From Bordetella genomosp. 12 (lineage in GTDB: Bacteria > Pseudomonadota > Gammaproteobacteria > Burkholderiales > Burkholderiaceae_B), in contig NZ_NEVU01000003.1 in the NCBI RefSeq assembly GCF_002261355.1, positions 1,612,001 to 1,676,000 of the forward strand: a stretch of DNA of 64,000 nt. The letters run 5' to 3'. This document shows positions 1 to 64,000 of the stretch, piece by piece. Within the stretch, counting starts at the first letter, position 1. The number at the start of each line of letters is the position of its first letter. A model generated the notes under the pieces. That model did not search any database. It had not been told where the DNA came from and saw only the letters and a program-made list of their open reading frames with translations. Position numbers and translations under genes: made by a program.

Positions 1-1285
1 CGTGCTGAGCAAAGCATTTGGCGAGTTGCTGGAGGAGGAGCTGGGTACGCCCCACATCGATGCGAGTGAACTAAAGCAACGCCTATCAAGAGGCGACAAT
101 CTGGTCGTCGTCGACAGCCGAACGAGTGAAGAATTCGAGGCATTCAGCATCCCCGGGGCGCATAGCCTGCCTGGCGCTGAGCTGGTCTATCGTATTGGCG
201 AGGTTGCCCCCGATCCCGAAACACTCATCGTCGTCAATTGCGCTGGCCGCACCCGCAGTATCGTCGGAGCGCAGACACTCATCAACGCAGGCCTGCCCAA
301 TCGTGTCGTATCGCTGCGAAACGGCACAATGGCATGGCTGATCGAAGGGGAGACGCTGGCCAATGGCCGTGTACAGCCAGCGCCCACCCCGCGCGGCCCA
401 TCTCTGAACGTCGCAAGGCAACGCGCCAGCCTTATGGCGCAACGCGCCGGTGTAACGCAATTGAGCAGCGAGGAGTTGCAGGCGCTGACACTCCAGAACG
501 TGACGGTGTACCGCTTCGATGTCCGCGACAAGCAGGAGTACCTGGCCGGTCATCTACCCGGCTGGCGGTGGGCTCCGGGCGGCCAACTGGTGCAAGCGAC
601 TGACGAGTACGCCGCCACACGTGGCGCTCATATCGTGCTGGCCGACTGGGATGGGGTACGCGCCCAAACGACCGCGGCGTGGCTGGCGCAGCTGGGTGGC
701 TACCACGTACACCTCTACACCGTTGAAGCCGAAGCGCAGCACACTCTGGACGTTGGCCCTGAAACACGACGAGTGCTGCAGGCCTATCCGGAATCTCCTG
801 AATGGATCACGCCCACCGAGCTGGCTGAATTACAGAAGTACGGCAACCCTGAAGTCATCGAGATCGAAAACAGCGTCGCCTACGCCCGCCGCCATATTGC
901 AGGCGCACGCTTTATCGCACCTCATGCTCTGCCCGCGTATTTGGCCAGCCTGCCGCCTCACACCCCTGTCGTGCTGGCCTCGACAGACGGCACATGGGCC
1001 CGTTCCGTTGCACAAGCGCTGCTAGCACGGGGGGTGGCTGTCCGGCCATTGCAAGGTGGCACTCTCGCCTGGCATCAGGCCGGGCTTGCTTCTGGCCAAG
1101 GCCGCGAGCGCTTGCTGACCGGGCGCGATGATGCCTGGTACAACCCCTACGTGTTCGACACGATCGAAGAGCGGGATCGCAACTTCAATACTTATCTCGA
1201 TTGGGAGCTGGGGCTGGTCGCACAGCTGGAGCGCGAGCCCAGGACGGGCATAGACCTGAAAGGATCGCTGCACGCCCCTGCCTGA
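1..1285 (+). CDS. Multi-domain rhodanese-like sulfurtransferase, 5' end outside window
   Basis: The reading frame is open to the left edge, and the first residues visible resemble the linker into the second domain of the roughly 530-residue four-domain rhodaneses, so the gene almost certainly starts upstream; a GTG at base 2 is probably internal. Three rhodanese domains are visible. The first has the loop CAGRTRS with the persulfide cysteine near residue 80 of the visible part. The second has Asp (motif ADWDG, near 215) and the third has Ser/Thr (ASTDG, near 327) where the cysteine should be, so only one visible domain looks catalytic. Such proteins move sulfane sulfur in the cytoplasm. Its neighbours, a flavin monooxygenase and an SsuCBA-like importer, suggest a role in sulfur assimilation from organic sources. 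Family is certain; substrate is not. Confidence 0.85.
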   Translation, partial: VLSKAFGELLEEELGTPHIDASELKQRLSRGDNLVVVDSRTSEEFEAFSIPGAHSLPGAELVYRIGEVAPDPETLIVVNCAGRTRSIVGAQTLINAGLPNRVVSLRNGTMAWLIEGETLANGRVQPAPTPRGPSLNVARQRASLMAQRAGVTQLSSEELQALTLQNVTVYRFDVRDKQEYLAGHLPGWRWAPGGQLVQATDEYAATRGAHIVLADWDGVRAQTTAAWLAQLGGYHVHLYTVEAEAQHTLDVGPETRRVLQAYPESPEWITPTELAELQKYGNPEVIEIENSVAYARRHIAGARFIAPHALPAYLASLPPHTPVVLASTDGTWARSVAQALLARGVAVRPLQGGTLAWHQAGLASGQGRERLLTGRDDAWYNPYVFDTIEERDRNFNTYLDWELGLVAQLEREPRTGIDLKGSLHAPA

Positions 1286-1313
1286 AACTGCTACCGTCCC
1301 ACCCTGCCGAGGC

Positions 1314-2633
1314 TCAGGCCTCGGCATACTGGCTCGCCGGTCGCGGCAGGCCGAAATGCTCTCGCAATGTCGTGCCCTCGTAATCCCGTCGGAAAAGTCC
1401 CCGACGTTGCAGAATAGGGATGACATGATCGACAACCGCCTCCAGGCCGCTGGGAAAGACATCGGCATTCAGATTGAATCCATCGGCGGCATGATGCAGA
1501 AACCACGTTTCTATCGTATCGGCGATTTGCTCTGGCGTCCCGATCACAATGCGGTGCGCGCCGGGGTTCCTATCCAACAGCTCCCTGACAGTCAGATTAT
1601 CCGCACGCGCCAGTTGCAACGTTGCATCCACGAAACCCTGCGACTGATCTCCACGCGCTACCTTGGCGATCTTCTCGTAAGGTAAGAGCTGATCCAAAGG
1701 CAGGTCATCGGCATCCAGCCCCAACACCTGCGCAAATCCGGCCAGCGCAGCCTCCCAATCGATCAGCTCATCCATCTCCGCTTTGCGCGCACGGGCTTGC
1801 GCTTCGGTACCACCGATGACGGGGAACAGCCCCGGCAGGATATGTATGTGCTCGGGATCCCGGCCCGCTGCGCGAGCCCGGCCCTTGATGTCCGCATAGA
1901 AGCGCTGCCCGCCCTCCACGGTCGTTTGCGCCGTGAACACCGCGTCCGCCGTTGCCGCCGCCAGCTCACGCCCGCCTTCCGAAGAGCCGGCTTGTATCAG
2001 CACCGGCCTCCCCTGAGGGCTACGGGGCAGATTCAGCGGCCCTTGAACCTGAAAGAAAGTCCCGCGATGATGAATAGCATGCACACGCCCGGGATCTGCG
2101 TACCGTCCGGCGGCCGCATCCGCCAGTAATGCGCCGTCCTCCCAGCTATCCCAGAGTTTTGTCAGCACTTCGACGAACTCTCGGGCACGTGCGTATCGCT
2201 CCGCCTTGTCCGGAACATGCGATAGGCTGAAGTTCGCGGCGGCCGCCGCATCATAGGTCGTCACCACATTCATGGCGACACGCCCGCCACTCAGATGATC
2301 CACGCTGCTGAAGCGGCGCGCGAGATTGAAGGGATCGTTATATGTCGTGGACACCGTGGCGATCAAGCCAAGATGTGTCGTTTGGGCCGCCAACGCCGTG
2401 AGAAGCACGGTGGGCTCCAGCGCCTGCGATGGCCCGGCTGCGTGTCCTTTAAGCGCCACCGTATCGGACAGGAACAAAGCATCGAGTTTTCCGCGCTCCG
2501 CCAGCTTCGCGATCTGCTGGTAGAAACGCAGATCGACAATGGCATTAGGCTGATTCAGCAACCGCCAACCTGCGGGATGACGACCCAGTGCAGTCACATT
2601 CGTGTTCAAGTGAAGCTGGCGTTTCTCTGTCAT
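1314..2633 (-). CDS. LLM-class flavin-dependent monooxygenase (NtaA/SnaA/SoxA-like)
   Basis: A 439-residue protein starting MTEKRQLHLN, with an AGGA ribosome site just upstream of the ATG at 2633; a longer in-frame start at 2687 would add a non-conserved extension. It has the features of the NtaA/SnaA/DszA/SoxA branch of luciferase-like monooxygenases: an N-terminal beta strand with LNTNVTALGRHPAGWR, the FLSD segment near residue 50, and an F420/FMN-type TIM barrel of the usual 430-460 length. These enzymes use reduced FMN and O2 to oxidise heterocyclic sulfur or nitrogen compounds or to desulfonate; they need a flavin reductase, and none is encoded nearby. It is divergent from the SsuC-like permease gene, which points to oxidation of the imported compound to release sulfite or a similar product. 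Exact substrate unknown. Confidence 0.85.
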   Translation of the reverse strand: MTEKRQLHLNTNVTALGRHPAGWRLLNQPNAIVDLRFYQQIAKLAERGKLDALFLSDTVALKGHAAGPSQALEPTVLLTALAAQTTHLGLIATVSTTYNDPFNLARRFSSVDHLSGGRVAMNVVTTYDAAAAANFSLSHVPDKAERYARAREFVEVLTKLWDSWEDGALLADAAAGRYADPGRVHAIHHRGTFFQVQGPLNLPRSPQGRPVLIQAGSSEGGRELAAATADAVFTAQTTVEGGQRFYADIKGRARAAGRDPEHIHILPGLFPVIGGTEAQARARKAEMDELIDWEAALAGFAQVLGLDADDLPLDQLLPYEKIAKVARGDQSQGFVDATLQLARADNLTVRELLDRNPGAHRIVIGTPEQIADTIETWFLHHAADGFNLNADVFPSGLEAVVDHVIPILQRRGLFRRDYEGTTLREHFGLPRPASQYAEA

Positions 2634-2640
2634 GAGTCCT

Positions 2641-2675
2641 GAGTATCCGATACCAAGCAAGAAAACGAGTATCCG
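2641..2675. promoter_or_regulatory. Direct repeat GAGTATCCG between divergent sulfur genes
   Basis: Two exact 9-base copies of GAGTATCCG lie at 2641-2649 and 2667-2675, 26 bases apart start to start, directly upstream of the monooxygenase start codon in the divergent intergenic region. A spacing of about two and a half helical turns would suit a dimeric or tetrameric regulator. No regulator gene is adjacent; CysB/Cbl-type control would be expected for sulfur genes, but the repeat does not let me name the protein. Confidence 0.3.
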
Positions 2676-2874
2676 GGAACACGGCACGTGGGCCTACTAT
2701 CCATTCGAAATTTGCCTAGCACTGCCAGTCGTAAGCGTGCGAATAGACATGGCATGCGAATCAAAGAACGTAAGTCAATTGAGCTATGTAGAAATCAACA
2801 CTTAGTGGTTCGTTTGACGTGGTGCAGTTTCTATACTGATTCACTCGACAAAGCGATATCACCACGGGTGGAAG

Positions 2875-3741
2875 ATGCTTGCCAGAAAATCGATTATCTC
2901 CGCCGACTCCCTCGGCACGGATGGATCAGCGATACTGATTTCACCAACGGCGGTGGAACCCGTAGACATCGCCGAGCCACTACCCGCCAGGCGTATCGCG
3001 CTACCAGAAATGGTGTGGAGGCTCTTGGTCCCGCTACTCCTGGTGATTGCCTGGCAAGCCGCGTCCTCGTTCGGCTTGGTCTCTGACTTCGTGTTGCCCT
3101 CTCCGGCCTCGGTGTTGCTGGCCTATCGTGAGCTATGGCAGTCCGGCGATCTTCAAGCCGCCGTACATATCTCACTCTGGCGCGCGGGACTGGGGTTGCT
3201 CATTGGCGCTGGCGCAGGCCTTCTGCTGGGCCTGGCTGCAGGCCTGTTCCGAAGTGCGGAACGCGGCTATGACGCCTTGCTGCATATGCTCAGGACGATT
3301 CCGTTCATCGCACTCGTGCCCATCTTTATTGTCTGGTTCGGCATCGGCGAAACATCAAAGATCGCGCTTATCGTCGGCGCGTCGATTACACCCATGTACT
3401 TGAGTGTCTATCACGCCATCCGCAACATCGATCCCAAGCTGCGCGAACTGGGCCAGGCATTTCATTTATCGAAGCTGCACTATATCCGCCTGATCGTATT
3501 GCCCCTTGCATTGCCGGGCATTCTTGTGGGGACGCGCTACGCCGCGGCCGCTGCACTGCTTGCGCTCGTCGCGGCAGAACAGATCAATGCCAGTGCCGGC
3601 ATCGGCTTCATCCTCAATAACGCCAATCAATTTCAACGCACAGACATCATTCTCGCGGGCATTCTGATTTACGCCGTGCTTGGCATTCTCGTGGATGCCT
3701 TGCTGCGTCACACTGAGCATCGCTTCTTAAGCTGGAGATAG
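2875..3741 (+). CDS. ABC transporter permease, SsuC/TauC-like
   Basis: A 288-residue inner-membrane permease of the nitrate/sulfonate/taurine (BPD_transp_1) family. About six hydrophobic segments are visible, the first near residues 47-65, and the cytoplasmic EAA loop reads LRELGQAFHLSKLHYIRLI around residues 187-205, where the ATPase docks. The start at 2875 gives a family-typical length, although the ribosome site is weak. Four bases separate it from the ATPase gene, and the binding-protein gene follows, so permease, ATPase and binding protein form one operon. With the rhodanese and the monooxygenase next door, an alkanesulfonate-like or other organosulfur substrate is the best guess; nitrate, taurine or pyrimidine-precursor transport are possible alternatives for this family. 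Confidence 0.9.
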   Translation: MLARKSIISADSLGTDGSAILISPTAVEPVDIAEPLPARRIALPEMVWRLLVPLLLVIAWQAASSFGLVSDFVLPSPASVLLAYRELWQSGDLQAAVHISLWRAGLGLLIGAGAGLLLGLAAGLFRSAERGYDALLHMLRTIPFIALVPIFIVWFGIGETSKIALIVGASITPMYLSVYHAIRNIDPKLRELGQAFHLSKLHYIRLIVLPLALPGILVGTRYAAAAALLALVAAEQINASAGIGFILNNANQFQRTDIILAGILIYAVLGILVDALLRHTEHRFLSWR

Positions 3742-3745
3742 ACTC

Positions 3746-4471
3746 ATGGCTATCGGGAATCATGCCGTGCCCTATACGCTGGCACAGTTATCCAACGTCA
3801 CCAAGCACTATGGCGGAAACACTGTATTAAATGGGGTGGACTTCGAAGTGCGCAAGGGCGAATTCGTGGCGCTGGTGGGCCCTTCCGGCACCGGAAAGAC
3901 CACGCTGTTGCGGATTCTCGCCGGTCTGGAGTTCGCCAACGGCGGCCAGGCCCACGTGCAAAGCACCACCAGCGTGGTCTTTCAGGATCCAAGGCTCATC
4001 CAGGCTCAACGCGTATGGAGAAATGTGCTGCTGGACGAATCGAGCCGGCGCGGCGCGCGCGAGCTGGCCAAAGCGGCCCTGCGCGATGTGGGGCTGGAGG
4101 AGAAACTCGACAGTTGGCCGCGCAGCCTTTCCGGAGGGCAAGCACAGCGTGTCGCCGTCGCGAGAGCCTTGTATCGCCAACCTGAACTCCTGCTTTTAGA
4201 CGAACCCTTCAGCGCGCTTGATGCCTTCACCCGCCGCGGGGCGCAAAACCTTGTCCTGCAGCTTTGGGCCAAATATACGCTCAGCGTCGTGATTGTCACG
4301 CACGACTTGGAGGAGGCCCTGGTCCTGGCCGATCGCATCATCATTCTGTCCAAAGGGCGTATCCAGTCTGAAACCCGCGTCGACCTTCCGCGCGACCGGG
4401 ATACCACCTCAACGGCGTTCAACGCCCTGAAACGAGAACTCCTGCAACAGTTCTCGCAGGGCATGCACTGA
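3746..4471 (+). CDS. ABC transporter ATP-binding protein, SsuB-like
   Basis: A 241-residue ATPase that powers the importer encoded around it. Walker A GPSGTGKT lies at residues 45-52, the Q-loop is VFQDPRL near 80, the ABC signature LSGGQAQR at 128-135, Walker B LLLLDEP at 148-154 and the switch histidine in VIVTHDLEEA. The unusually short stretch between Walker A and the Q-loop is typical for SsuB/TauB. It begins four bases after the permease stop, so the two are probably translationally coupled. Cytoplasmic face of the inner membrane. The family is clear; the substrate depends on the binding protein. Confidence 0.92.
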   Translation: MAIGNHAVPYTLAQLSNVTKHYGGNTVLNGVDFEVRKGEFVALVGPSGTGKTTLLRILAGLEFANGGQAHVQSTTSVVFQDPRLIQAQRVWRNVLLDESSRRGARELAKAALRDVGLEEKLDSWPRSLSGGQAQRVAVARALYRQPELLLLDEPFSALDAFTRRGAQNLVLQLWAKYTLSVVIVTHDLEEALVLADRIIILSKGRIQSETRVDLPRDRDTTSTAFNALKRELLQQFSQGMH

Positions 4472-4503
4472 TCCCTCACCCTTCTCAATCGAGTCCCCCT
4501 CTG

Positions 4504-5541
4504 ATGCGCCTCAACACCCTCCTTCCAGCGGCCTTCGTCGCCATTACTGCCTTGTTCGTATCTCCAGCAGCCTTCGCCCAAGCTGCACCAGCACTACAAG
4601 GCACGACACTGACCGTGGCTTATCAGGATCCCGCGTTTCCCGCGCTGGTCGAGAAATCCGGCGTCCTCAATGGGTCACCTTATAAGGTAGATTGGGTCTT
4701 ACTGACCGGGCCTGCTGCGAATCTTTCCGCACTGTATGCGGGTCGCGTCGATCTGGGCCACATGGGAGACACGTCGCTGACGATCGAACAGGCGAATGCC
4801 CGCACGGAATGGACGACCGAAACGATTCCGCTGCGTATCATTGCCGGCTGGCGCAATGCATACTCGAAAGACTTCCCTCCCCTCATCACAGCGGTGCGCA
4901 GTGACACCAAGATAACTAGCCCTCAGCAGATCAAAGGGCACAAGTTCGGCTACAACTACGGCGGCTATAACCATGCCCAGTACTTGGCTACGCTGGTGCA
5001 AGCTGGCCTGAAAGAAAAAGACATCGAACCCATCAAATTCAATGATGGCGCCACCTCTGCCGCGGCGTTCAACTCCGGGCAAGTCGAGGTGTACGCAGGA
5101 AGCCTGGCGCCTGTACTCAATACTATCCGCAGCGGCGCTGGGCGCATACTCCTGACTGACCGCGATACGACGATTCCGGCGCTCGGGGTCTGGACAGCGA
5201 CCGCTTCGGTTCTGAAGGATCCGGTCAAAACAGCCGCACTACAGGACTTCTTCGAAAGGCTCTCCGGTTACTGGCCTTGGCACGATGCGCATCGTGAAGA
5301 TGTCCTGGCGGTATTGAAAGACAAACTGAAGATCTCCGACGAACGAGCGTCTTTTGAGTACAAACTCCGCAGCGGAAACTTCATCGCCTTCACTCCTGAG
5401 CTCATCGCGCAGGAACAGAAGATCGCAGATATTCTGTACGACGGGAACGCCATACGTAAGCAAGTCAATGTCGCCGTCGAATACGATCCAAGGTTCAACC
5501 AAGCACAGAAAGCGGTTTGGCCCGTCCCTGCCGAGCCCTGA
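4504..5541 (+). CDS. ABC transporter substrate-binding protein, SsuA-like
   Basis: A 345-residue periplasmic binding protein. The N-terminus is a classic Sec signal peptide (MRLNTLLPAAF, then a hydrophobic core) with cleavage likely after AAFA near residue 25. The mature part has the NMT1/SsuA type fold: the LTVAYQD strand, the GRVDLGHMGD segment and a GHKFGYNYGG loop, all usual in sulfonate- and nitrate-binding proteins. The gene lies 32 bases after the ATPase gene and ends the operon. No obvious terminator follows. Ligand inferred from neighbours only: an organosulfur compound, probably a sulfonate. Confidence 0.88.
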   Translation: MRLNTLLPAAFVAITALFVSPAAFAQAAPALQGTTLTVAYQDPAFPALVEKSGVLNGSPYKVDWVLLTGPAANLSALYAGRVDLGHMGDTSLTIEQANARTEWTTETIPLRIIAGWRNAYSKDFPPLITAVRSDTKITSPQQIKGHKFGYNYGGYNHAQYLATLVQAGLKEKDIEPIKFNDGATSAAAFNSGQVEVYAGSLAPVLNTIRSGAGRILLTDRDTTIPALGVWTATASVLKDPVKTAALQDFFERLSGYWPWHDAHREDVLAVLKDKLKISDERASFEYKLRSGNFIAFTPELIAQEQKIADILYDGNAIRKQVNVAVEYDPRFNQAQKAVWPVPAEP

Positions 5542-6050
5542 TCGGCGTAGCGGCGGCTTGGCCCTCATCCCCAGGAAAGCACCCTCGCAGACCGGCTCTC
5601 CGAGGGTTCTGGCTTTCAGACCATCGTTCATTCCGATAGAGAGTGGCTGCATTCACGCGCGCGAGAAGTCGCAACGTTGGGACCATGACCAGCCACAGTA
5701 CGGGTGTAGTGGTCCCCATGCCAGGTATCAGGCCCCGTGGGCGTGCTCAAGATTTTGGGCTCAAGCTGAAACAACCACCCACGGTTCGCCCTGCTGTCGC
5801 ATCGCTCGATTGCAGCAGTCCGCTGCGGCTTGTCTGGTTGAATGCATGCCAAACGGGTAGCACATCACCCGAAGTTCCTGCTTCAGCATGGCCCGCCCCC
5901 AACACAGACCGCATTGTTGTAGAGATCCCCTTCTCCCGGCGCCCACCATCAACCACGCCCGGATCGGCCGGTCGATGTCCGGAATTTGTAGACAGATTTC
6001 GGGCAAGCCGGCCCGCATGACCTGGAAATGGGTCCGACACGTTTGTGTAC
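5542..6050. other. Intergenic stretch without recognisable gene
   Basis: About 510 bases between the ABC operon and the iron cassette. The open frames here are short, overlap on both strands and have no recognisable domain or ribosome site. The only structure I see is an inverted repeat, GGGACCA at 5679-5685 and TGGTCCC at 5710-5716, with a nested CCAC/GTGG pair, which would form a moderately stable hairpin of about 38 bases; it has no T-run, so it is not a clear terminator. Confidence 0.5.
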
Positions 6051-6069
6051 AATGAGATCAATTCTCATT
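6048..6069 (+). promoter_or_regulatory. Fur box overlapping a -10-like TACAAT, upstream of the FecI-like gene
   Basis: AATGAGATCAATTCTCATT at 6051-6069 is a perfect inverted repeat with 7-base arms and a 5-base centre, very close to the AATGAGAAT/ATTCTCATT form of Fur sites in Bordetella and Pseudomonas. It overlaps a -10-like TACAAT at 6048-6053 and ends 28 bases before the sigma-factor start codon. Iron-loaded Fur bound here would shut off the sigma gene and hence the whole cassette. Confidence 0.8.
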
Positions 6070-6097
6070 TAATTCAGACTTTGCCTATTTCGTCGCC

Positions 6098-6610
6098 ATG
6101 CCCGCGCAGGATCTCCCCATTACCCACGATTTGGCCGGGCTGTATGTCGAGCACAGCACGTGGCTGCAAGGCTGGCTGCGCAAGCGAGTGGGCGATACCT
6201 TCACTGCCGCGGATCTGGCGCAAGACACGTTTTTGAGCCTGATGGATGGCAAGACGGCTACGGGCGAGATCCGCCAGCCGAGACCCTTTCTGGCGACGAT
6301 TGCGGGGCGCCTGCTGGCGCACCGGCATCGCCGCCAGTTGCTCGAAACCGCCTACCTGGACGCGCTGGCCTGCCTGCCCGAGGAGTTCGCGCCTTCGCCT
6401 GAGCGGCGTTTGCTGGCCGTCGAGAGCCTGCAGCAGATCGACCGCGTCCTCGATGGTCTGCCGCCCAAGGTGCGCGAGGCGTTTTTGCTGGCGCATCTGT
6501 TCGAGATGACCTATGCCGAGATCGCCGAGCGTCTCGGCGCGTCCAGCAGTTCGGTCAAGCAGTATCTGACCCGGGCCAATCGCGAGTGCCTGTTCGCGCT
6601 GGCGCTCTGA
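6098..6610 (+). CDS. FecI-like ECF sigma factor (iron starvation type)
   Basis: A 170-residue ECF sigma-70 factor. Region 2 (residues about 10-75) contains DLAQDTFLSL, the -10 recognition and core-binding helix; region 4 (about 108-160) contains LPPKVREAFLLAHLFEMTYAEIAERLG followed by the recognition helix SSSSVKQYLTRA. It should direct RNA polymerase to the receptor promoter when the receptor signals through the FecR-like protein. It is preceded by a Fur box and followed after four bases by the anti-sigma gene. The order sigma, anti-sigma, TonB receptor is the standard cell-surface signalling arrangement. Confidence 0.93.
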   Translation: MPAQDLPITHDLAGLYVEHSTWLQGWLRKRVGDTFTAADLAQDTFLSLMDGKTATGEIRQPRPFLATIAGRLLAHRHRRQLLETAYLDALACLPEEFAPSPERRLLAVESLQQIDRVLDGLPPKVREAFLLAHLFEMTYAEIAERLGASSSSVKQYLTRANRECLFALAL

Positions 6611-6614
6611 GGCG

Positions 6615-7628
6615 ATGCCCATCAACAAGACCGCCCTGACGCTGCCCTGTGGCCGCGTCATCAGCCGGGCCACTGCCGATGCGGCGGCGGACTGGCTCAC
6701 GCTGCTCATGTCCGGCGAGACGGGCGAGGCGGAGCATCAACGCTGGCTGCAATGGCGCCAGGCTCACCCGGATCATGAGGCAGCCTGGCAGCACATCGAG
6801 TCGATCGCCGGGCGGATGAAATCTCTGGAGCGCGAGCCGGCTTATGCCGCGTTGTCCTTCTATGGACCGGCCGAAAAGCCCGCATCGGCCTCGCGCCGGC
6901 GCGCCGCGCGGATGTTGCTATGGGGTGGCATGGCCTGTGGTCTCGGGGTGATGGCTTCGCGCACCAGCACGTGGAAGGCCGGGCTGGCCGATTACCGCAG
7001 CAGCACCGGCGAGCGCCGCGAGATCACGCTCGAAGACGGCACGCGGCTCACGCTTAACACCGCCAGTGCGGTCAATCTGAACTTCAATGCCCAGCAGCGC
7101 CAGATTCTGCTGATCGAGGGCGAAATCATGGTCGCCACACGGCACCAGCCGGGGCAGGCGGACCGCCGGCCCTTGATGGTGGAAACGGCGCAAGGCAGCA
7201 TCCGCTCGCTGGGCACGCGCTTTACGGTCCGGCAGTACAACGAATTGACGGCCGTGGCAGTCCTGGAGAGCGCGGTGGAGATCACGCCCTGGGCGGGCGG
7301 CGGCAGCGCCCGCTTGCTGCAGGCCGGCGAGCAGGCGCAGTTCAGCCGCGAGGCGGTCGATCCTCCGCGCGCCCTGGACGAGCATGCCGCAGCCTGGACG
7401 CGGGGCTACCTGATCGCCGACGAACAGCGGCTGGCGGACTTTCTGGAGGAAGTCGGCCGCTACCGCAGGGGCGTGCTGCGCGTGGATCCGGCGGTCGCCG
7501 ATCTGCGGCTATCCGGTGTTTTCCCCCTGGCCGACACAGACCGCATTCTGGATACGTTAAGCCGCGTACTGCCGGTTGCGGTGCAGCGGCGCACCCGCTT
7601 CTGGGCCACGATCGTGCCCGCCGAGTAA
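6615..7628 (+). CDS. FecR-like anti-sigma / sigma regulator
   Basis: A 337-residue single-pass membrane protein. Residues about 15-60 form the N-terminal cytoplasmic DUF4880 domain with the usual HPDHEAAW motif, one hydrophobic segment lies around 97-115, then the periplasmic FecR domain (RREITLEDGTRLTLNTAS near 135-155, LIEGE near 170) and a C-terminal STN-like region with LRLSGVFPLADTDRILDTL. It holds the sigma factor inactive until the ligand-loaded receptor contacts its periplasmic part. Its start is four bases after the sigma gene. No unusual truncation. Confidence 0.92.
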   Translation: MPINKTALTLPCGRVISRATADAAADWLTLLMSGETGEAEHQRWLQWRQAHPDHEAAWQHIESIAGRMKSLEREPAYAALSFYGPAEKPASASRRRAARMLLWGGMACGLGVMASRTSTWKAGLADYRSSTGERREITLEDGTRLTLNTASAVNLNFNAQQRQILLIEGEIMVATRHQPGQADRRPLMVETAQGSIRSLGTRFTVRQYNELTAVAVLESAVEITPWAGGGSARLLQAGEQAQFSREAVDPPRALDEHAAAWTRGYLIADEQRLADFLEEVGRYRRGVLRVDPAVADLRLSGVFPLADTDRILDTLSRVLPVAVQRRTRFWATIVPAE

Positions 7629-7731
7629 GCCAACCGCAGAAATTTTCGCGTTCGACTGCCCGGTTTTCGTTGTCGCGGCACCTACCTAATGAGGGACCGG
7701 ATTTTACGGAGGTCCAATCAAGAGGAAGAAC

Positions 7732-10245
7732 ATGCCCAACCAGCACCGCGCCCGGCAGCAACCGGAGCAGCCCCAACCATCTCCCATCGCCCTTGCGCTG
7801 TTGGCGCTGGGCGTCGCCCTTGCCGCGCCCCCCGTCCACGCCCAGGAAGCCGCCCCGGCCGCCGAGGTCCAGCATCCGGACTTCAAGATCCCCGCGGGCC
7901 CGTTGGCGCCGGCCTTGCGTGAACTGGCGGGCACCGCCGGCATCATGCTGACCTTTACGGCCGAGCAAACCGACGGCAAGCAGACCGCCGGCGTGCAAGG
8001 CCGCCACGCGACCCGCAGCGCCCTGGCGCTGTTGCTGTCGGGCACCGGCCTGCAGGCGGTGCAGTTGGATACCGGCGCCTACGTGCTGCGCGCAGCCCCG
8101 CCGCTGGCGCAGAACACCGCGACGCTGCCCCTGGTGACCGTGACGGCTTCGGCCGCCGCTCCGGGCACGACCGAAGGCACGCAGTCGTACACCACCGACA
8201 GCACCAGCACCGCGACCCGCATGAATCTGTCCATGCGCGAGACGCCGCAGGCGACCACCGTGATGACGCGCCAGCGCATTCAGGATCAGGGGCTGGCGAC
8301 GGTCAATGACGTGGTGCAGGCCGCGCCCGGTCTGTTCTATCGCCGTTTCGGGCCGGAGCGCGCTTCTTTCTTTGCGCGCGGCATGTACATCGACAACATC
8401 ATGTACGACGGCCTGCCCGTGGCCCTGGACAGTTCCAACCTGTCTCAGGATCTGCTGGTCACCGACATGGCGATCTATGACCACGTGGAAATCGTGCGCG
8501 GCGCCACCGGTCTGGTGCAAGGCGCGGGCAACCCGTCGGCGGCCATCAATATGGTGCGCAAACGGCCCACCAAGGATGTCCAGGTCTCGGCCATGGCCAG
8601 CGGCGGCAGCTGGGATCGCTACCGCGGCGAACTCGACGCTTCGGGCCCGCTCTCCGAGGACGGCAGCCTGCGCGGCCGCGCGGTGATCGCCACCCAGGAC
8701 TACGGCAGCTACAAGCGCGGCGAAAGCAGCAGCGGCCAGACGTTCTACGGCATTCTGGAGAAGGATCTGGGCGAGGCCACCACGGTCACGCTCAGCGCGC
8801 TGCACCAGGAGAGCCGGGTGCACGGCAACGGCTTTACCGGCCTGCCCGTGGGCCGCGACGGCAGCAACCTGGATCTGCCCCGCTCGACCTCGTACGCGAA
8901 TGACTGGGAGCACTGGAACAAAACCACGGACTCTGCCTTCGCCGCGGTAGACCACCGTTTCGACAACGGCTGGCGCATGCATATGTCGGCCTATTACGCG
9001 CAGGCCGAGATCGATATGCTGGGGCATTACCTCAGCTACAACATGACGTCCGGCCGCTACTCGCAGCTGGCCGCGCGCAACCTGCAGAAAGAAAAGCAAA
9101 GCAGCGTGGACATGTATGCCAACGGTCCGTTCGACCTGTTTGGCCGCACCCATGAACTGGTGCTGGGTGGCAGCTACCGTCATATCGATTTCGATGGCAA
9201 CAGCCGCCAGGGTCTGGTGCTCAACAGCAATCTGGACCTCTACGACTTCGATCCCAACGCGGTCGCCAATCCCAACATCCCTTTGCGCGACTGGATGGAC
9301 AGCAGCGTCACGCAACGCAGCGCGTACGCCACCACGCGCCTGAACCTGGCCGACCGCTGGAAACTGATCCTGGGCGCACGCCTGGACTGGTTCGATTACC
9401 ACGACACCGTCAACACTTACCCCAATTTCAATGCCAATACCCCGTCGGTCACGGCGCATAACCGCTACAGCATCGACAATGAACTGACCAAGTACGCCGG
9501 CCTGATCTATGACGTGGACGACAATCACTCCGTCTACGTCAGCTACACCGATATCTTCAAGCCGCAGAACTACATGGATGCCAGCAATAAACTGCTGGAT
9601 CCGGTCATCGGGCAGAACTATGAGTTCGGGGTCAAGGGTGAGTACTTTGGCGGGGCCTTGAATACCTCGGCCGCGGTGTTCCGCATGGATCAGAAAAACC
9701 GCGCCTTCCGCGCCTCTGATCAAACCCAGTGCGCAGGCTACCCGACGGTCACCTGCTACTCGGCCGCCGGCAAAGTCCGCAGCCAGGGGGTGGAATTCGA
9801 GGTCCAAGGCGCTATCACGCCGAACTGGCAGGTCAGTGTCGGCTACACCGTGGCCATCGCCCGGTACCGCAAGGACGCCACCGAGTCCAACGTGGGCAAG
9901 CTGTTCGACACCGACACGCCGCGCCACCAGTTCAAGCTGTCGACCATGTACCGCATGACGGGTGCCTTGCAAGGCTGGCGCGTTGGCGGGTCGTTCTACC
10001 GGCAAGGGGCCATCTACAACACGGGGACCACCAGCGGCGTGCCCTTCCGTATCAGCCAAAGCTCCTACACCATTACCGATCTGGTGCTGGGCTGGCAGGC
10101 TACGCCCAAGCTGGATTTGCAGCTCAACATCAACAATCTGTTCGACAAGAAGTACTACAACGCGCTGTCGGGCAGCGTGAGTTTTCCGAGCAACGTCTAT
10201 GGCGAACCGCGCAACGCCATGCTGACCGCGCGCTATCAGTTCTGA
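7732..10245 (+). CDS. TonB-dependent siderophore receptor with STN signalling domain (FecA/FpvA type)
   Basis: An 837-residue outer-membrane transducer-receptor. A signal peptide ends around VHAQE (residue 38). Residues about 46-115 form the STN secretin/TonB short N-terminal domain (FKIPAGPLAPALRELA) that talks to the FecR-like protein. A TonB box-like TLPLVTVTA lies near 137-146, followed by the plug domain with the VEIVRGATGL motif, and a 22-strand barrel ending in the aromatic C-terminus RYQF that BamA recognises. The gene follows fecR-like by 103 bases, which should hold the sigma-dependent promoter, and a GAGG-type ribosome site precedes the ATG. The siderophore cannot be named from sequence; no biosynthesis genes are nearby, so an imported xenosiderophore is likely. 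Confidence 0.93.
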   Translation: MPNQHRARQQPEQPQPSPIALALLALGVALAAPPVHAQEAAPAAEVQHPDFKIPAGPLAPALRELAGTAGIMLTFTAEQTDGKQTAGVQGRHATRSALALLLSGTGLQAVQLDTGAYVLRAAPPLAQNTATLPLVTVTASAAAPGTTEGTQSYTTDSTSTATRMNLSMRETPQATTVMTRQRIQDQGLATVNDVVQAAPGLFYRRFGPERASFFARGMYIDNIMYDGLPVALDSSNLSQDLLVTDMAIYDHVEIVRGATGLVQGAGNPSAAINMVRKRPTKDVQVSAMASGGSWDRYRGELDASGPLSEDGSLRGRAVIATQDYGSYKRGESSSGQTFYGILEKDLGEATTVTLSALHQESRVHGNGFTGLPVGRDGSNLDLPRSTSYANDWEHWNKTTDSAFAAVDHRFDNGWRMHMSAYYAQAEIDMLGHYLSYNMTSGRYSQLAARNLQKEKQSSVDMYANGPFDLFGRTHELVLGGSYRHIDFDGNSRQGLVLNSNLDLYDFDPNAVANPNIPLRDWMDSSVTQRSAYATTRLNLADRWKLILGARLDWFDYHDTVNTYPNFNANTPSVTAHNRYSIDNELTKYAGLIYDVDDNHSVYVSYTDIFKPQNYMDASNKLLDPVIGQNYEFGVKGEYFGGALNTSAAVFRMDQKNRAFRASDQTQCAGYPTVTCYSAAGKVRSQGVEFEVQGAITPNWQVSVGYTVAIARYRKDATESNVGKLFDTDTPRHQFKLSTMYRMTGALQGWRVGGSFYRQGAIYNTGTTSGVPFRISQSSYTITDLVLGWQATPKLDLQLNINNLFDKKYYNALSGSVSFPSNVYGEPRNAMLTARYQF

Positions 10246-10253
10246 TGGCCGCA

Positions 10254-10286
10254 GGCGCGCCGACGGTCGGGCACCGTCGGCGCGCC
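10254..10286 (+). terminator. Perfect 14-bp hairpin after the siderophore receptor
   Basis: GGCGCGCCGACGGT at 10254-10267 and its exact reverse complement at 10273-10286 enclose a five-base loop, starting nine bases after the receptor stop codon. The stem is very strong, but no T-run follows, so it may be a transcript-protecting hairpin or weak terminator rather than a standard intrinsic terminator. Confidence 0.55.
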
Positions 10287-10313
10287 GGTGCCGGGCCGCC
10301 GCCGGCCTCAAGC

Positions 10314-10332
10314 AAAATAACAATCATTTCCA
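10314..10332 (+). promoter_or_regulatory. Possible weak Fur box upstream of the RND efflux operon
   Basis: AAAATAACAATCATTTCCA matches the core of the Fur consensus ATGATAATCATTATC at about 11 of 15 positions and lies 45 bases before the adaptor start, downstream of the receptor hairpin. The match is imperfect and AT-rich promoters can give such matches by chance, so this is a hypothesis only. Confidence 0.3.
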
Positions 10333-10376
10333 TATAGAATACGGCCTGTCCCCAACATCCTTGCTCGTACGCGCAG

Positions 10377-11513
10377 ATGGCTTTTTCGCTCACGGCTGGC
10401 CCACGGCGCTGGCTGGCAGCGCTCCTGATATTGGCGGCTCTGGCCTTCTGGGCGCAGCGGGATGAAGCTCTATCCGCCGCGGCGCCCGCGGCCCAGCAAG
10501 CTGTCCCCGTCGAGGTCGTCCTGGCGCGCGCCGCCCCGCTGCGCCTGCAGCTCCATGCCATCGGCACGGTCACGCCGTTGGCGCATATCGTGTTGCGGCC
10601 CCAGGTCAGCGGCCTGCTCATGCGTCTGCACTACCGCGAAGGCCAAGTGGTGCAGGCCGGCCAGTTGCTGGCCGAAATCGATTCCCGCCCTTACCAACAT
10701 GCGCTCAACGCCGCACTGGGCAAAGCGGATCAAACCCGTGCGCGGCTGGACAATGCGCGCGCCGATCTGGCCCGCTATACAGCGCTATCGCGCCAGGATG
10801 CCGTCGCCAGAAGCCAGCTCGATGCCGCGCGCAGCGCCGTCGAGCACGATGCCGGCCAACTGGCGGCCGACCAGGCCGGGGTGGATGAGGCGCGGCGCCA
10901 ACTGGCCTTGACCCGCATCACCGCGCCGGTCAGCGGCCGCATCGGCCTGCGCCGCATCGATGCGGGCAATCATGTTCGCGCCAACGACACGCAGGGCCTG
11001 GCCACCCTGGTGCAAACCGGCGCCACCTCCGTCCTGTTCGACATCTCCGAAGCCCGGCTGCCCCTGCTGCGCGAGGCCATGGCCAATGCGGACACCCTGG
11101 CCGTCGAAGCCTGGGATGCCGACGACCGCCGCCTCGTCGCCCGGGGCACGCTGCAGGCGCTGGATAACCGTACGGGCAACGGCAGCGTGCGGCTGCGCGC
11201 CTCGTTTGCCAACGAGCAGGAACAGCTTTTCCCGTATCAGTTCGTCAACATCCGCCTGACGCTGCAACAGCAGGATCACACCCTCACCATCCCGGCGGCG
11301 GCCGTGCAGTATGGCGCGCAAGGCCCCTACGCCTATGTCATCGACAACGAAGGCAAGGCGCGCCGCAAGCCGCTGGAGATCGGCCTGAACACCGGCGGGC
11401 GGGCAGCCATCCTCGCGGGTCTGGCCGATGGCGAGCGCGTCGTCATCGAAGGCGTCGATCGCTTAAACGAAGGCCGCGCGGCAAAGATACTGGCCATCCA
11501 GGAAGACCTATGA
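10377..11513 (+). CDS. mdtA: RND efflux periplasmic adaptor (MdtA-like, HlyD family)
   Basis: A 378-residue membrane-fusion protein that links the inner-membrane pumps encoded downstream to an outer-membrane channel. An N-terminal hydrophobic segment (residues about 10-24) anchors or exports it. The HlyD lipoyl half-motif [20 protein letters not shown] lies around 76-95 and its partner [18 protein letters not shown] around 180-197, with a coiled-coil hairpin between them (many Ala, Arg, Gln); the beta-barrel and membrane-proximal domains follow. Its stop overlaps the first pump gene by four bases. No TolC-like gene is present, so the outer channel is encoded elsewhere. Family assignment is firm, the specific Mdt name is by operon similarity. 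Confidence 0.88.
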
Positions 11514-14500
11514 ATCTGTCGCGCCCTTTCATCCTCCGACCGGTGGCCACGAGCTTTCTGATGATCGCCCTGCTGCTGTCCGGCCTGCTCGCCTGGCGCA
11601 TCCTGCCGGTAGCGGCCTTGCCGCAGGTGGACTACCCCATCATCCAGGTGACGACGCACTACCCGGGCGCCGGGCCGAACGTCATGGCGCGCGTGGTGAC
11701 CGCCACGCTGGAGCGGCGCTTTGGCCAGATCCCCGGCCTGAAGCAGATGTCATCCTCCAGCGGCAGCGGCGTGTCGGTCATCACCCTGCAGTTTGCCCTG
11801 ACCCTGCCCCTGGGCGTGGCCGAACAGGAAGTCCAGGCCGCCATCAGCGCCAGCAGCGCGCTGCTGCCCCAGGACTTGCCCGCCCCGCCCGTCTACCGCA
11901 AGGTCAATCCGGCGGACGTCCCCATCCTGACGCTGGCGGTCACGTCCGACACGGTGAGCCTGCCGCAGGTCTACGATCTGGTGGATACGCGCATGACGCA
12001 GCGCCTGGCGCAGCTCTCGGGCGTGGGCATGGTCAGCCTGGCCGGCGGACAACGGCCCGCGGTGCGCGTGCAGCTCAACCCGCTGGCCCTGGCCGCGCGA
12101 GGCCTGCAATCGACCGATGTGCAAAATGCCATCGCCAAGGCCAATAGCAATCAGCCCAAGGGCAGCTTCGACGGCCCCTTGCGCAACGTGCTCATGGATG
12201 CCAACGACCAGCTGCAAAGCGCTGGCGAATACCGGGAGCTCATTGTGGCCTGGCGCAATGGCGCCCCCGTGCGCCTGGGCGACATCGCCAAAGTCGAGGA
12301 TGGCGCGGAAGACCGCTACCTCGCCGCCTGGGTGGATCGCCAGCCCGCGGTGCTGATCAATATCCAGCGCCAGCCGGGCGCCAACGTGATCGAGGTGGCC
12401 GAGCAGGTCAAGGCGCTGTTGCCGCAATTGGCTGCCTCCCTGCCCGCCGCGGTCAAGATCGACGTGCTCACCGACCGCACGCAAAGCATCCGCGCTTCGA
12501 TACGCGGCGTGCAGTGGGAGCTGGTGTTCGCCGTCGGCCTGGTGGTGCTGGTGACTTTCCTGTTCCTGCGCAACCTGCCCGCCACGCTCATCCCCAGCCT
12601 GGCCGTGCCGCTGTCGCTCATTGCGACCTTCGGCGTCATGTATCTGGCCGGGTTCTCGGCCAACAATCTCACGCTCATGGCGCTGACTATCGGTGCGGGT
12701 TTCGTCGTGGACGACGCCATTGTGATGCTGGAGAACATCGCGCGTTATCGCGAACAGGGCCTGAGCCGGCTGGACGCCGCACTCAAAGGCGCCAGCCAGA
12801 TCGGCTTTACCCTGGTGTCGCTCACGCTATCGCTCATCGCCGTGCTCATCCCCCTGCTGTTCATGGAAGATGTCGTAGGGCGCTTGTTCCGGGAATTCGC
12901 GGTCACCCTGGCGGTCGCCATCCTGATCTCGCTCGTCGTCTCGCTCACGCTCACGCCGATGATGTGCGCCTATATGCTGCCGGCGCACACCGAGCGCCCG
13001 GGCGGGTTGATGAGCCGCCTGCAGGCCGCCTATGCACGCCTGCTCGATGTCACGCTGCGCCACCAGCGCGCCACGCTGGCTGTCATGCTGGCCACGCTGG
13101 CGCTGACCGGCCTGCTCTACGCCGCCATTCCGAAAGGATTTTTCCCCACGCAGGATAGTGGTTTGCTGCAGGGCGTGACCGAATCGGCGCCAACCACTTC
13201 CTACGGCGCCATGGCCAGCCGCCAACAGGCCATGGCCCAAGCCTTGCTGGACGATCCGGATGTGGCCAGCCTGTCGTCCTTCATTGGCGTGGACAGCGCC
13301 AACACCGCCCTCAATACCGGCCGGCTGCTGATCAATCTCAAACCCTGGGGCGAGCGGTCGACCTCCATTGCCGAGATCATCCCGCGCCTGAATGAGCGAG
13401 CCAGGTCGGTGCAGGGGATCCAGCTGTACCTGCAGCCCGTGCAGGAACTCAATATCGAAGACCGCGTCGGCCGGGGCCAATACCAGTTCACGCTCAACTC
13501 CCCCGACGCCGGGCTGTTGGCGCAAGCGACGAGCCAATTGCTGCAGGCCTTGAGCGCGGTGCCCGCGCTGAGCAGCGTCTCCGCCGATCTGCAACGCGGC
13601 GGCCGGCAAGCCTATCTGGAGGTCTCGCGCGACACCGCCGCCCGCCTGGGCCTGAGCATGGAGGACGTCGCGCAGGCGCTTTACAACGCCTTCGGGCAAC
13701 GACAGATCGCCACGCTGTTCACGCAGTCGAATCAGTATCGCGTGGTCATGGAGGTCGACCGCGAGCTCGCCGCCACGCCCCAGGCGCTCGATCGCATCTA
13801 TCTTCAGACGGCGGCCGGCCAACCCATACCTCTGGCCACGCTGGCCACCGTCACAGAACGCGAAGCGCCCCTGACGTTATCGCGCCTGGGCCAGTTCCCG
13901 TCGGTCAATTTTTCCTTCAACCTCGCGCCGGGCGCGTCGCTGGGCGAAGCGGTGCAAGCCATCCAGGACACGGGTGCCGAGATCGGCATACCCGCCGGCG
14001 TGGAGTTGCGCATGCAGGGCGCCGCGGCGGCCTTCCAGGCCTCGCTCTCGAATACGCTGTGGCTGATGCTGGCGGCCATCGTCACCATGTATCTGGTGCT
14101 GGGCATGCTGTATGAAAGCGCCATCCATCCCATCACCATTCTTTCGACCCTGCCCTCGGCCACCGTGGGCGCCCTGCTCGCCCTCATGATCGGCGGCCGG
14201 CCGCTGGACCTGATCGCGGTCATCGGCATCATTCTGCTGATCGGCCTGGTCAAGAAGAACGGCATCATGATGGTGGACTTTGCCCTGGAGGCCGAACGCC
14301 AACGCGGCATGACCCCGCTGGCAGCCATACGCGAAGCCGCTCTGCTACGGCTGCGGCCCATCCTCATGACGACGCTGGCGGCGCTATTCGGCGCCTTGCC
14401 GCTCATGCTGGCCAGCGGCTCCGGCGCGGAGCTGCGCCAGCCCCTGGGGTGGGTGATGGTGGGGGGCCTGCTGGTGAGTCAGATGCTGACGCTCTTCACC

Positions 14501-14578
14501 ACGCCGGCCGTGTATCTGTTTTTCCATAAGCTGGGTCAGGCGCGGTCCATGAAAGCCCGGCCCGCGCCGCGGTCATGA
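11510..14578 (+). CDS. mdtB: RND efflux permease subunit (MdtB/MuxB-like)
   Basis: A 1022-residue RND (AcrB family) proton-driven pump. Twelve membrane helices in two groups are visible, separated by large periplasmic loops; helix 4 contains the proton-relay pair in [13 protein letters not shown] near residue 400, and the typical FRPVAT-like N-terminus ([11 protein letters not shown]) and [12 protein letters not shown] motif are present. The start codon overlaps the adaptor stop (ATGA) and the stop overlaps the next pump gene the same way, so the three subunits are translationally coupled. Two different RND pumps in one operon is the hallmark of MdtABC/MuxABC systems, which form heterotrimers and export drugs, bile salts and, in some bacteria, metabolites. 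Confidence 0.92.
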
Positions 14579-17500
14579 TCCGCGCCCTCATCCAACGCCC
14601 GGTCGCCAGCATTTTTCTGGGGCTGGCGCTGATACTGATCGGGCTGGTGGCCTGGCGGCTGCTGCCCGTGGCACCGCTGCCTCAAGTGGATTTTCCGACG
14701 ATCGAAGTGCGCGCCGAACTGCCCGGCGCCAGCCCGGAAAGCATCGCCAGCACCGTGGCCGCGCCCCTCGAGCGCGCACTGGGCTCCATCCCGGGCGTGA
14801 CGGCCATCAGTTCCTCCAGCAACCAGGGCGCCACCCGCGTTCTGCTGCAATTCGAACTCGATCGCGACATCAATGCCGCCGCGCGCGATGTGCAGGCGGC
14901 CATCAATGCCTCACGCAGCGACCTGCCCTCGGGCATGCCAGGCAGCCCGACCTACCGCAAGGTCAATCCTTCGCAAGCGCCCATCATGGCGCTCGCCCTC
15001 AGTTCTCCCACCCGTTCGGCGGGCGCGCTATACGACATCGGCGCCTCCGTGCTGGCGCAACGCCTGGCGCAGGTGCCCGGCGTGGGGGAGGTGACACTCG
15101 GCGGCAGCTCATTGCCCGCGGTGCGCGTGCAGATCAACCCCAATCTGGCGGCGCAATACGGCTTGGCCCTGGACGACGTGCGCAGCGCCATCGACCAGGC
15201 AGCCGTACTGGGCCCGCAAGGCATGGTCGAAGCGCCCGGCCAGCGCTGGGAGATCGCCACGCAGGACCAGCCGCGACTGGCGCGCGACTATGAAACCCTG
15301 GTGCTGCGGCACCGCGATGGCGCCATCACCCGGCTCGGGCAGGTCGCCAAGGTGAGCGACTCGGTGGAAGACCGCTACAGCAGCGGCTTTCACAACGGCA
15401 ACCCGGCCGTCGTGCTGATGATCAGCCGCCAGCCGGGCGCCAACATCATCGACACGATCGCCACCATCGACGCGACCCTGCCGGCGCTGCGCGCGCTGAT
15501 GCCAGCCGATGTCGATCTCACCGTCGTGCTGGACCGTTCTCCAGGCATCAAGGCCACCTTGAAAGAAGCGCATATCACCCTGGGCCTGGCCACGCTGCTG
15601 GTCGTCCTCGTGGTGTGGTTCTTCCTGGGCGACTGGCGTGCGGCGGCCATTCCCAGCCTGGCCATCCCCATCAGTTTGATCGCCACCTTCGCGGTGATGT
15701 ATCTGGCCGGCTTCTCCCAGAACAACCTCTCGCTCATGGCGCTCATCGTGGCGGCGGGGCTCGTGGTCGACGACGCCATCGTCGTGCTGGAAAACATCCG
15801 CCGGCACATGGAGGCGGGGCTGTCCGCCCGGCGCGCCGCCTTGCGCGGCGCCCGCGAAGTGGGTTTTACCTTGGTCGCCATGACGCTGGCGCTGACCGTG
15901 GTCTTCGCTTCCATCCTTTTTATGGGTGGTCTGGTGGAACGCCTGTTCCGGGAGTTCTCCATCACCCTGATTGCGGCCACGCTCATTTCGCTTGGCGTGG
16001 CCATCCTTATCATCCCCAGCCTCTGCGCCGCCTGGCTCAAGCCCACGGCGCCGCGCGCCAGCGGCCGGCTGTTTGGCAACGTCCAGCGCGCCTACGGCGA
16101 CAGCCTCTGGCGCACGCTGCGCCATCCACGCCTGACGCTCACCTCGCTGGCCGCCATCATCGGCCTGAACGTTGTGCTCTATACCCAATCGCCCAAAGGC
16201 TTTCTGCCCACGCAGGACACCGGCCAATTGCTTGGCTTCGTGCGCGGCGATGACGGCTTCTCCTTCCAGGTCATGCAGCCCAAGATCGATGCCTATCGCA
16301 AACTGGTGCTGCAGCACCCCGCGGTGCAGGACGTCATCGGCTATAACGGCGGCAGCCTGGGCATCAGCAACTCGCTGTTTCTCATCCGCCTCAAACCGGA
16401 TCGCCAGGAAAGCGCCTCGCAAGTGGTCGATTGGCTGCGCGGCCATGCGCCGGAGGTCGCTGGCGGCATGTTCTACATCAACGTCGATCAGGATCTGCGC
16501 CTGCCCGGCGGTTTCGACACCTCGGGAGACCATGAACTGGCCATTCTGGCCAGCGACGTCGGCATGCTGCGGCAATGGTCGCGCAAGATCTCGCAGAAAC
16601 TGCAGGACGCGCCAGAACTGCAGAACGTGGATGCCGTCGGCGATGCGGCCACGCAACAGGTCTACATCGACATCGACCGGCTGGCCGCGCAGCGCCTGGG
16701 CGTGGACATGCAGACCGTCGCCAGCGTGCTGTCCAACTCGTTCAGCCAGCGGCAGATCGCTACCCTTTACGATCCCCTCAATCAGTATCGCGTCGTGCTC
16801 GAACTCGATCCCCGTTACACCGAGGATCCCGATGTGCTGGAACGCGTTCAGGTCCTGACGGCCAGCGGCGAACGCGTGCCGCTGACCGCTTTCGCAAAGT
16901 ATGAATACAGCATGGTCAACGACCGGGTCTTTCACGACGGGCAGTTCGTGGCCACGGGGTTGGGCTTTTCCCTGGCGCCAGGTGTGTCCCTGGAACAGGG
17001 CCTGGCGGCCATAGACCGCAACATGGCCGAGCTCATGCTGCCAGCGCAGATTCAAACCCGGCTCGGCGGCAGCGCGCGCAGTTTCCAGAAAGCGATGCAG
17101 GATCAGCCGCTCCTGATTCTGGCCGTGCTGGTCGCGATCTATCTCGTCCTGGGCATTCTGTATGAAAGCCTGCTGCATCCGCTGACCATCCTCTCGACCC
17201 TGCCGTCGGCCGGCATCGGAGCGCTGCTGGCGCTGCGTCTGGCCGGCATGGAGTTCTCGCTCATCGCATTGCTGGGGCTGTTCCTCTTGGTGGGGGTGGT
17301 CATGAAGAACGCCATCCTGATGATCGACTTCGCGCTCGTGCTGGAGCGGCGCGAAGGCATGAGCCCGCCGGCGGCCATCCACCGCGCCGCCATGCTGCGT
17401 CTGCGCCCCATCCTCATGACCAACCTGGCCGGCTTGCTGGGTGCGCTGCCGCTGATGCTGGGCCTGGGCGAAGGCTCGGAGTTGCGGCGGCCCCTGGGCG

Positions 17501-17625
17501 TGGCCATCGTGGGCGGCCTGTTCATCAGCCAGCTGCTCACGCTCTACACCACGCCGGTGGTCTACCTGGCCCTCGATGGCCTGCGGCAACGGTGGCGGCA
17601 GGCCCGCGCGCGGCGCGCGTCGTAA
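14575..17625 (+). CDS. mdtC: RND efflux permease subunit (MdtC/MuxC-like)
   Basis: A 1016-residue RND pump paralogous to the preceding gene: the same architecture with N-terminal [10 protein letters not shown], the helix-4 relay [14 protein letters not shown] near residue 400 and the [12 protein letters not shown] motif. It overlaps the upstream pump by ATGA and is the last gene of the operon; the following phosphoesterase starts 27 bases later and may be co-transcribed. In MdtABC-type systems the C subunit usually supplies the essential drug-binding protomer and B the proton path, but the sequence alone does not show that division here. Confidence 0.92.
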
Positions 17626-17652
17626 GGCGGCCATGCGCTCTACACTAAGCGC

Positions 17653-18486
17653 ATGCGCATCCAACTGCTCTCCGATCTGCACCTCGAAACCAACCCGGAT
17701 TTCGTGTTCTCGCCCGCCCCCGACGCCGACGTGCTGGTGCTGGCCGGCGACATCGGCTCGTATCAGGCCGGCTCCCGCCTGCCGGACGACGATTTCGGCC
17801 TGGGGCGCTTCGCGCATGCGCCGGGGCGCGCCCGCCACATTGTGTTCGTGCCAGGCAACCATGAGTTCGACGGCCTGGGCTATCACGCGGCCACCGCAAG
17901 GCTCAAGGCGCTGTGTGCGCAGCTGGGCATTCACTGGCTCGAGCGCGATACGCTGCATCTGGATGGCGTGCGTTTTGTCGGCACCACCCTCTGGACCGAC
18001 TTCGAAGCCTTGGCCAGCAGCCAGTCAACCGAGACCGCGCGCCGCCAGCAGCTCGACAAAGCCTACCGGGCCGCCAACTTCTATCTGCGCAAGAACACCA
18101 CGTTCAAAGACGACGGCCAGCCCATGCTGGCCGAAGACCTGCGCGAACTGGGACTGCAATGCCAGCATTGGCTGCGCGACGCCCTGGCGTGCCCGTTCGC
18201 CGGGCCGACCGTGGTTATCACGCATTTCGCGCCCAGCCTGCGCAGTGCCGATCCCCGCTATGGCCTCACCCCGGGTACGGCCGGGTTTTGCAATGCCCTG
18301 GACGACCTTTTCGTGCACGCCGATCTCTGGATACACGGCCATCTGCATTGCCCCAATGACTACGTCGTCCAAGACGCCGCCACCGGCCGCCGGTGCCACG
18401 TCATCGCCAACACACTGGGCTATCAGAAAAAAGGCGAGCAGGAGGGCTTTCGCCCGCACTGCGTCGTGGACGTGGCGGCGCGCTAA
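17653..18486 (+). CDS. Calcineurin-like metallophosphoesterase
   Basis: A 277-residue protein with all five signature motifs of the dinuclear metallophosphoesterase fold, in order: SDLHLE (residues 6-11), AGDIGS (35-40), GNHE (72-75), THFAPS (near 195) and HGHLH (near 233). No signal peptide, so cytoplasmic. The substrate (phosphodiester, nucleotide or protein phosphate) cannot be told. The start at 17653 follows the RND operon closely. Its 3' end overlaps the convergent SulP gene: the two stop codons share bases 18483-18486. Confidence 0.88.
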
Positions 18487-19961
18487 TCGCCCCGTCCGCA
18501 GGCTTGCGGCTTGTCATGGACGCCAAACCGCTCCACCATCGTTGCGCTGGCCGCGTTCAGCCCGACCACCTCGACTTGCTTGCCCGCGCGCCTGAGCTTC
18601 ATAACCACCTTGTCCAAGGCCTCCACCGCGGAGATGTCCCAGAAATGGGCGGCCGAGACGTCGAGCACGACGCCATCGACGGCCTCTTTGAAATCGACCT
18701 CCTGAGCAAAGCGGCCTGCGGACGCAAAGAAGACCTGCCCGCTGTAGTCATAGCGACGCTGGCGGCCATCCGGCGACAGGCTGCTGCGCACGCTCAACAT
18801 CCGCCTGACCTTGCCGGCGAAGAATACGCCGCTTAGCAATACCCCGGTCAGCACGCCGCGCGCCAGATCATGCGTCCAGACCACGACCATCACCGTCGCC
18901 AACATGACCACGCTGGACTGCCAAGGATGGGTCCGCAGTTTGAACACAGCGTTCCAACTGAATGTGCCGATGGACACCATGATCATGACGGCCACCAGCG
19001 CCGGCATGGGGATGCGCGCCACCCACGGCCCTAAAACCACGATCAGAAACAGTAAAAGGGCTCCCGCCACGAACGTGGACAGGCGGCTGCGCCCGCCCGA
19101 ACGCACGTTGATCACCGACTGACCGATCATGGCGCATCCGCCCATGCCGCCGAGCAATCCGGTCACGAAATTGGCGATGCCCTGCCCCTTGCATTCGCGC
19201 CGCTTATCGCTGGGCGTATCCGTCATATCGTCCACGATCTGCGCGGTCAGCATCGACTCCAACAGACCGACCGCCGCCATGGTGAGCGAATAAGGCCAGA
19301 TGGTGCGCAGCGTATCCAGCGTCAGCGGCACCTGGGGCAAGGCAAAGCTGGGCAGCGCCGAAGGCAACGCCCCCATGTCGCCCACCGTGTTGACCTGCAG
19401 CCCAAAATAGATCGAGATCGCCGTGAGCACGAGGATCGCCACCAGCGGCGACGGCACCGCACGCGTCAGGTAGGGAAACAGATAGATGATCGCCAGACCT
19501 GCCGCCACCATGACATAGGTGGTTGGACCGACCCCGATCAATTGCGGCAGCTGCGCCATGAAAATCAGGATGGCCAGCGCGTTCACAAAGCCCGTGATGA
19601 CCGAGCGCGACACATACTGCATCAGCAGATCCAGCCGCAAGAACCCCGCGATGACCTGAAATACTCCCATGAGCAGCGTGGCGGCAAACAGATACTCCAG
19701 CCCGTGGCTTTTGACCAAAGGCCCGACCAATACCGCCACGGCCGCCGTAGCCGCCGAGATCATGCCGGGGCGGCCACCGACGCATGAAATGATGACCGCG
19801 ATCGAGAACGAGGCATAAAGCCCTACCCGCGGATCTACCCCCGCGATGATGGAAAAGCCGATGGCCTCGGGGATCAGGGCAAGGGCCACCACAATGCCCG
19901 CCAATACATCGGCGCGCGGACTGGACAGCCAGTCGCGGCGAAACGTGGAAAGAAAAGACAT
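18483..19961 (-). CDS. SulP family inorganic anion transporter with STAS domain
   Basis: A 492-residue inner-membrane transporter. Residues about 15-385 hold the SulP transport domain, with [17 protein letters not shown] near the N-terminus and the [23 protein letters not shown]-type segment around 265-285 that is a signature of the family. After a short linker, residues about 405-485 form a STAS domain ([20 protein letters not shown]) that usually regulates transport. SulP proteins carry sulfate, bicarbonate or dicarboxylates, often as sodium or proton symporters. With sulfur genes at the left of the window sulfate is conceivable, but the distance is large and bicarbonate is equally likely. 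Confidence 0.9.
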
Positions 19962-20199
19962 GAAAGCTGAGCTGACGTTGGCAAGCGAAACGCCGCGACC
20001 CTGCGCGTCATCTGCCGGGCTGCGGATGAGCCCGCATTCGCTTGAAGTTGTCCGAGGGATAGGCGCCCGGCCGAGCCACCCGGCCTGGCCGGGTCCACCA
20101 AAGATCGCTGTCAGAGCGACACGGCTTCCGTTGCAGAAGCCGTGGGCGGAATTCTACACGCGCAGGTCGATGGCCTGCAGCCCTGGCGGGCCCCAGGCC

Positions 20200-20988
20200 T
20201 CACGCTGACGGCGTCTTGCGCCACTGCGCCATGGAATCCAGCAGCATTTTCAAGCCGGTCTCGAAGCTGCGCTTGGCGTCCAGTTCGGTAAAGGGCCCGA
20301 GCATGTAATGCGCCGCAGCATAGTCCTGCGTGGAGGCGGCCTCCAAGCGCTTGCGGATGTATTTGGCATGCATGGCGGGCAACTGGCGGCTGACATCTGC
20401 ATAGGCGGCCGTCATGATGTATTGCGCGAGCAGGTGGTAGCCCATCGCGGTGTCCTCAGGGCTGAACCCCCCGCTGCGAAAGATCTCGGCCACGCGGTTC
20501 AGATACACCAGCCCATAGTCCGTCTGGCCAGCCTCCACCTGCTGAAACAGGCGGAACCGATTGTGCGCCATCACATAGCGCAACACCCCGCCGTACTCGA
20601 CCATGAAGTCGTAGCTCAAACGCGCATGGCGCTCGATATCCTGGCGCCACTGCCCGGTGAGCTCGACCAGCCCTTGCACCCGGCGCTTGAAGTACTCGTT
20701 CACCACCCCGGAAATCAATCCATCCCGGCTGCCGACGTAGTAGTGGATCAACGAGGACGCGACACCGAAGTCCCGTGCCAGGCCGACGATGGACAACTCC
20801 TCCAAGGGCTCGACCTTGGTGAGCTGCACCGCCCGCTCGATGATCTGGGCACGCGAAATCAGCGGCGTGTCGGCCAGGCTTTCCTGGGCGACCTTCGGCG
20901 GACGGCCGCGCCGGCGCGGCGCTTCGCTCGCGGTGGCGCGGCTTGCAGAGGCGGTGACAGGCGCGGTAGCAGCTTCTTTTTTTGCCAA
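20200..20988 (-). CDS. TetR/AcrR family repressor of the divergent aromatic operon
   Basis: A 262-residue regulator. The first 40 residues are a disordered basic tail ([11 protein letters not shown]-hook-like). The TetR helix-turn-helix follows at about 50-95 (IIERAVQL, then [27 protein letters not shown]), and the C-terminal ligand domain fills the rest. It is divergent from the alpha/beta hydrolase gene with a 79-base gap containing inverted repeats, so it most likely represses the operon and itself until an aromatic acid or its CoA ester binds. The ligand is inferred from the operon, not from the protein. Confidence 0.88.
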
Positions 20989-20999
20989 GCGTGAACCCC

Positions 21000-21052
21000 T
21001 AATTGACTGTGCATCAATTTTACCCTAGCATTAATTTACAGGGTGTCAATTA
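21000..21052. promoter_or_regulatory. Probable TetR operator in the divergent promoter
   Basis: TAATTGAC at 21000-21007 is repeated inverted as GTCAATTA at 21045-21052, and inside lies a second, shorter pair ACCCT/AGGGT. The region is AT-rich in a GC-rich genome and sits between the two divergent start codons, the expected place for an operator controlling both genes. Confidence 0.55.
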
Positions 21053-21067
21053 AAGAGCGAGGCAGAC

Positions 21068-22336
21068 TTGAGCGAGATCAAAAAAGCGGCGGTAACGGCG
21101 GGGCTACGAGGCGCGGGCTGGTCCGCGCAACGCATGGACAGGCCGTACCGCTTGCGGCCTTACCCCTTACGCACGGCCGATGGCCAGCGCACCTTGGGTT
21201 TGCTCTACAGCCAGACGGGCAAGGAGACATCCGTGGTCTGCCTGATGCATCCGCGCGAGTTCTCCGGCACGCCCTATCTGGTGCCCGATATCCTGGACGC
21301 CGGCGCAGCCTGCTGGGTGCAGGCACCCCGCGCCATCGGCAACGATTTGCGCCTGGAACACGAAGTGGCCCTGCTCGACGTGGCAGCCGCCCTGGTGCAT
21401 CTGCGCAAACTCGGCTTTACCCATATCACGCTGCAAGGCACCTCGGGTGGAGCGGGGCTTTTCGGCTTCTACGCCCAGCAAGCCCTGCGCGCGCCCGAGC
21501 GCCGGCTCAGCCATACCCCCGGCGGACGGCCCGTCAAACTGGCCGAGGCCGACATGCCCGCGCCGGATGCGTTGATTTTCGTGTCCCCCCATCCCGGCCA
21601 GGGCAAGTTGCTCATGCAGAGTCTGGACCCTTCCGTCGAGAACGAGTCGGATCCTTTCTCAGTCCTTCCCGAGCTCGACCCCTTCAGTCCGGACAACGGC
21701 TTCAGCCTGTCAACAACGTCCGCCACCTATGACGCGGACTTCGTGCGCCGCTATCGGGCCGCCCAGCAGGCACGCGTCACTCGCCTCGACACGCTGGCCC
21801 ATCAGTTGATCGCCACACGCGCCGCGGCGCGCAAAGACCTCAAGCAGCAAGGCGACGCCGCCACGGCGGACCTGCGGCGACGCGCCGCGTTCACGCCTAT
21901 CCTGACCTTGTGGCGCACTGACGCGGACCTGCGCTGCTGGGATCTGAAGCTTGACCCTTCCGACCGGGCAATAGGTTCGCTATGGGGCGCGGACCCCTTC
22001 GTCTCGAACATGGGCAGCATTGCCTTTGCGCGGCTGATCACGCCCGAATCATGGCTATCGACATGGTCGGGCCTCAGCTCCCGCGCCAGTTTCACGCAGT
22101 TTGGCGGCGAACTGAGCCTTCCGACCTTGATGCTGGAATACACCGGCGACCAGGCGGCGTTCCCCAGCGATATGGATCAGATATTTGCCTCGCTGGGCAG
22201 TACCGACAAGACCCGCGTCAAAGTCCGCGGCAATCATCACGGCATGGCGTTAAACGAAGCAGAAGAATCTGGCCAGTTGATCGCCGGGCGCCACATTCAG
22301 GACTGGTTGCGAACCCATCTGCCCACGCACGCATAG
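21068..22336 (+). CDS. Alpha/beta hydrolase heading the aromatic-acid operon
   Basis: A 422-residue alpha/beta-fold protein with the nucleophile elbow GTSGG (serine near residue 127, in LQGTSGGAGLFGFY) and a C-terminal RGNHHGM segment that can supply the catalytic histidine. The TTG at 21068 has a GAGG ribosome site six bases upstream; an ATG at 21134 is the alternative and would remove 22 residues. No signal peptide. It is the first gene transcribed away from the TetR repressor, 128 bases before the Bug gene. It could release the aromatic acid from an ester or act on a ring-cleavage product such as maleylpyruvate; the sequence does not decide. Confidence 0.8.
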   Translation: MSEIKKAAVTAGLRGAGWSAQRMDRPYRLRPYPLRTADGQRTLGLLYSQTGKETSVVCLMHPREFSGTPYLVPDILDAGAACWVQAPRAIGNDLRLEHEVALLDVAAALVHLRKLGFTHITLQGTSGGAGLFGFYAQQALRAPERRLSHTPGGRPVKLAEADMPAPDALIFVSPHPGQGKLLMQSLDPSVENESDPFSVLPELDPFSPDNGFSLSTTSATYDADFVRRYRAAQQARVTRLDTLAHQLIATRAAARKDLKQQGDAATADLRRRAAFTPILTLWRTDADLRCWDLKLDPSDRAIGSLWGADPFVSNMGSIAFARLITPESWLSTWSGLSSRASFTQFGGELSLPTLMLEYTGDQAAFPSDMDQIFASLGSTDKTRVKVRGNHHGMALNEAEESGQLIAGRHIQDWLRTHLPTHA

Positions 22337-22464
22337 CTTCCCAGTCCGCAGCAACGCCCTTGCCCGGGACGACCTCTCTGGCCCGGGTGGCGGAAAACCA
22401 CAAGAAGATGAGCTGACCCCGTCGCGACGAACGTGGCGCTCGCCCGAATTCAGGAGACATACCC

Positions 22465-23436
22465 ATGCTGTCAATCAGATCAACGCTGGCGGCTCTGGCT
22501 GCCGCGGCTTTGCTCGTCCCGGGCGCGCACGCCGCGGCGGGCTTCCCCGACAAACCGATTCGTTTGTTCGTGCCCTCCCCTGCCGGCAGTGCGCCGGATG
22601 TGATGGCCCGCGTCATCGGTGACGCCCTGGGCAGACGCATGAAGCAAACCATCATCGTCGAGAACAAACCGGGCGCCGGCGGCATCGTCATGATGAATGC
22701 CTTAAAAGCAGCGCCCGCCGACGGCTATACCCTGGGATTCGCCCAGGCTGCCGTGGCGGCGGTCACCCCACTGACGTACAAAAGCGCCAACTACTCGATG
22801 ACGCGGGACGCCGACATCGTCGGCACCGTGGGCATCACCCCCATGGTGTTCACCGCCAGCAAGCAATTTGCTCCGAATACCTTGGCTCAAGCGCTGGACC
22901 AGGCGCGCGCCCACCCCGAAGGCGTCACGATCGGCAGCCCGACGCGCAGCTCCATCCCGGACCTGGCCTCCGGGCTGCTCGCGGCCAAAGCCGGGGTCAA
23001 GGTCAGGCAAATCCCCTTCTCCGGCTCGCCTCAGGGCGTGCAGGCTGTCGTCTCCGGGCAGATCGATATGTATGCCGATGCCGTGGCCCCGCTGACCGGC
23101 CTGATCAAAGGCGGCAAACTCAAAGCCTTGGCGGTCGCCGCGGACGCTGAACTGCCCGGCCTGGAAGGCATCCCGCTGGCCAAGGACACCGTCCCGGGGA
23201 TGGTCATCTATGGCTGGTTCACCCTCCATGCGCCGAAAGGGACGCCGGACGGCATTCTCAAGCAGCTGAATGCCCAACTCAACCAGGTGCTCGCAGAGCC
23301 GGAAGTGATCGCGCAATTCCGCAACCTGGGCACCTATCCCAAAACATCCACCCTTGAAGAAGCGGCCGTTTTCCTGCGCGAACAGCAGGCGCTTTTGGGT
23401 GACGTCATCAAGCAGATGAACATTACGGCGGAATGA
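22465..23436 (+). CDS. Bug-family periplasmic binding protein (TctC type)
   Basis: A 323-residue protein with a Sec signal peptide (cleavage near AHAAA, residue 23) and the Bug hallmarks: FPDKPIRLFVPSPAGSAPD at the start of the mature protein and VENKPGAGG near residue 72. Bug proteins bind carboxylates, aromatic acids or amino acids in the periplasm. Neither TctA nor TctB is encoded here, so it must use membrane partners from elsewhere or act as a sensor. The stop overlaps the ligase start by four bases, tying it to catabolism of the imported acid. Confidence 0.9.
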   Translation: MLSIRSTLAALAAAALLVPGAHAAAGFPDKPIRLFVPSPAGSAPDVMARVIGDALGRRMKQTIIVENKPGAGGIVMMNALKAAPADGYTLGFAQAAVAAVTPLTYKSANYSMTRDADIVGTVGITPMVFTASKQFAPNTLAQALDQARAHPEGVTIGSPTRSSIPDLASGLLAAKAGVKVRQIPFSGSPQGVQAVVSGQIDMYADAVAPLTGLIKGGKLKALAVAADAELPGLEGIPLAKDTVPGMVIYGWFTLHAPKGTPDGILKQLNAQLNQVLAEPEVIAQFRNLGTYPKTSTLEEAAVFLREQQALLGDVIKQMNITAE

Positions 23437-25136
23437 GCGAGGCAGCGATCGTGAAGGCAGAAGTTCAACACCACATTCCCGGCGTGGTCTACCCCTCGCC
23501 ACACACCGTGCGCCGCTACGTCGAGGCCGGTGCATTGACCGACGAAACGCTGGTGGAAGGATTCCAACAATCCGTCGCCCGTTTCCCCGACCATATCGCG
23601 CTGCAATGCACGGAGCAGTCGTACAGCTATCGTCAGCTCGACGACATCACAGACCGCCTCGGCGGCGCGCTACTCAAAATGGGCGTGCGGCCCTTGGACA
23701 GAGCGGTGCTGCAACTGGGCAACAGCCCGGAGCTGGTCATCGTCTTCCTGGCCTGCCTGAAAGCCGGAATCATCCCGATCTGCACGCTTGCGGCGCACCG
23801 CGAACACGAGATCGGCTTTCTCGCCGAGCTCGGGGAAGCCCGGCTGCATATCGTCCAGGGAGACGACCCCAAGTTCGATGACGTCGAATTTGCGCGGCAG
23901 ATGCAAGCCCGGATCCCCGGCATCGAGTGGATCATTCAAGCCCGCGGCGCCACGCGTGACGGCGCCGTCGGCCTGCATGCGCTGGCCAACGGCATCGAGC
24001 CGGCCGAAGCGCGTCAGTGGTTGCAACAGGTCTGCCGCGACCCCTTACAGGTGGCCGTCTTTCAGCTCTCTGGCGGCACCACCGGCGCGCCCAAGATCAT
24101 CCCGCGTTTCCATAGCGAATACCTATACAACATGCGGTCCGTCGCCAAGGTCAATGGCTACACCAGCGAGGATGCGCTGTTCATGCCGCTGCCCATGGTC
24201 CACAACCTGAACATGGGTTGCTGCTTCGGGCCCTTCCTCATGACGGGCGGCACAGTCGTTCTCGCGCCGAGCATGAGCACGGCGGACGTGCTGCAGACCC
24301 TGCAAACGTATCAACCGACCTGGCTGTCGGTGGGTGCCTTGCTCGCCCGCATTCAGCCCGCGCTGGACTCGGGGCAGTTGCAACTGCGGCGCCTGCGCGG
24401 CGTCATCGCGCCCAATGGCGGTCCACGGCTGCGGCAGATCTTCAATGCGCCGGTGCGGCACATTTTCGGCATGACCGAAGGCGTCATCATGCTGACGCGG
24501 GAAGAAGACCCGCAGATCATCCAGGACTACACCGTCGGCCGGCCGGTCTCGGAGCACGACCGGGTAAAGCTGCTGGTGCCGGGCACCGATCAGGAGATCA
24601 CCGAAGACGAGGTGGACGGCGAGTGCGCATTCTCCGGCCCGTACACCATCCATGGCTATTACAAGGCGGAGGACCGAAACCGTGAGCAGTTCACGGCGGA
24701 CGGCTTCTACCGGTCAGGAGACTTGATGATGGCCCGCACCATCGATGGCGTGCGCTACTTCCAGTTTCGCGGCCGCACCAAGGATGTCGTGAGCCGTGGC
24801 GGGGAGAAGATCAATTGCGAAGAAGTGGAGATCCTCATCCGCCGCCATGCAGCCGTCACCAATGTGCAGATCTGTGCCATGCCCGATCCCGTGCTGGGAG
24901 AAAGGGCCTGCGCTTTCATTCAAGCCAAGCCGGGCCAGACCGCGCCCGACGTCGCCGCCCTCGGTGCCTTTCTGAAAGAAGAAGGGCTGGCCAAATTCAA
25001 GTGGCCAGAGCGGGTGGAGAGCGTCGACGAGTTCCCCATGACCAAAACGGGCAAGCTCAGCAAGGTCATCCTGCGCCAATTGATCGTCGACAAGCTGGCC
25101 GCGGAAGCGGCAGCCAAGAAGGGAGAAACAGAATGA
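23433..25136 (+). CDS. Aryl-acid AMP ligase / aryl-CoA synthetase (EntE/SdgA-like)
   Basis: A 567-residue adenylate-forming enzyme. The phosphate loop LSGGTTGAPK lies near residue 211, the GMTEG motif near 345, the YRSGDL motif near 427 and the C-terminal catalytic lysine in PMTKTGKLSK near 540. The segment LPAHR-like LAAHREHEIGF and FQQSVARFPDHIAL resemble 2,3-dihydroxybenzoate- and salicylate-AMP ligases (EntE, DhbE, SdgA). It should activate an aromatic acid, probably salicylate or a relative, to acyl-AMP and then CoA ester. It overlaps genes on both sides by ATGA, showing tight coupling in the operon. Confidence 0.85.
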   Translation: MSEAAIVKAEVQHHIPGVVYPSPHTVRRYVEAGALTDETLVEGFQQSVARFPDHIALQCTEQSYSYRQLDDITDRLGGALLKMGVRPLDRAVLQLGNSPELVIVFLACLKAGIIPICTLAAHREHEIGFLAELGEARLHIVQGDDPKFDDVEFARQMQARIPGIEWIIQARGATRDGAVGLHALANGIEPAEARQWLQQVCRDPLQVAVFQLSGGTTGAPKIIPRFHSEYLYNMRSVAKVNGYTSEDALFMPLPMVHNLNMGCCFGPFLMTGGTVVLAPSMSTADVLQTLQTYQPTWLSVGALLARIQPALDSGQLQLRRLRGVIAPNGGPRLRQIFNAPVRHIFGMTEGVIMLTREEDPQIIQDYTVGRPVSEHDRVKLLVPGTDQEITEDEVDGECAFSGPYTIHGYYKAEDRNREQFTADGFYRSGDLMMARTIDGVRYFQFRGRTKDVVSRGGEKINCEEVEILIRRHAAVTNVQICAMPDPVLGERACAFIQAKPGQTAPDVAALGAFLKEEGLAKFKWPERVESVDEFPMTKTGKLSKVILRQLIVDKLAAEAAAKKGETE

Positions 25137-25720
25137 GCAAGCAACAATCGTTACCGCTGCAAGGCGTCCATCACACCGCACGCCCGACGTGGAAACTGGC
25201 TGAGACCGTGCATTTCTATCGCGATCTGCTCGGCCTGCCTTTGGTCCATGCGATCTCCGCGCGCGGCTGGGGGCCGGACAATCACGCCGATTTTCTGCAT
25301 TTTTTCTTTGACAGCGGCAATCACAGCACCATCGCGTTCTTCTACTACATCGGGGCCGATCAACCGGACTTCGCTCAGCCCAAGCCGGACTACCGCTACA
25401 AAGCCACCCACACCGCCTGGCGCGTGGACACACGCGAACAACTGCTCGCCTGCCGCGCCAAGGTCGAGGCGGCAGGAATCCAACTGAACTACCAGATCCG
25501 CCACGAAGTCATCGAGTCGATCTACTTCTTCGATCCCAACGGCTACTCCATCGAGATCACCTGGCAAGCGCGCCCGTTCACCCAACTGGACATCGACGAC
25601 GCCGCACGCACCATCAACGCCGCAGTGGAACTGTCGCAGCAACCCGGCGCGCTCACCGGCATCGATGCGGTCTGGCAGCGCAAGGCGCAGTTGCTCGCGC
25701 AAGAACTGGAGAACGTGTGA
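25133..25720 (+). CDS. VOC-fold protein, candidate ring-cleavage dioxygenase
   Basis: A 195-residue protein of the glyoxalase/bleomycin/type I extradiol dioxygenase (VOC) superfamily. A 2-His-1-carboxylate triad is visible: His13 or 14 in GVHHTARPT, His93 in ATHTAWRV and Glu141 in GYSIEIT, matching the iron ligands of extradiol dioxygenases. The DPNGYSIEI strand is standard. It lies between the ligase and the flavin hydroxylase in an operon that has no cupin gentisate dioxygenase, so a ring-opening role is plausible. An isomerase, epimerase or CoA-ester lyase activity remains possible. Confidence 0.75.
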   Translation: MSKQQSLPLQGVHHTARPTWKLAETVHFYRDLLGLPLVHAISARGWGPDNHADFLHFFFDSGNHSTIAFFYYIGADQPDFAQPKPDYRYKATHTAWRVDTREQLLACRAKVEAAGIQLNYQIRHEVIESIYFFDPNGYSIEITWQARPFTQLDIDDAARTINAAVELSQQPGALTGIDAVWQRKAQLLAQELENV

Positions 25721-25977
25721 TGCCCACGATTTTCGTACTCGACGTCGAAGAGTTTTCCCCCTTGGTGCAGCATGCGCGCCAGCGCGAAGGGCTGCGCGTC
25801 CTGGGCCCGACCAAGGGCTATTGGCGCATCGAGGCGCAGGGCGAGCTGCGATTCTCGCGGCAGGACCTCGGCTTCAAGCCCGCGGTCTGGAACGGTGCGC
25901 TCACGGGCGGGCTGATCGGCGAAGTCGTTCAATTCGACAAGGACACGCTGCGCATCGTCGACCGGAGCTGCCCATGA
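25720..25977 (+). CDS. Unknown 85-residue protein inside the aromatic operon
   Basis: A small protein, about 85 residues, whose ATG overlaps the VOC stop (TGATG) and whose stop overlaps the flavoprotein start (ATGA), so it is clearly translated as part of the operon. The N-terminal MPTIFVLDVEEFSPL suggests a beta strand then helix; the middle has alternating hydrophobic and charged residues (GLRVLGPTKGYWRIEAQG), and the end DTLRIVDRSC includes a single cysteine. No signal peptide or membrane segment. I do not recognise the family. Position suggests a subunit or accessory factor of the VOC protein or the hydroxylase. Confidence 0.75.
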   Translation: MPTIFVLDVEEFSPLVQHARQREGLRVLGPTKGYWRIEAQGELRFSRQDLGFKPAVWNGALTGGLIGEVVQFDKDTLRIVDRSCP

Positions 25978-27146
25978 AGATCGCAGTCATAGGCGGAGGC
26001 CCGGCCGGCCTGTACTTTGCCATGCTGGTGCGCAAGCGGCAGCCGGCCTGGTCCGTCACGGTCGTCGAACAGAACCCGCCGGATGCCACCTTTGGTTTTG
26101 GCGTCGTGATGGCAAGCTCGGGCCGCAATAGCCTGCACGCGGCCGACGCGGAGAGCCACGACGCGCTCATTGCGAAAATGGCCTTCACCGACCGGCAAGT
26201 CATCACCGTCAAGGAAACCCCGCTTGTCATCGAACGTCCCGACAAAGGCGGCGCCATCCGCCGCATCGATCTGCTGGAGGTATTGCAAGCCTCGGCCTTA
26301 CAGGCAGGCGTCGAGATCCGCAGCGGCGTACGCCTGGCGTCGCTGGCCGATCTGGAGGACCTGGGCCTGGGCGATGCCGATCTGATCGTGGGTGCCGATG
26401 GGGTGAACTCCATGGTGCGCCATGAAGATGAGGCCGGCTTTGGCACGCATCGCTCGCACCTGACCAACCATTTCGCATGGTTTGGGGTCGGCAAAGCCTT
26501 CCCCAGCCCGGCGCTCGTCTTTCGGCAGTACGAGGGCGGCTCCTTTGTGGCCCACTACTACCCCTATGCCGCTGACCGCAGCACCTTCGTCGCCGAGTGC
26601 GACGACGCCACATGGCACCGCTTCGGGATGGAAGAACTCAGCCCCGACCACAGAGCGGCCCTGTTCGAAAAAGTCTTCGCCGCCGAACTGGACGGCTTCC
26701 CGCTCTTGTCGAACAACTCGGCGTGGCGGCAGTTTCCCGTCATCAGGAACGCACGCTGGCATAGCGGCAACAAGGTGCTGATCGGCGACGCGCAGACCAG
26801 CGCGCATTTCTCCATCGGCTCCGGAACCCGCATCGCCATGGAGGATGCCATCGCCCTGGCCCAAGCCGTAGGCGAGGCCGACGGCACGATCAGGCAGGCC
26901 TTGCACGCCTTCGAGCAAAAGCGCCGACCGGAGAAAGAAAAGCTGATCTCCGCCTCTGAACGCTCCTATCTCTGGTACGAAGAGGTCGGCAACTGGCTGC
27001 GTCAGTACACGCCGCATCAATTCGTCTACCACTTCATGACCCGCACCGGACGCGTGAATGACCAGCGCCTGGCTGCCGCCTATCCCGCCCTTTATGCCGC
27101 GCTGCAGACCTCGGGCGCCACCGCCCGCCATGGGGCGCAGCCATGA
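25974..27146 (+). CDS. FAD-dependent aromatic hydroxylase, salicyloyl-CoA 5-hydroxylase-like
   Basis: A 390-residue class A flavoprotein monooxygenase. The FAD-binding GGGPAG motif is at residues 7-12, the DG motif LIVGADGVNSMVR near 135-147 and the second FAD motif GDAQTSAHFSIGSGTRIAMEDA region near 265-286. The GDA..AHFSIGSGT form and the N-terminal FGFGVV segment are characteristic of the salicylyl-CoA 5-hydroxylase and anthraniloyl-CoA monooxygenase branch, not of the p-hydroxybenzoate branch. It should hydroxylate the aryl-CoA made by the ligase, for example salicyloyl-CoA to gentisyl-CoA. It overlaps both neighbours by ATGA. Confidence 0.83.
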   Translation: MKIAVIGGGPAGLYFAMLVRKRQPAWSVTVVEQNPPDATFGFGVVMASSGRNSLHAADAESHDALIAKMAFTDRQVITVKETPLVIERPDKGGAIRRIDLLEVLQASALQAGVEIRSGVRLASLADLEDLGLGDADLIVGADGVNSMVRHEDEAGFGTHRSHLTNHFAWFGVGKAFPSPALVFRQYEGGSFVAHYYPYAADRSTFVAECDDATWHRFGMEELSPDHRAALFEKVFAAELDGFPLLSNNSAWRQFPVIRNARWHSGNKVLIGDAQTSAHFSIGSGTRIAMEDAIALAQAVGEADGTIRQALHAFEQKRRPEKEKLISASERSYLWYEEVGNWLRQYTPHQFVYHFMTRTGRVNDQRLAAAYPALYAALQTSGATARHGAQP

Positions 27147-27598
27147 CCCTCATCAGCTATGAAAGCGTGATCAGCGCCACGCCCTTTGTCGTTCGGCGGC
27201 GCGTTCGCTGGGGAGAGTGCGACCCCGCGGGCGTGGTCTACACCGGCAAATTCGTCGACTACATGCTCGCGGCCGTCAACCTCTTCTACGCGAACCTGGC
27301 GCCTGTCGAGTTCAGGCAACTGCTCGGCGAGCTTGGTATCGGCATGCCATGCCGGGGCCTGGATATGGACTTTCGCGGCGCGCTCTGGCCCGAAGACGAG
27401 TTTGAGATCAGGGTCGGCGTCCAGGAGATACGCCGCTCGACCTTTGACATGCGCGTGCACGGCTATCAGGAGGGCGGCCGCGACATCTTCCTCGGGCGAT
27501 TCAGCGCGATCTGCATTCCGGGCGACGGCCAACGCAAAAGCGTCGCCATTCCCGCAGCGCTGCGTTCCTTGCTTGAAAGCCATACGTACGAGACATGA
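27143..27598 (+). CDS. 4HBT-type acyl-CoA thioesterase
   Basis: A 151-residue hotdog-fold thioesterase. The motif RVRWGECDPAGVVYTGKF at about residues 16-34 holds the catalytic aspartate of the 4-hydroxybenzoyl-CoA thioesterase family, and the central helix and strands have normal spacing. In this operon it would hydrolyse the hydroxylated aryl-CoA (for example gentisyl-CoA) to the free acid, ready for ring cleavage. Start and stop overlap the flanking genes by four bases each. Confidence 0.87.
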   Translation: MTLISYESVISATPFVVRRRVRWGECDPAGVVYTGKFVDYMLAAVNLFYANLAPVEFRQLLGELGIGMPCRGLDMDFRGALWPEDEFEIRVGVQEIRRSTFDMRVHGYQEGGRDIFLGRFSAICIPGDGQRKSVAIPAALRSLLESHTYET

Positions 27599-28350
27599 AC
27601 ATGACCAAGACTTATCGCATCGGCCAGATTGTGCCCAGCTCCAACACCACGATGGAGACCGAAATCCCGCAGATACTGCGCCGCCGCGAACAGGACCATC
27701 CCGAACGCTTCACGTTTCACTCCGCGCGCATGCGCATGCACAAAGTGACGCCCGAGGAACTGCAGGCCATGAACGCCCAAGGCGTGCGTTGCGCAGCGGA
27801 ACTGGCCGACGCAAGAGTCGATGTCATGAGCACCGCATGTCTGGTCGCGATCATGGCGCAGGGGCCGGGCTACCATCGCCAGGTCGAACAAGACTTCGCC
27901 GCCGTGGTCGCCGCCAATGCCGCGCAATCCCGCGTGATGACATCGGCTGGCGCCCTCATACACGGGCTGCGCAAACTCGGCGCCAAGAAAATCTCCCTCA
28001 TGGCCCCCTATATGAAGGGCCTGACCGCAAAGGTCATCGACTACATCGAGGCCGAAGGCATAGAGGTTGTGGATAGTTTGAGCTTCGAAATTCCCGATAA
28101 CCTGGAAGTCGGCCGTCGCGACCCGCAACAGCTCTTGCAAGACGTCAAAAAGCTGAATACCGCCAACGCCGATGTGGTGGTGCTGTCCGCCTGCGTGCAA
28201 ATGCCTTCACTGCCGGCCATCCAGCAAGCGCAGAACAGCCTCGGCCTGCCCGTCACCTCCACCGCCATCTGCACCGCGCGGAACATGCTCGATCTGCTGG
28301 CGCTGGATGCCCGCATCCCTGGCTATGGGCGGCTGCTGGAGATTCAATAG
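27595..28350 (+). CDS. Maleate cis-trans isomerase (Asp/Glu racemase superfamily)
   Basis: A 251-residue enzyme with the beginning YRIGQIVPSSNTTMETEIP, which closely resembles NicE and other maleate isomerases. The two catalytic cysteines are present in STACLVAI (Cys about 82) and LSACVQM (about 200). It converts maleate to fumarate in the cytoplasm, joining ring-cleavage products to the citrate cycle. Its presence shows that the upstream pathway ends in maleate, as expected from gentisate through maleylpyruvate, or from the pyridine route, for which no amidase genes are seen here. An ATG six bases downstream is an alternative start. Last gene of the operon. Confidence 0.9.
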   Translation: MNMTKTYRIGQIVPSSNTTMETEIPQILRRREQDHPERFTFHSARMRMHKVTPEELQAMNAQGVRCAAELADARVDVMSTACLVAIMAQGPGYHRQVEQDFAAVVAANAAQSRVMTSAGALIHGLRKLGAKKISLMAPYMKGLTAKVIDYIEAEGIEVVDSLSFEIPDNLEVGRRDPQQLLQDVKKLNTANADVVVLSACVQMPSLPAIQQAQNSLGLPVTSTAICTARNMLDLLALDARIPGYGRLLEIQ

Positions 28351-29041
28351 CTGCGACGTCCGCGTGAATCGCGGGCAAAGGCTGCCTCTGCCCCGAGTCC
28401 ACCGCCCAGTCGTTCAGACGGCCGGCCCGATGGACGGGCCAGGCACGAAGGCCGGAGAAAGCGGCTGCTGACCCCCCAAGCAGGGCATAGCTGGTTTGTT
28501 GCTCGTCGTCAGCCGCATCACGTGCTCGTGACGGCGGAAGTGCCATCGCGTATTCGACACATGTCCTACCCGTCGGCGGCTGTTCTCGATGCTATGGCAC
28601 CGCGGCCGGCGTGATGGTCGCGGTACCGTTTACCGCCACGCCACCGCCGACTCCTGAAGGTCTCTTCCCCATACGGTGCTTGCCTTCGCCGCGCTCACGT
28701 GCATGACGCGCCGCCTCCGGGTTCGCCAAGGCTGATCGCAAGACGATGCCGTCGACAACGACACCGTCGATGCCGCTCCACCACGTGTCAGATCCGCTCA
28801 ACCACCAGGCCCCGTAGGCGCGCCGTCAGGCGCCGCCATCGTTGCGGCCTCCCGCTTGCGGGCCCACCCTACACGTAGCGACCTGGCCCAGGCATCTACG
28901 TACCCCCACCCTGGATCTACCCCTTCGCCTCAACGCATTAACGCGGCCTCGATCTGCCCTGGATCTGGCCGCGCACTGATGCCGCATCGCTGAAAGCGCC
29001 ATTTCTCGACTCAGCATCTCCCAGCCTGGCGAGCCACAACA
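28351..29041. other. Long intergenic stretch without recognisable gene
   Basis: About 690 bases separate the aromatic operon from the promoter region of the next one. The GC content stays high, open frames are short and overlapping, and none has a recognisable domain, ribosome site or consistent codon use. A small CCGCG/CGCGG hairpin lies just after the isomerase stop. The stretch may be a decayed gene or insertion remnant, but I could not match it to a family. Confidence 0.5.
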
Positions 29042-29069
29042 GACTTTCAATACATAATTAATTTGAATG

Positions 29070-29085
29070 TTTATACATAGATAAA
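29070..29085. promoter_or_regulatory. AT-rich dyad, candidate LysR operator upstream of the GMC operon
   Basis: TTTATACATAGATAAA has 5-base arms and contains a T-N11-A type spacing, in an AT-rich island (about 29045-29100) that contrasts with the GC-rich surroundings. A longer imperfect pair TTCAA/TTGAA at 29046-29067 adjoins it. The LysR regulator at the far end of this gene set is the likely user. Confidence 0.35.
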
Positions 29086-29117
29086 TATTGATTGAACGAA
29101 TGTATCCACGCTCGTAG

Positions 29118-29157
29118 CCTATGCGCAAGTTCACACAGACGATGCGAGTCGCATAGG
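29118..29157 (+). promoter_or_regulatory. Inverted repeat reaching the ribosome site of the GMC gene
   Basis: CCTATGCG at 29118-29125 pairs exactly with CGCATAGG at 29150-29157, and the second arm covers the AGGGA ribosome site just before the ATG at 29162. In RNA the hairpin would hide that site, so translation of the first gene may be controlled, or the repeat may be a DNA operator. Confidence 0.4.
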
Positions 29158-29161
29158 GAAA

Positions 29162-30763
29162 ATGAAGGAATACGTAGACTACATAATCGTTGGCAGTGGC
29201 CCGGCGGGTTCTGTCATCGCCAAGAGACTGAGCGAACGTACTCATCGAACCATCTGTGTGCTTGAAGCCGGGTGCGAGGACAGGAATTTCTTCATTCGCG
29301 TGCCTGCGGGTTTCGTGAAAACACTCTATGCCGGCAAGATCACCTGGAACTATCAAGCCGAGCCCTCCCTCGCCACCCACAGCCGCAAAATCGCGATGCC
29401 GCAAGGACGCGTGGTTGGCGGTTCAAGCTCGGTCAACGGCCTAGTCTATTCGCGCGGTCAACGCGAGGACTTTGACGATTGGCGGGAAATGGGAAATCCC
29501 GGCTGGGGCTATTCGGACGTTCTGCCCTATTTCAAGCGCTCCGAGCACCGAATCGGCCCTTGCGATCCCGCGTATCGCGGCCTGTCTGGCGAGCTGCCTG
29601 TCACCAATCCGGACTGGACATCGCCTCTGTGCGAGGCCTTCATCAAAGGCTGTTCGGAATTCGGCATCCCCGAGAATCCCGACTACAACGGGGAACATCA
29701 GCTCGGCGCCGGTTACTTCCAGCGTTATATCTACCAAAGCAAGCGCGTGAGCTGTTCGGATGCCTTCCTCAGACCAGCCATGAAAACGGGGCGAGTCCAG
29801 CTAAAGACGGATGCCCAAGTGTGCGAAATCCTGTTCGAAGGCAAGCGAGCTGTTGGCGTTAAGTACCTGCAAGGGGGCGCCACACACACGCTCTACGCCA
29901 ACCATGAGGTCATCCTGAGCGCGGGTGCGGTGAATTCTCCGAAAATTCTGCAGCTCTCGGGCATCGGCCCGGCAGAACTTCTGGCCCAGCACGCCATACC
30001 GGTGAGGCATGCGCTGCCGGGGGTCGGAGAGAACTTCCGCGACCACTACACCGTACGCTCCATTTCGCGGGCGAAATCCGTCACCACGCTGAATGAGCTG
30101 GCAAGGGGCTGGCGCCTGGGCAAGGAGATACTCAACTGGTTTCTGCGTAAACCCAGCATTCTCAGCCTGAGCCCGTCGATGGTTCACGTCTTCTGGAAAA
30201 CCCGTTACAGCCCGCATCGGGGCGATATCCAGGTGCTCTTTACGCCAGCGAGCTACAAGCCCGGCAGCAATTATGTCCTGGATGACTTGCCCGGCATGAG
30301 CACCGGTGCCCGCCAGCAACGTCCTGAAAGCAGTGGCTACGTCCGCGTTCAGTCGAAAGACCCCCTTGTCGCGCCGCTCATCCAACCGAATTTTCTCGCG
30401 CACGAACTGGATCAACGCACCCTCGTCGAAGCCTTGAAACTGGCCCGGCAGCTCATGTTGTCCTCGGCCATGGCGCCGTTCCTGGCCAGTGAACTGCAAC
30501 CCGGAACGGATGTGTCGCGCGATGACGAATGGCTGGACTATGCCAGGCAAAAGGGAACCACGGGCTATCACATGGTTGGCACCTGCAAGATGGGAGCGCG
30601 TGACGACCTGATGGCCGTAGTGGACGCGAATCTTTGTGTCCATGGCCTGCAGAACCTGCGTATCGCAGATGCGTCTGTCATGCCCCAAGTCCCCTCCGCC
30701 AACACTCTCGCAGCCAGTCTGATGATAGGCGAGAAGGCAGCCGACATGGTGCTTGCCGCGTAA
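29162..30763 (+). CDS. GMC family FAD-dependent oxidoreductase (choline/alcohol dehydrogenase-like)
   Basis: A 533-residue glucose-methanol-choline oxidoreductase. The FAD-binding YIIVGSGPAGSVIAKRLSE motif is at residues 6-24, the GMC signature GRVVGGSSSVNGLVYSRG at about 82-99, and the C-terminal catalytic pair appears as GYHMVGTCKMG (His) and PSANTLAASLMIGEKAA (Asn). It oxidises a primary alcohol to an aldehyde. The aldehyde dehydrogenase follows after 35 bases, so the two probably carry out consecutive steps. No signal peptide. Substrate unknown; the downstream lactonase-like enzyme and MFS carrier hint at a sugar-like or cyclic alcohol. Confidence 0.9.
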   Translation: MKEYVDYIIVGSGPAGSVIAKRLSERTHRTICVLEAGCEDRNFFIRVPAGFVKTLYAGKITWNYQAEPSLATHSRKIAMPQGRVVGGSSSVNGLVYSRGQREDFDDWREMGNPGWGYSDVLPYFKRSEHRIGPCDPAYRGLSGELPVTNPDWTSPLCEAFIKGCSEFGIPENPDYNGEHQLGAGYFQRYIYQSKRVSCSDAFLRPAMKTGRVQLKTDAQVCEILFEGKRAVGVKYLQGGATHTLYANHEVILSAGAVNSPKILQLSGIGPAELLAQHAIPVRHALPGVGENFRDHYTVRSISRAKSVTTLNELARGWRLGKEILNWFLRKPSILSLSPSMVHVFWKTRYSPHRGDIQVLFTPASYKPGSNYVLDDLPGMSTGARQQRPESSGYVRVQSKDPLVAPLIQPNFLAHELDQRTLVEALKLARQLMLSSAMAPFLASELQPGTDVSRDDEWLDYARQKGTTGYHMVGTCKMGARDDLMAVVDANLCVHGLQNLRIADASVMPQVPSANTLAASLMIGEKAADMVLAA

Positions 30764-30798
30764 GCACGCCACCACAAATTCATATCAAGGAGCTATAT

Positions 30799-32256
30799 AT
30801 GACTACGGTCGACCTCAATGTTCTTAAATCCGTTTCGCTGCAAAGCCTGATTGGCGGCCAACGCGTAGGCGGCGCAACCTCGTTTACCGTCTACGACCGT
30901 TACTCCGGCGAAGCGATTGCGCAGGTCGACCAAACTTCGCAAGCGCTCATCAAGCAGGCCGTCGTGGTTGCCCGCCAGAATCTCGACAAGATCCCCGACG
31001 GCTATGAGCGCTCGCGCATTCTGCGCAAAGCAGCGGACATTATCCAGTCTCGCAAGCAGGTGTTCATCGACATAATGGCTCTGGAGGCAGGTTTCACCGC
31101 CGCGGAGTCATTCAACGAAATCGCTCGCGGTCTGGACACGCTGGAAATCGCGGCAGAGGAAGCCAAACGAATCTGCGGCGAGATGATTCCGATGGACAGC
31201 AATCCTGGCCAAAAAGACCGCTTGGCGTTTACCTTGCGCACCCCTGTCGGCATCGTCTGCGCGATCACACCGTTTAACGCCCCCTTCAACGCGCTGCTGC
31301 ACAAAGTCGCTCCCGCCATCGCAGCCGGCAATGCCGTGATCATCAAGCCATCGGGGTACACGCCCTTGACGGCCAGTCTGATCTGCGACGTCCTGATCGA
31401 AGCGGGTTGGCCAGCCGAAGTGCTATCCCTCATTCAGGGCGAAGGCGCCGAGGCGGGTGAATGGCTGCTGGAAGAACAGGACATCAATTTCTATACGTTT
31501 ACTGGCAGCACACGCGTAGGCCGCATCATTCAACAGAAAGCCGGGGCGCGGCGCACGCAATTGGAACTAGGAAGCATCGCCTGCACGGTGCTGTGCGCCG
31601 ACGCCGACCTCGACCTCGCGTTACCTCGCATCCTTCGCGCCACGTTCCGCAAGGCGGGCCAGGTATGCACGTCGATACAACGGCTCTACGTCGCCCGGTC
31701 TCGTATGGAGGAAGTGAGTGCTCGGCTCGAGAAAGCCACGAGTGCGCTGCGAAGCGGTGATCCCAAACAAGCTGAGGTCGATTTCGGCCCCATGATCGCC
31801 GAGCGGGAGGCGATGCGCGCCGAGTCCTGGATCAAGGAAGCCGTTGCGATGGGCGCCCAAGTCCTCACCGGGGGCAGCCGCAACAAATCCGTACTCGAAC
31901 CGACCATTGTGACCAACGTCCGAAGTGGCATGAAGGTCATGGACGAGGAGATCTTCGCCCCTGTGGTCACGCTGCTGCCCTTTGACAATATCTCGGAGGT
32001 GATCGAAAGCATTAATGCCACGCCTTACGGGTTGGCCGCGGGCGTTTTCACCAATGATGTCAACACGGCATTTTTCATGGCGCGCCGGCTGCACGTCGGC
32101 GGCCTGCACGTCAATGAGACCTCCAGCTCGCGCAATGATGGCATGCCTTATGGCGGGGTCAAGGACAGCGGCTATGGCTTCGAGGGCCCCAAATACCTGA
32201 TCCGAGACATGACGGAGGAAAAGGTCGTGACGATTTCCCTACGCGACCCGGTTTAA
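30799..32256 (+). CDS. NAD(P)-dependent aldehyde dehydrogenase
   Basis: A 485-residue aldehyde dehydrogenase. The ATG at 30799 has AAGGAG thirteen bases upstream; longer frames upstream overlap the GMC gene and lack conservation. Motifs: ITPFNAPFN near residue 155, the general-base loop ELGSIACTVL near 255 (Glu), and the nucleophile GQVCTSIQRLYV near 290 (Cys). It resembles the glyceraldehyde-3-phosphate/lactaldehyde/succinate-semialdehyde branch. It should take the product of the GMC enzyme to a carboxylic acid in the cytoplasm. Confidence 0.9.
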   Translation: MTTVDLNVLKSVSLQSLIGGQRVGGATSFTVYDRYSGEAIAQVDQTSQALIKQAVVVARQNLDKIPDGYERSRILRKAADIIQSRKQVFIDIMALEAGFTAAESFNEIARGLDTLEIAAEEAKRICGEMIPMDSNPGQKDRLAFTLRTPVGIVCAITPFNAPFNALLHKVAPAIAAGNAVIIKPSGYTPLTASLICDVLIEAGWPAEVLSLIQGEGAEAGEWLLEEQDINFYTFTGSTRVGRIIQQKAGARRTQLELGSIACTVLCADADLDLALPRILRATFRKAGQVCTSIQRLYVARSRMEEVSARLEKATSALRSGDPKQAEVDFGPMIAEREAMRAESWIKEAVAMGAQVLTGGSRNKSVLEPTIVTNVRSGMKVMDEEIFAPVVTLLPFDNISEVIESINATPYGLAAGVFTNDVNTAFFMARRLHVGGLHVNETSSSRNDGMPYGGVKDSGYGFEGPKYLIRDMTEEKVVTISLRDPV

Positions 32257-32406
32257 GCAGGCGCTAGAGGGGCGCTCGCCGCCCGCCGCACAGCATGGCG
32301 TCAATGCTGTACGGCAAAGCGCCTCTCGCAGACACACGATGAGAACAACTTATAAGCGGCAGGTCGGCCAAGCTGAACCTGAACGCAGACATCCCAGGAG
32401 GGGTCC

Positions 32407-33654
32407 GTGAAAAACAAACGTTATCTGGTCTATGCAGGCCTTTTTTTGGTGGTTGCATTCAACTATGTCGACCGCGTGGCACTATCCATCGGCGGCCCCG
32501 CCATCGCCAAGGAGTTCGGTCTGGGTCCCATCGAAATGGGATACCTCTTTTCGTCCTACGTTTGGACCTATCTCTTACTCCTGATCCCTTGCGGCCTGCT
32601 GACTGATAAGTACGGCGCGAAAATCGTCAATACCGTCGGCGTCACCATCTGGTCCGGAGCCACCATGCTTAGCGGCCTCGCCGTTGGCTTCTGGTCTCTG
32701 ATCTGGTCTCGTTTGCTGATGGGTGCGGCGGAAGGCTCCACTTTCCCCGCGGGTGCCAAGGCCTTGCGAGACTGGAGTCCGAAGAAAGAGTTCGGCCTGG
32801 CGTCGACCATGCTCAACAGCGGCTGCTACGCCGGTCCGGCATTTGGCACCCTTCTGCTCGGCTGGGTCATCTCGGTATCCAGCTGGAGATGGGCCTTCTT
32901 TGTGGCTGCGGCTCTCGGGCTCGTCTGGCTGGTGGCTTGGATGATCTGGTATCGACGTCCGGAAGAAGCCTCCTGGCTCGAGCCGGAAGAGCTCGCTCTG
33001 ATCGTCAAAGAAAGAGACAATGCGGCCGGTAAGCCGGCCTCGCGTGGCGGACTCGCCAAGCTTCTGCGCTCGAGGTCCATGCTCGCCATTGCCTTTGTTC
33101 ACGGATGCGCCGCCTACACGCAGTATGTCTTCTTGACTTGGCTGCCGAGCCATCTTGCGGTTTCCAAAAATCTTTCCATTGTTAAGTCGGGCGTATTCAC
33201 TGCTCTGCCCTACTTTATTGCAGCCGTGGCCTCTTGGGGCCTGGCACACTGGAGCGACCGTTGGCTCGAAAAGCGCGGCGGAGCCTCCACGGGAGCACGA
33301 CGCAACATCATCGTCGTCTCGATGCTTAGCGCAGCCATCGTGCTTTTCACACCGCTTACCGACAACGTCGCGGTGATTCTCGTCCTGATAACGATCTCGC
33401 TGACCGGATTGGCCACGGGCATGTCCTTGAACATCGCCCTGACAGCCGACCTGTTGAAGAGCCCGGAGAATGCCGGGAAAGCGATCTCGGTTCAGCTCAC
33501 TGGCGGCAATATCTTTGGCACACTAGGCCCCATCGCAACGGGATACATCATCTCTGCGACCGGTCGCTACGATATGGCTTTCATGGTGAGCGGGGCGCTG
33601 CTGACGGTGGGCGCAGTGGTCGCCATGGTCTTTACTCGATCGGATATAGGGTGA
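32407..33654 (+). CDS. MFS transporter, anion:cation symporter (ACS) type
   Basis: A 415-residue carrier with twelve hydrophobic segments. The start is GTG with a strong AGGAGGGG ribosome site. The signature NYVDRVALSIGGPAIAKEFGLGPIEMGYLFSSY in the first two helices is typical for ACS family carriers such as the glucarate, galactonate and phthalate symporters. It probably imports an organic acid that enters the operon's pathway. The stop overlaps the amidohydrolase start. Confidence 0.9.
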   Translation: MKNKRYLVYAGLFLVVAFNYVDRVALSIGGPAIAKEFGLGPIEMGYLFSSYVWTYLLLLIPCGLLTDKYGAKIVNTVGVTIWSGATMLSGLAVGFWSLIWSRLLMGAAEGSTFPAGAKALRDWSPKKEFGLASTMLNSGCYAGPAFGTLLLGWVISVSSWRWAFFVAAALGLVWLVAWMIWYRRPEEASWLEPEELALIVKERDNAAGKPASRGGLAKLLRSRSMLAIAFVHGCAAYTQYVFLTWLPSHLAVSKNLSIVKSGVFTALPYFIAAVASWGLAHWSDRWLEKRGGASTGARRNIIVVSMLSAAIVLFTPLTDNVAVILVLITISLTGLATGMSLNIALTADLLKSPENAGKAISVQLTGGNIFGTLGPIATGYIISATGRYDMAFMVSGALLTVGAVVAMVFTRSDIG

Positions 33655-34700
33655 AGGCCATGGACGCCACGTCACGCCACATCCCGATCCGAGAATCCTG
33701 GCTAGCGACGACCATCGAGGCTGCGATCGACCCCGAGACGCCGATCGTCGATGCCCATCATCACCTGTGGCATAAGCAGGATGCGCCATCGTATCTCTTG
33801 CCACAGATGCAGGCGGATATCGCAAGCAGTGGCCACAATATTGTGGCGACCGTCGCGGTAGAGGCCCGCCATAACTATCGCGATGATCTAGGGCCCGCGC
33901 TGGCTCCATTGGGCGAAACCGAACAGGCCGTCGGCGTTGGGACGACCTGCCGCGATACCGATCCGGACGGGCCCGCAATCGCGGCAGCCATCGTCGGTTA
34001 CGTAGATCTGAGTCTCGGTGCCGAGGCCGGGGCTCTGCTGGATCGCCACATCGAAGTCGCGCAAGGCCGCTTTCGAGGTGTGCGCAACACGTCGGCCTGG
34101 CATGCCGATCCGGCGGCGCGCGGCTCGGTCATTCTGCCCCCGCCAGGGCTGCTGTACGACAGAAAATTCCGCCAAGGCATCAAAGAGCTCACTCGCCGGA
34201 ATCTTGTTTTCGAAGCCTGGATGTATCACACCCAATTGGGTGAGCTCGTAGACCTCGCACGCGACAACCCTGAAACCAGGATCGTTCTCAATCATCAGGG
34301 CGGACCAATCGGCTTCGGTCCGTATGCCGGATGCCGCGCGGAGGTTTTCAGAGACTGGACGCATTTCATGAGGCGTCTGGCGGAGTACCCCAACATCCGG
34401 GTCAAGCTCGGTGGAATGGGGATGCTGATGGCCGGTTTTCGCTTTCATGAAAATGCCCGCGCGCCGACGTCAGCGGAACTGGCAGCAGCCTGGTCGCCAT
34501 ATATGACGAGCTGCATTGAGCTATTCGGCGCACAGCGTTGCATGTTTGAAAGCAACTTCCCGGTCGATAAAGGCACCGCATCCTATGGCGTGGTTTGGAA
34601 CGCCTTCAAACGCATCATCCATGCCTATTCGGCGGATGAGAAGCGGGATCTTCTTGGACGGAATGCCCGCGACCTCTACTCGCTGACCATCGATATTTGA
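33651..34700 (+). CDS. Amidohydrolase family lactonase-like protein (LigI/PDC hydrolase type)
   Basis: A 349-residue TIM-barrel hydrolase of amidohydrolase family 2. The metal-site motif VDAHHHLWHK is at about residues 32-41, His in VLNHQGGP near 205, and the terminal Asp in MFESNFPVDKGT near 300. This combination is found in 2-pyrone-4,6-dicarboxylate hydrolase and sugar lactonases. It would open a lactone formed after oxidation by the GMC enzyme and aldehyde dehydrogenase. The GTG at 33651 overlaps the MFS stop; an ATG nine bases further on is equally possible. Confidence 0.85.
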   Translation: MKAMDATSRHIPIRESWLATTIEAAIDPETPIVDAHHHLWHKQDAPSYLLPQMQADIASSGHNIVATVAVEARHNYRDDLGPALAPLGETEQAVGVGTTCRDTDPDGPAIAAAIVGYVDLSLGAEAGALLDRHIEVAQGRFRGVRNTSAWHADPAARGSVILPPPGLLYDRKFRQGIKELTRRNLVFEAWMYHTQLGELVDLARDNPETRIVLNHQGGPIGFGPYAGCRAEVFRDWTHFMRRLAEYPNIRVKLGGMGMLMAGFRFHENARAPTSAELAAAWSPYMTSCIELFGAQRCMFESNFPVDKGTASYGVVWNAFKRIIHAYSADEKRDLLGRNARDLYSLTIDI

Positions 34701-34769
34701 TCAAAGCCTCGCTCGAAGGCTGGATAAAAACGCCTCTATTCGAGGCATCCACATACTCTGGAGACAATC

Positions 34770-35777
34770 ATGTACCCAAGGATAACCCTGGCGCGTGCGC
34801 ACACGCGCTTGCTGCAAATTTGCGCGGCTGCATTGACACTAGCCGCGACGACTCCTGCCCTCGCGGCAGGTTACCCCGAACGCCCCATCACCCTGGTTGT
34901 CCCTTATACCGCCGGTGGCGCGACAGACGTCCTCGCGCGCACGGTCGCCGACAGTCTGTCCAAGGAACTCAAACAGACCATCGTCGTTGAAAATCATCCC
35001 GGAGCCGGCGGTACGATCGGTCAAACCCGCGTCGCGCGCGGCGGCACCGACGGCTACACCTTGTTGTTTGGCAATGTCGGCACCCTGGCCGCCAACGCAT
35101 CCGTCTACAAAGACCTGCCCTATGACATCATCAGGGACTTCACCCCTTTGGGTTCGGTTGGCGACGCGCCACAAGTCCTCTCGGTCAGGGCTGATTTTCC
35201 TGCTTCTAACTTTGATGAATTCGCGGCTTACACCAAAGCACATGCCGCAAAAATGAATGCTGGCGACGCCGGCATCGGTTCGGGTGCGTTTCTGGGGAGC
35301 GTGCTGTTAAACGCAAAACTGGGCGTCGACGTTCCGAAAGTGCATTATCGCGGCGCGGCGCAAGCCACCTCGGATGTCATGGCAGGACAGATCGACTACA
35401 CCATCGAAAGCAGCAGCACGGCGGTAGGATCTATCTCTGGCGGCAAGATCAAGGGGCTATTGGTGCTGGCTAAGGAGCGCGCCGGCGTACTGCCTGGAGT
35501 GCCCGCGGCAAGCGAGACCTCCTACCCTGATCTGAACTATGTCATCTGGAATATGATGCTGGTGAAAAAGGGCGTTCCGGCAGATGTCGTTGAAAAACTC
35601 AATGCTGCCATTAATGCGAGTCTCGAATCCCCGGCTCTTCTGGAGCGCTACAAACAAATGGGCCTAACCATCCCGGCTGCCGACCATCGGAGTCTGGAGG
35701 GTTCGAAAAAACTCCTGTCGGATGAGGTCGCCAACTGGCGCAAACTCCTTAGCGAAGCCGGCGTCAAACCCGAGTAA
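34770..35777 (+). CDS. Bug-family periplasmic binding protein (TctC type)
   Basis: A 335-residue protein with a signal peptide ending near ALAAG (residue 32), then YPERPITLVVPYTAGGATD and VENHPGAGGTIG, the Bug signatures. A GGAGAC ribosome site precedes the ATG. Like the other Bug proteins of the window it lacks TctA/TctB neighbours. Its place after the MFS and amidohydrolase genes suggests it binds the operon's substrate or acts as periplasmic sensor. The following LysR gene is convergent with it. Confidence 0.9.
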   Translation: MYPRITLARAHTRLLQICAAALTLAATTPALAAGYPERPITLVVPYTAGGATDVLARTVADSLSKELKQTIVVENHPGAGGTIGQTRVARGGTDGYTLLFGNVGTLAANASVYKDLPYDIIRDFTPLGSVGDAPQVLSVRADFPASNFDEFAAYTKAHAAKMNAGDAGIGSGAFLGSVLLNAKLGVDVPKVHYRGAAQATSDVMAGQIDYTIESSSTAVGSISGGKIKGLLVLAKERAGVLPGVPAASETSYPDLNYVIWNMMLVKKGVPADVVEKLNAAINASLESPALLERYKQMGLTIPAADHRSLEGSKKLLSDEVANWRKLLSEAGVKPE

Positions 35778-35814
35778 CGCCGCGGGCATAGCGGGCGGCT
35801 GCCTTCCTGCAGCT

Positions 35815-36717
35815 TCAGTGGAAGGTGGACACCGCTCTGGCGATACGCACCAGTTTGCGGATGACGGTCTGGCTCTGGTCCATACCCCAAGCCGCATTGA
35901 ACGAGATCCTGGGAAAGGCTGGGGCGTCCTTGAGGACGACCAGCTCCCCGCGCTCGAGTTCGGACTTAATCAACGGATAGGACATCAAACCGACTCCTGC
36001 GCCGCTGCATATCAATTGCTTCAAGGTCACGATATTGCTGCAGATATCGACCTTGATCCGCAGATTGTGCTCCTTAATCACCTTCATGAGCACGGGATAC
36101 ATGGGCGACTCCTTGGACAACGACCATAACGGCCGGCTGCCGAGCAAATCCAGCCAGCTTTCCTCTGAGCGACCGTTAATCTGACCAACGAGACTGGGTG
36201 CTCCGACGAGAACGACATCGATCTCTCCCAAAGGCTCGACGTGGAATTTATCCGACGTCAATGACGGAGTCGCCATGAACACGAGATCCAGATGCCCGGC
36301 CTCCAGCTTACTCACGCTGAGCGAAGTCTGCCCTACCTCCACATCGAAACTCAACTGAGGCATCGCGGTGCGCACGGCGCCGATGAAATCCGGAAACCAG
36401 GTCTGCCCGACAAGGCCGGCGATACCCAGACAGATGAGGCCAGAGGCGTGGCTGGCATCATCCAGCGAATAGATGACATCATCGATCGCAGCCAGAAGAG
36501 GTTTGATTTGCTGGACTAGCTCCCGACCCTGCGTCGTAAGGTCCATTTTCCGGCCACGCTTATGAAAGACCGGAAAACCCAGCCGCCCCTCAAGCTCCCG
36601 CATACGCACCGATACGGTCGGTTGCGTGGTGTACATGTGATCAGCTGCGGCCTGAAAGCTACCCAGTTGTGCGATGTGGCACAGCGTCTGAAGGTGCACG
36701 ATATTTATTTTTGCCAT
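35815..36717 (-). CDS. LysR family transcriptional regulator
   Basis: A 300-residue LysR protein. The N-terminal winged helix-turn-helix (residues about 5-65) includes LQTLCHIAQLGSFQAAADHMYTTQPTVSVRMRELEGRLG; the C-terminal effector domain follows, with VEVGQTSLSVSKLEAGHLDLVF near 140. It is convergent with the Bug gene and is the only regulator next to the GMC-Bug gene set, so it probably controls that operon in response to its substrate. Confidence 0.88.
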   Translation of the reverse strand: MAKINIVHLQTLCHIAQLGSFQAAADHMYTTQPTVSVRMRELEGRLGFPVFHKRGRKMDLTTQGRELVQQIKPLLAAIDDVIYSLDDASHASGLICLGIAGLVGQTWFPDFIGAVRTAMPQLSFDVEVGQTSLSVSKLEAGHLDLVFMATPSLTSDKFHVEPLGEIDVVLVGAPSLVGQINGRSEESWLDLLGSRPLWSLSKESPMYPVLMKVIKEHNLRIKVDICSNIVTLKQLICSGAGVGLMSYPLIKSELERGELVVLKDAPAFPRISFNAAWGMDQSQTVIRKLVRIARAVSTFH

Positions 36718-37478
36718 TGTTTTGCCGAATTCGTGTCTGTCGCAGAAGCGTGCGGGAAAGCAGAGGCAGCCGACTTATGCCGCGAGTCCGCTTGCCTGGT
36801 TCTGCAACACTCGCATGATGTCGCGCCGTCCTCGGCGCCCGCAGGGCGAGCCGAAGGCACTACCCATCGCCCGGACGTTTAGGCCGCGCACAGGGTCCAC
36901 ACACCCGCGACAGACAGCTTCCCCACGCCCCTCGTTACACGCGGGGCCTCCTATTGCCAACGATTGTAGGGTGATTCTTAACCCGAGCCGCTATCTCCTC
37001 GCTGCCAGGCCCGCCCCACCATCGGCAGCTTCGCGCGCTCGAAGCTCAAGAAGAACCGACCGGCACAGTGTGGGTGGCAAACCTGAAATGATCCGCTTCA
37101 TGGGCTGGACGACGGTGCAGCGCGGTCACCGGCATCGCCTTTTTCCATACGCATTCAAGGCCGTGAGACGAAAGCCCCCCCACACCGCCACGCCCAGACC
37201 CTATCCCCCATGCCAGCGTCGTGATGCCTGCCAGAGTTCGGAAGGATGCAGAGGGCGCCGCGCAGATCGACGCCTGCGGCCTGCGTCCTTACCCGCCGAC
37301 GCCCATAGGAAATGCTGGCTGCGCTGCGGACCTGCAGGACCAGCACCGCAAGCGCGCTGCTGCCCATCTGAGCGATCGCTCTGTCGGCAAGCAAGGTCGT
37401 GCCGATGATGGCGAGCGACGTGCGAACCCAGGCCAGCACTTTCTGACTTTGATCCATGAGGAAGGGCGGCCGGCCTTG
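36718..37478. other. Gene-poor stretch between LysR gene and hexamer repeat
   Basis: Apart from the LysR promoter and the possible remnant at 37155-37457 described separately, I see nothing recognisable in the first 430 bases: the open frames are short, overlap on both strands and carry no ribosome site. Base composition is similar to the surroundings. Such a stretch beside a tRNA gene is a frequent place for deletion or insertion scars. Confidence 0.45.
37155..37457 (-). pseudogene. Possible degenerate DUF202-like membrane protein
   Basis: An open frame of 100 codons starts MDQSQKVLAWVRTSLAIIG, a pattern like the first helix of DUF202 (YidH) membrane proteins, where LAWIRTSLA is typical. 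A second hydrophobic stretch (SALAVLVLQV) follows, but then the frame becomes polar and unlike the family, with no third helix, as if a frameshift had occurred. No Shine-Dalgarno sequence precedes the ATG, and the hexanucleotide repeat lies just upstream. I consider it a remnant; a chance frame is possible. Confidence 0.25.
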
Positions 37479-37525
37479 GGTCTAGGTCTAGGTCTAGGTC
37501 TAGGTCTAGGTCTAGGTCTAGGTCT
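37479..37525. repeat. Hexanucleotide tandem repeat (GGTCTA), almost eight copies
   Basis: Seven complete, identical GGTCTA units and a final GGTCT run without interruption from 37479 to 37525. Every junction contains CTAG, a tetramer normally rare in such genomes. Read on the minus strand in the frame of the possible DUF202-like gene the repeat is a string of TAG and ACC codons, so it cannot be coding there; it lies 22 bases upstream of that ATG. Perfect short repeats of this sort change copy number by slippage. Confidence 0.95.
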
Positions 37526-37574
37526 GGGGCGGGGTGCGTAACGTCGCGGCACCAAGGCTCCAGGCCACAAACGC

Positions 37575-37608
37575 AAAAAAGCCGGCACCGCTTGCGCGAT
37601 TCCGGCTT
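37575..37608 (-). terminator. Rho-independent terminator after tRNA-Pro
   Basis: On the minus strand AAGCCGG (37602-37608) and CCGGCTT (37579-37585) form a 7-base stem whose closing arm leads into a run of six T (37575-37580 on the plus strand read as A). It lies about 50 bases beyond the tRNA-Pro 3' end. Confidence 0.7.
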
Positions 37609-37654
37609 ATGCCGCTGATGTCATTACCACCAGCTAAATTCGACCGTTGAAGAT

Positions 37655-37731
<77 letters not shown>

Positions 37732-37794
37732 ATTTTCTTTCAACTATGAGCCCACAGACAATGTCTTCGGGCTCGTTTCGCAGTGCGTTTTGAT

Positions 37795-38760
37795 CTAGCG
37801 ATCTCTGTTTACCGCGAAAGCGCAGAATTCTAACAGAGAATTTTGATAAATGGAAACGGGGTAGATAGACAACGCATCGCGCGCCTTCTGCGCCTCGGCC
37901 TCGGCGGCCTGGCGCGCATGGGCGAGCGCGTCGGTTTCCTGGATCGCCAGGGCCACCGCGGCGAAGTCGGCGTCGCCGGTTTCGATCGCTTTGCGGATCA
38001 GTTCCTGCTGCGCGGGCGTGCCGACTTCCATGACGCGGATGAGCGGCAGCGTGGGCTTGCCTTCGCGCAGGTCGTCGCCGACGTTCTTGCCCAGGGCCAC
38101 GGCGTCGCCGGTGTAGTCCAGGACGTCATCGATGAGCTGGAAGGCCGTGCCGACGTGGCGGCCATAGGCCGCCGCGGCGGCTTCCTGCTCGGGCGTGGCG
38201 CCCGCCAGTACGGCGCCCACCTGGGCCGCGGCTTCGAAGAGCTTGGCGGTCTTGTAGCGCACCACCTGCAGATAACGTTCTTCGGAGACATCCGGATCAT
38301 GCACGTTCAGCAGCTGGAGCACTTCGCCTTCGGCGATGACGGTGGTGGCTTCGGAGAGGATCTGCATGATCCGCATCGAGCCGGCCTCGACCATCATCTC
38401 GAATGAGCGCGAGTAGAGATAATCGCCCACCAGCACGCTGGCTGCGTTGCCGAAGACGGCGTTGGCCGTCTGGCGGCCGCGCCGCAGGTCGGATTCGTCG
38501 ACCACGTCATCGTGCAGCAGGGTGGCGGTGTGGATGAACTCCACCACCGCAGCCAGCAGCTGATGATGCGTCCCCTCGTAGCCGAGGGCGCGGGCCACCA
38601 TGAGCACCATGGCCGGCCGCATCCGCTTGCCCCCCGCACCGATGATGTAGTCGCCGATGGTGCGGATCAACACGACATCGGAGTTCAGCCGCTCGCGGAT
38701 AACCGCATCGACGGCTTTCATATCGTCAACAATGGGGGCAATGAGCGCGGGGAGATTCAA
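37795..38760 (-). CDS. ispB: Polyprenyl (octaprenyl) diphosphate synthase
   Basis: A 321-residue trans-prenyltransferase that extends farnesyl diphosphate with isopentenyl units for the ubiquinone side chain. The two aspartate-rich motifs are LLHDDVVDESDLRRGR (residues about 80-95) and LIDDVLDYTGD (about 206-216), and GGKRMRPAMV near 40 binds substrate. I chose the TTG at 38760 (protein NLPALIAPIVDD after the initiator) because it gives the family length; the frame is open further upstream, but that stretch is not protein-like. Cytoplasmic or membrane-associated. Divergent from rplU, as often seen in this class. Confidence 0.92.
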   Translation of the reverse strand: MNLPALIAPIVDDMKAVDAVIRERLNSDVVLIRTIGDYIIGAGGKRMRPAMVLMVARALGYEGTHHQLLAAVVEFIHTATLLHDDVVDESDLRRGRQTANAVFGNAASVLVGDYLYSRSFEMMVEAGSMRIMQILSEATTVIAEGEVLQLLNVHDPDVSEERYLQVVRYKTAKLFEAAAQVGAVLAGATPEQEAAAAAYGRHVGTAFQLIDDVLDYTGDAVALGKNVGDDLREGKPTLPLIRVMEVGTPAQQELIRKAIETGDADFAAVALAIQETDALAHARQAAEAEAQKARDALSIYPVSIYQNSLLEFCAFAVNRDR

Positions 38761-38966
38761 GACGTATCCGGATTGTGAAACGAGCCGCACGGGGCTCTTA
38801 CCGCTAGGCCACCGCCTGCGGCAGTGGATTCCCGGGGGATTATACGGGCTGTCCAGGACGGACGCCCGATCGGCGCGCCCGGCGCGGGAATCGCGGGGCC
38901 GGACCCCGTTTTTGGGCTGAAAGTGTTTCAGCCATACCACCTAAGCCCTTAAGTCGAAAGCGATTT
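38761..38966. other. Divergent intergenic region between ispB and rplU
   Basis: The left two thirds of the 314-base gap hold no recognisable gene. An open frame extending ispB upstream is present but has no conserved residues. The right end contains the rplU promoter listed separately, and a leader of about 70 bases before the rplU start, with a small GGATG/CATCC hairpin near 39034-39048 followed by a T-rich run, which might be an attenuator. Confidence 0.45.
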
Positions 38967-38995
38967 TTGACATTCATTGGGCGGCGGGCTAGAAT
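38967..38995 (+). promoter_or_regulatory. Consensus sigma-70 promoter for rplU-rpmA
   Basis: TTGACA at 38967-38972 and TAGAAT at 38990-38995 are separated by exactly 17 bases: a perfect -35 box and a -10 box with five of six consensus bases. Transcription should begin near 39002, leaving a leader of about 70 bases before the L21 start. Strong promoters of this type fit ribosomal protein genes. Confidence 0.85.
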
Positions 38996-39074
38996 CTTGA
39001 GCTTGGCTTTGGAAACATGCAAGGCCAATTAGGGATGGACTTACATCCTCCTCTTTCTTTTCAAGGAAAACCCC

Positions 39075-39386
39075 ATGTACGCGGTCGTAAAAACCGGTGG
39101 CAAGCAGTATCGTGTTGCCGCTGGCGAAAAACTCAAGGTAGAACAGATACCTGCTGACATTGGGCAAGAAATCACCCTGGACCAAGTGTTGTCCGTGGGC
39201 GAAGGTGACCAGCTGAAAGTTGGTACGCCTCTCGTCGCCGGCGCTGTGGTCAAGGCTACGGTTCTTGCGCATGGCCGGCACGATAAGGTCAAGATCTTCA
39301 AGATGCGCCGTCGCAAGCACTATCAGAAGCGTCAGGGCCACCGTCAGAACTACACCGAAATCCGCATCGAAGCCATCACGGCTTAA
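39075..39386 (+). CDS. rplU: Ribosomal protein bL21
   Basis: A 103-residue protein starting [15 protein letters not shown] with the C-terminal [16 protein letters not shown] cluster, both diagnostic for L21, which binds 23S rRNA in the large subunit. An AAGGA ribosome site precedes the ATG. It forms the conserved rplU-rpmA-obgE set, with the strong promoter upstream and L27 33 bases downstream. Confidence 0.97.
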
Positions 39387-39418
39387 TGGATTTCTGGTTT
39401 TTTAGCAGGAGCTAAAAC

Positions 39419-39679
39419 ATGGCACAGAAAAAGGGCGGCGGCTCAACTCGCAACGGCCGCGACTCAGAATCGAAGCGCCTGGGCGTCAAGGTGTACGGCG
39501 GCCAGCAAATCCAGGCTGGCTCGATCATCGTGCGCCAGCGCGGCACCCGCTTTCACGCTGGCGTGAATGTCGGCATCGGCAAGGACCACACCCTGTTCGC
39601 CCTGGCGGACGGCAAGGTCAAGTTCGGCACCAAGGGTGCAATGAACAAAGCCACGGTCTGGGTGGAATCCGCCAACTAA
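39419..39679 (+). CDS. rpmA: Ribosomal protein bL27
   Basis: An 86-residue protein starting [22 protein letters not shown], with [24 protein letters not shown], the invariant L27 segments. It stabilises tRNA ends at the peptidyl-transferase centre. AGGAGC lies before the ATG. An intrinsic terminator follows at 39701, before obgE. Confidence 0.97.
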
Positions 39680-40912
<1,233 letters not shown>

Positions 40913-40981
40913 AATCCCGTCGTCATATTGCGTCATCGGCCGCCACGGCGGCCCGTCCTCGAAACCGCCCTGGTCATCACC

Positions 40982-42115
40982 ATGACTGCCACCCCTATCT
41001 CGGTAATTGCATCGGCCAACCGCCTGGTTGCCAAAGTGGGCTCTTCGCTCGTCACCAATGAAGGCCGCGGCCTGGACCGTATCGCGGTCAGCCATTGGGC
41101 CGCGCAGATCGCGGCCCTGCACAAACAAGGCCGCCAGGTCGTGCTGGTCTCCAGCGGCGCGGTGGCCGAAGGCATGGCCCGCCTGGGCTGGCGCAAGCGC
41201 CCTTCGGTCATGCATGAGTTGCAGGCCGCCGCGGCGGTTGGGCAAATGGGGCTGTGCCAGGCCTACGAGGCCGCTTTTGCCGAACATGGCCTGCGCACGG
41301 CGCAGATCCTGCTCACGCACGAGGATCTGGCCGACCGCCATCGCTATCTGAACGCGCGCTCCACCCTCTTTGCGCTGCTGCGCCTGGGCGTGGTGCCCAT
41401 CGTCAATGAAAACGACACCGTGGTCACCGACGAGATCCGGCTGGGCGACAACGACACCCTGGGCGCGCTGGTGACGAATCTCATCGAAGCCGACTCGCTC
41501 ATCATCCTGACCGATCAGCGCGGCCTCTATGAAGCCGACCCGCGCAAGAACCCCGAGGCCCGCTTCATCTCGCACGCTCAGGCGGGCGATTCCGCGCTCG
41601 AGGCCATGGCCGGCGGGGCCGGCAGCGGCGTGGGCACCGGCGGCATGCTGACCAAGATCCTGGCGGCCAAGCGCGCTGCGCACAGCGGCGCTCACACGGT
41701 CATTGCCTCGGGGCGTGAACGCAACGTGCTGACCCGCCTGGCGCAAGGCGAATGCATCGGCACCGAGCTGCAGGCCAGCCTGCCCGTGTGGTCGGCGCGC
41801 AAGCAGTGGATGGCCGATCATCTGCGGCTACGCGGCCGCCTGGTGCTGGACGACGGCGCGGTGCGGGCCCTGCTCAATGAGGGCAAAAGCCTGCTGCCGA
41901 TCGGCGTGACCGAAGTGCAAGGCGAGTTCGAGCGCGGCGATGTCGTGGCCTGCGTGGATGCGGCCGGCCGCGAGTGCGCGCGCGGGCTGGTCAACTACTC
42001 GTCGTCGGATACGCGCCGCATCATGCGGCACCCGTCGTCGCAGATCGCCACCCTGCTCGGAAGCATGACGGACCCCGAACTGGTGCATCGCGACAATCTG
42101 GTGATCACCGAGTAA
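40982..42115 (+). CDS. proB: Glutamate 5-kinase
   Basis: A 377-residue enzyme for the first step of proline synthesis, phosphorylating glutamate. The amino-acid kinase domain spans about residues 10-265 ([13 protein letters not shown], then [35 protein letters not shown]), and a C-terminal PUA domain from about 285 to 365 ([26 protein letters not shown]). The kinase fold is complete. Usually feedback-inhibited by proline. Placed after obgE as in many betaproteobacteria. Confidence 0.95.
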
Positions 42116-42137
42116 AGCGCTACCCATGGCCGGGCGC

Positions 42138-42908
42138 TTACGGGCACTCGGACAGTTCCGCCAGAAAGATATAGCCCCAATGATGCACGGCGTGCAAGGG
42201 CAGATCGACCCCTGCGCGCCGGGCCTTACTGCGCAGCCGCGACACCAGCACGTCCATGTGGCGTGATTGCATCCCCTGGGCATTGGCGCCCCGCCTGACG
42301 CAACAGCCGGGCGACGAAAACAATCGCGCCAGAAACCGCGCCTCGATGGGCGTCAAGGGCAAGGTGACGCCCTCGGGGCCATACAGCGTGCGCCGCGTGT
42401 CGCTCAGGCTCCAGCCTCGGGACAGGCCCTGGCCGCGCGAGCGGCGCGCCGCGTCCACCACCGCCAGCAGTTCGGCGGCCAGCCAGGATCTGCCCGTGTC
42501 GGCCATGCTGAAGCAGACATCGGCGCCGGCTTTCAGGGCGGCGATGCGCAAGCCCGGCGCGACGTCGCCATACTGGACCACCACGCACACCCCCTGACCT
42601 CGCCCTTTCACCAGTCTGATAATGCGGGTAACGCTGGCCGTACCCGCGGCACCGCTGCGCACCAGGAGCACGTCCGGGGTAAACGCGTTCAACTTGTGCT
42701 CCCAGTCGTCGTCCAGGCCCAGTCTGTAGAGCTGCCAGCCGCCGCGCCGGAAGGTGGTCTCCAGGTGATCCTGATCGCTGGCGGAAAGCACCGCGCCCTG
42801 GCAGTTGATAAGCGCCAGCGACGGCACCCTTGGCGCACGGCCTTCGGCGCTGTTCAACTCCCAGAATGAGGGCAGCCCCTCATCCAGCTCTCGAAAAGAT
42901 TGCATCAT
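42138..42908 (-). CDS. OmpR-like winged-helix regulator with degenerate receiver domain
   Basis: A 256-residue protein. The N-terminal half (about residues 30-150) has the rhythm of a receiver domain, but where the phospho-accepting aspartate should stand it has PDVLLVRSG, and the acidic pocket is missing, so ordinary phosphorylation is unlikely. The C-terminal part (about 165-250) is an OmpR-type winged helix, with LPLTPIEARFLARLFSSPGCCVRRG and SRLRSKARRAGVDLPLHAVHHWGY. No histidine kinase is adjacent. It is divergent from the first XRE gene across an operator-like dyad. Target genes unknown. Confidence 0.75.
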   Translation of the reverse strand: MMQSFRELDEGLPSFWELNSAEGRAPRVPSLALINCQGAVLSASDQDHLETTFRRGGWQLYRLGLDDDWEHKLNAFTPDVLLVRSGAAGTASVTRIIRLVKGRGQGVCVVVQYGDVAPGLRIAALKAGADVCFSMADTGRSWLAAELLAVVDAARRSRGQGLSRGWSLSDTRRTLYGPEGVTLPLTPIEARFLARLFSSPGCCVRRGANAQGMQSRHMDVLVSRLRSKARRAGVDLPLHAVHHWGYIFLAELSECP

Positions 42909-42936
42909 GGCGGGTGGATTCCAGTGACATTATCTG

Positions 42937-42952
42937 AACCACATAAGTGGTT
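42937..42952. promoter_or_regulatory. Operator-like dyad between divergent regulator genes
   Basis: AACCACATAAGTGGTT is an inverted repeat with perfect 6-base arms (AACCAC/GTGGTT) around four bases, between the start codons of the winged-helix regulator and the first XRE gene. AT-rich sequence including TTAATTAA follows. Either regulator could bind here. Confidence 0.45.
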
Positions 42953-42996
42953 TAATTAATCACCAAAGTAATTTAATCCCACGATTCAATCAGCCT

Positions 42997-43410
42997 GTGA
43001 AGACTTTTTCAGACCGATTGAGACAAGCACGTGCATTGCGGGGTTACACCCAGCAGGATCTCGCTCGCGCATGTGGTTTGTCGCAAAGCGCCATCGGCAG
43101 CTACGAAACCAGTCAACGGTTGAGCAGCCGGTCCGTACGGCGCCTGGCCATGGCGTTGAACGTCAGCCTGGACTGGCTCGAGATGGGTCGCGGCCCGATG
43201 GATCCTGGCACATCGCTGGCTGAACCTGCTCCCGAAACCGTCGACAACGTCGCGGCTTGGCCTTTCCGTACAGTAACTCCGGCGCATATTGCTTCGCTGT
43301 CCAAACGCGACCTGCGACTGCTGGAAAATACTGTCCGAAGCTTCATAGAAGCCTGTCAGGCAGAGCCGGGCCACCCGAGCCGCCCCGCAAAACCCAAGAA
43401 ACCCCGCTGA
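42997..43410 (+). CDS. XRE family helix-turn-helix regulator, first of a tandem pair
   Basis: A 137-residue protein beginning at GTG 42997 (MKTFSDRLRQARALRGYTQQ). Residues about 5-60 form a phage-repressor-like HTH (QDLARACGLSQSAIGSYETSQR); the following SLDWLEMGRGPM is common in small XRE regulators. The C-terminal half is low in recognisable features. The neighbour at 43535 is clearly a duplicate, with about two thirds identical residues across the HTH. The pair looks like a local duplication. Confidence 0.85.
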   Translation: MKTFSDRLRQARALRGYTQQDLARACGLSQSAIGSYETSQRLSSRSVRRLAMALNVSLDWLEMGRGPMDPGTSLAEPAPETVDNVAAWPFRTVTPAHIASLSKRDLRLLENTVRSFIEACQAEPGHPSRPAKPKKPR

Positions 43411-43534
43411 TCCGAGGACCTGCCGGCTCTCGCCCCTAGACTGCGTCCGCCTCACGCGCGCTTCCCGCCCCACAGATCACGTATGTGCTTAATTTGAGCA
43501 CCAAGGTAAGCGCAGCTCACGCTTCAATCCCGCC

Positions 43535-43909
43535 GTGAACACCTTTTCAGACAGATTGAGAGAAGCTCGCGTATTACGGGGTTACACGCAGCAGGCGCTG
43601 GCGCGCGTGGCGGGCCTGTCGCAAAGCGCCATCGCCAGCTACGAAAGCGGACGCAGACACAGCAGCCGGGCTTCCCGCCGGCTGGCGCGCGCCCTGCGCG
43701 TGCAGCGCGACTGGCTGGAGACCGGCCAGGGCCCGCGCGAGATCGACATGCCGCCCGAACTGCAAGAGCCCGGCCCGCCCCGGGCCGCGCTGCACCCACG
43801 GGATCAATTCATTCTGGATCGTCTGGTCAACGCCTATATCAGCGCCTGTCTCGAATGGCCGCCGGAACAGGCCGCCATGAAAAAGCCCGCCGGTGAGGGC
43901 GGGCTCTGA
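43535..43909 (+). CDS. XRE family helix-turn-helix regulator, second of a tandem pair
   Basis: A 124-residue paralogue of the previous protein (MNTFSDRLREARVLRGYTQQALARVAGLSQSAIASYES), also starting with GTG. HTH at about 5-60. The upstream 40 bases share CACCAA-GTAA and TTCAATC blocks with the first gene, so promoter and operator were probably duplicated with it. The last nine codons encode a strong hairpin that serves as terminator for the opposite-strand lipoprotein gene. Confidence 0.85.
   Translation: MNTFSDRLREARVLRGYTQQALARVAGLSQSAIASYESGRRHSSRASRRLARALRVQRDWLETGQGPREIDMPPELQEPGPPRAALHPRDQFILDRLVNAYISACLEWPPEQAAMKKPAGEGGL
43879..43905 (-). terminator. Rho-independent terminator embedded in the end of the second XRE gene
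   Basis: On the minus strand AGCCCGCC and GGCGGGCT (plus 43898-43905 and 43884-43891) make an 8-base GC stem with loop of about six, followed by five T. It lies 22 bases after the lipoprotein stop and inside the coding sequence of the convergent XRE gene. Confidence 0.85.
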
Positions 43910-43927
43910 AGCGCCAGACAGCTGGCC

Positions 43928-44500
43928 TTAGCGCGTGGGCGCAGCCGGCACGCCGCCCGCGGCCGGTGCCGCAGCAGGCGGGGGAGCGTCACCGCGGATC
44001 TTGGCGGCGATGGCGGCCGCAGCATTGGCCGTGGGCACGCCAAAGGCCAGCACGCCCTTGTTCAGCGGCTCGGCGATACGCGGCGCGGCGATGAGCTCGC
44101 GATCGATGACCAGCACCAGCATCTTGCCCACGTTCTGGGTGCTGACTTCGGTCAGCTTGCGGGTGCCAGACTCGCTAAAGCGCAAGCCGACGAAATTCTG
44201 GCCTTGACGATCCACCAAAGCTTGGGCCTCGGTCAGATCGGCGCGGGTAAGCACCGGTGCGCGTTGCAGATACAGCGTGCCGTCGGAGACCTTGACCGGG
44301 GTCAGCGAAGGATCGGCGTCCGTGGAGGCGATGTAAAACTCGACTGCCGCGCTGGTGGCCGGGGCCTGGGCCTGCGTGGCCGCGGTGGGCTGGGTATTGC
44401 CGTTGGCTGTCTTGTCCGCGCCCTTGGGAGCTGCGCATCCGGCCAGCGCCAGGACAGCAATCAAAGCCGCCGGAGCAAGTTTTCGCTTAGTCAGTTGCAT
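43928..44500 (-). CDS. Lipoprotein with a stand-alone SecD/SecF P1-head domain
   Basis: A 190-residue protein. The signal sequence ends in the lipobox LAGC (cysteine near 21), so it is a lipoprotein. After an Ala/Gln/Thr linker, residues about 50-160 match the periplasmic P1-head subdomain of SecD: VEFYIASTDADPSLTPVKV, LYLQRAPVLTRADLTEAQALVD, FVGLRFSESGTRKLTEVSTQN and LVLVIDRELIAAPRIAEPLNKG. It lacks membrane segments of SecDF, so it is not the translocase itself. A proline- and alanine-rich tail follows. A role in the periplasmic side of secretion or in envelope assembly is a guess. Start at 44500 chosen because it yields the signal peptide. Confidence 0.85.
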   Translation of the reverse strand: MQLTKRKLAPAALIAVLALAGCAAPKGADKTANGNTQPTAATQAQAPATSAAVEFYIASTDADPSLTPVKVSDGTLYLQRAPVLTRADLTEAQALVDRQGQNFVGLRFSESGTRKLTEVSTQNVGKMLVLVIDRELIAAPRIAEPLNKGVLAFGVPTANAAAAIAAKIRGDAPPPAAAPAAGGVPAAPTR

Positions 44501-44639
44501 AGTGGATTCCTTCTGAGGTTGGCTTGCGTACCAGGACAGGGCCTGCCCCTGGCTCATGAACAAAGTTTACAGGGCCATATTACGCGGCTTCACGCCGGAC
44601 TGCTTCCAGATGTAAAGACCCAATACGGCCTATACTCCG

Positions 44640-46708
<2,069 letters not shown>

Positions 46709-46730
46709 GCGGCGCGCGCCCGCCCCACGC

Positions 46731-46768
46731 AACCGCCCGCGTCAGCTCACTGACGTGGGCGGTTTTTT
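46731..46768 (+). terminator. Rho-independent terminator after thiC
   Basis: CCGCCCGCGTCAG and CTGACGTGGGCGG form a 13-base stem with one mismatch around CTCA, followed by eight T. It ends thiC transcription. The convergent small membrane-protein gene stops inside the hairpin (46747). Confidence 0.93.
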
Positions 46769-47118
46769 TTGCCCGCCAGCCAGTGCAGGCCCGCCGCGAC
46801 CAGCAACAAGCCCAGCATGATGCAGCCCCAAAACAGCCAGGCCGCCACGCCGATGACGGCCGACAGCCCGCCGGCCATGGGCAGGACGGCGTTGGCGGCC
46901 CGGGCGAAATCCAGCAGCATCTGCTGCAGCATGGGCATCCAGGGCCCGTCCAGCAGCGGCCCCGCCCAGGGCGGGGCGGGCTGGGCCTGCGTGCCCGTCG
47001 GCAAGCTCGCCGCGGCGACGGCGCCCAGCATCCAGTCGGTCAGGCGCAGCAACAGCCAGATCGTCAGTGTCCACAAGCCGGCCAACACCGCAAAGGACAG
47101 CCAGATAAGTTTTCTCAT
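46747..47118 (-). CDS. Small membrane protein of unknown function
   Basis: A 123-residue protein starting MRKLIWLSFAVLAGLW. There are three hydrophobic segments, at about residues 3-24, 78-95 and 93-115 (the last two form a hairpin), with a soluble loop of about fifty residues rich in Pro and Gly between the first and the others; a basic KKNRPRQ tail follows. I recognise no family. Its 3' end lies within the thiC terminator, and it stands next to the NhaR-type gene on the same strand. A longer frame starting further upstream is less likely. Confidence 0.65.
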   Translation of the reverse strand: MRKLIWLSFAVLAGLWTLTIWLLLRLTDWMLGAVAAASLPTGTQAQPAPPWAGPLLDGPWMPMLQQMLLDFARAANAVLPMAGGLSAVIGVAAWLFWGCIMLGLLLVAAGLHWLAGKKNRPRQ

Positions 47119-47189
47119 GACAGCTCCGCGCAAAGCGGCAGGATAGCGAGTCTGGCCAGACCGAAAAACCAGTTCTGGCGATACCCACA

Positions 47190-48083
47190 CTACGAAAAAA
47201 CCGAAGTTTTCGCCTCGGCGAGGATGCGCTGCACCAAGGGATGCTGCTGGCCGCGCCGGTTGCGTATGGCGTGGATTTCCTCGTGGACGGCCTCGCAGCG
47301 GCCCAGCGGGCGCAGCCCGTTGAGCAGGCGGACGTCTTCGCCGCCCATGCGGCTCAATGGGAAAACACCCAGGCCGCGCGCGGCGAACACCGCCATGAGC
47401 GCGCTGTCCTCGAACTCGCCAACGATCTGCGGCACGATGCCCTGCGCCTCAAACCAGCGATCCAAGGTCTGGCGCAGCACCGAGTGCCCGGTGGGCAAGA
47501 GCAGCGGCAGCCGGGCCAGACTGGCGGGAAAAGCCGCCACATCGGCGCGCCGCACCCAGCGTGCCGGCCCGTACCAGTCCACCGGCGAGGAGATCAGGCG
47601 CTCGCTGGTCAGCCGCAGATTGGGATTGGGAGGAGCCCCCTGCCCGGTGAGCACCAGGTCGAGGTGATGGCGGGCCAGTTCGCCCAGCAGTTCGTCGACC
47701 TCGCCGTCGTGGCAGGTCAGCCGCAGGTCCGGTGTCTCCAGGATGGGCCCGAGCAGCGCATGCACCGCCAGTTTGGAGATCCCATCCGACAGCCCGATGG
47801 CCAGCCGCATCATCGGCCGGGTGGCCGCGGATCGTACGTCGTCGGCAAGCTGCTGGCCGATCTGGAATATCTCTTCGGCCCGGGCGAAGGCCGCCTCGCC
47901 CGCTTCAGTGAGCGCCACGCCCCGCCCGGCGGGCTTGAGCAATTGATGCCCGAGGTTGCGCTCGAGCTCGCGCACCTGGGCGCTGATGGTCTGGATGGCC
48001 ATATCCAGTTTCTCGGCCGCCCGCGCGAAGCCGCCCTCTTTGGCCACAGCCCAGAAATAGTAGAGATGCCGGTAGTTGAGCAT
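47190..48083 (-). CDS. nhaR: NhaR-type LysR family regulator
   Basis: A 297-residue LysR protein with N-terminus MLNYRHLYYFWAVAKEGGFARAAEKL, the hallmark of NhaR regulators that respond to sodium or osmotic stress; the HTH continues with AIQTISAQVRELERNLG. The effector domain follows. The start at 48083 is chosen by this conservation. It is divergent from the TerC-like gene with a 100-base gap, so it may control it. A 14-base inverted pair lies at both ends of the gene, see findings. Confidence 0.85.
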   Translation of the reverse strand: MLNYRHLYYFWAVAKEGGFARAAEKLDMAIQTISAQVRELERNLGHQLLKPAGRGVALTEAGEAAFARAEEIFQIGQQLADDVRSAATRPMMRLAIGLSDGISKLAVHALLGPILETPDLRLTCHDGEVDELLGELARHHLDLVLTGQGAPPNPNLRLTSERLISSPVDWYGPARWVRRADVAAFPASLARLPLLLPTGHSVLRQTLDRWFEAQGIVPQIVGEFEDSALMAVFAARGLGVFPLSRMGGEDVRLLNGLRPLGRCEAVHEEIHAIRNRRGQQHPLVQRILAEAKTSVFS

Positions 48084-48183
48084 GGAATCACTTCGGTTTT
48101 TTCGAACCATAGCTCAAATTCAAGCTGATTTATAGAGCAGGCCCATGCCAGGAAGATGACAACCTTCTTAGACGAGGTAAAGC

Positions 48184-49167
48184 ATGGATGCCTTGATGAC
48201 TTTCTTTCTGAACGATTTTCTGGGCACGCCGGTCTGGAGCTGGCTGCTCTTTCTGGGCGTGGTCGTGGCCCTGCTGGCCTTTGACCTGGGCGTGCTGCAC
48301 AAGGAGGAGCGCGAGATCGGCGTGCGCGAGAGCCTCTTGCTGTCGGCCGGCTATATCGCCGCGGCCCTGGCCTTTGGCGGCTGGATCTGGTGGCAAATGG
48401 GCGCCGAGAGCAGCATGGCGTACTACACGGGCTTTCTGATCGAAAAATCATTGTCCATGGACAATGTCTTTGTGATCGCGCTGATCTTCACCTACTTTGC
48501 CATCCCGCGCCTTTACCAGCACCGCGTGCTGTTCTGGGGCATCTTGGGGGTCATCGTGCTGCGCGCCATCATGATCGGCCTGGGCACGGCGCTGGTCAGC
48601 CAGTTCGGCTGGATCATGTATGTGTTTGGCGCCTTTCTGGTCTACACCGGCTTCAAGATGTGGCGCATGGTGGATGAAACACCCGACATCGAGAACAACG
48701 CCATTCTCAAGTTCCTCAAGCGCCGCATGCGCGTGACGGATGGTTTGCGCGGCAGCGCCTTCACCGTGGTGGAGACCGACCCGGCCACTCAGCGCAAAGT
48801 GCGCTTTGCCACGCCGCTGCTATTGGCGCTGGTGTTGATCGAGTTCGTGGATCTGCTGTTCGCGGTGGACTCGGTGCCGGCGATTTTCGCCATTACCACC
48901 GACCCCTTCATGGTCTATACCAGCAACATCTTCGCCATCCTGGGTCTGCGTGCGCTGTATTTCGCCCTGTCGGCCCTGATACACCGCTTCCATTACCTGA
49001 AGTACGCCCTGGCGCTGGTGCTGGTCTTTATCGGCGGCAAGATCTTCCTGCACGGCCTGGTGGGCAAGGTGCCCGCGACCTTCTCGCTGTCGGTGACCTT
49101 CGGGCTGATCGCGGCAGGTATCCTTTATTCGCTGTGGAAGACCCGCAAGGAAGTCCCCGCCAGCTAA
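48184..49167 (+). CDS. TerC/Alx family membrane protein
   Basis: A 327-residue integral membrane protein with at least seven helices. The TerC motifs are present: SLSMDNVFVIALIFTYF near residue 95 and DLLFAVDSVPAIFAITTDPF near 230, each with conserved acidic residues inside the membrane, and a cytoplasmic loop between. TerC and Alx proteins take part in manganese export and tellurite resistance. The divergent LysR-type gene suggests regulated expression. Confidence 0.92.
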   Translation: MDALMTFFLNDFLGTPVWSWLLFLGVVVALLAFDLGVLHKEEREIGVRESLLLSAGYIAAALAFGGWIWWQMGAESSMAYYTGFLIEKSLSMDNVFVIALIFTYFAIPRLYQHRVLFWGILGVIVLRAIMIGLGTALVSQFGWIMYVFGAFLVYTGFKMWRMVDETPDIENNAILKFLKRRMRVTDGLRGSAFTVVETDPATQRKVRFATPLLLALVLIEFVDLLFAVDSVPAIFAITTDPFMVYTSNIFAILGLRALYFALSALIHRFHYLKYALALVLVFIGGKIFLHGLVGKVPATFSLSVTFGLIAAGILYSLWKTRKEVPAS

Positions 49168-49172
49168 CACCT

Positions 49173-49213
49173 GCCCCTCAGGGCACCTGCAAGGGCGCTC
49201 CGAGGGGCTTTAC
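49173..49213. terminator. Possible bidirectional terminator after the TerC gene
   Basis: GCCCCTC (49173-49179) and GAGGGGC (49202-49208) can pair around 22 bases, followed by TTTACT, between the convergent TerC and GlcD-like genes. The loop is long and the T-run short, so the call is tentative. Confidence 0.4.
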
Positions 49214-49215
49214 TC

Positions 49216-50628
49216 TTACAGCAGCTTGCCGGGGTTCATGATGCCGGCCGGGTCGACCAGGCGCTTGATGCCCGCCATCAAGCGCAGCTCCAGCGGATCC
49301 TTGGTGTGCAGGAAATGCTCGCGCTTGAGCTGGCCGATACCATGCTCGGCGCTGATGCTGCCGCCATAACGATGGACCTCATCGAGCACCACGTCCGTCA
49401 CACGCCCGCCTTCCTGCGCCGCCCACGCTTTGCTCGCGCCCTCAGGGCGCGACAGGTTGTAGTGCAGATTGCCATCGCCGAAATGCCCGAAGATATAGAG
49501 GCGGATACCGGGGTCCAATTCGCGCACGCGTTGCTGGGCGGTCTGCATGAAGGCGGGGATCTTCTCGATGGGCAAGGACACGTCATGCTTCAAGTGCGGC
49601 CCGTCGGCGCGCTGGGCTTCGGAAATCTCCTCGCGCAGCTTCCACAGTGCCTGCAGTTGGCCCAGCGAGGCCGATACCGCGGCGTCCAGGCACAGCCCCT
49701 CTTCGAGCGCCTGACCGATCACCTTCTCCAACATGGCGGTCAGGGCCGCCTCGTCCTCGGTGTCGGCCAACTCCATCAGCACGTAACCCGGATAGCGCTG
49801 AGCGAAGGGTTCCTGCACCCCCTCGGCATGCCGCAGCACCAGATCCAGGCAGTCACCGGTGAAAAACTCATAGGCTTGCAAACGCGCGCCGCACGCCTGG
49901 AACAGCAGCTCGTACAACGACAAGGCCTGGGCCGGCGACTCCACGGCCGCCAGCACCACCGTACGCACATCGGTGCGCGGAAACAGGCGCAGGGCCACGG
50001 CGGTAATCACGCCCAGCGTTCCCTCCGAGCCGATCAGCAACTGTTTGAGGTCATAGCCGGTATTGTCCTTGCGCAGCGTACGCAGCCCGTGAAAGATCTC
50101 GCCCGTCGGCAGAACGGCCTCCAGCCCGAGGACCAGCTCGCGCGTCATGCCGTAGCGCACGACGTTGACGCCGCCGGCGTTGGTGGCAACGTTGCCGCCG
50201 ATCTGGCTGGAATCCTCGGCCGCCAGGCTCAAGGGCAATAGCCGGCCGGCGTCCTGCGCGGCGCGGCGCAGATTGCCCAGGATGCAGCCCGCCTCGGCCA
50301 CCATGGTATTGGCGATGGTATCGATGCCGCGGATGGCATTCATGCGATCCAGGCTCAACACCACGTTGGCGGGCGACGCGTCCGGCGTTGCCGCCCCGCA
50401 CAGGCCGGTGTTGCCCCCGCGCGGCACCACCGGCACCGCCTCGGCCTGGCACATGGCCAGCGCATGCGCGACCTCTTCGGTCGTGCGCGGGCGCAGCACC
50501 GCCTGGGCCTGGCCCTGGTACATGCCGCGCCAGTCGGCCAGCCACGGTGCAACATCGTCAGGCCGGGTCAGCACCACATCGGGACCCAGGGCGGCGGTCA
50601 AGCGTTCGGCAAAAGTGTTCTGGCTCAT
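49216..50628 (-). CDS. FAD-binding GlcD-type 2-hydroxyacid dehydrogenase
   Basis: A 470-residue flavoprotein of the D-2-hydroxyacid dehydrogenase branch (GlcD, D-2-hydroxyglutarate or D-lactate dehydrogenase). The FAD-binding type 4 domain (residues about 40-220) contains VVPRGGNTGLCG and SQIGGNVATNAGGVNVVRYG; the C-terminal oxidase domain has DGNLHYN and the metal-binding EHGIGQLKREH. It transfers electrons from a 2-hydroxyacid to the electron chain or an acceptor. The FadR-type regulator gene precedes it by three bases on the same strand and probably controls it. Confidence 0.9.
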   Translation of the reverse strand: MSQNTFAERLTAALGPDVVLTRPDDVAPWLADWRGMYQGQAQAVLRPRTTEEVAHALAMCQAEAVPVVPRGGNTGLCGAATPDASPANVVLSLDRMNAIRGIDTIANTMVAEAGCILGNLRRAAQDAGRLLPLSLAAEDSSQIGGNVATNAGGVNVVRYGMTRELVLGLEAVLPTGEIFHGLRTLRKDNTGYDLKQLLIGSEGTLGVITAVALRLFPRTDVRTVVLAAVESPAQALSLYELLFQACGARLQAYEFFTGDCLDLVLRHAEGVQEPFAQRYPGYVLMELADTEDEAALTAMLEKVIGQALEEGLCLDAAVSASLGQLQALWKLREEISEAQRADGPHLKHDVSLPIEKIPAFMQTAQQRVRELDPGIRLYIFGHFGDGNLHYNLSRPEGASKAWAAQEGGRVTDVVLDEVHRYGGSISAEHGIGQLKREHFLHTKDPLELRLMAGIKRLVDPAGIMNPGKLL

Positions 50629-50631
50629 GGT

Positions 50632-51330
50632 TCAGGCTGTCAGAGAAAAATCGAGTTGCAGGCGGGCGGCGGCGTTGCGCAGATGCTGCCAGGCCGCCTC
50701 GCGCGCGGCATCGGCGCGGCCGGCGGCGATGGCTTGGAAAACGGCAATATGCTCGCCGTGCACGGCGCGCGCCAGACCCTGCTGGCGAGCGGTATTGGCG
50801 CGCGCGGCGGTCACGGCCTGGCGCAATTGCAGATTGAGGTAGTGCAGCAAACGCTGGTAATGCTCGTTGTGCGTGGCGCGCGCGATGGCCAAATGAAAGG
50901 CGACATCGTGCTCGCTGCCCTGCACGGGATCCTCCAGATGCAGTTCGAGGGCCGAAAGCGCCGCCTGCATGGCCTGCAGATCGGTCGGGTCGCGGCGCTG
51001 GGCGGCCAGCGCGGCCGCACCCGCCTCCAGGTCCATGCGCAATTCATACACCGCGCCCAGGGCGGCACGATCCAGCGCGATCTCCGGCGGCACCTGGAAA
51101 CCCTGCGCGCCGGTGCGGGCGATCACCGTGCACCCCGAGCCCTGACGCGTGCGCACCAGGCCTTGCGTGCGCAACCGTTCGGTCGCTTCGCGGATCACGG
51201 CCGCGCTGACCCCGTATCGGGCGGCCAAAGCGCGGCCCGAGGGCAGTTTTTCTCCCACGGGATAGTCGCCGCGGCCAATCTCATCGGCCAATTGATGGGC
51301 GACCTGTTCGGTAAGCGTCCTCGTTTGCAT
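50632..51330 (-). CDS. GntR/FadR family regulator
   Basis: A 232-residue regulator starting MQTRTLTEQVAHQLADEIG. The winged helix-turn-helix fills residues about 5-70 (LPSGRALAARYGVSAAVIREATERLRTQG), and an all-helical FCD ligand domain the rest, with conserved histidines (HDVAFHLAIARATHNEHYQ, LARAVHGEH). FadR-type regulators often sense organic acids. Being directly upstream of the GlcD-like gene it most likely represses it in the absence of a hydroxyacid. The start at 51330 fits the family. Confidence 0.88.
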   Translation of the reverse strand: MQTRTLTEQVAHQLADEIGRGDYPVGEKLPSGRALAARYGVSAAVIREATERLRTQGLVRTRQGSGCTVIARTGAQGFQVPPEIALDRAALGAVYELRMDLEAGAAALAAQRRDPTDLQAMQAALSALELHLEDPVQGSEHDVAFHLAIARATHNEHYQRLLHYLNLQLRQAVTAARANTARQQGLARAVHGEHIAVFQAIAAGRADAAREAAWQHLRNAAARLQLDFSLTA

Positions 51331-51405
51331 GCCGCGGATTATAGCCACAAAGCATTCAGGTTATCTGATAACTTTGGGCGCACATCCGCCCCACGCCCGA
51401 CCGTC

Positions 51406-52155
51406 TCAACGATGGCGGCAGACGGGGCAGTCGGGATCGCGCGGCACGTTGACGCTATGCCATTGCATGCTGCGCACATCCAATTGCAGCAGGCGGCCGG
51501 CCAGGGTCTGGCCCAGACCGGCGGCCAGTTTCAGCGCCTCGGCTGCCTGCATGGCACCAATGATGCCCACCAGGGGCGCCAGCACGCCCGTCGTGGCGCA
51601 ATTGATTTCTTCGACCTCGTCCGACTCCGGGAAGAGGCAGTGATAACAGGGCGCGTCATCGCGGCGCAGGTCGTAGGTGCTGATCTGGCCGTCATAACGA
51701 ATGGCCGCCCCCGACACCAGCGGCTTACGGTGCTGCACGCAGGCGCGGTTGATGGCATGCCGGGTGGCGAAGTTATCGCAGCAATCCAGCACGATGTCGG
51801 CAGCAGCGACCGCGTCGGCCAGGGCCTGGCCATCCAGCCGTTGGACGCGGGGTTCGACCTCCACCTCCGGATTGAAGGCCGCCAGCATGTCGCGCCCGGA
51901 CTCGGCCTTGGGCCGGCCCAGGCTGGCCGTCGTGTGCAGGATTTGGCGTTGCAGATTGGACAGTTCGACGATGTCGTCGTCGACCAGCGTGATGTGTCCC
52001 ACGCCGGCGGTGGCCAGATAAATGGCGGCGGGCGAGCCCAGCCCGCCCGCTCCGATGATCAGGACTTTTGCCGCCAGAAAGCACTCCTGCCCTTCGATGC
52101 CAAGATCGTCGAGCAGGATGTGCCGGGCATAACGCAGCAGTTGCTGGTCGTTCAT
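51406..52155 (-). CDS. moeB: ThiF/MoeB family E1-like adenylyltransferase
   Basis: A 249-residue enzyme that adenylates the C-terminal glycine of a sulfur-carrier protein (MoaD or ThiS). The nucleotide motif GAGGLGSPAAIYLA is at about residues 36-49, the acidic VDDD near 58, and two zinc CxxC pairs appear as CYHC near 172 and CPVC near the C-terminus. Start overlaps the ctpA stop by four bases, as in related genomes. Molybdopterin rather than thiamine use is the usual annotation; no rhodanese domain is attached. Confidence 0.9.
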   Translation of the reverse strand: MNDQQLLRYARHILLDDLGIEGQECFLAAKVLIIGAGGLGSPAAIYLATAGVGHITLVDDDIVELSNLQRQILHTTASLGRPKAESGRDMLAAFNPEVEVEPRVQRLDGQALADAVAAADIVLDCCDNFATRHAINRACVQHRKPLVSGAAIRYDGQISTYDLRRDDAPCYHCLFPESDEVEEINCATTGVLAPLVGIIGAMQAAEALKLAAGLGQTLAGRLLQLDVRSMQWHSVNVPRDPDCPVCRHR

Positions 52156-53612
52156 TTCTTGCCGGCGGGCTCGACTCCGGACGGCGTGATCGTCATGCGC
52201 TGGGTCGTGGCGCCCGTGGCGTTGGGCTTGATATCGGCCTTGGCCTGCGCCCGCGCCGAGCCCTTCTGCACCGGCTTGCCTTGCAGCAGGTTGATGCCTT
52301 GCAGCAGCTGGAAGTCATCCTTGCCGCCGAACTCGAACACCTTGCCAGCCGGCGTGTCGGGGTTTTCGTTGGGGTCGGACTTCACTTCCGAGTTGGGGCT
52401 TTGCTGATTGGACAGATGGCGCTGCAGATCGGCTTCGCGCGGCAGGCGGAACAGATCGCCATCGGCCGTATCAGCCACGACGTAATCCGGCTCGATGCCC
52501 GTTGCCTGGATGGAACGGCCGCTGGGCGTGAAATAACGCGAGGTGGTGAGCTTGACCGCCGTGGTTTCGGACAACGGCAGGATGACCTGCACCGAGCCCT
52601 TGCCGAACGTGCGGTTGCCCAAGACCTTGGCCCGCTTGTGATCCTGCAGCGCGCCGGCCACGATTTCGGAAGCCGAGGCCGAGCCGACGTTGACCAGCAC
52701 GACCATGGGCACTGTCTTGGTCCAGGCCGGCAGGTCGTTGAGGTAGTTCCCTTCGCCGCGGGAGTACTCCGAGGGCGTGGCCAGATACTTGTGGCGGGCA
52801 TCAGGCGTGCGGCCGTCGGTCGACACCACCAGGGCATCGGTCGGCAGGAAAGCGCCGGCCACGCCGATGGCGCTGTTGAGCAGGCCGCCCGGATCGTTAC
52901 GCAGATCGAGCACCAGACCCTTCGGCGCTCCCTTGGCGCCGAGCTCGTTCAGGTGACGGGCCAGATCCGGGCCGGTTTTTTCCTGGAACTGGGCAATGCG
53001 CACATAGGCCACGCCGTCGTCGAGCATCTTGCTGCGCACGCTGCGCACCTTGATGATGTCGCGCACGATCTTGATCACGATGGGCTGCGGGCGATCCGCG
53101 CGCATGATGGTCAGCGTGATGGTGGACTTGGGCTTGCCGCGCATGAGCTTGACGGCGTCATTGAGAGACATGCCCTTGGTCGGCGTGTCATCGATCTTGA
53201 TGATGAGGTCGCCCGCCATGATGCCGGCGCGCGCGGCCGGCGTATCCTCGATGGGCGAGATCACCTTGACGAAACCGTCTTCGGCACCGACTTCGATACC
53301 CAGCCCGCCGAACTCGCCCTGCGTGGCGGTCTGCATTTCGCGGAAAGCGTCTGCGTCCAGGTAGGCCGAATGCGGGTCAAGGTTGGAGACCATGCCCGAG
53401 ATCGCATTGCTGATCAGGGTCTTGTCGTCGACCTGTTCAACATAGTTGTTCTTGATCGCGGCAAAAACGTTGGTCAGCTGCCGCAATTCGTCCAGCGGCA
53501 ATGGGCTGCCCCGCTGCGCGACCGCGGTCACGCCCACGCTCAGCAGTATGCCTGCCACGACACCCGTGGCGACCAGACCGAAACCGCGAAACTTGCGAGT
53601 GCTCATGCACAC
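52152..53612 (-). CDS. ctpA: S41 family C-terminal processing peptidase
   Basis: A 486-residue periplasmic protease with an N-terminal hydrophobic signal or anchor (residues about 8-30). A PDZ domain lies around 90-175, with EDTPAARAGIMAGDLIIKIDD, and the catalytic serine and lysine appear in NVGSASASEIVAGALQ and GNRTFGKGSVQ. The enzyme trims C-termini of envelope proteins, including murein hydrolases in some bacteria. It lies directly downstream of the EnvC-like gene, an arrangement widely conserved and consistent with control of cell-wall turnover. Confidence 0.92.
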   Translation of the reverse strand: MCMSTRKFRGFGLVATGVVAGILLSVGVTAVAQRGSPLPLDELRQLTNVFAAIKNNYVEQVDDKTLISNAISGMVSNLDPHSAYLDADAFREMQTATQGEFGGLGIEVGAEDGFVKVISPIEDTPAARAGIMAGDLIIKIDDTPTKGMSLNDAVKLMRGKPKSTITLTIMRADRPQPIVIKIVRDIIKVRSVRSKMLDDGVAYVRIAQFQEKTGPDLARHLNELGAKGAPKGLVLDLRNDPGGLLNSAIGVAGAFLPTDALVVSTDGRTPDARHKYLATPSEYSRGEGNYLNDLPAWTKTVPMVVLVNVGSASASEIVAGALQDHKRAKVLGNRTFGKGSVQVILPLSETTAVKLTTSRYFTPSGRSIQATGIEPDYVVADTADGDLFRLPREADLQRHLSNQQSPNSEVKSDPNENPDTPAGKVFEFGGKDDFQLLQGINLLQGKPVQKGSARAQAKADIKPNATGATTQRMTITPSGVEPAGKK

Positions 53613-53633
53613 ATCCTGATTTTGATGCCCGAT

Positions 53634-55223
53634 TTATTGAGCCAGCCACTGGGCTGGATCCACCGGGGCGCCACTGTGGCGAATTTCAAAGTATAGGCCC
53701 GATTCAACCTGACCACCGGTAGCCCCCACTGTAGCAATAGTATCTCCCGTTGCCACGCGGTCGCCCACTCGCTTGAGCAGGCTCTGGTTATAAGCGTAGA
53801 CCGTCAGATACTGCTGCCCGTGGTCCACGATGATCAGATTGCCGAAGCCACGCAGCCATTCTGCATAGACCACGGTCCCGGGCGCAACGGACTTAACCGC
53901 CGTCCCCTCCGGGGCACGAAGCACAATCCCGCGCCAGACCCCGCCATCGGGGCGGCTGACGCCGAAGCGGCCCTGCACCTGACCCCGCACCGGCGGGGGC
54001 AACCCACGGCGCAGGCCATTGCCGCCCCCGACCAGGGGCCGCGCCTCTTCCTGCGCGGCTTGCGCCGTGCGTGCTGGCGCGGTCTGGGGCTCGGAAACGG
54101 GCTTGTCGGCCTCTTGCCTTGAGGGTTGGACAGGTTTGGTCGCAACTGGTTCACGCGATTCGACGAGACGGGGGTGCGCGCCCTCGGCGGGCTTGAGCCC
54201 CGCGCTGTCCGGATCGGCCACTACCGCGGCCCGGCGGTCGCGCTCGATGGCCGCCTCGGCCTGCTCGCGCACCCGGGCGGCTTCCTGGGCATCCTGGCTG
54301 CGCCGGGAGTCGGCTTCGGCCTGCCGGGCCTTGCGCGCGGCCTCCGCGCGCCGGCTTTCCTCGGCCTTGCGAGCCTGTTCCGCCCGGCGGGCCTCTTCCG
54401 CCTTACGCGCCGCTTCGAGCCGGCGCGCCTCCTCGGCCTTGCGCCGGGCCTCTTCGGCCCGGCGGCGCGCTTCTTCCTCGGCCTGCTTGGCGATGGCGGT
54501 GCCCAGATCGTCGATCAGATGGGTCAGCCGCTGGTCATCCCGCCCCAGGCGATTGGCCTCGGCACGCTGCGCCTCTATCTGTCCCTCTAATTTGGCCAAC
54601 AGGGTGGCACGCTCTTTCTGCTGCGCGACCAGCGCCGATTTTTCGTTGGCGGTTTCGGCCGTCAGTTGCTGCAGCTCGGCCCGCCGGGCATCGGCGCGCT
54701 TTTGCAGCGCATTGAGACGATCGATGTCCTGACGCACTTCGGTGACGGCCTGCGTGCGCGCGCGGGACACATACTCCAGATAGCCCAGATTGCGGCCCAG
54801 CTCCTGGGGGTCGCCGCCGGACAGCAGCTCCGTCCAGGGCGACAAACCGCTGGTGTACTGCGCCTGGAGCTGGCCGGCGAGCTGGGTGCGCCGCTGATGC
54901 AGGACCTCGGTCTGGCTGGCGATCTGCTTTTCGAGCGACGCCAGATCTCCCTCTGCCAAGCGCGTGCTGTCGGCCAGTTCGCGCAGGCGCCGGTTGATGG
55001 TGGAGATCGCCGACTCGGATTCCTTGAGCGCATCGGCGGCCTCCTTGCGGGCAGCCTCGCGCTCATCGATGGTTTTCTGCAAAGAATCGATGCGGTTGCG
55101 CAGCGCGGCCTGCTGCCGCTCGGCCTCCGTCTGGCGGCTGGCCAGATCGCCCGACGCCGCCTGCGCCGCCTGCGGCACCCATGCCGCGACGGCCAAACCC
55201 AGCAAACCCGCTGCGAACCGCAT
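53634..55223 (-). CDS. envC: EnvC-like murein hydrolase activator (degenerate LytM)
   Basis: A 529-residue periplasmic protein. A signal peptide (MRFAAGLLGLAVAAW) is followed by long coiled coils, at about 25-250 with a further Ala/Glu/Arg-rich stretch at about 270-345, then a Pro-rich linker and a C-terminal M23 (LytM) domain from about 415. In the LytM fold the zinc-site residues are absent: WRGIVLRAPEGTAV and LYFEIRHSG stand where HxxxD and HxH would be, so it should activate amidases rather than cut peptidoglycan. The start at 55223 gives the signal peptide; the frame is open further upstream. It lies between gpmA and ctpA. Confidence 0.9.
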   Translation of the reverse strand: MRFAAGLLGLAVAAWVPQAAQAASGDLASRQTEAERQQAALRNRIDSLQKTIDEREAARKEAADALKESESAISTINRRLRELADSTRLAEGDLASLEKQIASQTEVLHQRRTQLAGQLQAQYTSGLSPWTELLSGGDPQELGRNLGYLEYVSRARTQAVTEVRQDIDRLNALQKRADARRAELQQLTAETANEKSALVAQQKERATLLAKLEGQIEAQRAEANRLGRDDQRLTHLIDDLGTAIAKQAEEEARRRAEEARRKAEEARRLEAARKAEEARRAEQARKAEESRRAEAARKARQAEADSRRSQDAQEAARVREQAEAAIERDRRAAVVADPDSAGLKPAEGAHPRLVESREPVATKPVQPSRQEADKPVSEPQTAPARTAQAAQEEARPLVGGGNGLRRGLPPPVRGQVQGRFGVSRPDGGVWRGIVLRAPEGTAVKSVAPGTVVYAEWLRGFGNLIIVDHGQQYLTVYAYNQSLLKRVGDRVATGDTIATVGATGGQVESGLYFEIRHSGAPVDPAQWLAQ

Positions 55224-55227
55224 GCAA

Positions 55228-55980
55228 TCAGTCCTTCTTTGCCTTGCCTTGCGCGGCCACGGCGGCCATCGCCGCTTCGATCTCGGCCGCATCGCCCAGA
55301 TAGTAATGGCGAATCGGACGCAGATTTTCGTCCAGCTCGTAGACCAGGGGCTGGCCGGTGGGAATGTTGATGCCGACAATGTCGGCATCCGACACGTTGT
55401 CCAGATGCTTGATCAGCGCGCGCAGGCTGTTGCCGTGGGCGGCGATCAGGACGCGGCGGCCCGAGCGGATGGCCGGGGCGATCGACTCGTTCCAGAAGGG
55501 CAGCACGCGGGCCACGGTGTCCTGCAGGCATTCGGTGGCGGGCAGCTGTTCGGCCGGGATCTTGGCGTAGCGGCTGTCAAAGCGCGGATGGCGCGGATCG
55601 TCCAGGTCGAGCGGCTCGGGTGCGATGGCATAGGCGCGGCGCCAGATCAGAACCTGCTCATCGCCGAACTTGGCGGCCGTCTCGGCCTTGTTCAGACCTT
55701 GAAGCTGCCCGTAATGACGCTCATTGAGGCGCCAGTTCACGCCGACCGGCGTATACATGGCGTCCATGGCGTCCAGCGCGATCCACAAGGTGCGGATGGC
55801 GCGCTTGAGCACCGAGGTGTAGGCGAGGTCGAATACATAGCCTTCGCGCTTGAGCAGTTCTCCCGCCTTGCGGGCCTGCTCACGGCCGGTTTCGGTCAGG
55901 TCGACGTCGGTCCAGCCGGTGAAGCGGTTTTCCAGGTTCCACTGGCTTTCGCCGTGGCGCATAAGGACGAGTTTGTACAT
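55228..55980 (-). CDS. gpmA: 2,3-bisphosphoglycerate-dependent phosphoglycerate mutase
   Basis: A 250-residue glycolytic mutase. The phosphohistidine motif [11 protein letters not shown] lies at residues 4-14, RAIRTLW near 60, [16 protein letters not shown] near 86, and the second histidine in [11 protein letters not shown] near 182. Converts 3- to 2-phosphoglycerate. It heads the gpmA-envC-ctpA-moeB operon, with four bases to envC, and is divergent from the rhodanese gene. Confidence 0.96.
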
Positions 55981-56172
55981 GGTCAGAGGCGCAAAATGCG
56001 CAGGTTGGAGGTGAACAATAGGCTCATTTTATAATTGACTGATTTTGCCTCAGGCTTAGCCCTCCCGGCGCGGTATGCTGCCGGTCCGTCGCCATCAGGC
56101 CCGAAAGCCACCCGGCCCGACGCCAAGCGTCGAAAACCCGGGTGTCCAAGGCGCCGCTTTTCAGGACGTCTC

Positions 56173-56595
56173 GTGGATTTTCTGCAATTTTTGCTCGATA
56201 AGAACAATATTTTCATCGTCGTCGTGGCGCTGGCTTCGGGCGCCATGCTCGTGGTGAGCGGCCTGCGCAAGGGCCGCGGCGGCTCGGCCGTGGACACCAC
56301 CGCCGCGATCCAGATGGTCAACCACCAGGGCGCAGTCTGGGTGGACGTGCGTGCCGCCGAGCAGTTCCAGGCCGGCCACATCGCCCAGGCGCGCAGCGTT
56401 CCGGCCGATGATCTCGAGAAGAAGGCCGCGGCGCTGCCCAAGAACAAGCCGCTCATCCTGGTCTGCGAACAAGGCCGCACCTCGCCGCGCATCGCGCAAC
56501 GTCTCAAGGCCCTGGGCCTGACCGACGTCAAGACGCTCGACGGCGGCATGCGCGCCTGGTACGCCGCCAATCTGCCCGTGACGCAGAAAGGCTAA
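56173..56595 (+). CDS. Membrane-anchored single-domain rhodanese
   Basis: A 140-residue protein starting at GTG 56173 (MDFLQFLLDKNN). One hydrophobic segment lies at about residues 13-30, then a rhodanese domain with the active cysteine in LVCEQGRTS near 100. It probably faces the cytoplasm as a thiosulfate or persulfide sulfurtransferase. The frame extends upstream without conservation, so the GTG was preferred. Next are grxC and secB, a common order in this group. Confidence 0.85.
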   Translation: MDFLQFLLDKNNIFIVVVALASGAMLVVSGLRKGRGGSAVDTTAAIQMVNHQGAVWVDVRAAEQFQAGHIAQARSVPADDLEKKAAALPKNKPLILVCEQGRTSPRIAQRLKALGLTDVKTLDGGMRAWYAANLPVTQKG

Positions 56596-56651
56596 GACCG
56601 CAACCCCGGGATCCTTAATGGGTCCTAAATTGCTTTCGATTGAGGAAAACC

Positions 56652-56909
56652 ATGCAAAAAGTCGTTATGTATAGCAAGGATTACTGTCCGTATTGCGCCC
56701 GGGCAGAAGCTTTGCTGCGTCAACGCGGGGTCGCCGAGATCGAGAAAATACAGATCGATCACGCGCCCGCCCAGCGCGACGTCATGATCGAGCGCACCGG
56801 CCGCCGCACGGTGCCCCAGATTTTCATTGGCGACACCCATGTGGGCGGCTGCGATGATCTCCAGGCGCTGGACCGCTCCGGTGGTCTGCTGCCCTTGTTA
56901 AACGGCTGA
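56652..56909 (+). CDS. grxC: Glutaredoxin 3
   Basis: An 85-residue glutaredoxin beginning [19 protein letters not shown]. The dithiol active site CPYC is at residues 12-15, [17 protein letters not shown] near 55-72 gives the glutathione-binding cis-proline and GG motifs. Reduces protein disulfides in the cytoplasm. GAGG ribosome site before the ATG. Placed between rhodanese and secB. Confidence 0.95.
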
Positions 56910-56967
56910 CGGCAACAACCGCCAACGGCTTCCCTCAAGCCCTACAACCCTAAAACCGGAATATCTC

Positions 56968-57495
56968 ATGGCCGATCAGGACCAAAACACTCAGCAAGCC
57001 GGCTCCGAAGGGCCCGCCTTCAACCTGCAACGCGTCTATCTCAAAGACCTGTCGCTGGAAATGCCGAATGCGCCGCATATTTTCCTGGAACAGGAAGGCC
57101 CGGCCGTGGAAGTGAGCATCAACGTCGGCGGCCAGCGCCTGGCTGACACGGTGTTCGAATCCACCGTCACCGTCACCGTCACCACCCGCGTCAACGACAA
57201 GGTGCTGTACCTGGTCGAAGGCACGCAAGCCGGCATCTTCGAACTGTCCAACATCCCGCCCGAGCAGATGGATCCCATCCTGGGCATCGTCTGCCCGACC
57301 ATGCTCTACCCCTATCTGCGTGCCAACGTGGCCGATGCCATCACCCGCAGCTCGCTGCCGGCCCTGCACCTGACCGAAGTCAACTTCCAGGCCCTGTACG
57401 AACAGCGTCTGGCTGAAATGGCGCAACAGCAGGAAGGCAAGGTCAACGGCGCCGACTCCGGCATCATCCTGCCGCCCGGCGCGACCCGCCAGTAA
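56968..57495 (+). CDS. secB: Protein-export chaperone SecB
   Basis: A 175-residue protein with the SecB core [21 protein letters not shown] near residues 16-36 and [22 protein letters not shown] near 115-136. As a tetramer it keeps precursors unfolded and delivers them to SecA. The C-terminal tail is somewhat longer than usual. gpsA follows in 12 bases, as in many proteobacteria. Confidence 0.96.
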
Positions 57496-57507
57496 ACGCT
57501 ACACGCC

Positions 57508-58584
57508 ATGGACCGTTCCCCTCCCCCTGCCTTGCGCGCAGCCGTTCTCGGCGCGGGCAGTTGGGGCACGGCCCTGGCTGCGGCGGCTGCCCGCCGCCAC
57601 CCCACCTTGTTGTGGGCACGCGATCCGGCCCAGGCCCAACAGCTGCAGGCCCGGCGCGAAAATACCCGTTATCTGCCTGACGTGGCACTGCCTGCCGCGT
57701 TGGACATCAGCGCCGAACTCGACCACGCCCTGGATTTTCTGGGCCCGGATCCCGATGCGGCGCTCATCATCCTGGGCGTGCCGGTCGCCGGCATGAGCGG
57801 CATCATGGCCGAGCTCGCCCGGCGCCTGCCCGCGCGCGGGATGGCCCGTACCCCCATCGTCTGGACCTGCAAAGGCTTTGAGACCGAGACCGCCCGGCTG
57901 CCGCACGAGATCGCGCACCAGGCCGCCGCCAGCCTACAGGGGCTGGCCTGCGGCGTGCTGTCCGGCCCCTCTTTTGCCCGCGAAGTCGCCCAGGGCCTGC
58001 CCGTGGCGCTCACGGTAGCCAGCGACGATCCACGCGTCACCCGCGCGACCACCAGCGCCCTGCACGGCGGCGCGGTCCGCGTCTATGCCAGCCAGGATGT
58101 GGTCGGCGTCGAAGTCGGCGGTGCGCTCAAGAACGTCATCGCCGTGGCTTGCGGGATCTCCGACGGCCTGGCGCTGGGCACCAATGCCCGTGCCGCCCTC
58201 ATCACCCGAGGCCTGGCCGAAATGGCCCGCTTTGGCGCGGCGCTGGGCGCGCGCGCCGAGACCTTCGCCGGCCTGACCGGGCTGGGGGATCTGGTGCTGA
58301 CGGCCACCGGCGAACTCTCGCGCAACCGCCGCGTAGGCCTGGAAATCGGCGCGGGCCGCAAGCTCGCCGACATCCTGGCCAGCGGCGTGACCGCCGAGGG
58401 GGTGCGCTGCGCACGTGCGGCCCTGGAGCGGGCCCGCGCTTTGGACGTCGAATTACCCATTACGGAAGCCGTGTGCGCCGTGCTGTTCGACGGCGTGGCG
58501 CCCATGACTGCTGTGTCGGCCCTGCTGGCCCGCGAAGCGCGCCAAGAGGGCCCGGGCCCTTGCCACAAGGAACCCAGCTCCTGA
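57508..58584 (+). CDS. gpsA: NAD(P)-dependent glycerol-3-phosphate dehydrogenase
   Basis: A 358-residue enzyme making glycerol 3-phosphate for phospholipids. The dinucleotide motif [14 protein letters not shown] is at residues 11-24, the catalytic lysine in [18 protein letters not shown] near 193-210, and [23 protein letters not shown] near 255-277. It closes the rhodanese-grxC-secB-gpsA cluster. Its end is typical, with a short basic tail. Confidence 0.95.
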
Positions 58585-58644
58585 GACGGAGCGTTTTGCC
58601 CCCCATCCGCGCTTACACAACAAGAAACCCGAGGAGAGCCTTCC

Positions 58645-59628
58645 ATGTCTTTCGCACGCCTGTTCGCCCGCCTGCGCGGCGCTCTGGGGCTGGCCAGCGT
58701 CCTGCTGCCGCTGGCGGCGCACGCCGCCTGGCCCGAGCGCCCCATTCATCTGGTGGTGCCCTTCCCGCCCGGTTCGTCGCCCGACCTGCTGGCCCGTACC
58801 ATCGCCGAACCGTTGTCGCAGGCATTGCAGCAATCCATCGTGGTGGACAACAAGCCCGGCGCCGGCGGCAATATCGGCACGCGCATGGTCGCCCAGGCCA
58901 AGCCGGATGGCTACACCCTGCTCTACACCATCAATGGCCCGCTGGTCACCGCCCCCACGCTGTACAAGCGGACCCTGGGCTACGACCCGCTGACGGATCT
59001 CGCGCCCATCACCCTGGTGGCCACCAGCCCCAATGTGCTGACCGTGCCCGCCAACCTGGGCGTGAACACGGTGCAGGAGTTCGTGGCGCTGGCCAAGACC
59101 CGCGCCGGCACGCTGAACTACGGCTCGGTCGGGCCGGGCAGCTCGGCCCACCTCGCCATGGAGATGTTCAAACAGGAAGCCAAGATCGATCTCACGCAGA
59201 TCCCCTACGCGGGCTTTCCGCAGATCATCTCGGCCATCATCGGCGGCGATGTGCAAGCGGGCTTCATGGTGCCCGCCATTGCGATGCCGCAGGTCAAGGA
59301 CGGGCGCGTCAAGGCGTTGGCCATCACCAGCCTGCAACCCAGCGAAGCCCTGCCCGGCATTCCGACCATGGCCTCGCAGGGCTATCCGGGCTTTGAGGCC
59401 ATTTCCTGGAACGCGATCCTCGCTCCCGCCGGCACGCCCACGCCCATCATCGAGCAGCTCAACAGCGAGCTGGCCCGCATCATCGGCAGCGAGGCCGTGC
59501 GCAAGCAGATGCTGCTGCAATACTTCACGCCCGCGCCGTCCACCCCCCAGGCGCTGACGCAGCGCATGCGCGAAGAAAAGACGCGCTGGGACCGCGTCAT
59601 CCAGAACCTGAACCTCTCTCTGGATTGA
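58645..59628 (+). CDS. Bug-family periplasmic binding protein (TctC type)
   Basis: A 327-residue protein with a signal peptide ending near AHAAW (residue 30), then WPERPIHLVVPFPPGSSPD and VDNKPGAGGNIG, the usual Bug signatures. GAGGAG stands before the ATG. It is the third Bug protein in the window, lies 60 bases after gpsA and has no transporter or enzyme neighbours, so its ligand is unknown. Followed by a strong hairpin and the convergent trmL gene. Confidence 0.9.
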   Translation: MSFARLFARLRGALGLASVLLPLAAHAAWPERPIHLVVPFPPGSSPDLLARTIAEPLSQALQQSIVVDNKPGAGGNIGTRMVAQAKPDGYTLLYTINGPLVTAPTLYKRTLGYDPLTDLAPITLVATSPNVLTVPANLGVNTVQEFVALAKTRAGTLNYGSVGPGSSAHLAMEMFKQEAKIDLTQIPYAGFPQIISAIIGGDVQAGFMVPAIAMPQVKDGRVKALAITSLQPSEALPGIPTMASQGYPGFEAISWNAILAPAGTPTPIIEQLNSELARIIGSEAVRKQMLLQYFTPAPSTPQALTQRMREEKTRWDRVIQNLNLSLD

Positions 59629-59634
59629 GGCTCT

Positions 59635-59654
59635 GCGGGGCCGCGCGGCCCCGC
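59635..59654. terminator. Hairpin between convergent bug and trmL genes
   Basis: GCGGGGCC and GGCCCCGC form a perfect 8-base stem with loop GCGC, six bases after the bug stop and just before the trmL stop. No T-run, so a weak or bidirectional terminator. Confidence 0.5.
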
Positions 59655-59657
59655 GGC

Positions 59658-60128
59658 TCATTCTCCGCCGGCGTAATCCTGCTGGCGCCAGGCCTCGAAC
59701 ACCGTGACGGCCACGGCATTGGACAGATTGAGACTGCGCTGCCCGGGCCGCATGGGCAGGCGCAGCCGCTGCGCCGGCGCAAACAGCGCCACATGCTCGT
59801 CGGACAGGCCGGCCGTTTCCCGGCCGAACACAAAGACGTCGCCCGGCTGAAAATGCATGCCGGCGGCGCTGCGCGCGCCCTGAGTGGTCATGGCAAAGCG
59901 GCGTTCGAGCGGCGCACCCGTGGCGGCGAGCGCCGTGGGCAGGTCGTCATGCACCTGCATGGGCTGCCATTCGTGATAGTCCAGCCCCGCCCGGCGCAGC
60001 CGGGCATCATCCAACGCAAAACCCAGCGGCCGCACCAGATGCAGTTGCGCGCCGGTATTGGCGCAAAGCCGGATGGCGTTGCCCGTATTGGGCGGGATTT
60101 CGGGGCAGACGAGGATGACGTGGAACAT
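59658..60128 (-). CDS. trmL: tRNA (cytidine/uridine-34 2'-O)-methyltransferase
   Basis: A 156-residue SPOUT methyltransferase starting MFHVILVCPEIPPNTGNAIRLCAN. The knot region with the FVFGRETAGLSD segment (near residue 95) and SLNLSNAVAVTVFEA (near 130) binds S-adenosylmethionine. It modifies the wobble position of tRNA-Leu. The start at 60128 fits the conserved N-terminus. Convergent with the bug gene. Confidence 0.93.
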   Translation of the reverse strand: MFHVILVCPEIPPNTGNAIRLCANTGAQLHLVRPLGFALDDARLRRAGLDYHEWQPMQVHDDLPTALAATGAPLERRFAMTTQGARSAAGMHFQPGDVFVFGRETAGLSDEHVALFAPAQRLRLPMRPGQRSLNLSNAVAVTVFEAWRQQDYAGGE

Positions 60129-60155
60129 GATGACGGAAAGGGCGCCGTGCGGCAT

Positions 60156-60905
60156 TCAGACGGTATTGTGCCAGCCCGGCGCCGGGGTGCGCGCCGCGGC
60201 CAGCACGCCGACGCAGCGCGCGCCGGCCCGTCTGAGAGCCACAGCGGCAGCATGCGCCGTCGCACCGGTCGTCACGACATCGTCGACCAGCACGACATCC
60301 CGGCCGGCCAGGCAGGCATCGGCCTGGAACAGCCCCCGCAGGCCGCGCCAGCGGGCGCGGCGCCCCAGGCCCCGTTGCTGAACCCGCTGCCGCGTGCGGC
60401 GCAAACCCAGGCGGCATAGCGGCAGCCCCTGGCACTGCGCCACAACGCTGGCCAGTTCGGCGGCGGGATTGAATCCACGCCGCCGCAGCGCCGCGGCCGA
60501 GGCGGGCACGGGCACCAGCACCACCTGAGCGGCGACGGCCTGCCGGCGCCAGGCGCTGGCCATCAACGCGCCCAGCGCGCGCGCCAGCGCCAAGCGCCCT
60601 TGCCCCTTGAAAACCTGCACCAGCGCATCGCCAGGAAAGGCGTAGTCAAACGCCGCCACGCACCGGCCGATGCGCGGCCGACGCCTCAGGCAGGCAGCGC
60701 ACCAAGGACCGCCTGCGCCCGGCAGACGCGCCGCGCACACCGGGCAGCGGGCTGCCGGCCCACGCATGGAGGCGGTGACATCGCGCAGGCAGGCGCGGCA
60801 CAGGCATCCGCCTCTGGCCGGGCCGGCGCACAGCGGGCAGGCCGCGGGCCAACGCCAGGACGGCCGGCAGGGCTTCATACGGGGGACGGATAGTGGATGG
60901 GCCAT
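60156..60905 (-). CDS. comF: ComF family phosphoribosyltransferase-like protein
   Basis: A 249-residue protein. Zinc-finger-like cysteine pairs CPLC, CRAC, CPVC and CAAC lie in the first 90 residues, and a phosphoribosyltransferase fold ends with VVLVDDVVTTGATAHA near 205, the PRPP loop. ComF proteins assist DNA uptake or are of unknown function. An ATG at 60878 is an alternative start. It is divergent from the methyltransferase gene. Confidence 0.85.
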   Translation of the reverse strand: MAHPLSVPRMKPCRPSWRWPAACPLCAGPARGGCLCRACLRDVTASMRGPAARCPVCAARLPGAGGPWCAACLRRRPRIGRCVAAFDYAFPGDALVQVFKGQGRLALARALGALMASAWRRQAVAAQVVLVPVPASAAALRRRGFNPAAELASVVAQCQGLPLCRLGLRRTRQRVQQRGLGRRARWRGLRGLFQADACLAGRDVVLVDDVVTTGATAHAAAVALRRAGARCVGVLAAARTPAPGWHNTV

Positions 60906-60979
60906 AATGTGGGCGGCGAACGCGGAAGTCCGCCATCTCAACATACCGGCGCGCGCTTGCCGCACGTCACTGCACGCCT

Positions 60980-61906
60980 ATGTCCCAGCCAACCTCTCTG
61001 CCCGACCTGCCCATCAATCCCCTGGACGTCAGCCGCCAGTTCGCCCGGCGCGGCGACCTGTCCGAGGCGCAGTTTCTCTATGGGGAGATCGCCACGCGCA
61101 TGATGGGACGGCTGGGCTATATCCGGCTGCAGCCGCAATCCCTGCTCGACGCCGGTTGCGGGGCGGGCGATAACCTGCCCCTGCTGCGCGAACGCTATCC
61201 GCAGGCGGCCTATACCGGCCTGGACCATTGCGCGCCGCTACTGGCCATTGCCCGCCAGCGCTTTCAGCCGGCCGGGCTGTCGGCCTTGATGGGCAAACTC
61301 ACCGGCCGCGGCAAACCCGCAACCCAGTTCGTGCAGGCCGATCTGGCGCAGACCGGCCTGGCTCCCGAGTCGCTCGACCTGGTCTGGTCCAACCTGGCCT
61401 TGCATTGGCATCCGGCGCCGCACGCCGTCCTGGCGGAGTGGCGCCGCATTTTGCGCACCGGCAGCCTGGCCATGTTCTCCTGTCTGGGGCCGGCCACGCT
61501 GAAAGAGCTGCGCAGCGCCCTGGAAGCGGCCGGGCTGCGCACGGCGACGCCGGCCTTCGTGGACATGCATGACTTTGGGGATCTGCTGGTGGAAAACGGC
61601 TTCGCCGATCCCGTCATGGACCAGGAAATCCTGACCCTGACCTACGCCACGCCCGACAAACTGCTGCAGGACGTCCGTGCGCTGGGCGGCAATCCGGCCC
61701 GGGGACGGCGTGCTGGCCTGACGGCCAGAGCCTGGCGCGACCGCCTGTGCGCCGCGCTGGAGGCGCAACGCGGCGCGGACGGCCGGATCTCGCTGACGAT
61801 CGAAGTGGCGTACGGGCACGCCTGGCGGGCCGCCACGCATCGCGCGGCCCCCGGCGAAACCCGCCTGTCGGTCAGCGCCATCGGTGGACGGCGCGCCGGC
61901 AGTTAA
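60980..61906 (+). CDS. BioC-like S-adenosylmethionine-dependent methyltransferase
   Basis: A 308-residue class I methyltransferase. Motif I LLDAGCGAGDNLPLLRERYP lies near residue 54, YTGLDHCAPLLAIARQRF near 80, LDLVWSNLALHWHPAPHAVLAEWRRIL near 133 and the C-terminal domain as in BioC. If it is BioC, it methylates malonyl-ACP to start biotin synthesis, but no bio genes are adjacent, so other substrates are possible. Divergent from comF; its end is three bases from the convergent ligase gene. Confidence 0.75.
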   Translation: MSQPTSLPDLPINPLDVSRQFARRGDLSEAQFLYGEIATRMMGRLGYIRLQPQSLLDAGCGAGDNLPLLRERYPQAAYTGLDHCAPLLAIARQRFQPAGLSALMGKLTGRGKPATQFVQADLAQTGLAPESLDLVWSNLALHWHPAPHAVLAEWRRILRTGSLAMFSCLGPATLKELRSALEAAGLRTATPAFVDMHDFGDLLVENGFADPVMDQEILTLTYATPDKLLQDVRALGGNPARGRRAGLTARAWRDRLCAALEAQRGADGRISLTIEVAYGHAWRAATHRAAPGETRLSVSAIGGRRAGS

Positions 61907-61909
61907 GCC

Positions 61910-63142
61910 TCAGTGCAGGCGGTCCGGCCACATCGTGGCAGGATCGGTGGGCGCCATCGCTGAGCCGACCGGCTCGGAGGTGGCGCGGATACGGCGGCGC
62001 AAGGCATCCGCCGGGCGCGGCAGCTCGGCCTGTTCGCCACGGAAGACGTCGGTCATGGCCTCGACCATGGCCGGCAACTCGCGGCTGCGGTGGAACTGAC
62101 TGCGCAACCAGCGCGCGTCATTGCCGCCGCGCAAGACCTCGTCGCGCAGGGAATGCAGGATGTCCGCCGTGCCCAGTTCCTCGGCCACCGGCGCCAGGCG
62201 CTCGAACAACTGCTTCATGTGATCCGAAAGGCGCACACGCTGGCCCTCGGCCGTGACATAGCTGCCATGCAATCCGAAGCGGCACGCCTGGAAGTGATTG
62301 CTGCGGTAAGCCAGCCAGGCCTTGGTAGGCGGGGCCGGTTCGCGGCTCAGCAGCACGGCCAATGCCTGGGCAAAAGCGCCCAGCTGGCAGGCCCGCTCGA
62401 CGGTCAGCGGCGTGTCGCAGACGCGGATCTCCACCGTGCCGAACTCGGGCTTGGGCCGAATATCCCAGTAAAGATCCTTGATGCTTTCGGCCAGGCCGCT
62501 TTCGCGCAGCTCCGCCAGATGCGCCTCGAAGCGGTACCAATCACTCACGTCCGGCGGCATGTGGCCGGCCAGCGGGAAGCTGTTGACGGCATTGAGCCGG
62601 GCGCAGGAAAACAGCGTATCCACACCCTCGCGATAGGGGGAGGAGGCCGACAGCGCGATGAAATGCGGCACATAGGGCGACAGCCCATGGACCAGCTTTA
62701 CCGCTGCGTCGCCCGAGGTCACGCCCAAGTGGATATGCTGGCCGAAGACGGTGAACTGGCGGGCCAGATAACCGTACATTTCGGCCAGGTACTGAAAGCG
62801 CGGCGTATCGGAGATGGAGCGTTCCTGCCAGCGCATGAAAGGATGGGTGCCGCCGCCGCTGACGCCCACACCGACGGCGTCCGCCGCCTCGCACAGGGCA
62901 TCGCGCATCTCGCGCATTTCCGCCAGCAGGCCGGCCGGGTGCTCATGTACCGAAGAATTCAGCTCGATCATCGAGCGGGTGATTTCAGGTTTGACGCGGT
63001 CGGCCACGGGGTGGTTGGCCAGTTGCGCGAGCAGCTCATCGGAAGCCGCCGTCAGATCGAAGCTTGCCGTGTCGATCAGTTGGAGTTCCAGTTCAATGCC
63101 CAAGGTATTGGGGGAAGAGGAAACGAACGGGATTTGTTCCAT
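61910..63142 (-). CDS. Carboxylate-amine ligase of the YbdK / glutamate-cysteine ligase 2 family
   Basis: A 410-residue enzyme starting [24 protein letters not shown], where GIELELQ is the ATP-metal strand of glutamate-cysteine ligase type 2. Further family segments are [19 protein letters not shown] near 65, [11 protein letters not shown] near 108, and [17 protein letters not shown] near 148. It links glutamate to an amine in a glutathione-like reaction; the natural product is uncertain for YbdK proteins. The frame is open upstream but not conserved, so 63142 was chosen. Confidence 0.85.
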
Positions 63143-63527
63143 CTCCGGCTCCTTGTGATTGCTGTTGAGGGATGCGCCGTTTGACCTTGAAGCCCGGATG
63201 CTGCCCGGGGGGTGCGTGACGGCATCTAGTGATTGCATGATAGCCGCGAGTTTGTGGCAAAAAGATTGAAATTCGTGACATTTATCGGCGTTATCGCCAC
63301 ATCACGCAAATCGCTCTAAGAGGTGCGTGATAGCAAGCACTCACACTCAAGTATTGACGCGGCCTGCCCGGGTGCGCGGACCGCAGAGCCGCGCCAGCAT
63401 TGGCTGAAAACCGGCACAGGGAAAACCCGAGGCAGCGTTTTTTCCGGGGCAAAATGGGGGTTACAAAACCCCGTGGCGGTAAGCGTTTGCCGCTGGTTAC
63501 GAAGCTGACAAGACCCGCGGCGGGCCC
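63143..63527. other. Intergenic region between the ligase and trkH genes
   Basis: About 385 bases with the ligase promoter at the left end. Open frames are short and lack ribosome sites. A small hairpin GGGGTT/AACCCC (63457-63472) is the only structure; no repeats or RNA gene are apparent. Confidence 0.45.
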
Positions 63528-64000
63528 TTATTTCCGCCAGAACCAGGGGGTGAAAAGCACCAGCACCGTCAGCAATTCCAGGCGCCCGATGAGCATGGCG
63601 AAGGTGCAGATCCAGACCTGAAAATCGCTCAGCACCGCATAGTGGCCCATGGGGCCCAACACGCCCAGGCCCGGCCCGGTGTTGTTGATCATGGCCATGA
63701 CGGCCGAAAACGCCGTGGTCAGATCCAGGCCCGACAGCAAGAGCAAACTGCTCAAGACGCCTACCGAGAGGCCGTAGACCAGCATGAACGCCAGCACGGA
63801 GAACATCACGCGCTGATCGACGATGCGGCTGCCTATCCGCACCGGGCTGACGGCGTGCGGATGCAGCATGGTGACGAGCTCATTGCGAGCCTGCTTGATC
63901 AGCAGGATCACCCGGATCATTTTGATGCCCCCGCCGGTGGAACCGGCCGAGGTGGCAAAGGCCGACAGCAGAAGCATGGTCAGCGGCGCAAACAAAGGCC
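63528..64000 (-). CDS. trkH: TrkH potassium channel subunit, 5' end outside window
   Basis: The last 157 codons of a TrkH-type membrane protein; the frame runs off the right edge. The filter-like motif SAGSTGGGIKMIRVILLIK is near the left of the visible part, and later INNTGPGLGVLGPMGHYAVL and IGRLELLTVLVLFTPWFWR, the conserved C-terminus. TrkH forms the potassium pathway with TrkA. TrkA is not in the window. Confidence 0.9.
   Translation of the reverse strand, partial: PLFAPLTMLLLSAFATSAGSTGGGIKMIRVILLIKQARNELVTMLHPHAVSPVRIGSRIVDQRVMFSVLAFMLVYGLSVGVLSSLLLLSGLDLTTAFSAVMAMINNTGPGLGVLGPMGHYAVLSDFQVWICTFAMLIGRLELLTVLVLFTPWFWRK

Follow-up and report, generated by a model that had tools for sequence, protein, structure and literature searches.

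A candidate operon for salicylate breakdown in Bordetella genomosp. 12 resembles the CoA/gentisate pathway, with an unusual two-part VOC-family protein proposed to open the ring

Within the window analyzed here, a stretch of 64,000 nucleotides from Bordetella genomosp. 12, eight genes on the + strand (21068-28350) form an operon that, by a reading we hold with somewhat more than even confidence, would constitute a peripheral-to-central route by which an aromatic acid with an ortho hydroxyl group (salicylate being the likeliest) is taken to maleate and fumarate. The set resembles a version of the known CoA/gentisate pathway with an unusual two-part ring-opening enzyme. The genes are ordered ABH-Bug-LIG-VOC-P86-FMO-THI-MAI, all at the place and in the order given by the initial annotation, which had also described nearly all junctions as overlapping; six of the seven overlap by 4 bp, and ABH and Bug are separated by 128 bp. 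The gene set, the families, the conserved residues, the unity of VOC with P86, and the conserved order can be read from the sequence; from them we infer the substrate, each of the reactions, how the operon is regulated, and whether thioester hydrolysis precedes ring opening. The Bug protein would take up the acid, LIG would convert it via the acyl-AMP to the CoA ester, and FMO would hydroxylate this ester para to the hydroxyl to give gentisyl-CoA, from which THI would release free gentisate. VOC/P86, as a dioxygenase of Fe(II) type with an extradiol fold, would cleave the ring at its C1-C2 bond, yielding maleylpyruvate; ABH would then hydrolyze the C-C bond of the latter, giving maleate and pyruvate, and MAI would turn maleate into fumarate, with TetR controlling expression of the operon.

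The association of these genes is beyond chance, because ABH, LIG, and P86 each occur in 36/36, and FMO in 35/36, of the family neighborhoods, i.e., regions surrounding VOC relatives (53 to 91% identity). What we term the core, namely ABH (hydrolase), LIG (aryl-acid ligase), VOC, P86, and FMO (flavin hydroxylase), stands together in 68 of the 80 named loci. Individually, P86 is present in 79 of these loci, LIG in 76, ABH and FMO in 74 each, THI in 57, and MAI in 42; some of the loci missing THI (23/80) or FMO (6/80) lie on short contigs. A literature search, with subscription journals mostly outside its coverage, returned no published description of the gene set. A downstream GMC oxidoreductase and aldehyde dehydrogenase (29162-32256) were considered as pathway members and rejected, as few loci have them (of 122 loci searched at E 1e-8, 5 give GMC matches and 11 aldehyde dehydrogenase matches); a similar pair adjoins the Rhodococcus cluster L080, but at 28% and 26% identity.

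The ring-cleavage candidate comprises VOC (25133..25720, +; Pfam PF00903, 53.1 bits), a proposed Fe(II) dioxygenase, and P86 (25717..25977, +), which has 86 residues from its GTG start and 85 from the next ATG. Judging from comparative gene structure, P86 represents the VOC enzyme's C-terminal domain, split off in this operon, because a single continuous ORF encodes both at 52 of the 86 loci; L075 of Cupriavidus metallidurans CH34 is one locus with the fused form. The presence of an 85-residue protein had been recognized before; its identity as a VOC domain had been missed. VOC residues His93, His124, Tyr131, and Glu141 align with XylE His214, His246, Tyr255, and Glu265 and, with His14, are invariant in 23/23 chosen sequences, His14 being assigned as the first metal ligand by position rather than by alignment. 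These residues would provide the 2-His-1-Glu metal site and second-sphere His/Tyr pair of the Type I extradiol (VOC) dioxygenases, the pair being that of catechol 2,3-dioxygenase. The acid/base residue XylE His199 has no conserved counterpart in VOC (the site was judged by eye), which instead shows invariant His39 and His56. VOC resembles XylE and PDB 2zi8 (HsaC) in its family and in its equivalents of XylE His214, His246, Tyr255, and Glu265, but it differs from both in being a single repeat, in the unconserved His199, in the extra P86 domain, and in its context of para-diol cleavage. The nearest solved relative by sequence, PDB 9u42 'Glyoxalase' (E 4.1e-15), has the same His/Tyr/Glu positions but is shorter and without a P86 part; a literature search for this code found no paper naming it. 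FosA/FosB-type enzymes are among the VOC proteins of similar sequence, and the closest curated families are VOC proteins of other function. By sequence and context, VOC is supported as a ring-cleavage candidate. The initial annotation had the VOC protein open a gentisate-type ring; this stands as regards the candidate, with His14, His93, and Glu141 conserved. A general replacement of the cupin enzyme is not supported, as 39 of 41 family genomes with the cluster hold a cupin homologue elsewhere.

ABH (21068..22336, +) appears to be a Ser-hydrolase of alpha/beta type (GTSGG) and is proposed to hydrolyze a C-C bond in the product of ring fission. Ser126, Asp361, and His390 are invariant in 46/46 aligned sequences, their roles as a triad being suggested by motifs. 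These residues and the annotation of relatives favor the earlier label of alpha/beta hydrolase; ABH itself has no Pfam or NCBIfam match at E 0.001. Homologues in L080 and L134 match no Pfam family either, a paralogue in L071 matches Abhydrolase_6 just under the cut-off, and a sequence search of the PDB gave no convincing relative, with three matches at E 0.4-0.6. Of 39 loci with a VOC paralogue, 21 have ABH near VOC, 14 have an FAA hydrolase there, 4 have neither, and none has both, the FAA hydrolases standing in equivalent places. Among these is a curated fumarylacetoacetase that adjoins an FMO whose nearest relative is 3-hydroxybenzoate 6-monooxygenase, and the position held by ABH in L134 is taken in the related L135 by an FAA hydrolase (230 bits). 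This exchange between ABH and the fumarylacetoacetase family beside VOC is fitting for C-C hydrolysis of a ring-fission product and gives contextual support to the earlier suggestion that the hydrolase may release maleate after ring opening. An analogy may be drawn with HbzF, an enzyme of the FAH kind, unlike the predicted alpha/beta-type Ser-hydrolase with a maleate isomerase downstream seen here. In Pseudomonas alcaligenes, HbzF directly hydrolyzes maleylpyruvate to maleate and pyruvate (PMC5658364). The direct hydrolysis proposed for ABH would parallel this maleate branch of the gentisate pathway.

LIG (23433..25136, +) is a predicted aryl-acid AMP/CoA ligase whose score against TIGR02275 (370.5 bits) is far under the equivalog cut-off of 723.55. 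By hand-counted DhbE numbering, H234 and N235 are invariant in 116/116 ligases, and residues 235/240/337 read N/C/I in both LIG and PchD, N/C/L in CahJ, and N/S/V in two DHB ligases; residue 240 of PchD was taken by its distance from Asn235, there being a one-residue alignment gap at that point. With Asn235 and residues 240 and 337 taken as the marker of salicylate-type aryl-acid AMP ligases, the LIG pocket matches the salicylate-ligase type, in agreement with the activation of an aromatic acid predicted earlier. In the other main cluster type, position 240 is Tyr (34/116); therefore, the substrates may differ. Extradiol cleavage of 2,3-dihydroxybenzoate was considered and rejected, because that reaction does not lead to maleate and the LIG pocket differs from the DHB type. 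FMO (25974..27146, +) is a putative flavin hydroxylase related to the N-terminal half of the salicylyl-CoA 5-hydroxylase model NF006101 and to VioD (204.2 bits, under the cut-off). Its NF006101 score of 308.7 bits is far below the cut-off of 1078 for a salicylyl-CoA 5-hydroxylase, and the match spans positions 1-370 of the 768 in the profile, whose second half has no counterpart here. Its best PDB sequence matches are VioD structures, and the salicylyl-CoA 5-hydroxylase model is the top one, always under the cut-off, for the three FMOs scanned (this operon, L137, and L079). Sequence and context point to an acyl-CoA hydroxylase family, consistent with the hydroxylation of a CoA ester originally proposed. 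THI (27143..27598, +; Pfam PF13279, 49.4 bits) is a 4HBT hot-dog thioesterase, and Bug (22465..23436, +; Pfam PF03401, 152.7 bits) is a Bug/TctC periplasmic binding protein with a proposed role in uptake of the acid.

MAI (27595..28350, +), a predicted maleate cis-trans isomerase of NicE type, matches PDB 4fq7 (phmmer E 1e-74) over residues 4-248 with both Cys motifs, ACLVA and SACVQMPS, kept, and is the sole maleate isomerase match in this genome. This match and the context support maleate as the likely product, as the initial annotation had it. Nicotinate/picolinate catabolism also ends in a NicE-type maleate isomerase, kin of 4fq7, but in the core set described here no maleamate amidase was seen and the substrate would be ligase activated; a nicotinate-type route was set aside, since inspection by eye showed no recurring amidase next to the core. 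MAI lies near the cluster in 7/36 family neighborhoods and was not found in 38/80 named loci. At the genome level, with kinship uncorrected in both comparisons, a maleate isomerase is present in 41/41 cluster genomes versus 119/268, and a cupin gentisate dioxygenase in 39/41 cluster-bearing family genomes versus 123/268 (Fisher 4.6e-13). Because the cupin is enriched too and kinship is uncorrected, we keep the co-occurrence of the cluster with maleate isomerase as weak support. Where the cupin homologue is present, a second gentisate route would look redundant. In the genome studied here, a search for a cupin gentisate dioxygenase gave zero matches at E 1e-30 and none to TIGR02272 over the cut-off (best 42.3 bits versus 442.1); the initial annotation had likewise noted no cupin dioxygenase.

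A TetR-family regulator (TetR_C_1; 20200..20988, -; Pfam PF02909, 32.6 bits) is divergent from the operon, and TetR matches lie inside 53/80 named loci and 11/36 family neighborhoods. Two unstranded candidate operators were recognized. The first, an AATTGA-N7-TCAATT palindrome (21000..21021) picked out by eye in the alignment of intergenic regions, has its TTG and AA columns invariant in 9/9 aligned TetR/hydrolase intergenic regions. The second, an inverted repeat TTAATTTACA / TGTCAATTAA (21031..21053) with arms 90% complementary and 3 nt apart, has both AATT blocks invariant, again in 9/9. A regulator adjoining conserved palindromes lends support from sequence and context to the TetR control previously predicted.

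Several observations weigh against the preferred route, namely, the cupin homologues coexisting in most cluster-bearing family genomes, the few neighborhoods with MAI, the gaps in THI and FMO, the lacking His199 equivalent, the variation at ligase position 240, the scores below cut-offs, and the FosA/FosB-like kin. It is possible, if somewhat improbable, that the same chemistry acts on another substrate, such as a substituted salicylate, anthranilate, or a 3-hydroxypicolinate-like acid. Acids of these kinds are substrates of the same ligase superfamily, the ligase pocket differs by cluster type (C/I, Y/L, C/N, and others), and Rieske proteins like benzoate/anthranilate dioxygenases occur in four loci; however, the LIG pocket residues are those of PchD, a salicylate ligase, and the inspected neighborhoods (annotation and by eye) showed no recurring amidase, an enzyme required if maleate is to be formed from an amino or N-heterocyclic substrate. 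We consider it quite unlikely that VOC is something other than a dioxygenase (e.g., glyoxalase-, FosA-, or epimerase-like), with gentisate cleaved by a cupin enzyme elsewhere. The other functions of its closest curated families, the cupin homologues in 39/41 cluster genomes, and a set of cupin, FAH, and maleylpyruvate isomerase close to the cluster in Streptomyces L078 would agree with this, whereas the lack of a cupin match in the present genome at E 1e-30, the failure of a single Streptomyces cupin query to match any of the 80 named loci, the retention of the XylE second-sphere His/Tyr pair, and the presence of either ABH or an FAA hydrolase close to VOC in 35/39 paralogue loci, which fits ring cleavage, argue otherwise.

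We are rather doubtful that VOC-P86 cleaves gentisyl-CoA itself, with P86 and a longer VOC tail fitting the fold to the thioester and THI acting last or being dispensable. P86 profile matches are found in 79/80 named cluster loci versus 0/39 VOC-paralogue loci, and among the latter a ligase match occurs only in L081 (1/39; 25% identity, ~5.5 kb off). THI was not found in 23/80 loci (e.g., Pigmentiphaga L112 and L115), and L129, L146, and L156 keep the ligase and thioesterase with no flavin hydroxylase found at the locus, a combination that would be futile if the free acid alone were cleaved. A CoA-ester substrate would also lift the redundancy with the cupin homologues coexisting in 39/41 genomes. 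On the other hand, C1-C2 cleavage of gentisyl-CoA would yield an unusual 2-oxoacyl thioester, and L137, L141, and L149 hold VOC-P86 with no ligase found within ~9 kb. Just as doubtful is the broader proposal that VOC-P86 would represent a novel class among para-diol ring-cleavage dioxygenases, one whose substrate is a CoA thioester (gentisyl-CoA or an analogue) and in which P86, fused in many lineages, adapts the enzyme to the thioester; along with the serine-type C-C hydrolase and maleate isomerase, it would make up a CoA-linked gentisate-like central pathway in Proteobacteria and Actinobacteria.

The preferred salicylate-to-maleate reading shares its logic with SdgABCD of Streptomyces sp. 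WA46, the salicylyl-CoA/gentisate pathway, in which the ring is opened by SdgD, a cupin gentisate dioxygenase. Both would combine AMP/CoA activation of an aryl acid, a flavoprotein that hydroxylates the CoA ester at position 5, and a gentisate-type ring opening. The sdg genes of that pathway are named in PMC6460240 and PMC13215587. The operon described here differs in that VOC-P86, followed by ABH and a maleate isomerase, stands where SdgD acts there. To our knowledge, the VOC-P86 enzyme family has not so far been credited with gentisate-type ring opening. If the preferred reading is true, many soil and plant-associated bacteria would open gentisate-type rings with this family, and several hundred proteins (391 relatives) now labeled VOC family or hypothetical would come together as one named enzyme. 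The same reading would account for maleate isomerase genes that lie outside nicotinate pathways and would provide a route to fumarate from salicylate, a plant defense signal.

All eight genes of the operon lie on the + strand (21068-28350), and their organization bears out the initial annotation's picture of nearly all junctions overlapping, with 4-bp overlaps at six junctions and one 128-bp gap. Family scans recovered TctC/Bug, AMP-binding, Glyoxalase/VOC, FAD_binding_3, 4HBT_2 and Amdase domains, corresponding to a periplasmic binding protein (Bug), an aryl-acid AMP/CoA ligase (LIG), the proposed ring-cleavage dioxygenase (VOC), a flavin hydroxylase (FMO), a thioesterase (THI) and a maleate isomerase (MAI); the putative alpha/beta-type hydrolase (ABH) and the 86-aa protein encoded after VOC (P86) had no Pfam or NCBIfam match at an E value of 0.001. 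A TetR gene (20200-20988) diverges from the operon across a 79-bp intergenic region. Two palindromes built on AATT lie there, at 21000-21021 and 21031-21053, and their cores are conserved in all nine aligned TetR-ABH regions, namely those of the window and loci L083-L090, all of divergent layout. These palindromes may be TetR operators, though their conservation could instead reflect promoter elements. A second co-directional set at 29162-35777 encodes a GMC oxidoreductase, an aldehyde dehydrogenase and an Amidohydro_2 protein, to which inspection by eye adds an MFS-like transporter and a further Bug protein; judged by the GMC and aldehyde dehydrogenase genes compared across loci, it does not travel with the operon.

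VOC matches (E 1e-20) are present in 52 of 268 family genomes, 41 of which hold a relative at roughly 56% identity or above. The 36 family neighborhoods around close relatives, two of them coming from the same genome in some cases, invariably contain ABH, LIG and P86; FMO is found in 35, the exception (L050) lying near a contig end, and THI in 23. The main layouts are ABH-LIG-VOC-P86-FMO-THI-MAI, as in the window, and ABH-VOC-P86-LIG-THI-FMO-Bug-MAI. Among GTDB contigs, 391 VOC relatives were confirmed, and the best 80 of these loci carry P86 (79), LIG (76), FMO (74), ABH (74), THI (57), TetR (53) and a fumarylacetoacetase-family (FAA) hydrolase (2). The initial annotation had proposed seeking the same gene order in other genomes, and the core of ABH, LIG, VOC, P86 and FMO is indeed whole in 68 of these best 80 of 391. 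Eight plasmid loci were examined among the 20 matches listed; six are of the P86-bearing type, all with MAI nearby, and include Streptomyces, Tsukamurella and Rhodococcus loci combining MAI-VOC-P86 with an ABH homologue, although the locus sets share organisms and their counts are hence not independent. A Variovorax sp. JS1663 contig (L139 and L140) bears two inverted copies of an enlarged cluster that contains a pair each of ligases, hydrolases and FMOs; the VOC genes of the copies are about 19 kb apart.

The best reading of the operon, which we hold with moderate confidence, is a route in which salicylate would be converted to salicylyl-CoA, then to gentisyl-CoA and gentisate, whose ring opening would give maleylpyruvate; this would be split into maleate and pyruvate, and maleate would become fumarate. 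Residues 240 and 337 tell salicylate ligases from DHB ligases. In an alignment of the window LIG with PchD, CahJ, DhbE and another DHB ligase, LIG retains Asn235, and its positions 240 and 337 are occupied by Cys and Ile, as in the salicylate ligase PchD, whereas the two DHB ligases have Ser and Val; positions were counted by hand, that of PchD 240 by distance from Asn235, the alignment being gapped there. H234 and N235 do not vary among the 116 ligases encoded close to VOC genes, while position 240 is Cys (76), Tyr (34), Leu (5) or Asn (1), a variation suggesting that the second cluster type may use a different acid. All three FMOs that were scanned (window, L137 and L079) had salicylyl-CoA 5-hydroxylase/oxidoreductase as their top model, below its cut-off. 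Rieske oxygenase alpha/beta pairs akin to benzoate dioxygenase closely adjoin VOC-P86 clusters in four loci, two with FMO (L137, L141) and two in which none was found (L145, L160); weaker Rieske matches, of at most 32% identity, occur in L147 and L043. In L146, an NADH:flavin oxidoreductase (Oxidored_FMN, 182.8 bits; 10175-11530) follows the thioesterase, and no FMO was found in the cluster.

VOC and P86 are one enzyme. They form a single uninterrupted reading frame in 52 of 86 loci (the best 80 of 391 from GTDB plus six from plasmids) and separate neighboring genes in 30, four being not judgeable; in the window each has its own gene, the two overlapping by 4 bp. The profile made for P86 drew on 36 sequences, from the window and from loci of the same sets later searched; it matches 121 of the 122 cluster loci (79 of the best 80 of 391 from GTDB), the sole miss (L153) being cut by a contig end, and none of 39 loci of VOC paralogues. 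His14, His39, His56, His93, His124, Tyr131 and Glu141 of VOC are invariant in 23 chosen sequences, which upholds the initial annotation's His13/14, His93 and Glu141. His93, His124, Tyr131 and Glu141 align with His214, His246, Tyr255 and Glu265 of XylE (the pWW0 catechol 2,3-dioxygenase); His14 would be the first metal ligand by position, and XylE His199 has no conserved counterpart in this alignment. The best PDB match of the VOC profile is 9u42 ("Glyoxalase"), followed by a glyoxalase family protein, FosB enzymes and the ring-cleaving 2zi8. These residues and relatives favor, short of proof, Fe(II) oxygen chemistry.

In ABH, Ser126, Asp361 and His390 are invariant in all 46 aligned sequences. 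Of the 39 paralogue loci (37 of 50 listed weaker VOC matches and two plasmid loci), 21 have an ABH relative near VOC, 14 have an FAA hydrolase there, none has both and four have neither, with many loci coming from close relatives and most FAA matches only 25-28% identical to the query; FMO is near VOC in 27. Pfam confirms all three FAA hydrolases scanned. One ligase-linked cluster, L135, carries an FAA hydrolase (PF01557, 230 bits) at the position of ABH in the related L134 (VOC 73% and LIG 62% identical). FAA-type enzymes hydrolyze diketo acids from gentisate and homogentisate cleavage, and since they occupy the equivalent place, ABH most likely hydrolyzes the ring-fission diketo acid as they do; we only infer this role, because the superfamily also includes hydratases and decarboxylases. 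The paralogue locus L068 (8383-11580) encodes an FMO-VOC-fumarylacetoacetase set, with similar sets in other paralogue loci; its curated fumarylacetoacetase (461 bits against a cut-off of 375.3) lies behind an FMO closest to 3-hydroxybenzoate 6-monooxygenase, below cut-off, and the locus has no cupin match. This set may be a separate VOC-type pathway for cleavage of the homogentisate- or gentisate-like kind.

Full-length homology together with the two Cys motifs identifies MAI as a maleate isomerase, and it is the only maleate isomerase match (E 1e-50) and only Amdase-family match (E 0.001) in its genome. Such a gene occurs somewhere in all 41 cluster genomes against 119 of 268 family genomes overall (Fisher 3.5e-17, uncorrected for kinship), which is weak evidence because a cupin-type gentisate dioxygenase homologue (E 1e-30) also occurs in 39 of the 41, against 123 of 268 overall. 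The supposed lack of a cupin dioxygenase thus stands for the window's own genome (G000), which with G097 has no match at this threshold, but does not extend to most cluster genomes. Stronger evidence comes from physical linkage: across the best 80 of 391 GTDB loci, MAI is present in 42, always on the same strand and within 6 kb of VOC, and the cupin query has no match. Against this linkage, MAI lies in only 7 of the 36 family neighborhoods, which slightly lowers our confidence in the route. Elsewhere in G000, a 405-codon frame (L072; G000:C3, about 815313-816065) has two weak partial gentisate dioxygenase matches (42 and 25 bits). On a Streptomyces chartreusis plasmid (L078, 3110-12907), MAI-VOC-P86-ABH-ligase adjoins a set comprising a cupin, an FAH and a mycothiol maleylpyruvate isomerase, separated from it by two transposase genes.

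What is least certain is whether ring opening acts on the CoA ester rather than on the free acid. Such a reaction would fit the confinement of P86 to the ligase-linked VOC subfamily, the cupin homologues that 39 of the 41 cluster genomes hold elsewhere, and the loci L129, L146 and L156, which retain ligase and thioesterase with no FMO found nearby; it would likewise fit the 23 of the best 80 of 391 GTDB loci in which THI was not found, but gene absences were scored near the cluster only, and the product would be an odd 2-oxoacyl thioester.

The front half of this proposed pathway is similar to the known salicylyl-CoA route and its end to the known maleate branch. The literature searched yielded no description of the step assigned to VOC-P86, of a C-C hydrolase of serine type in this role or of the two combined, in agreement with the earlier suggestion that the combined set may be undescribed.
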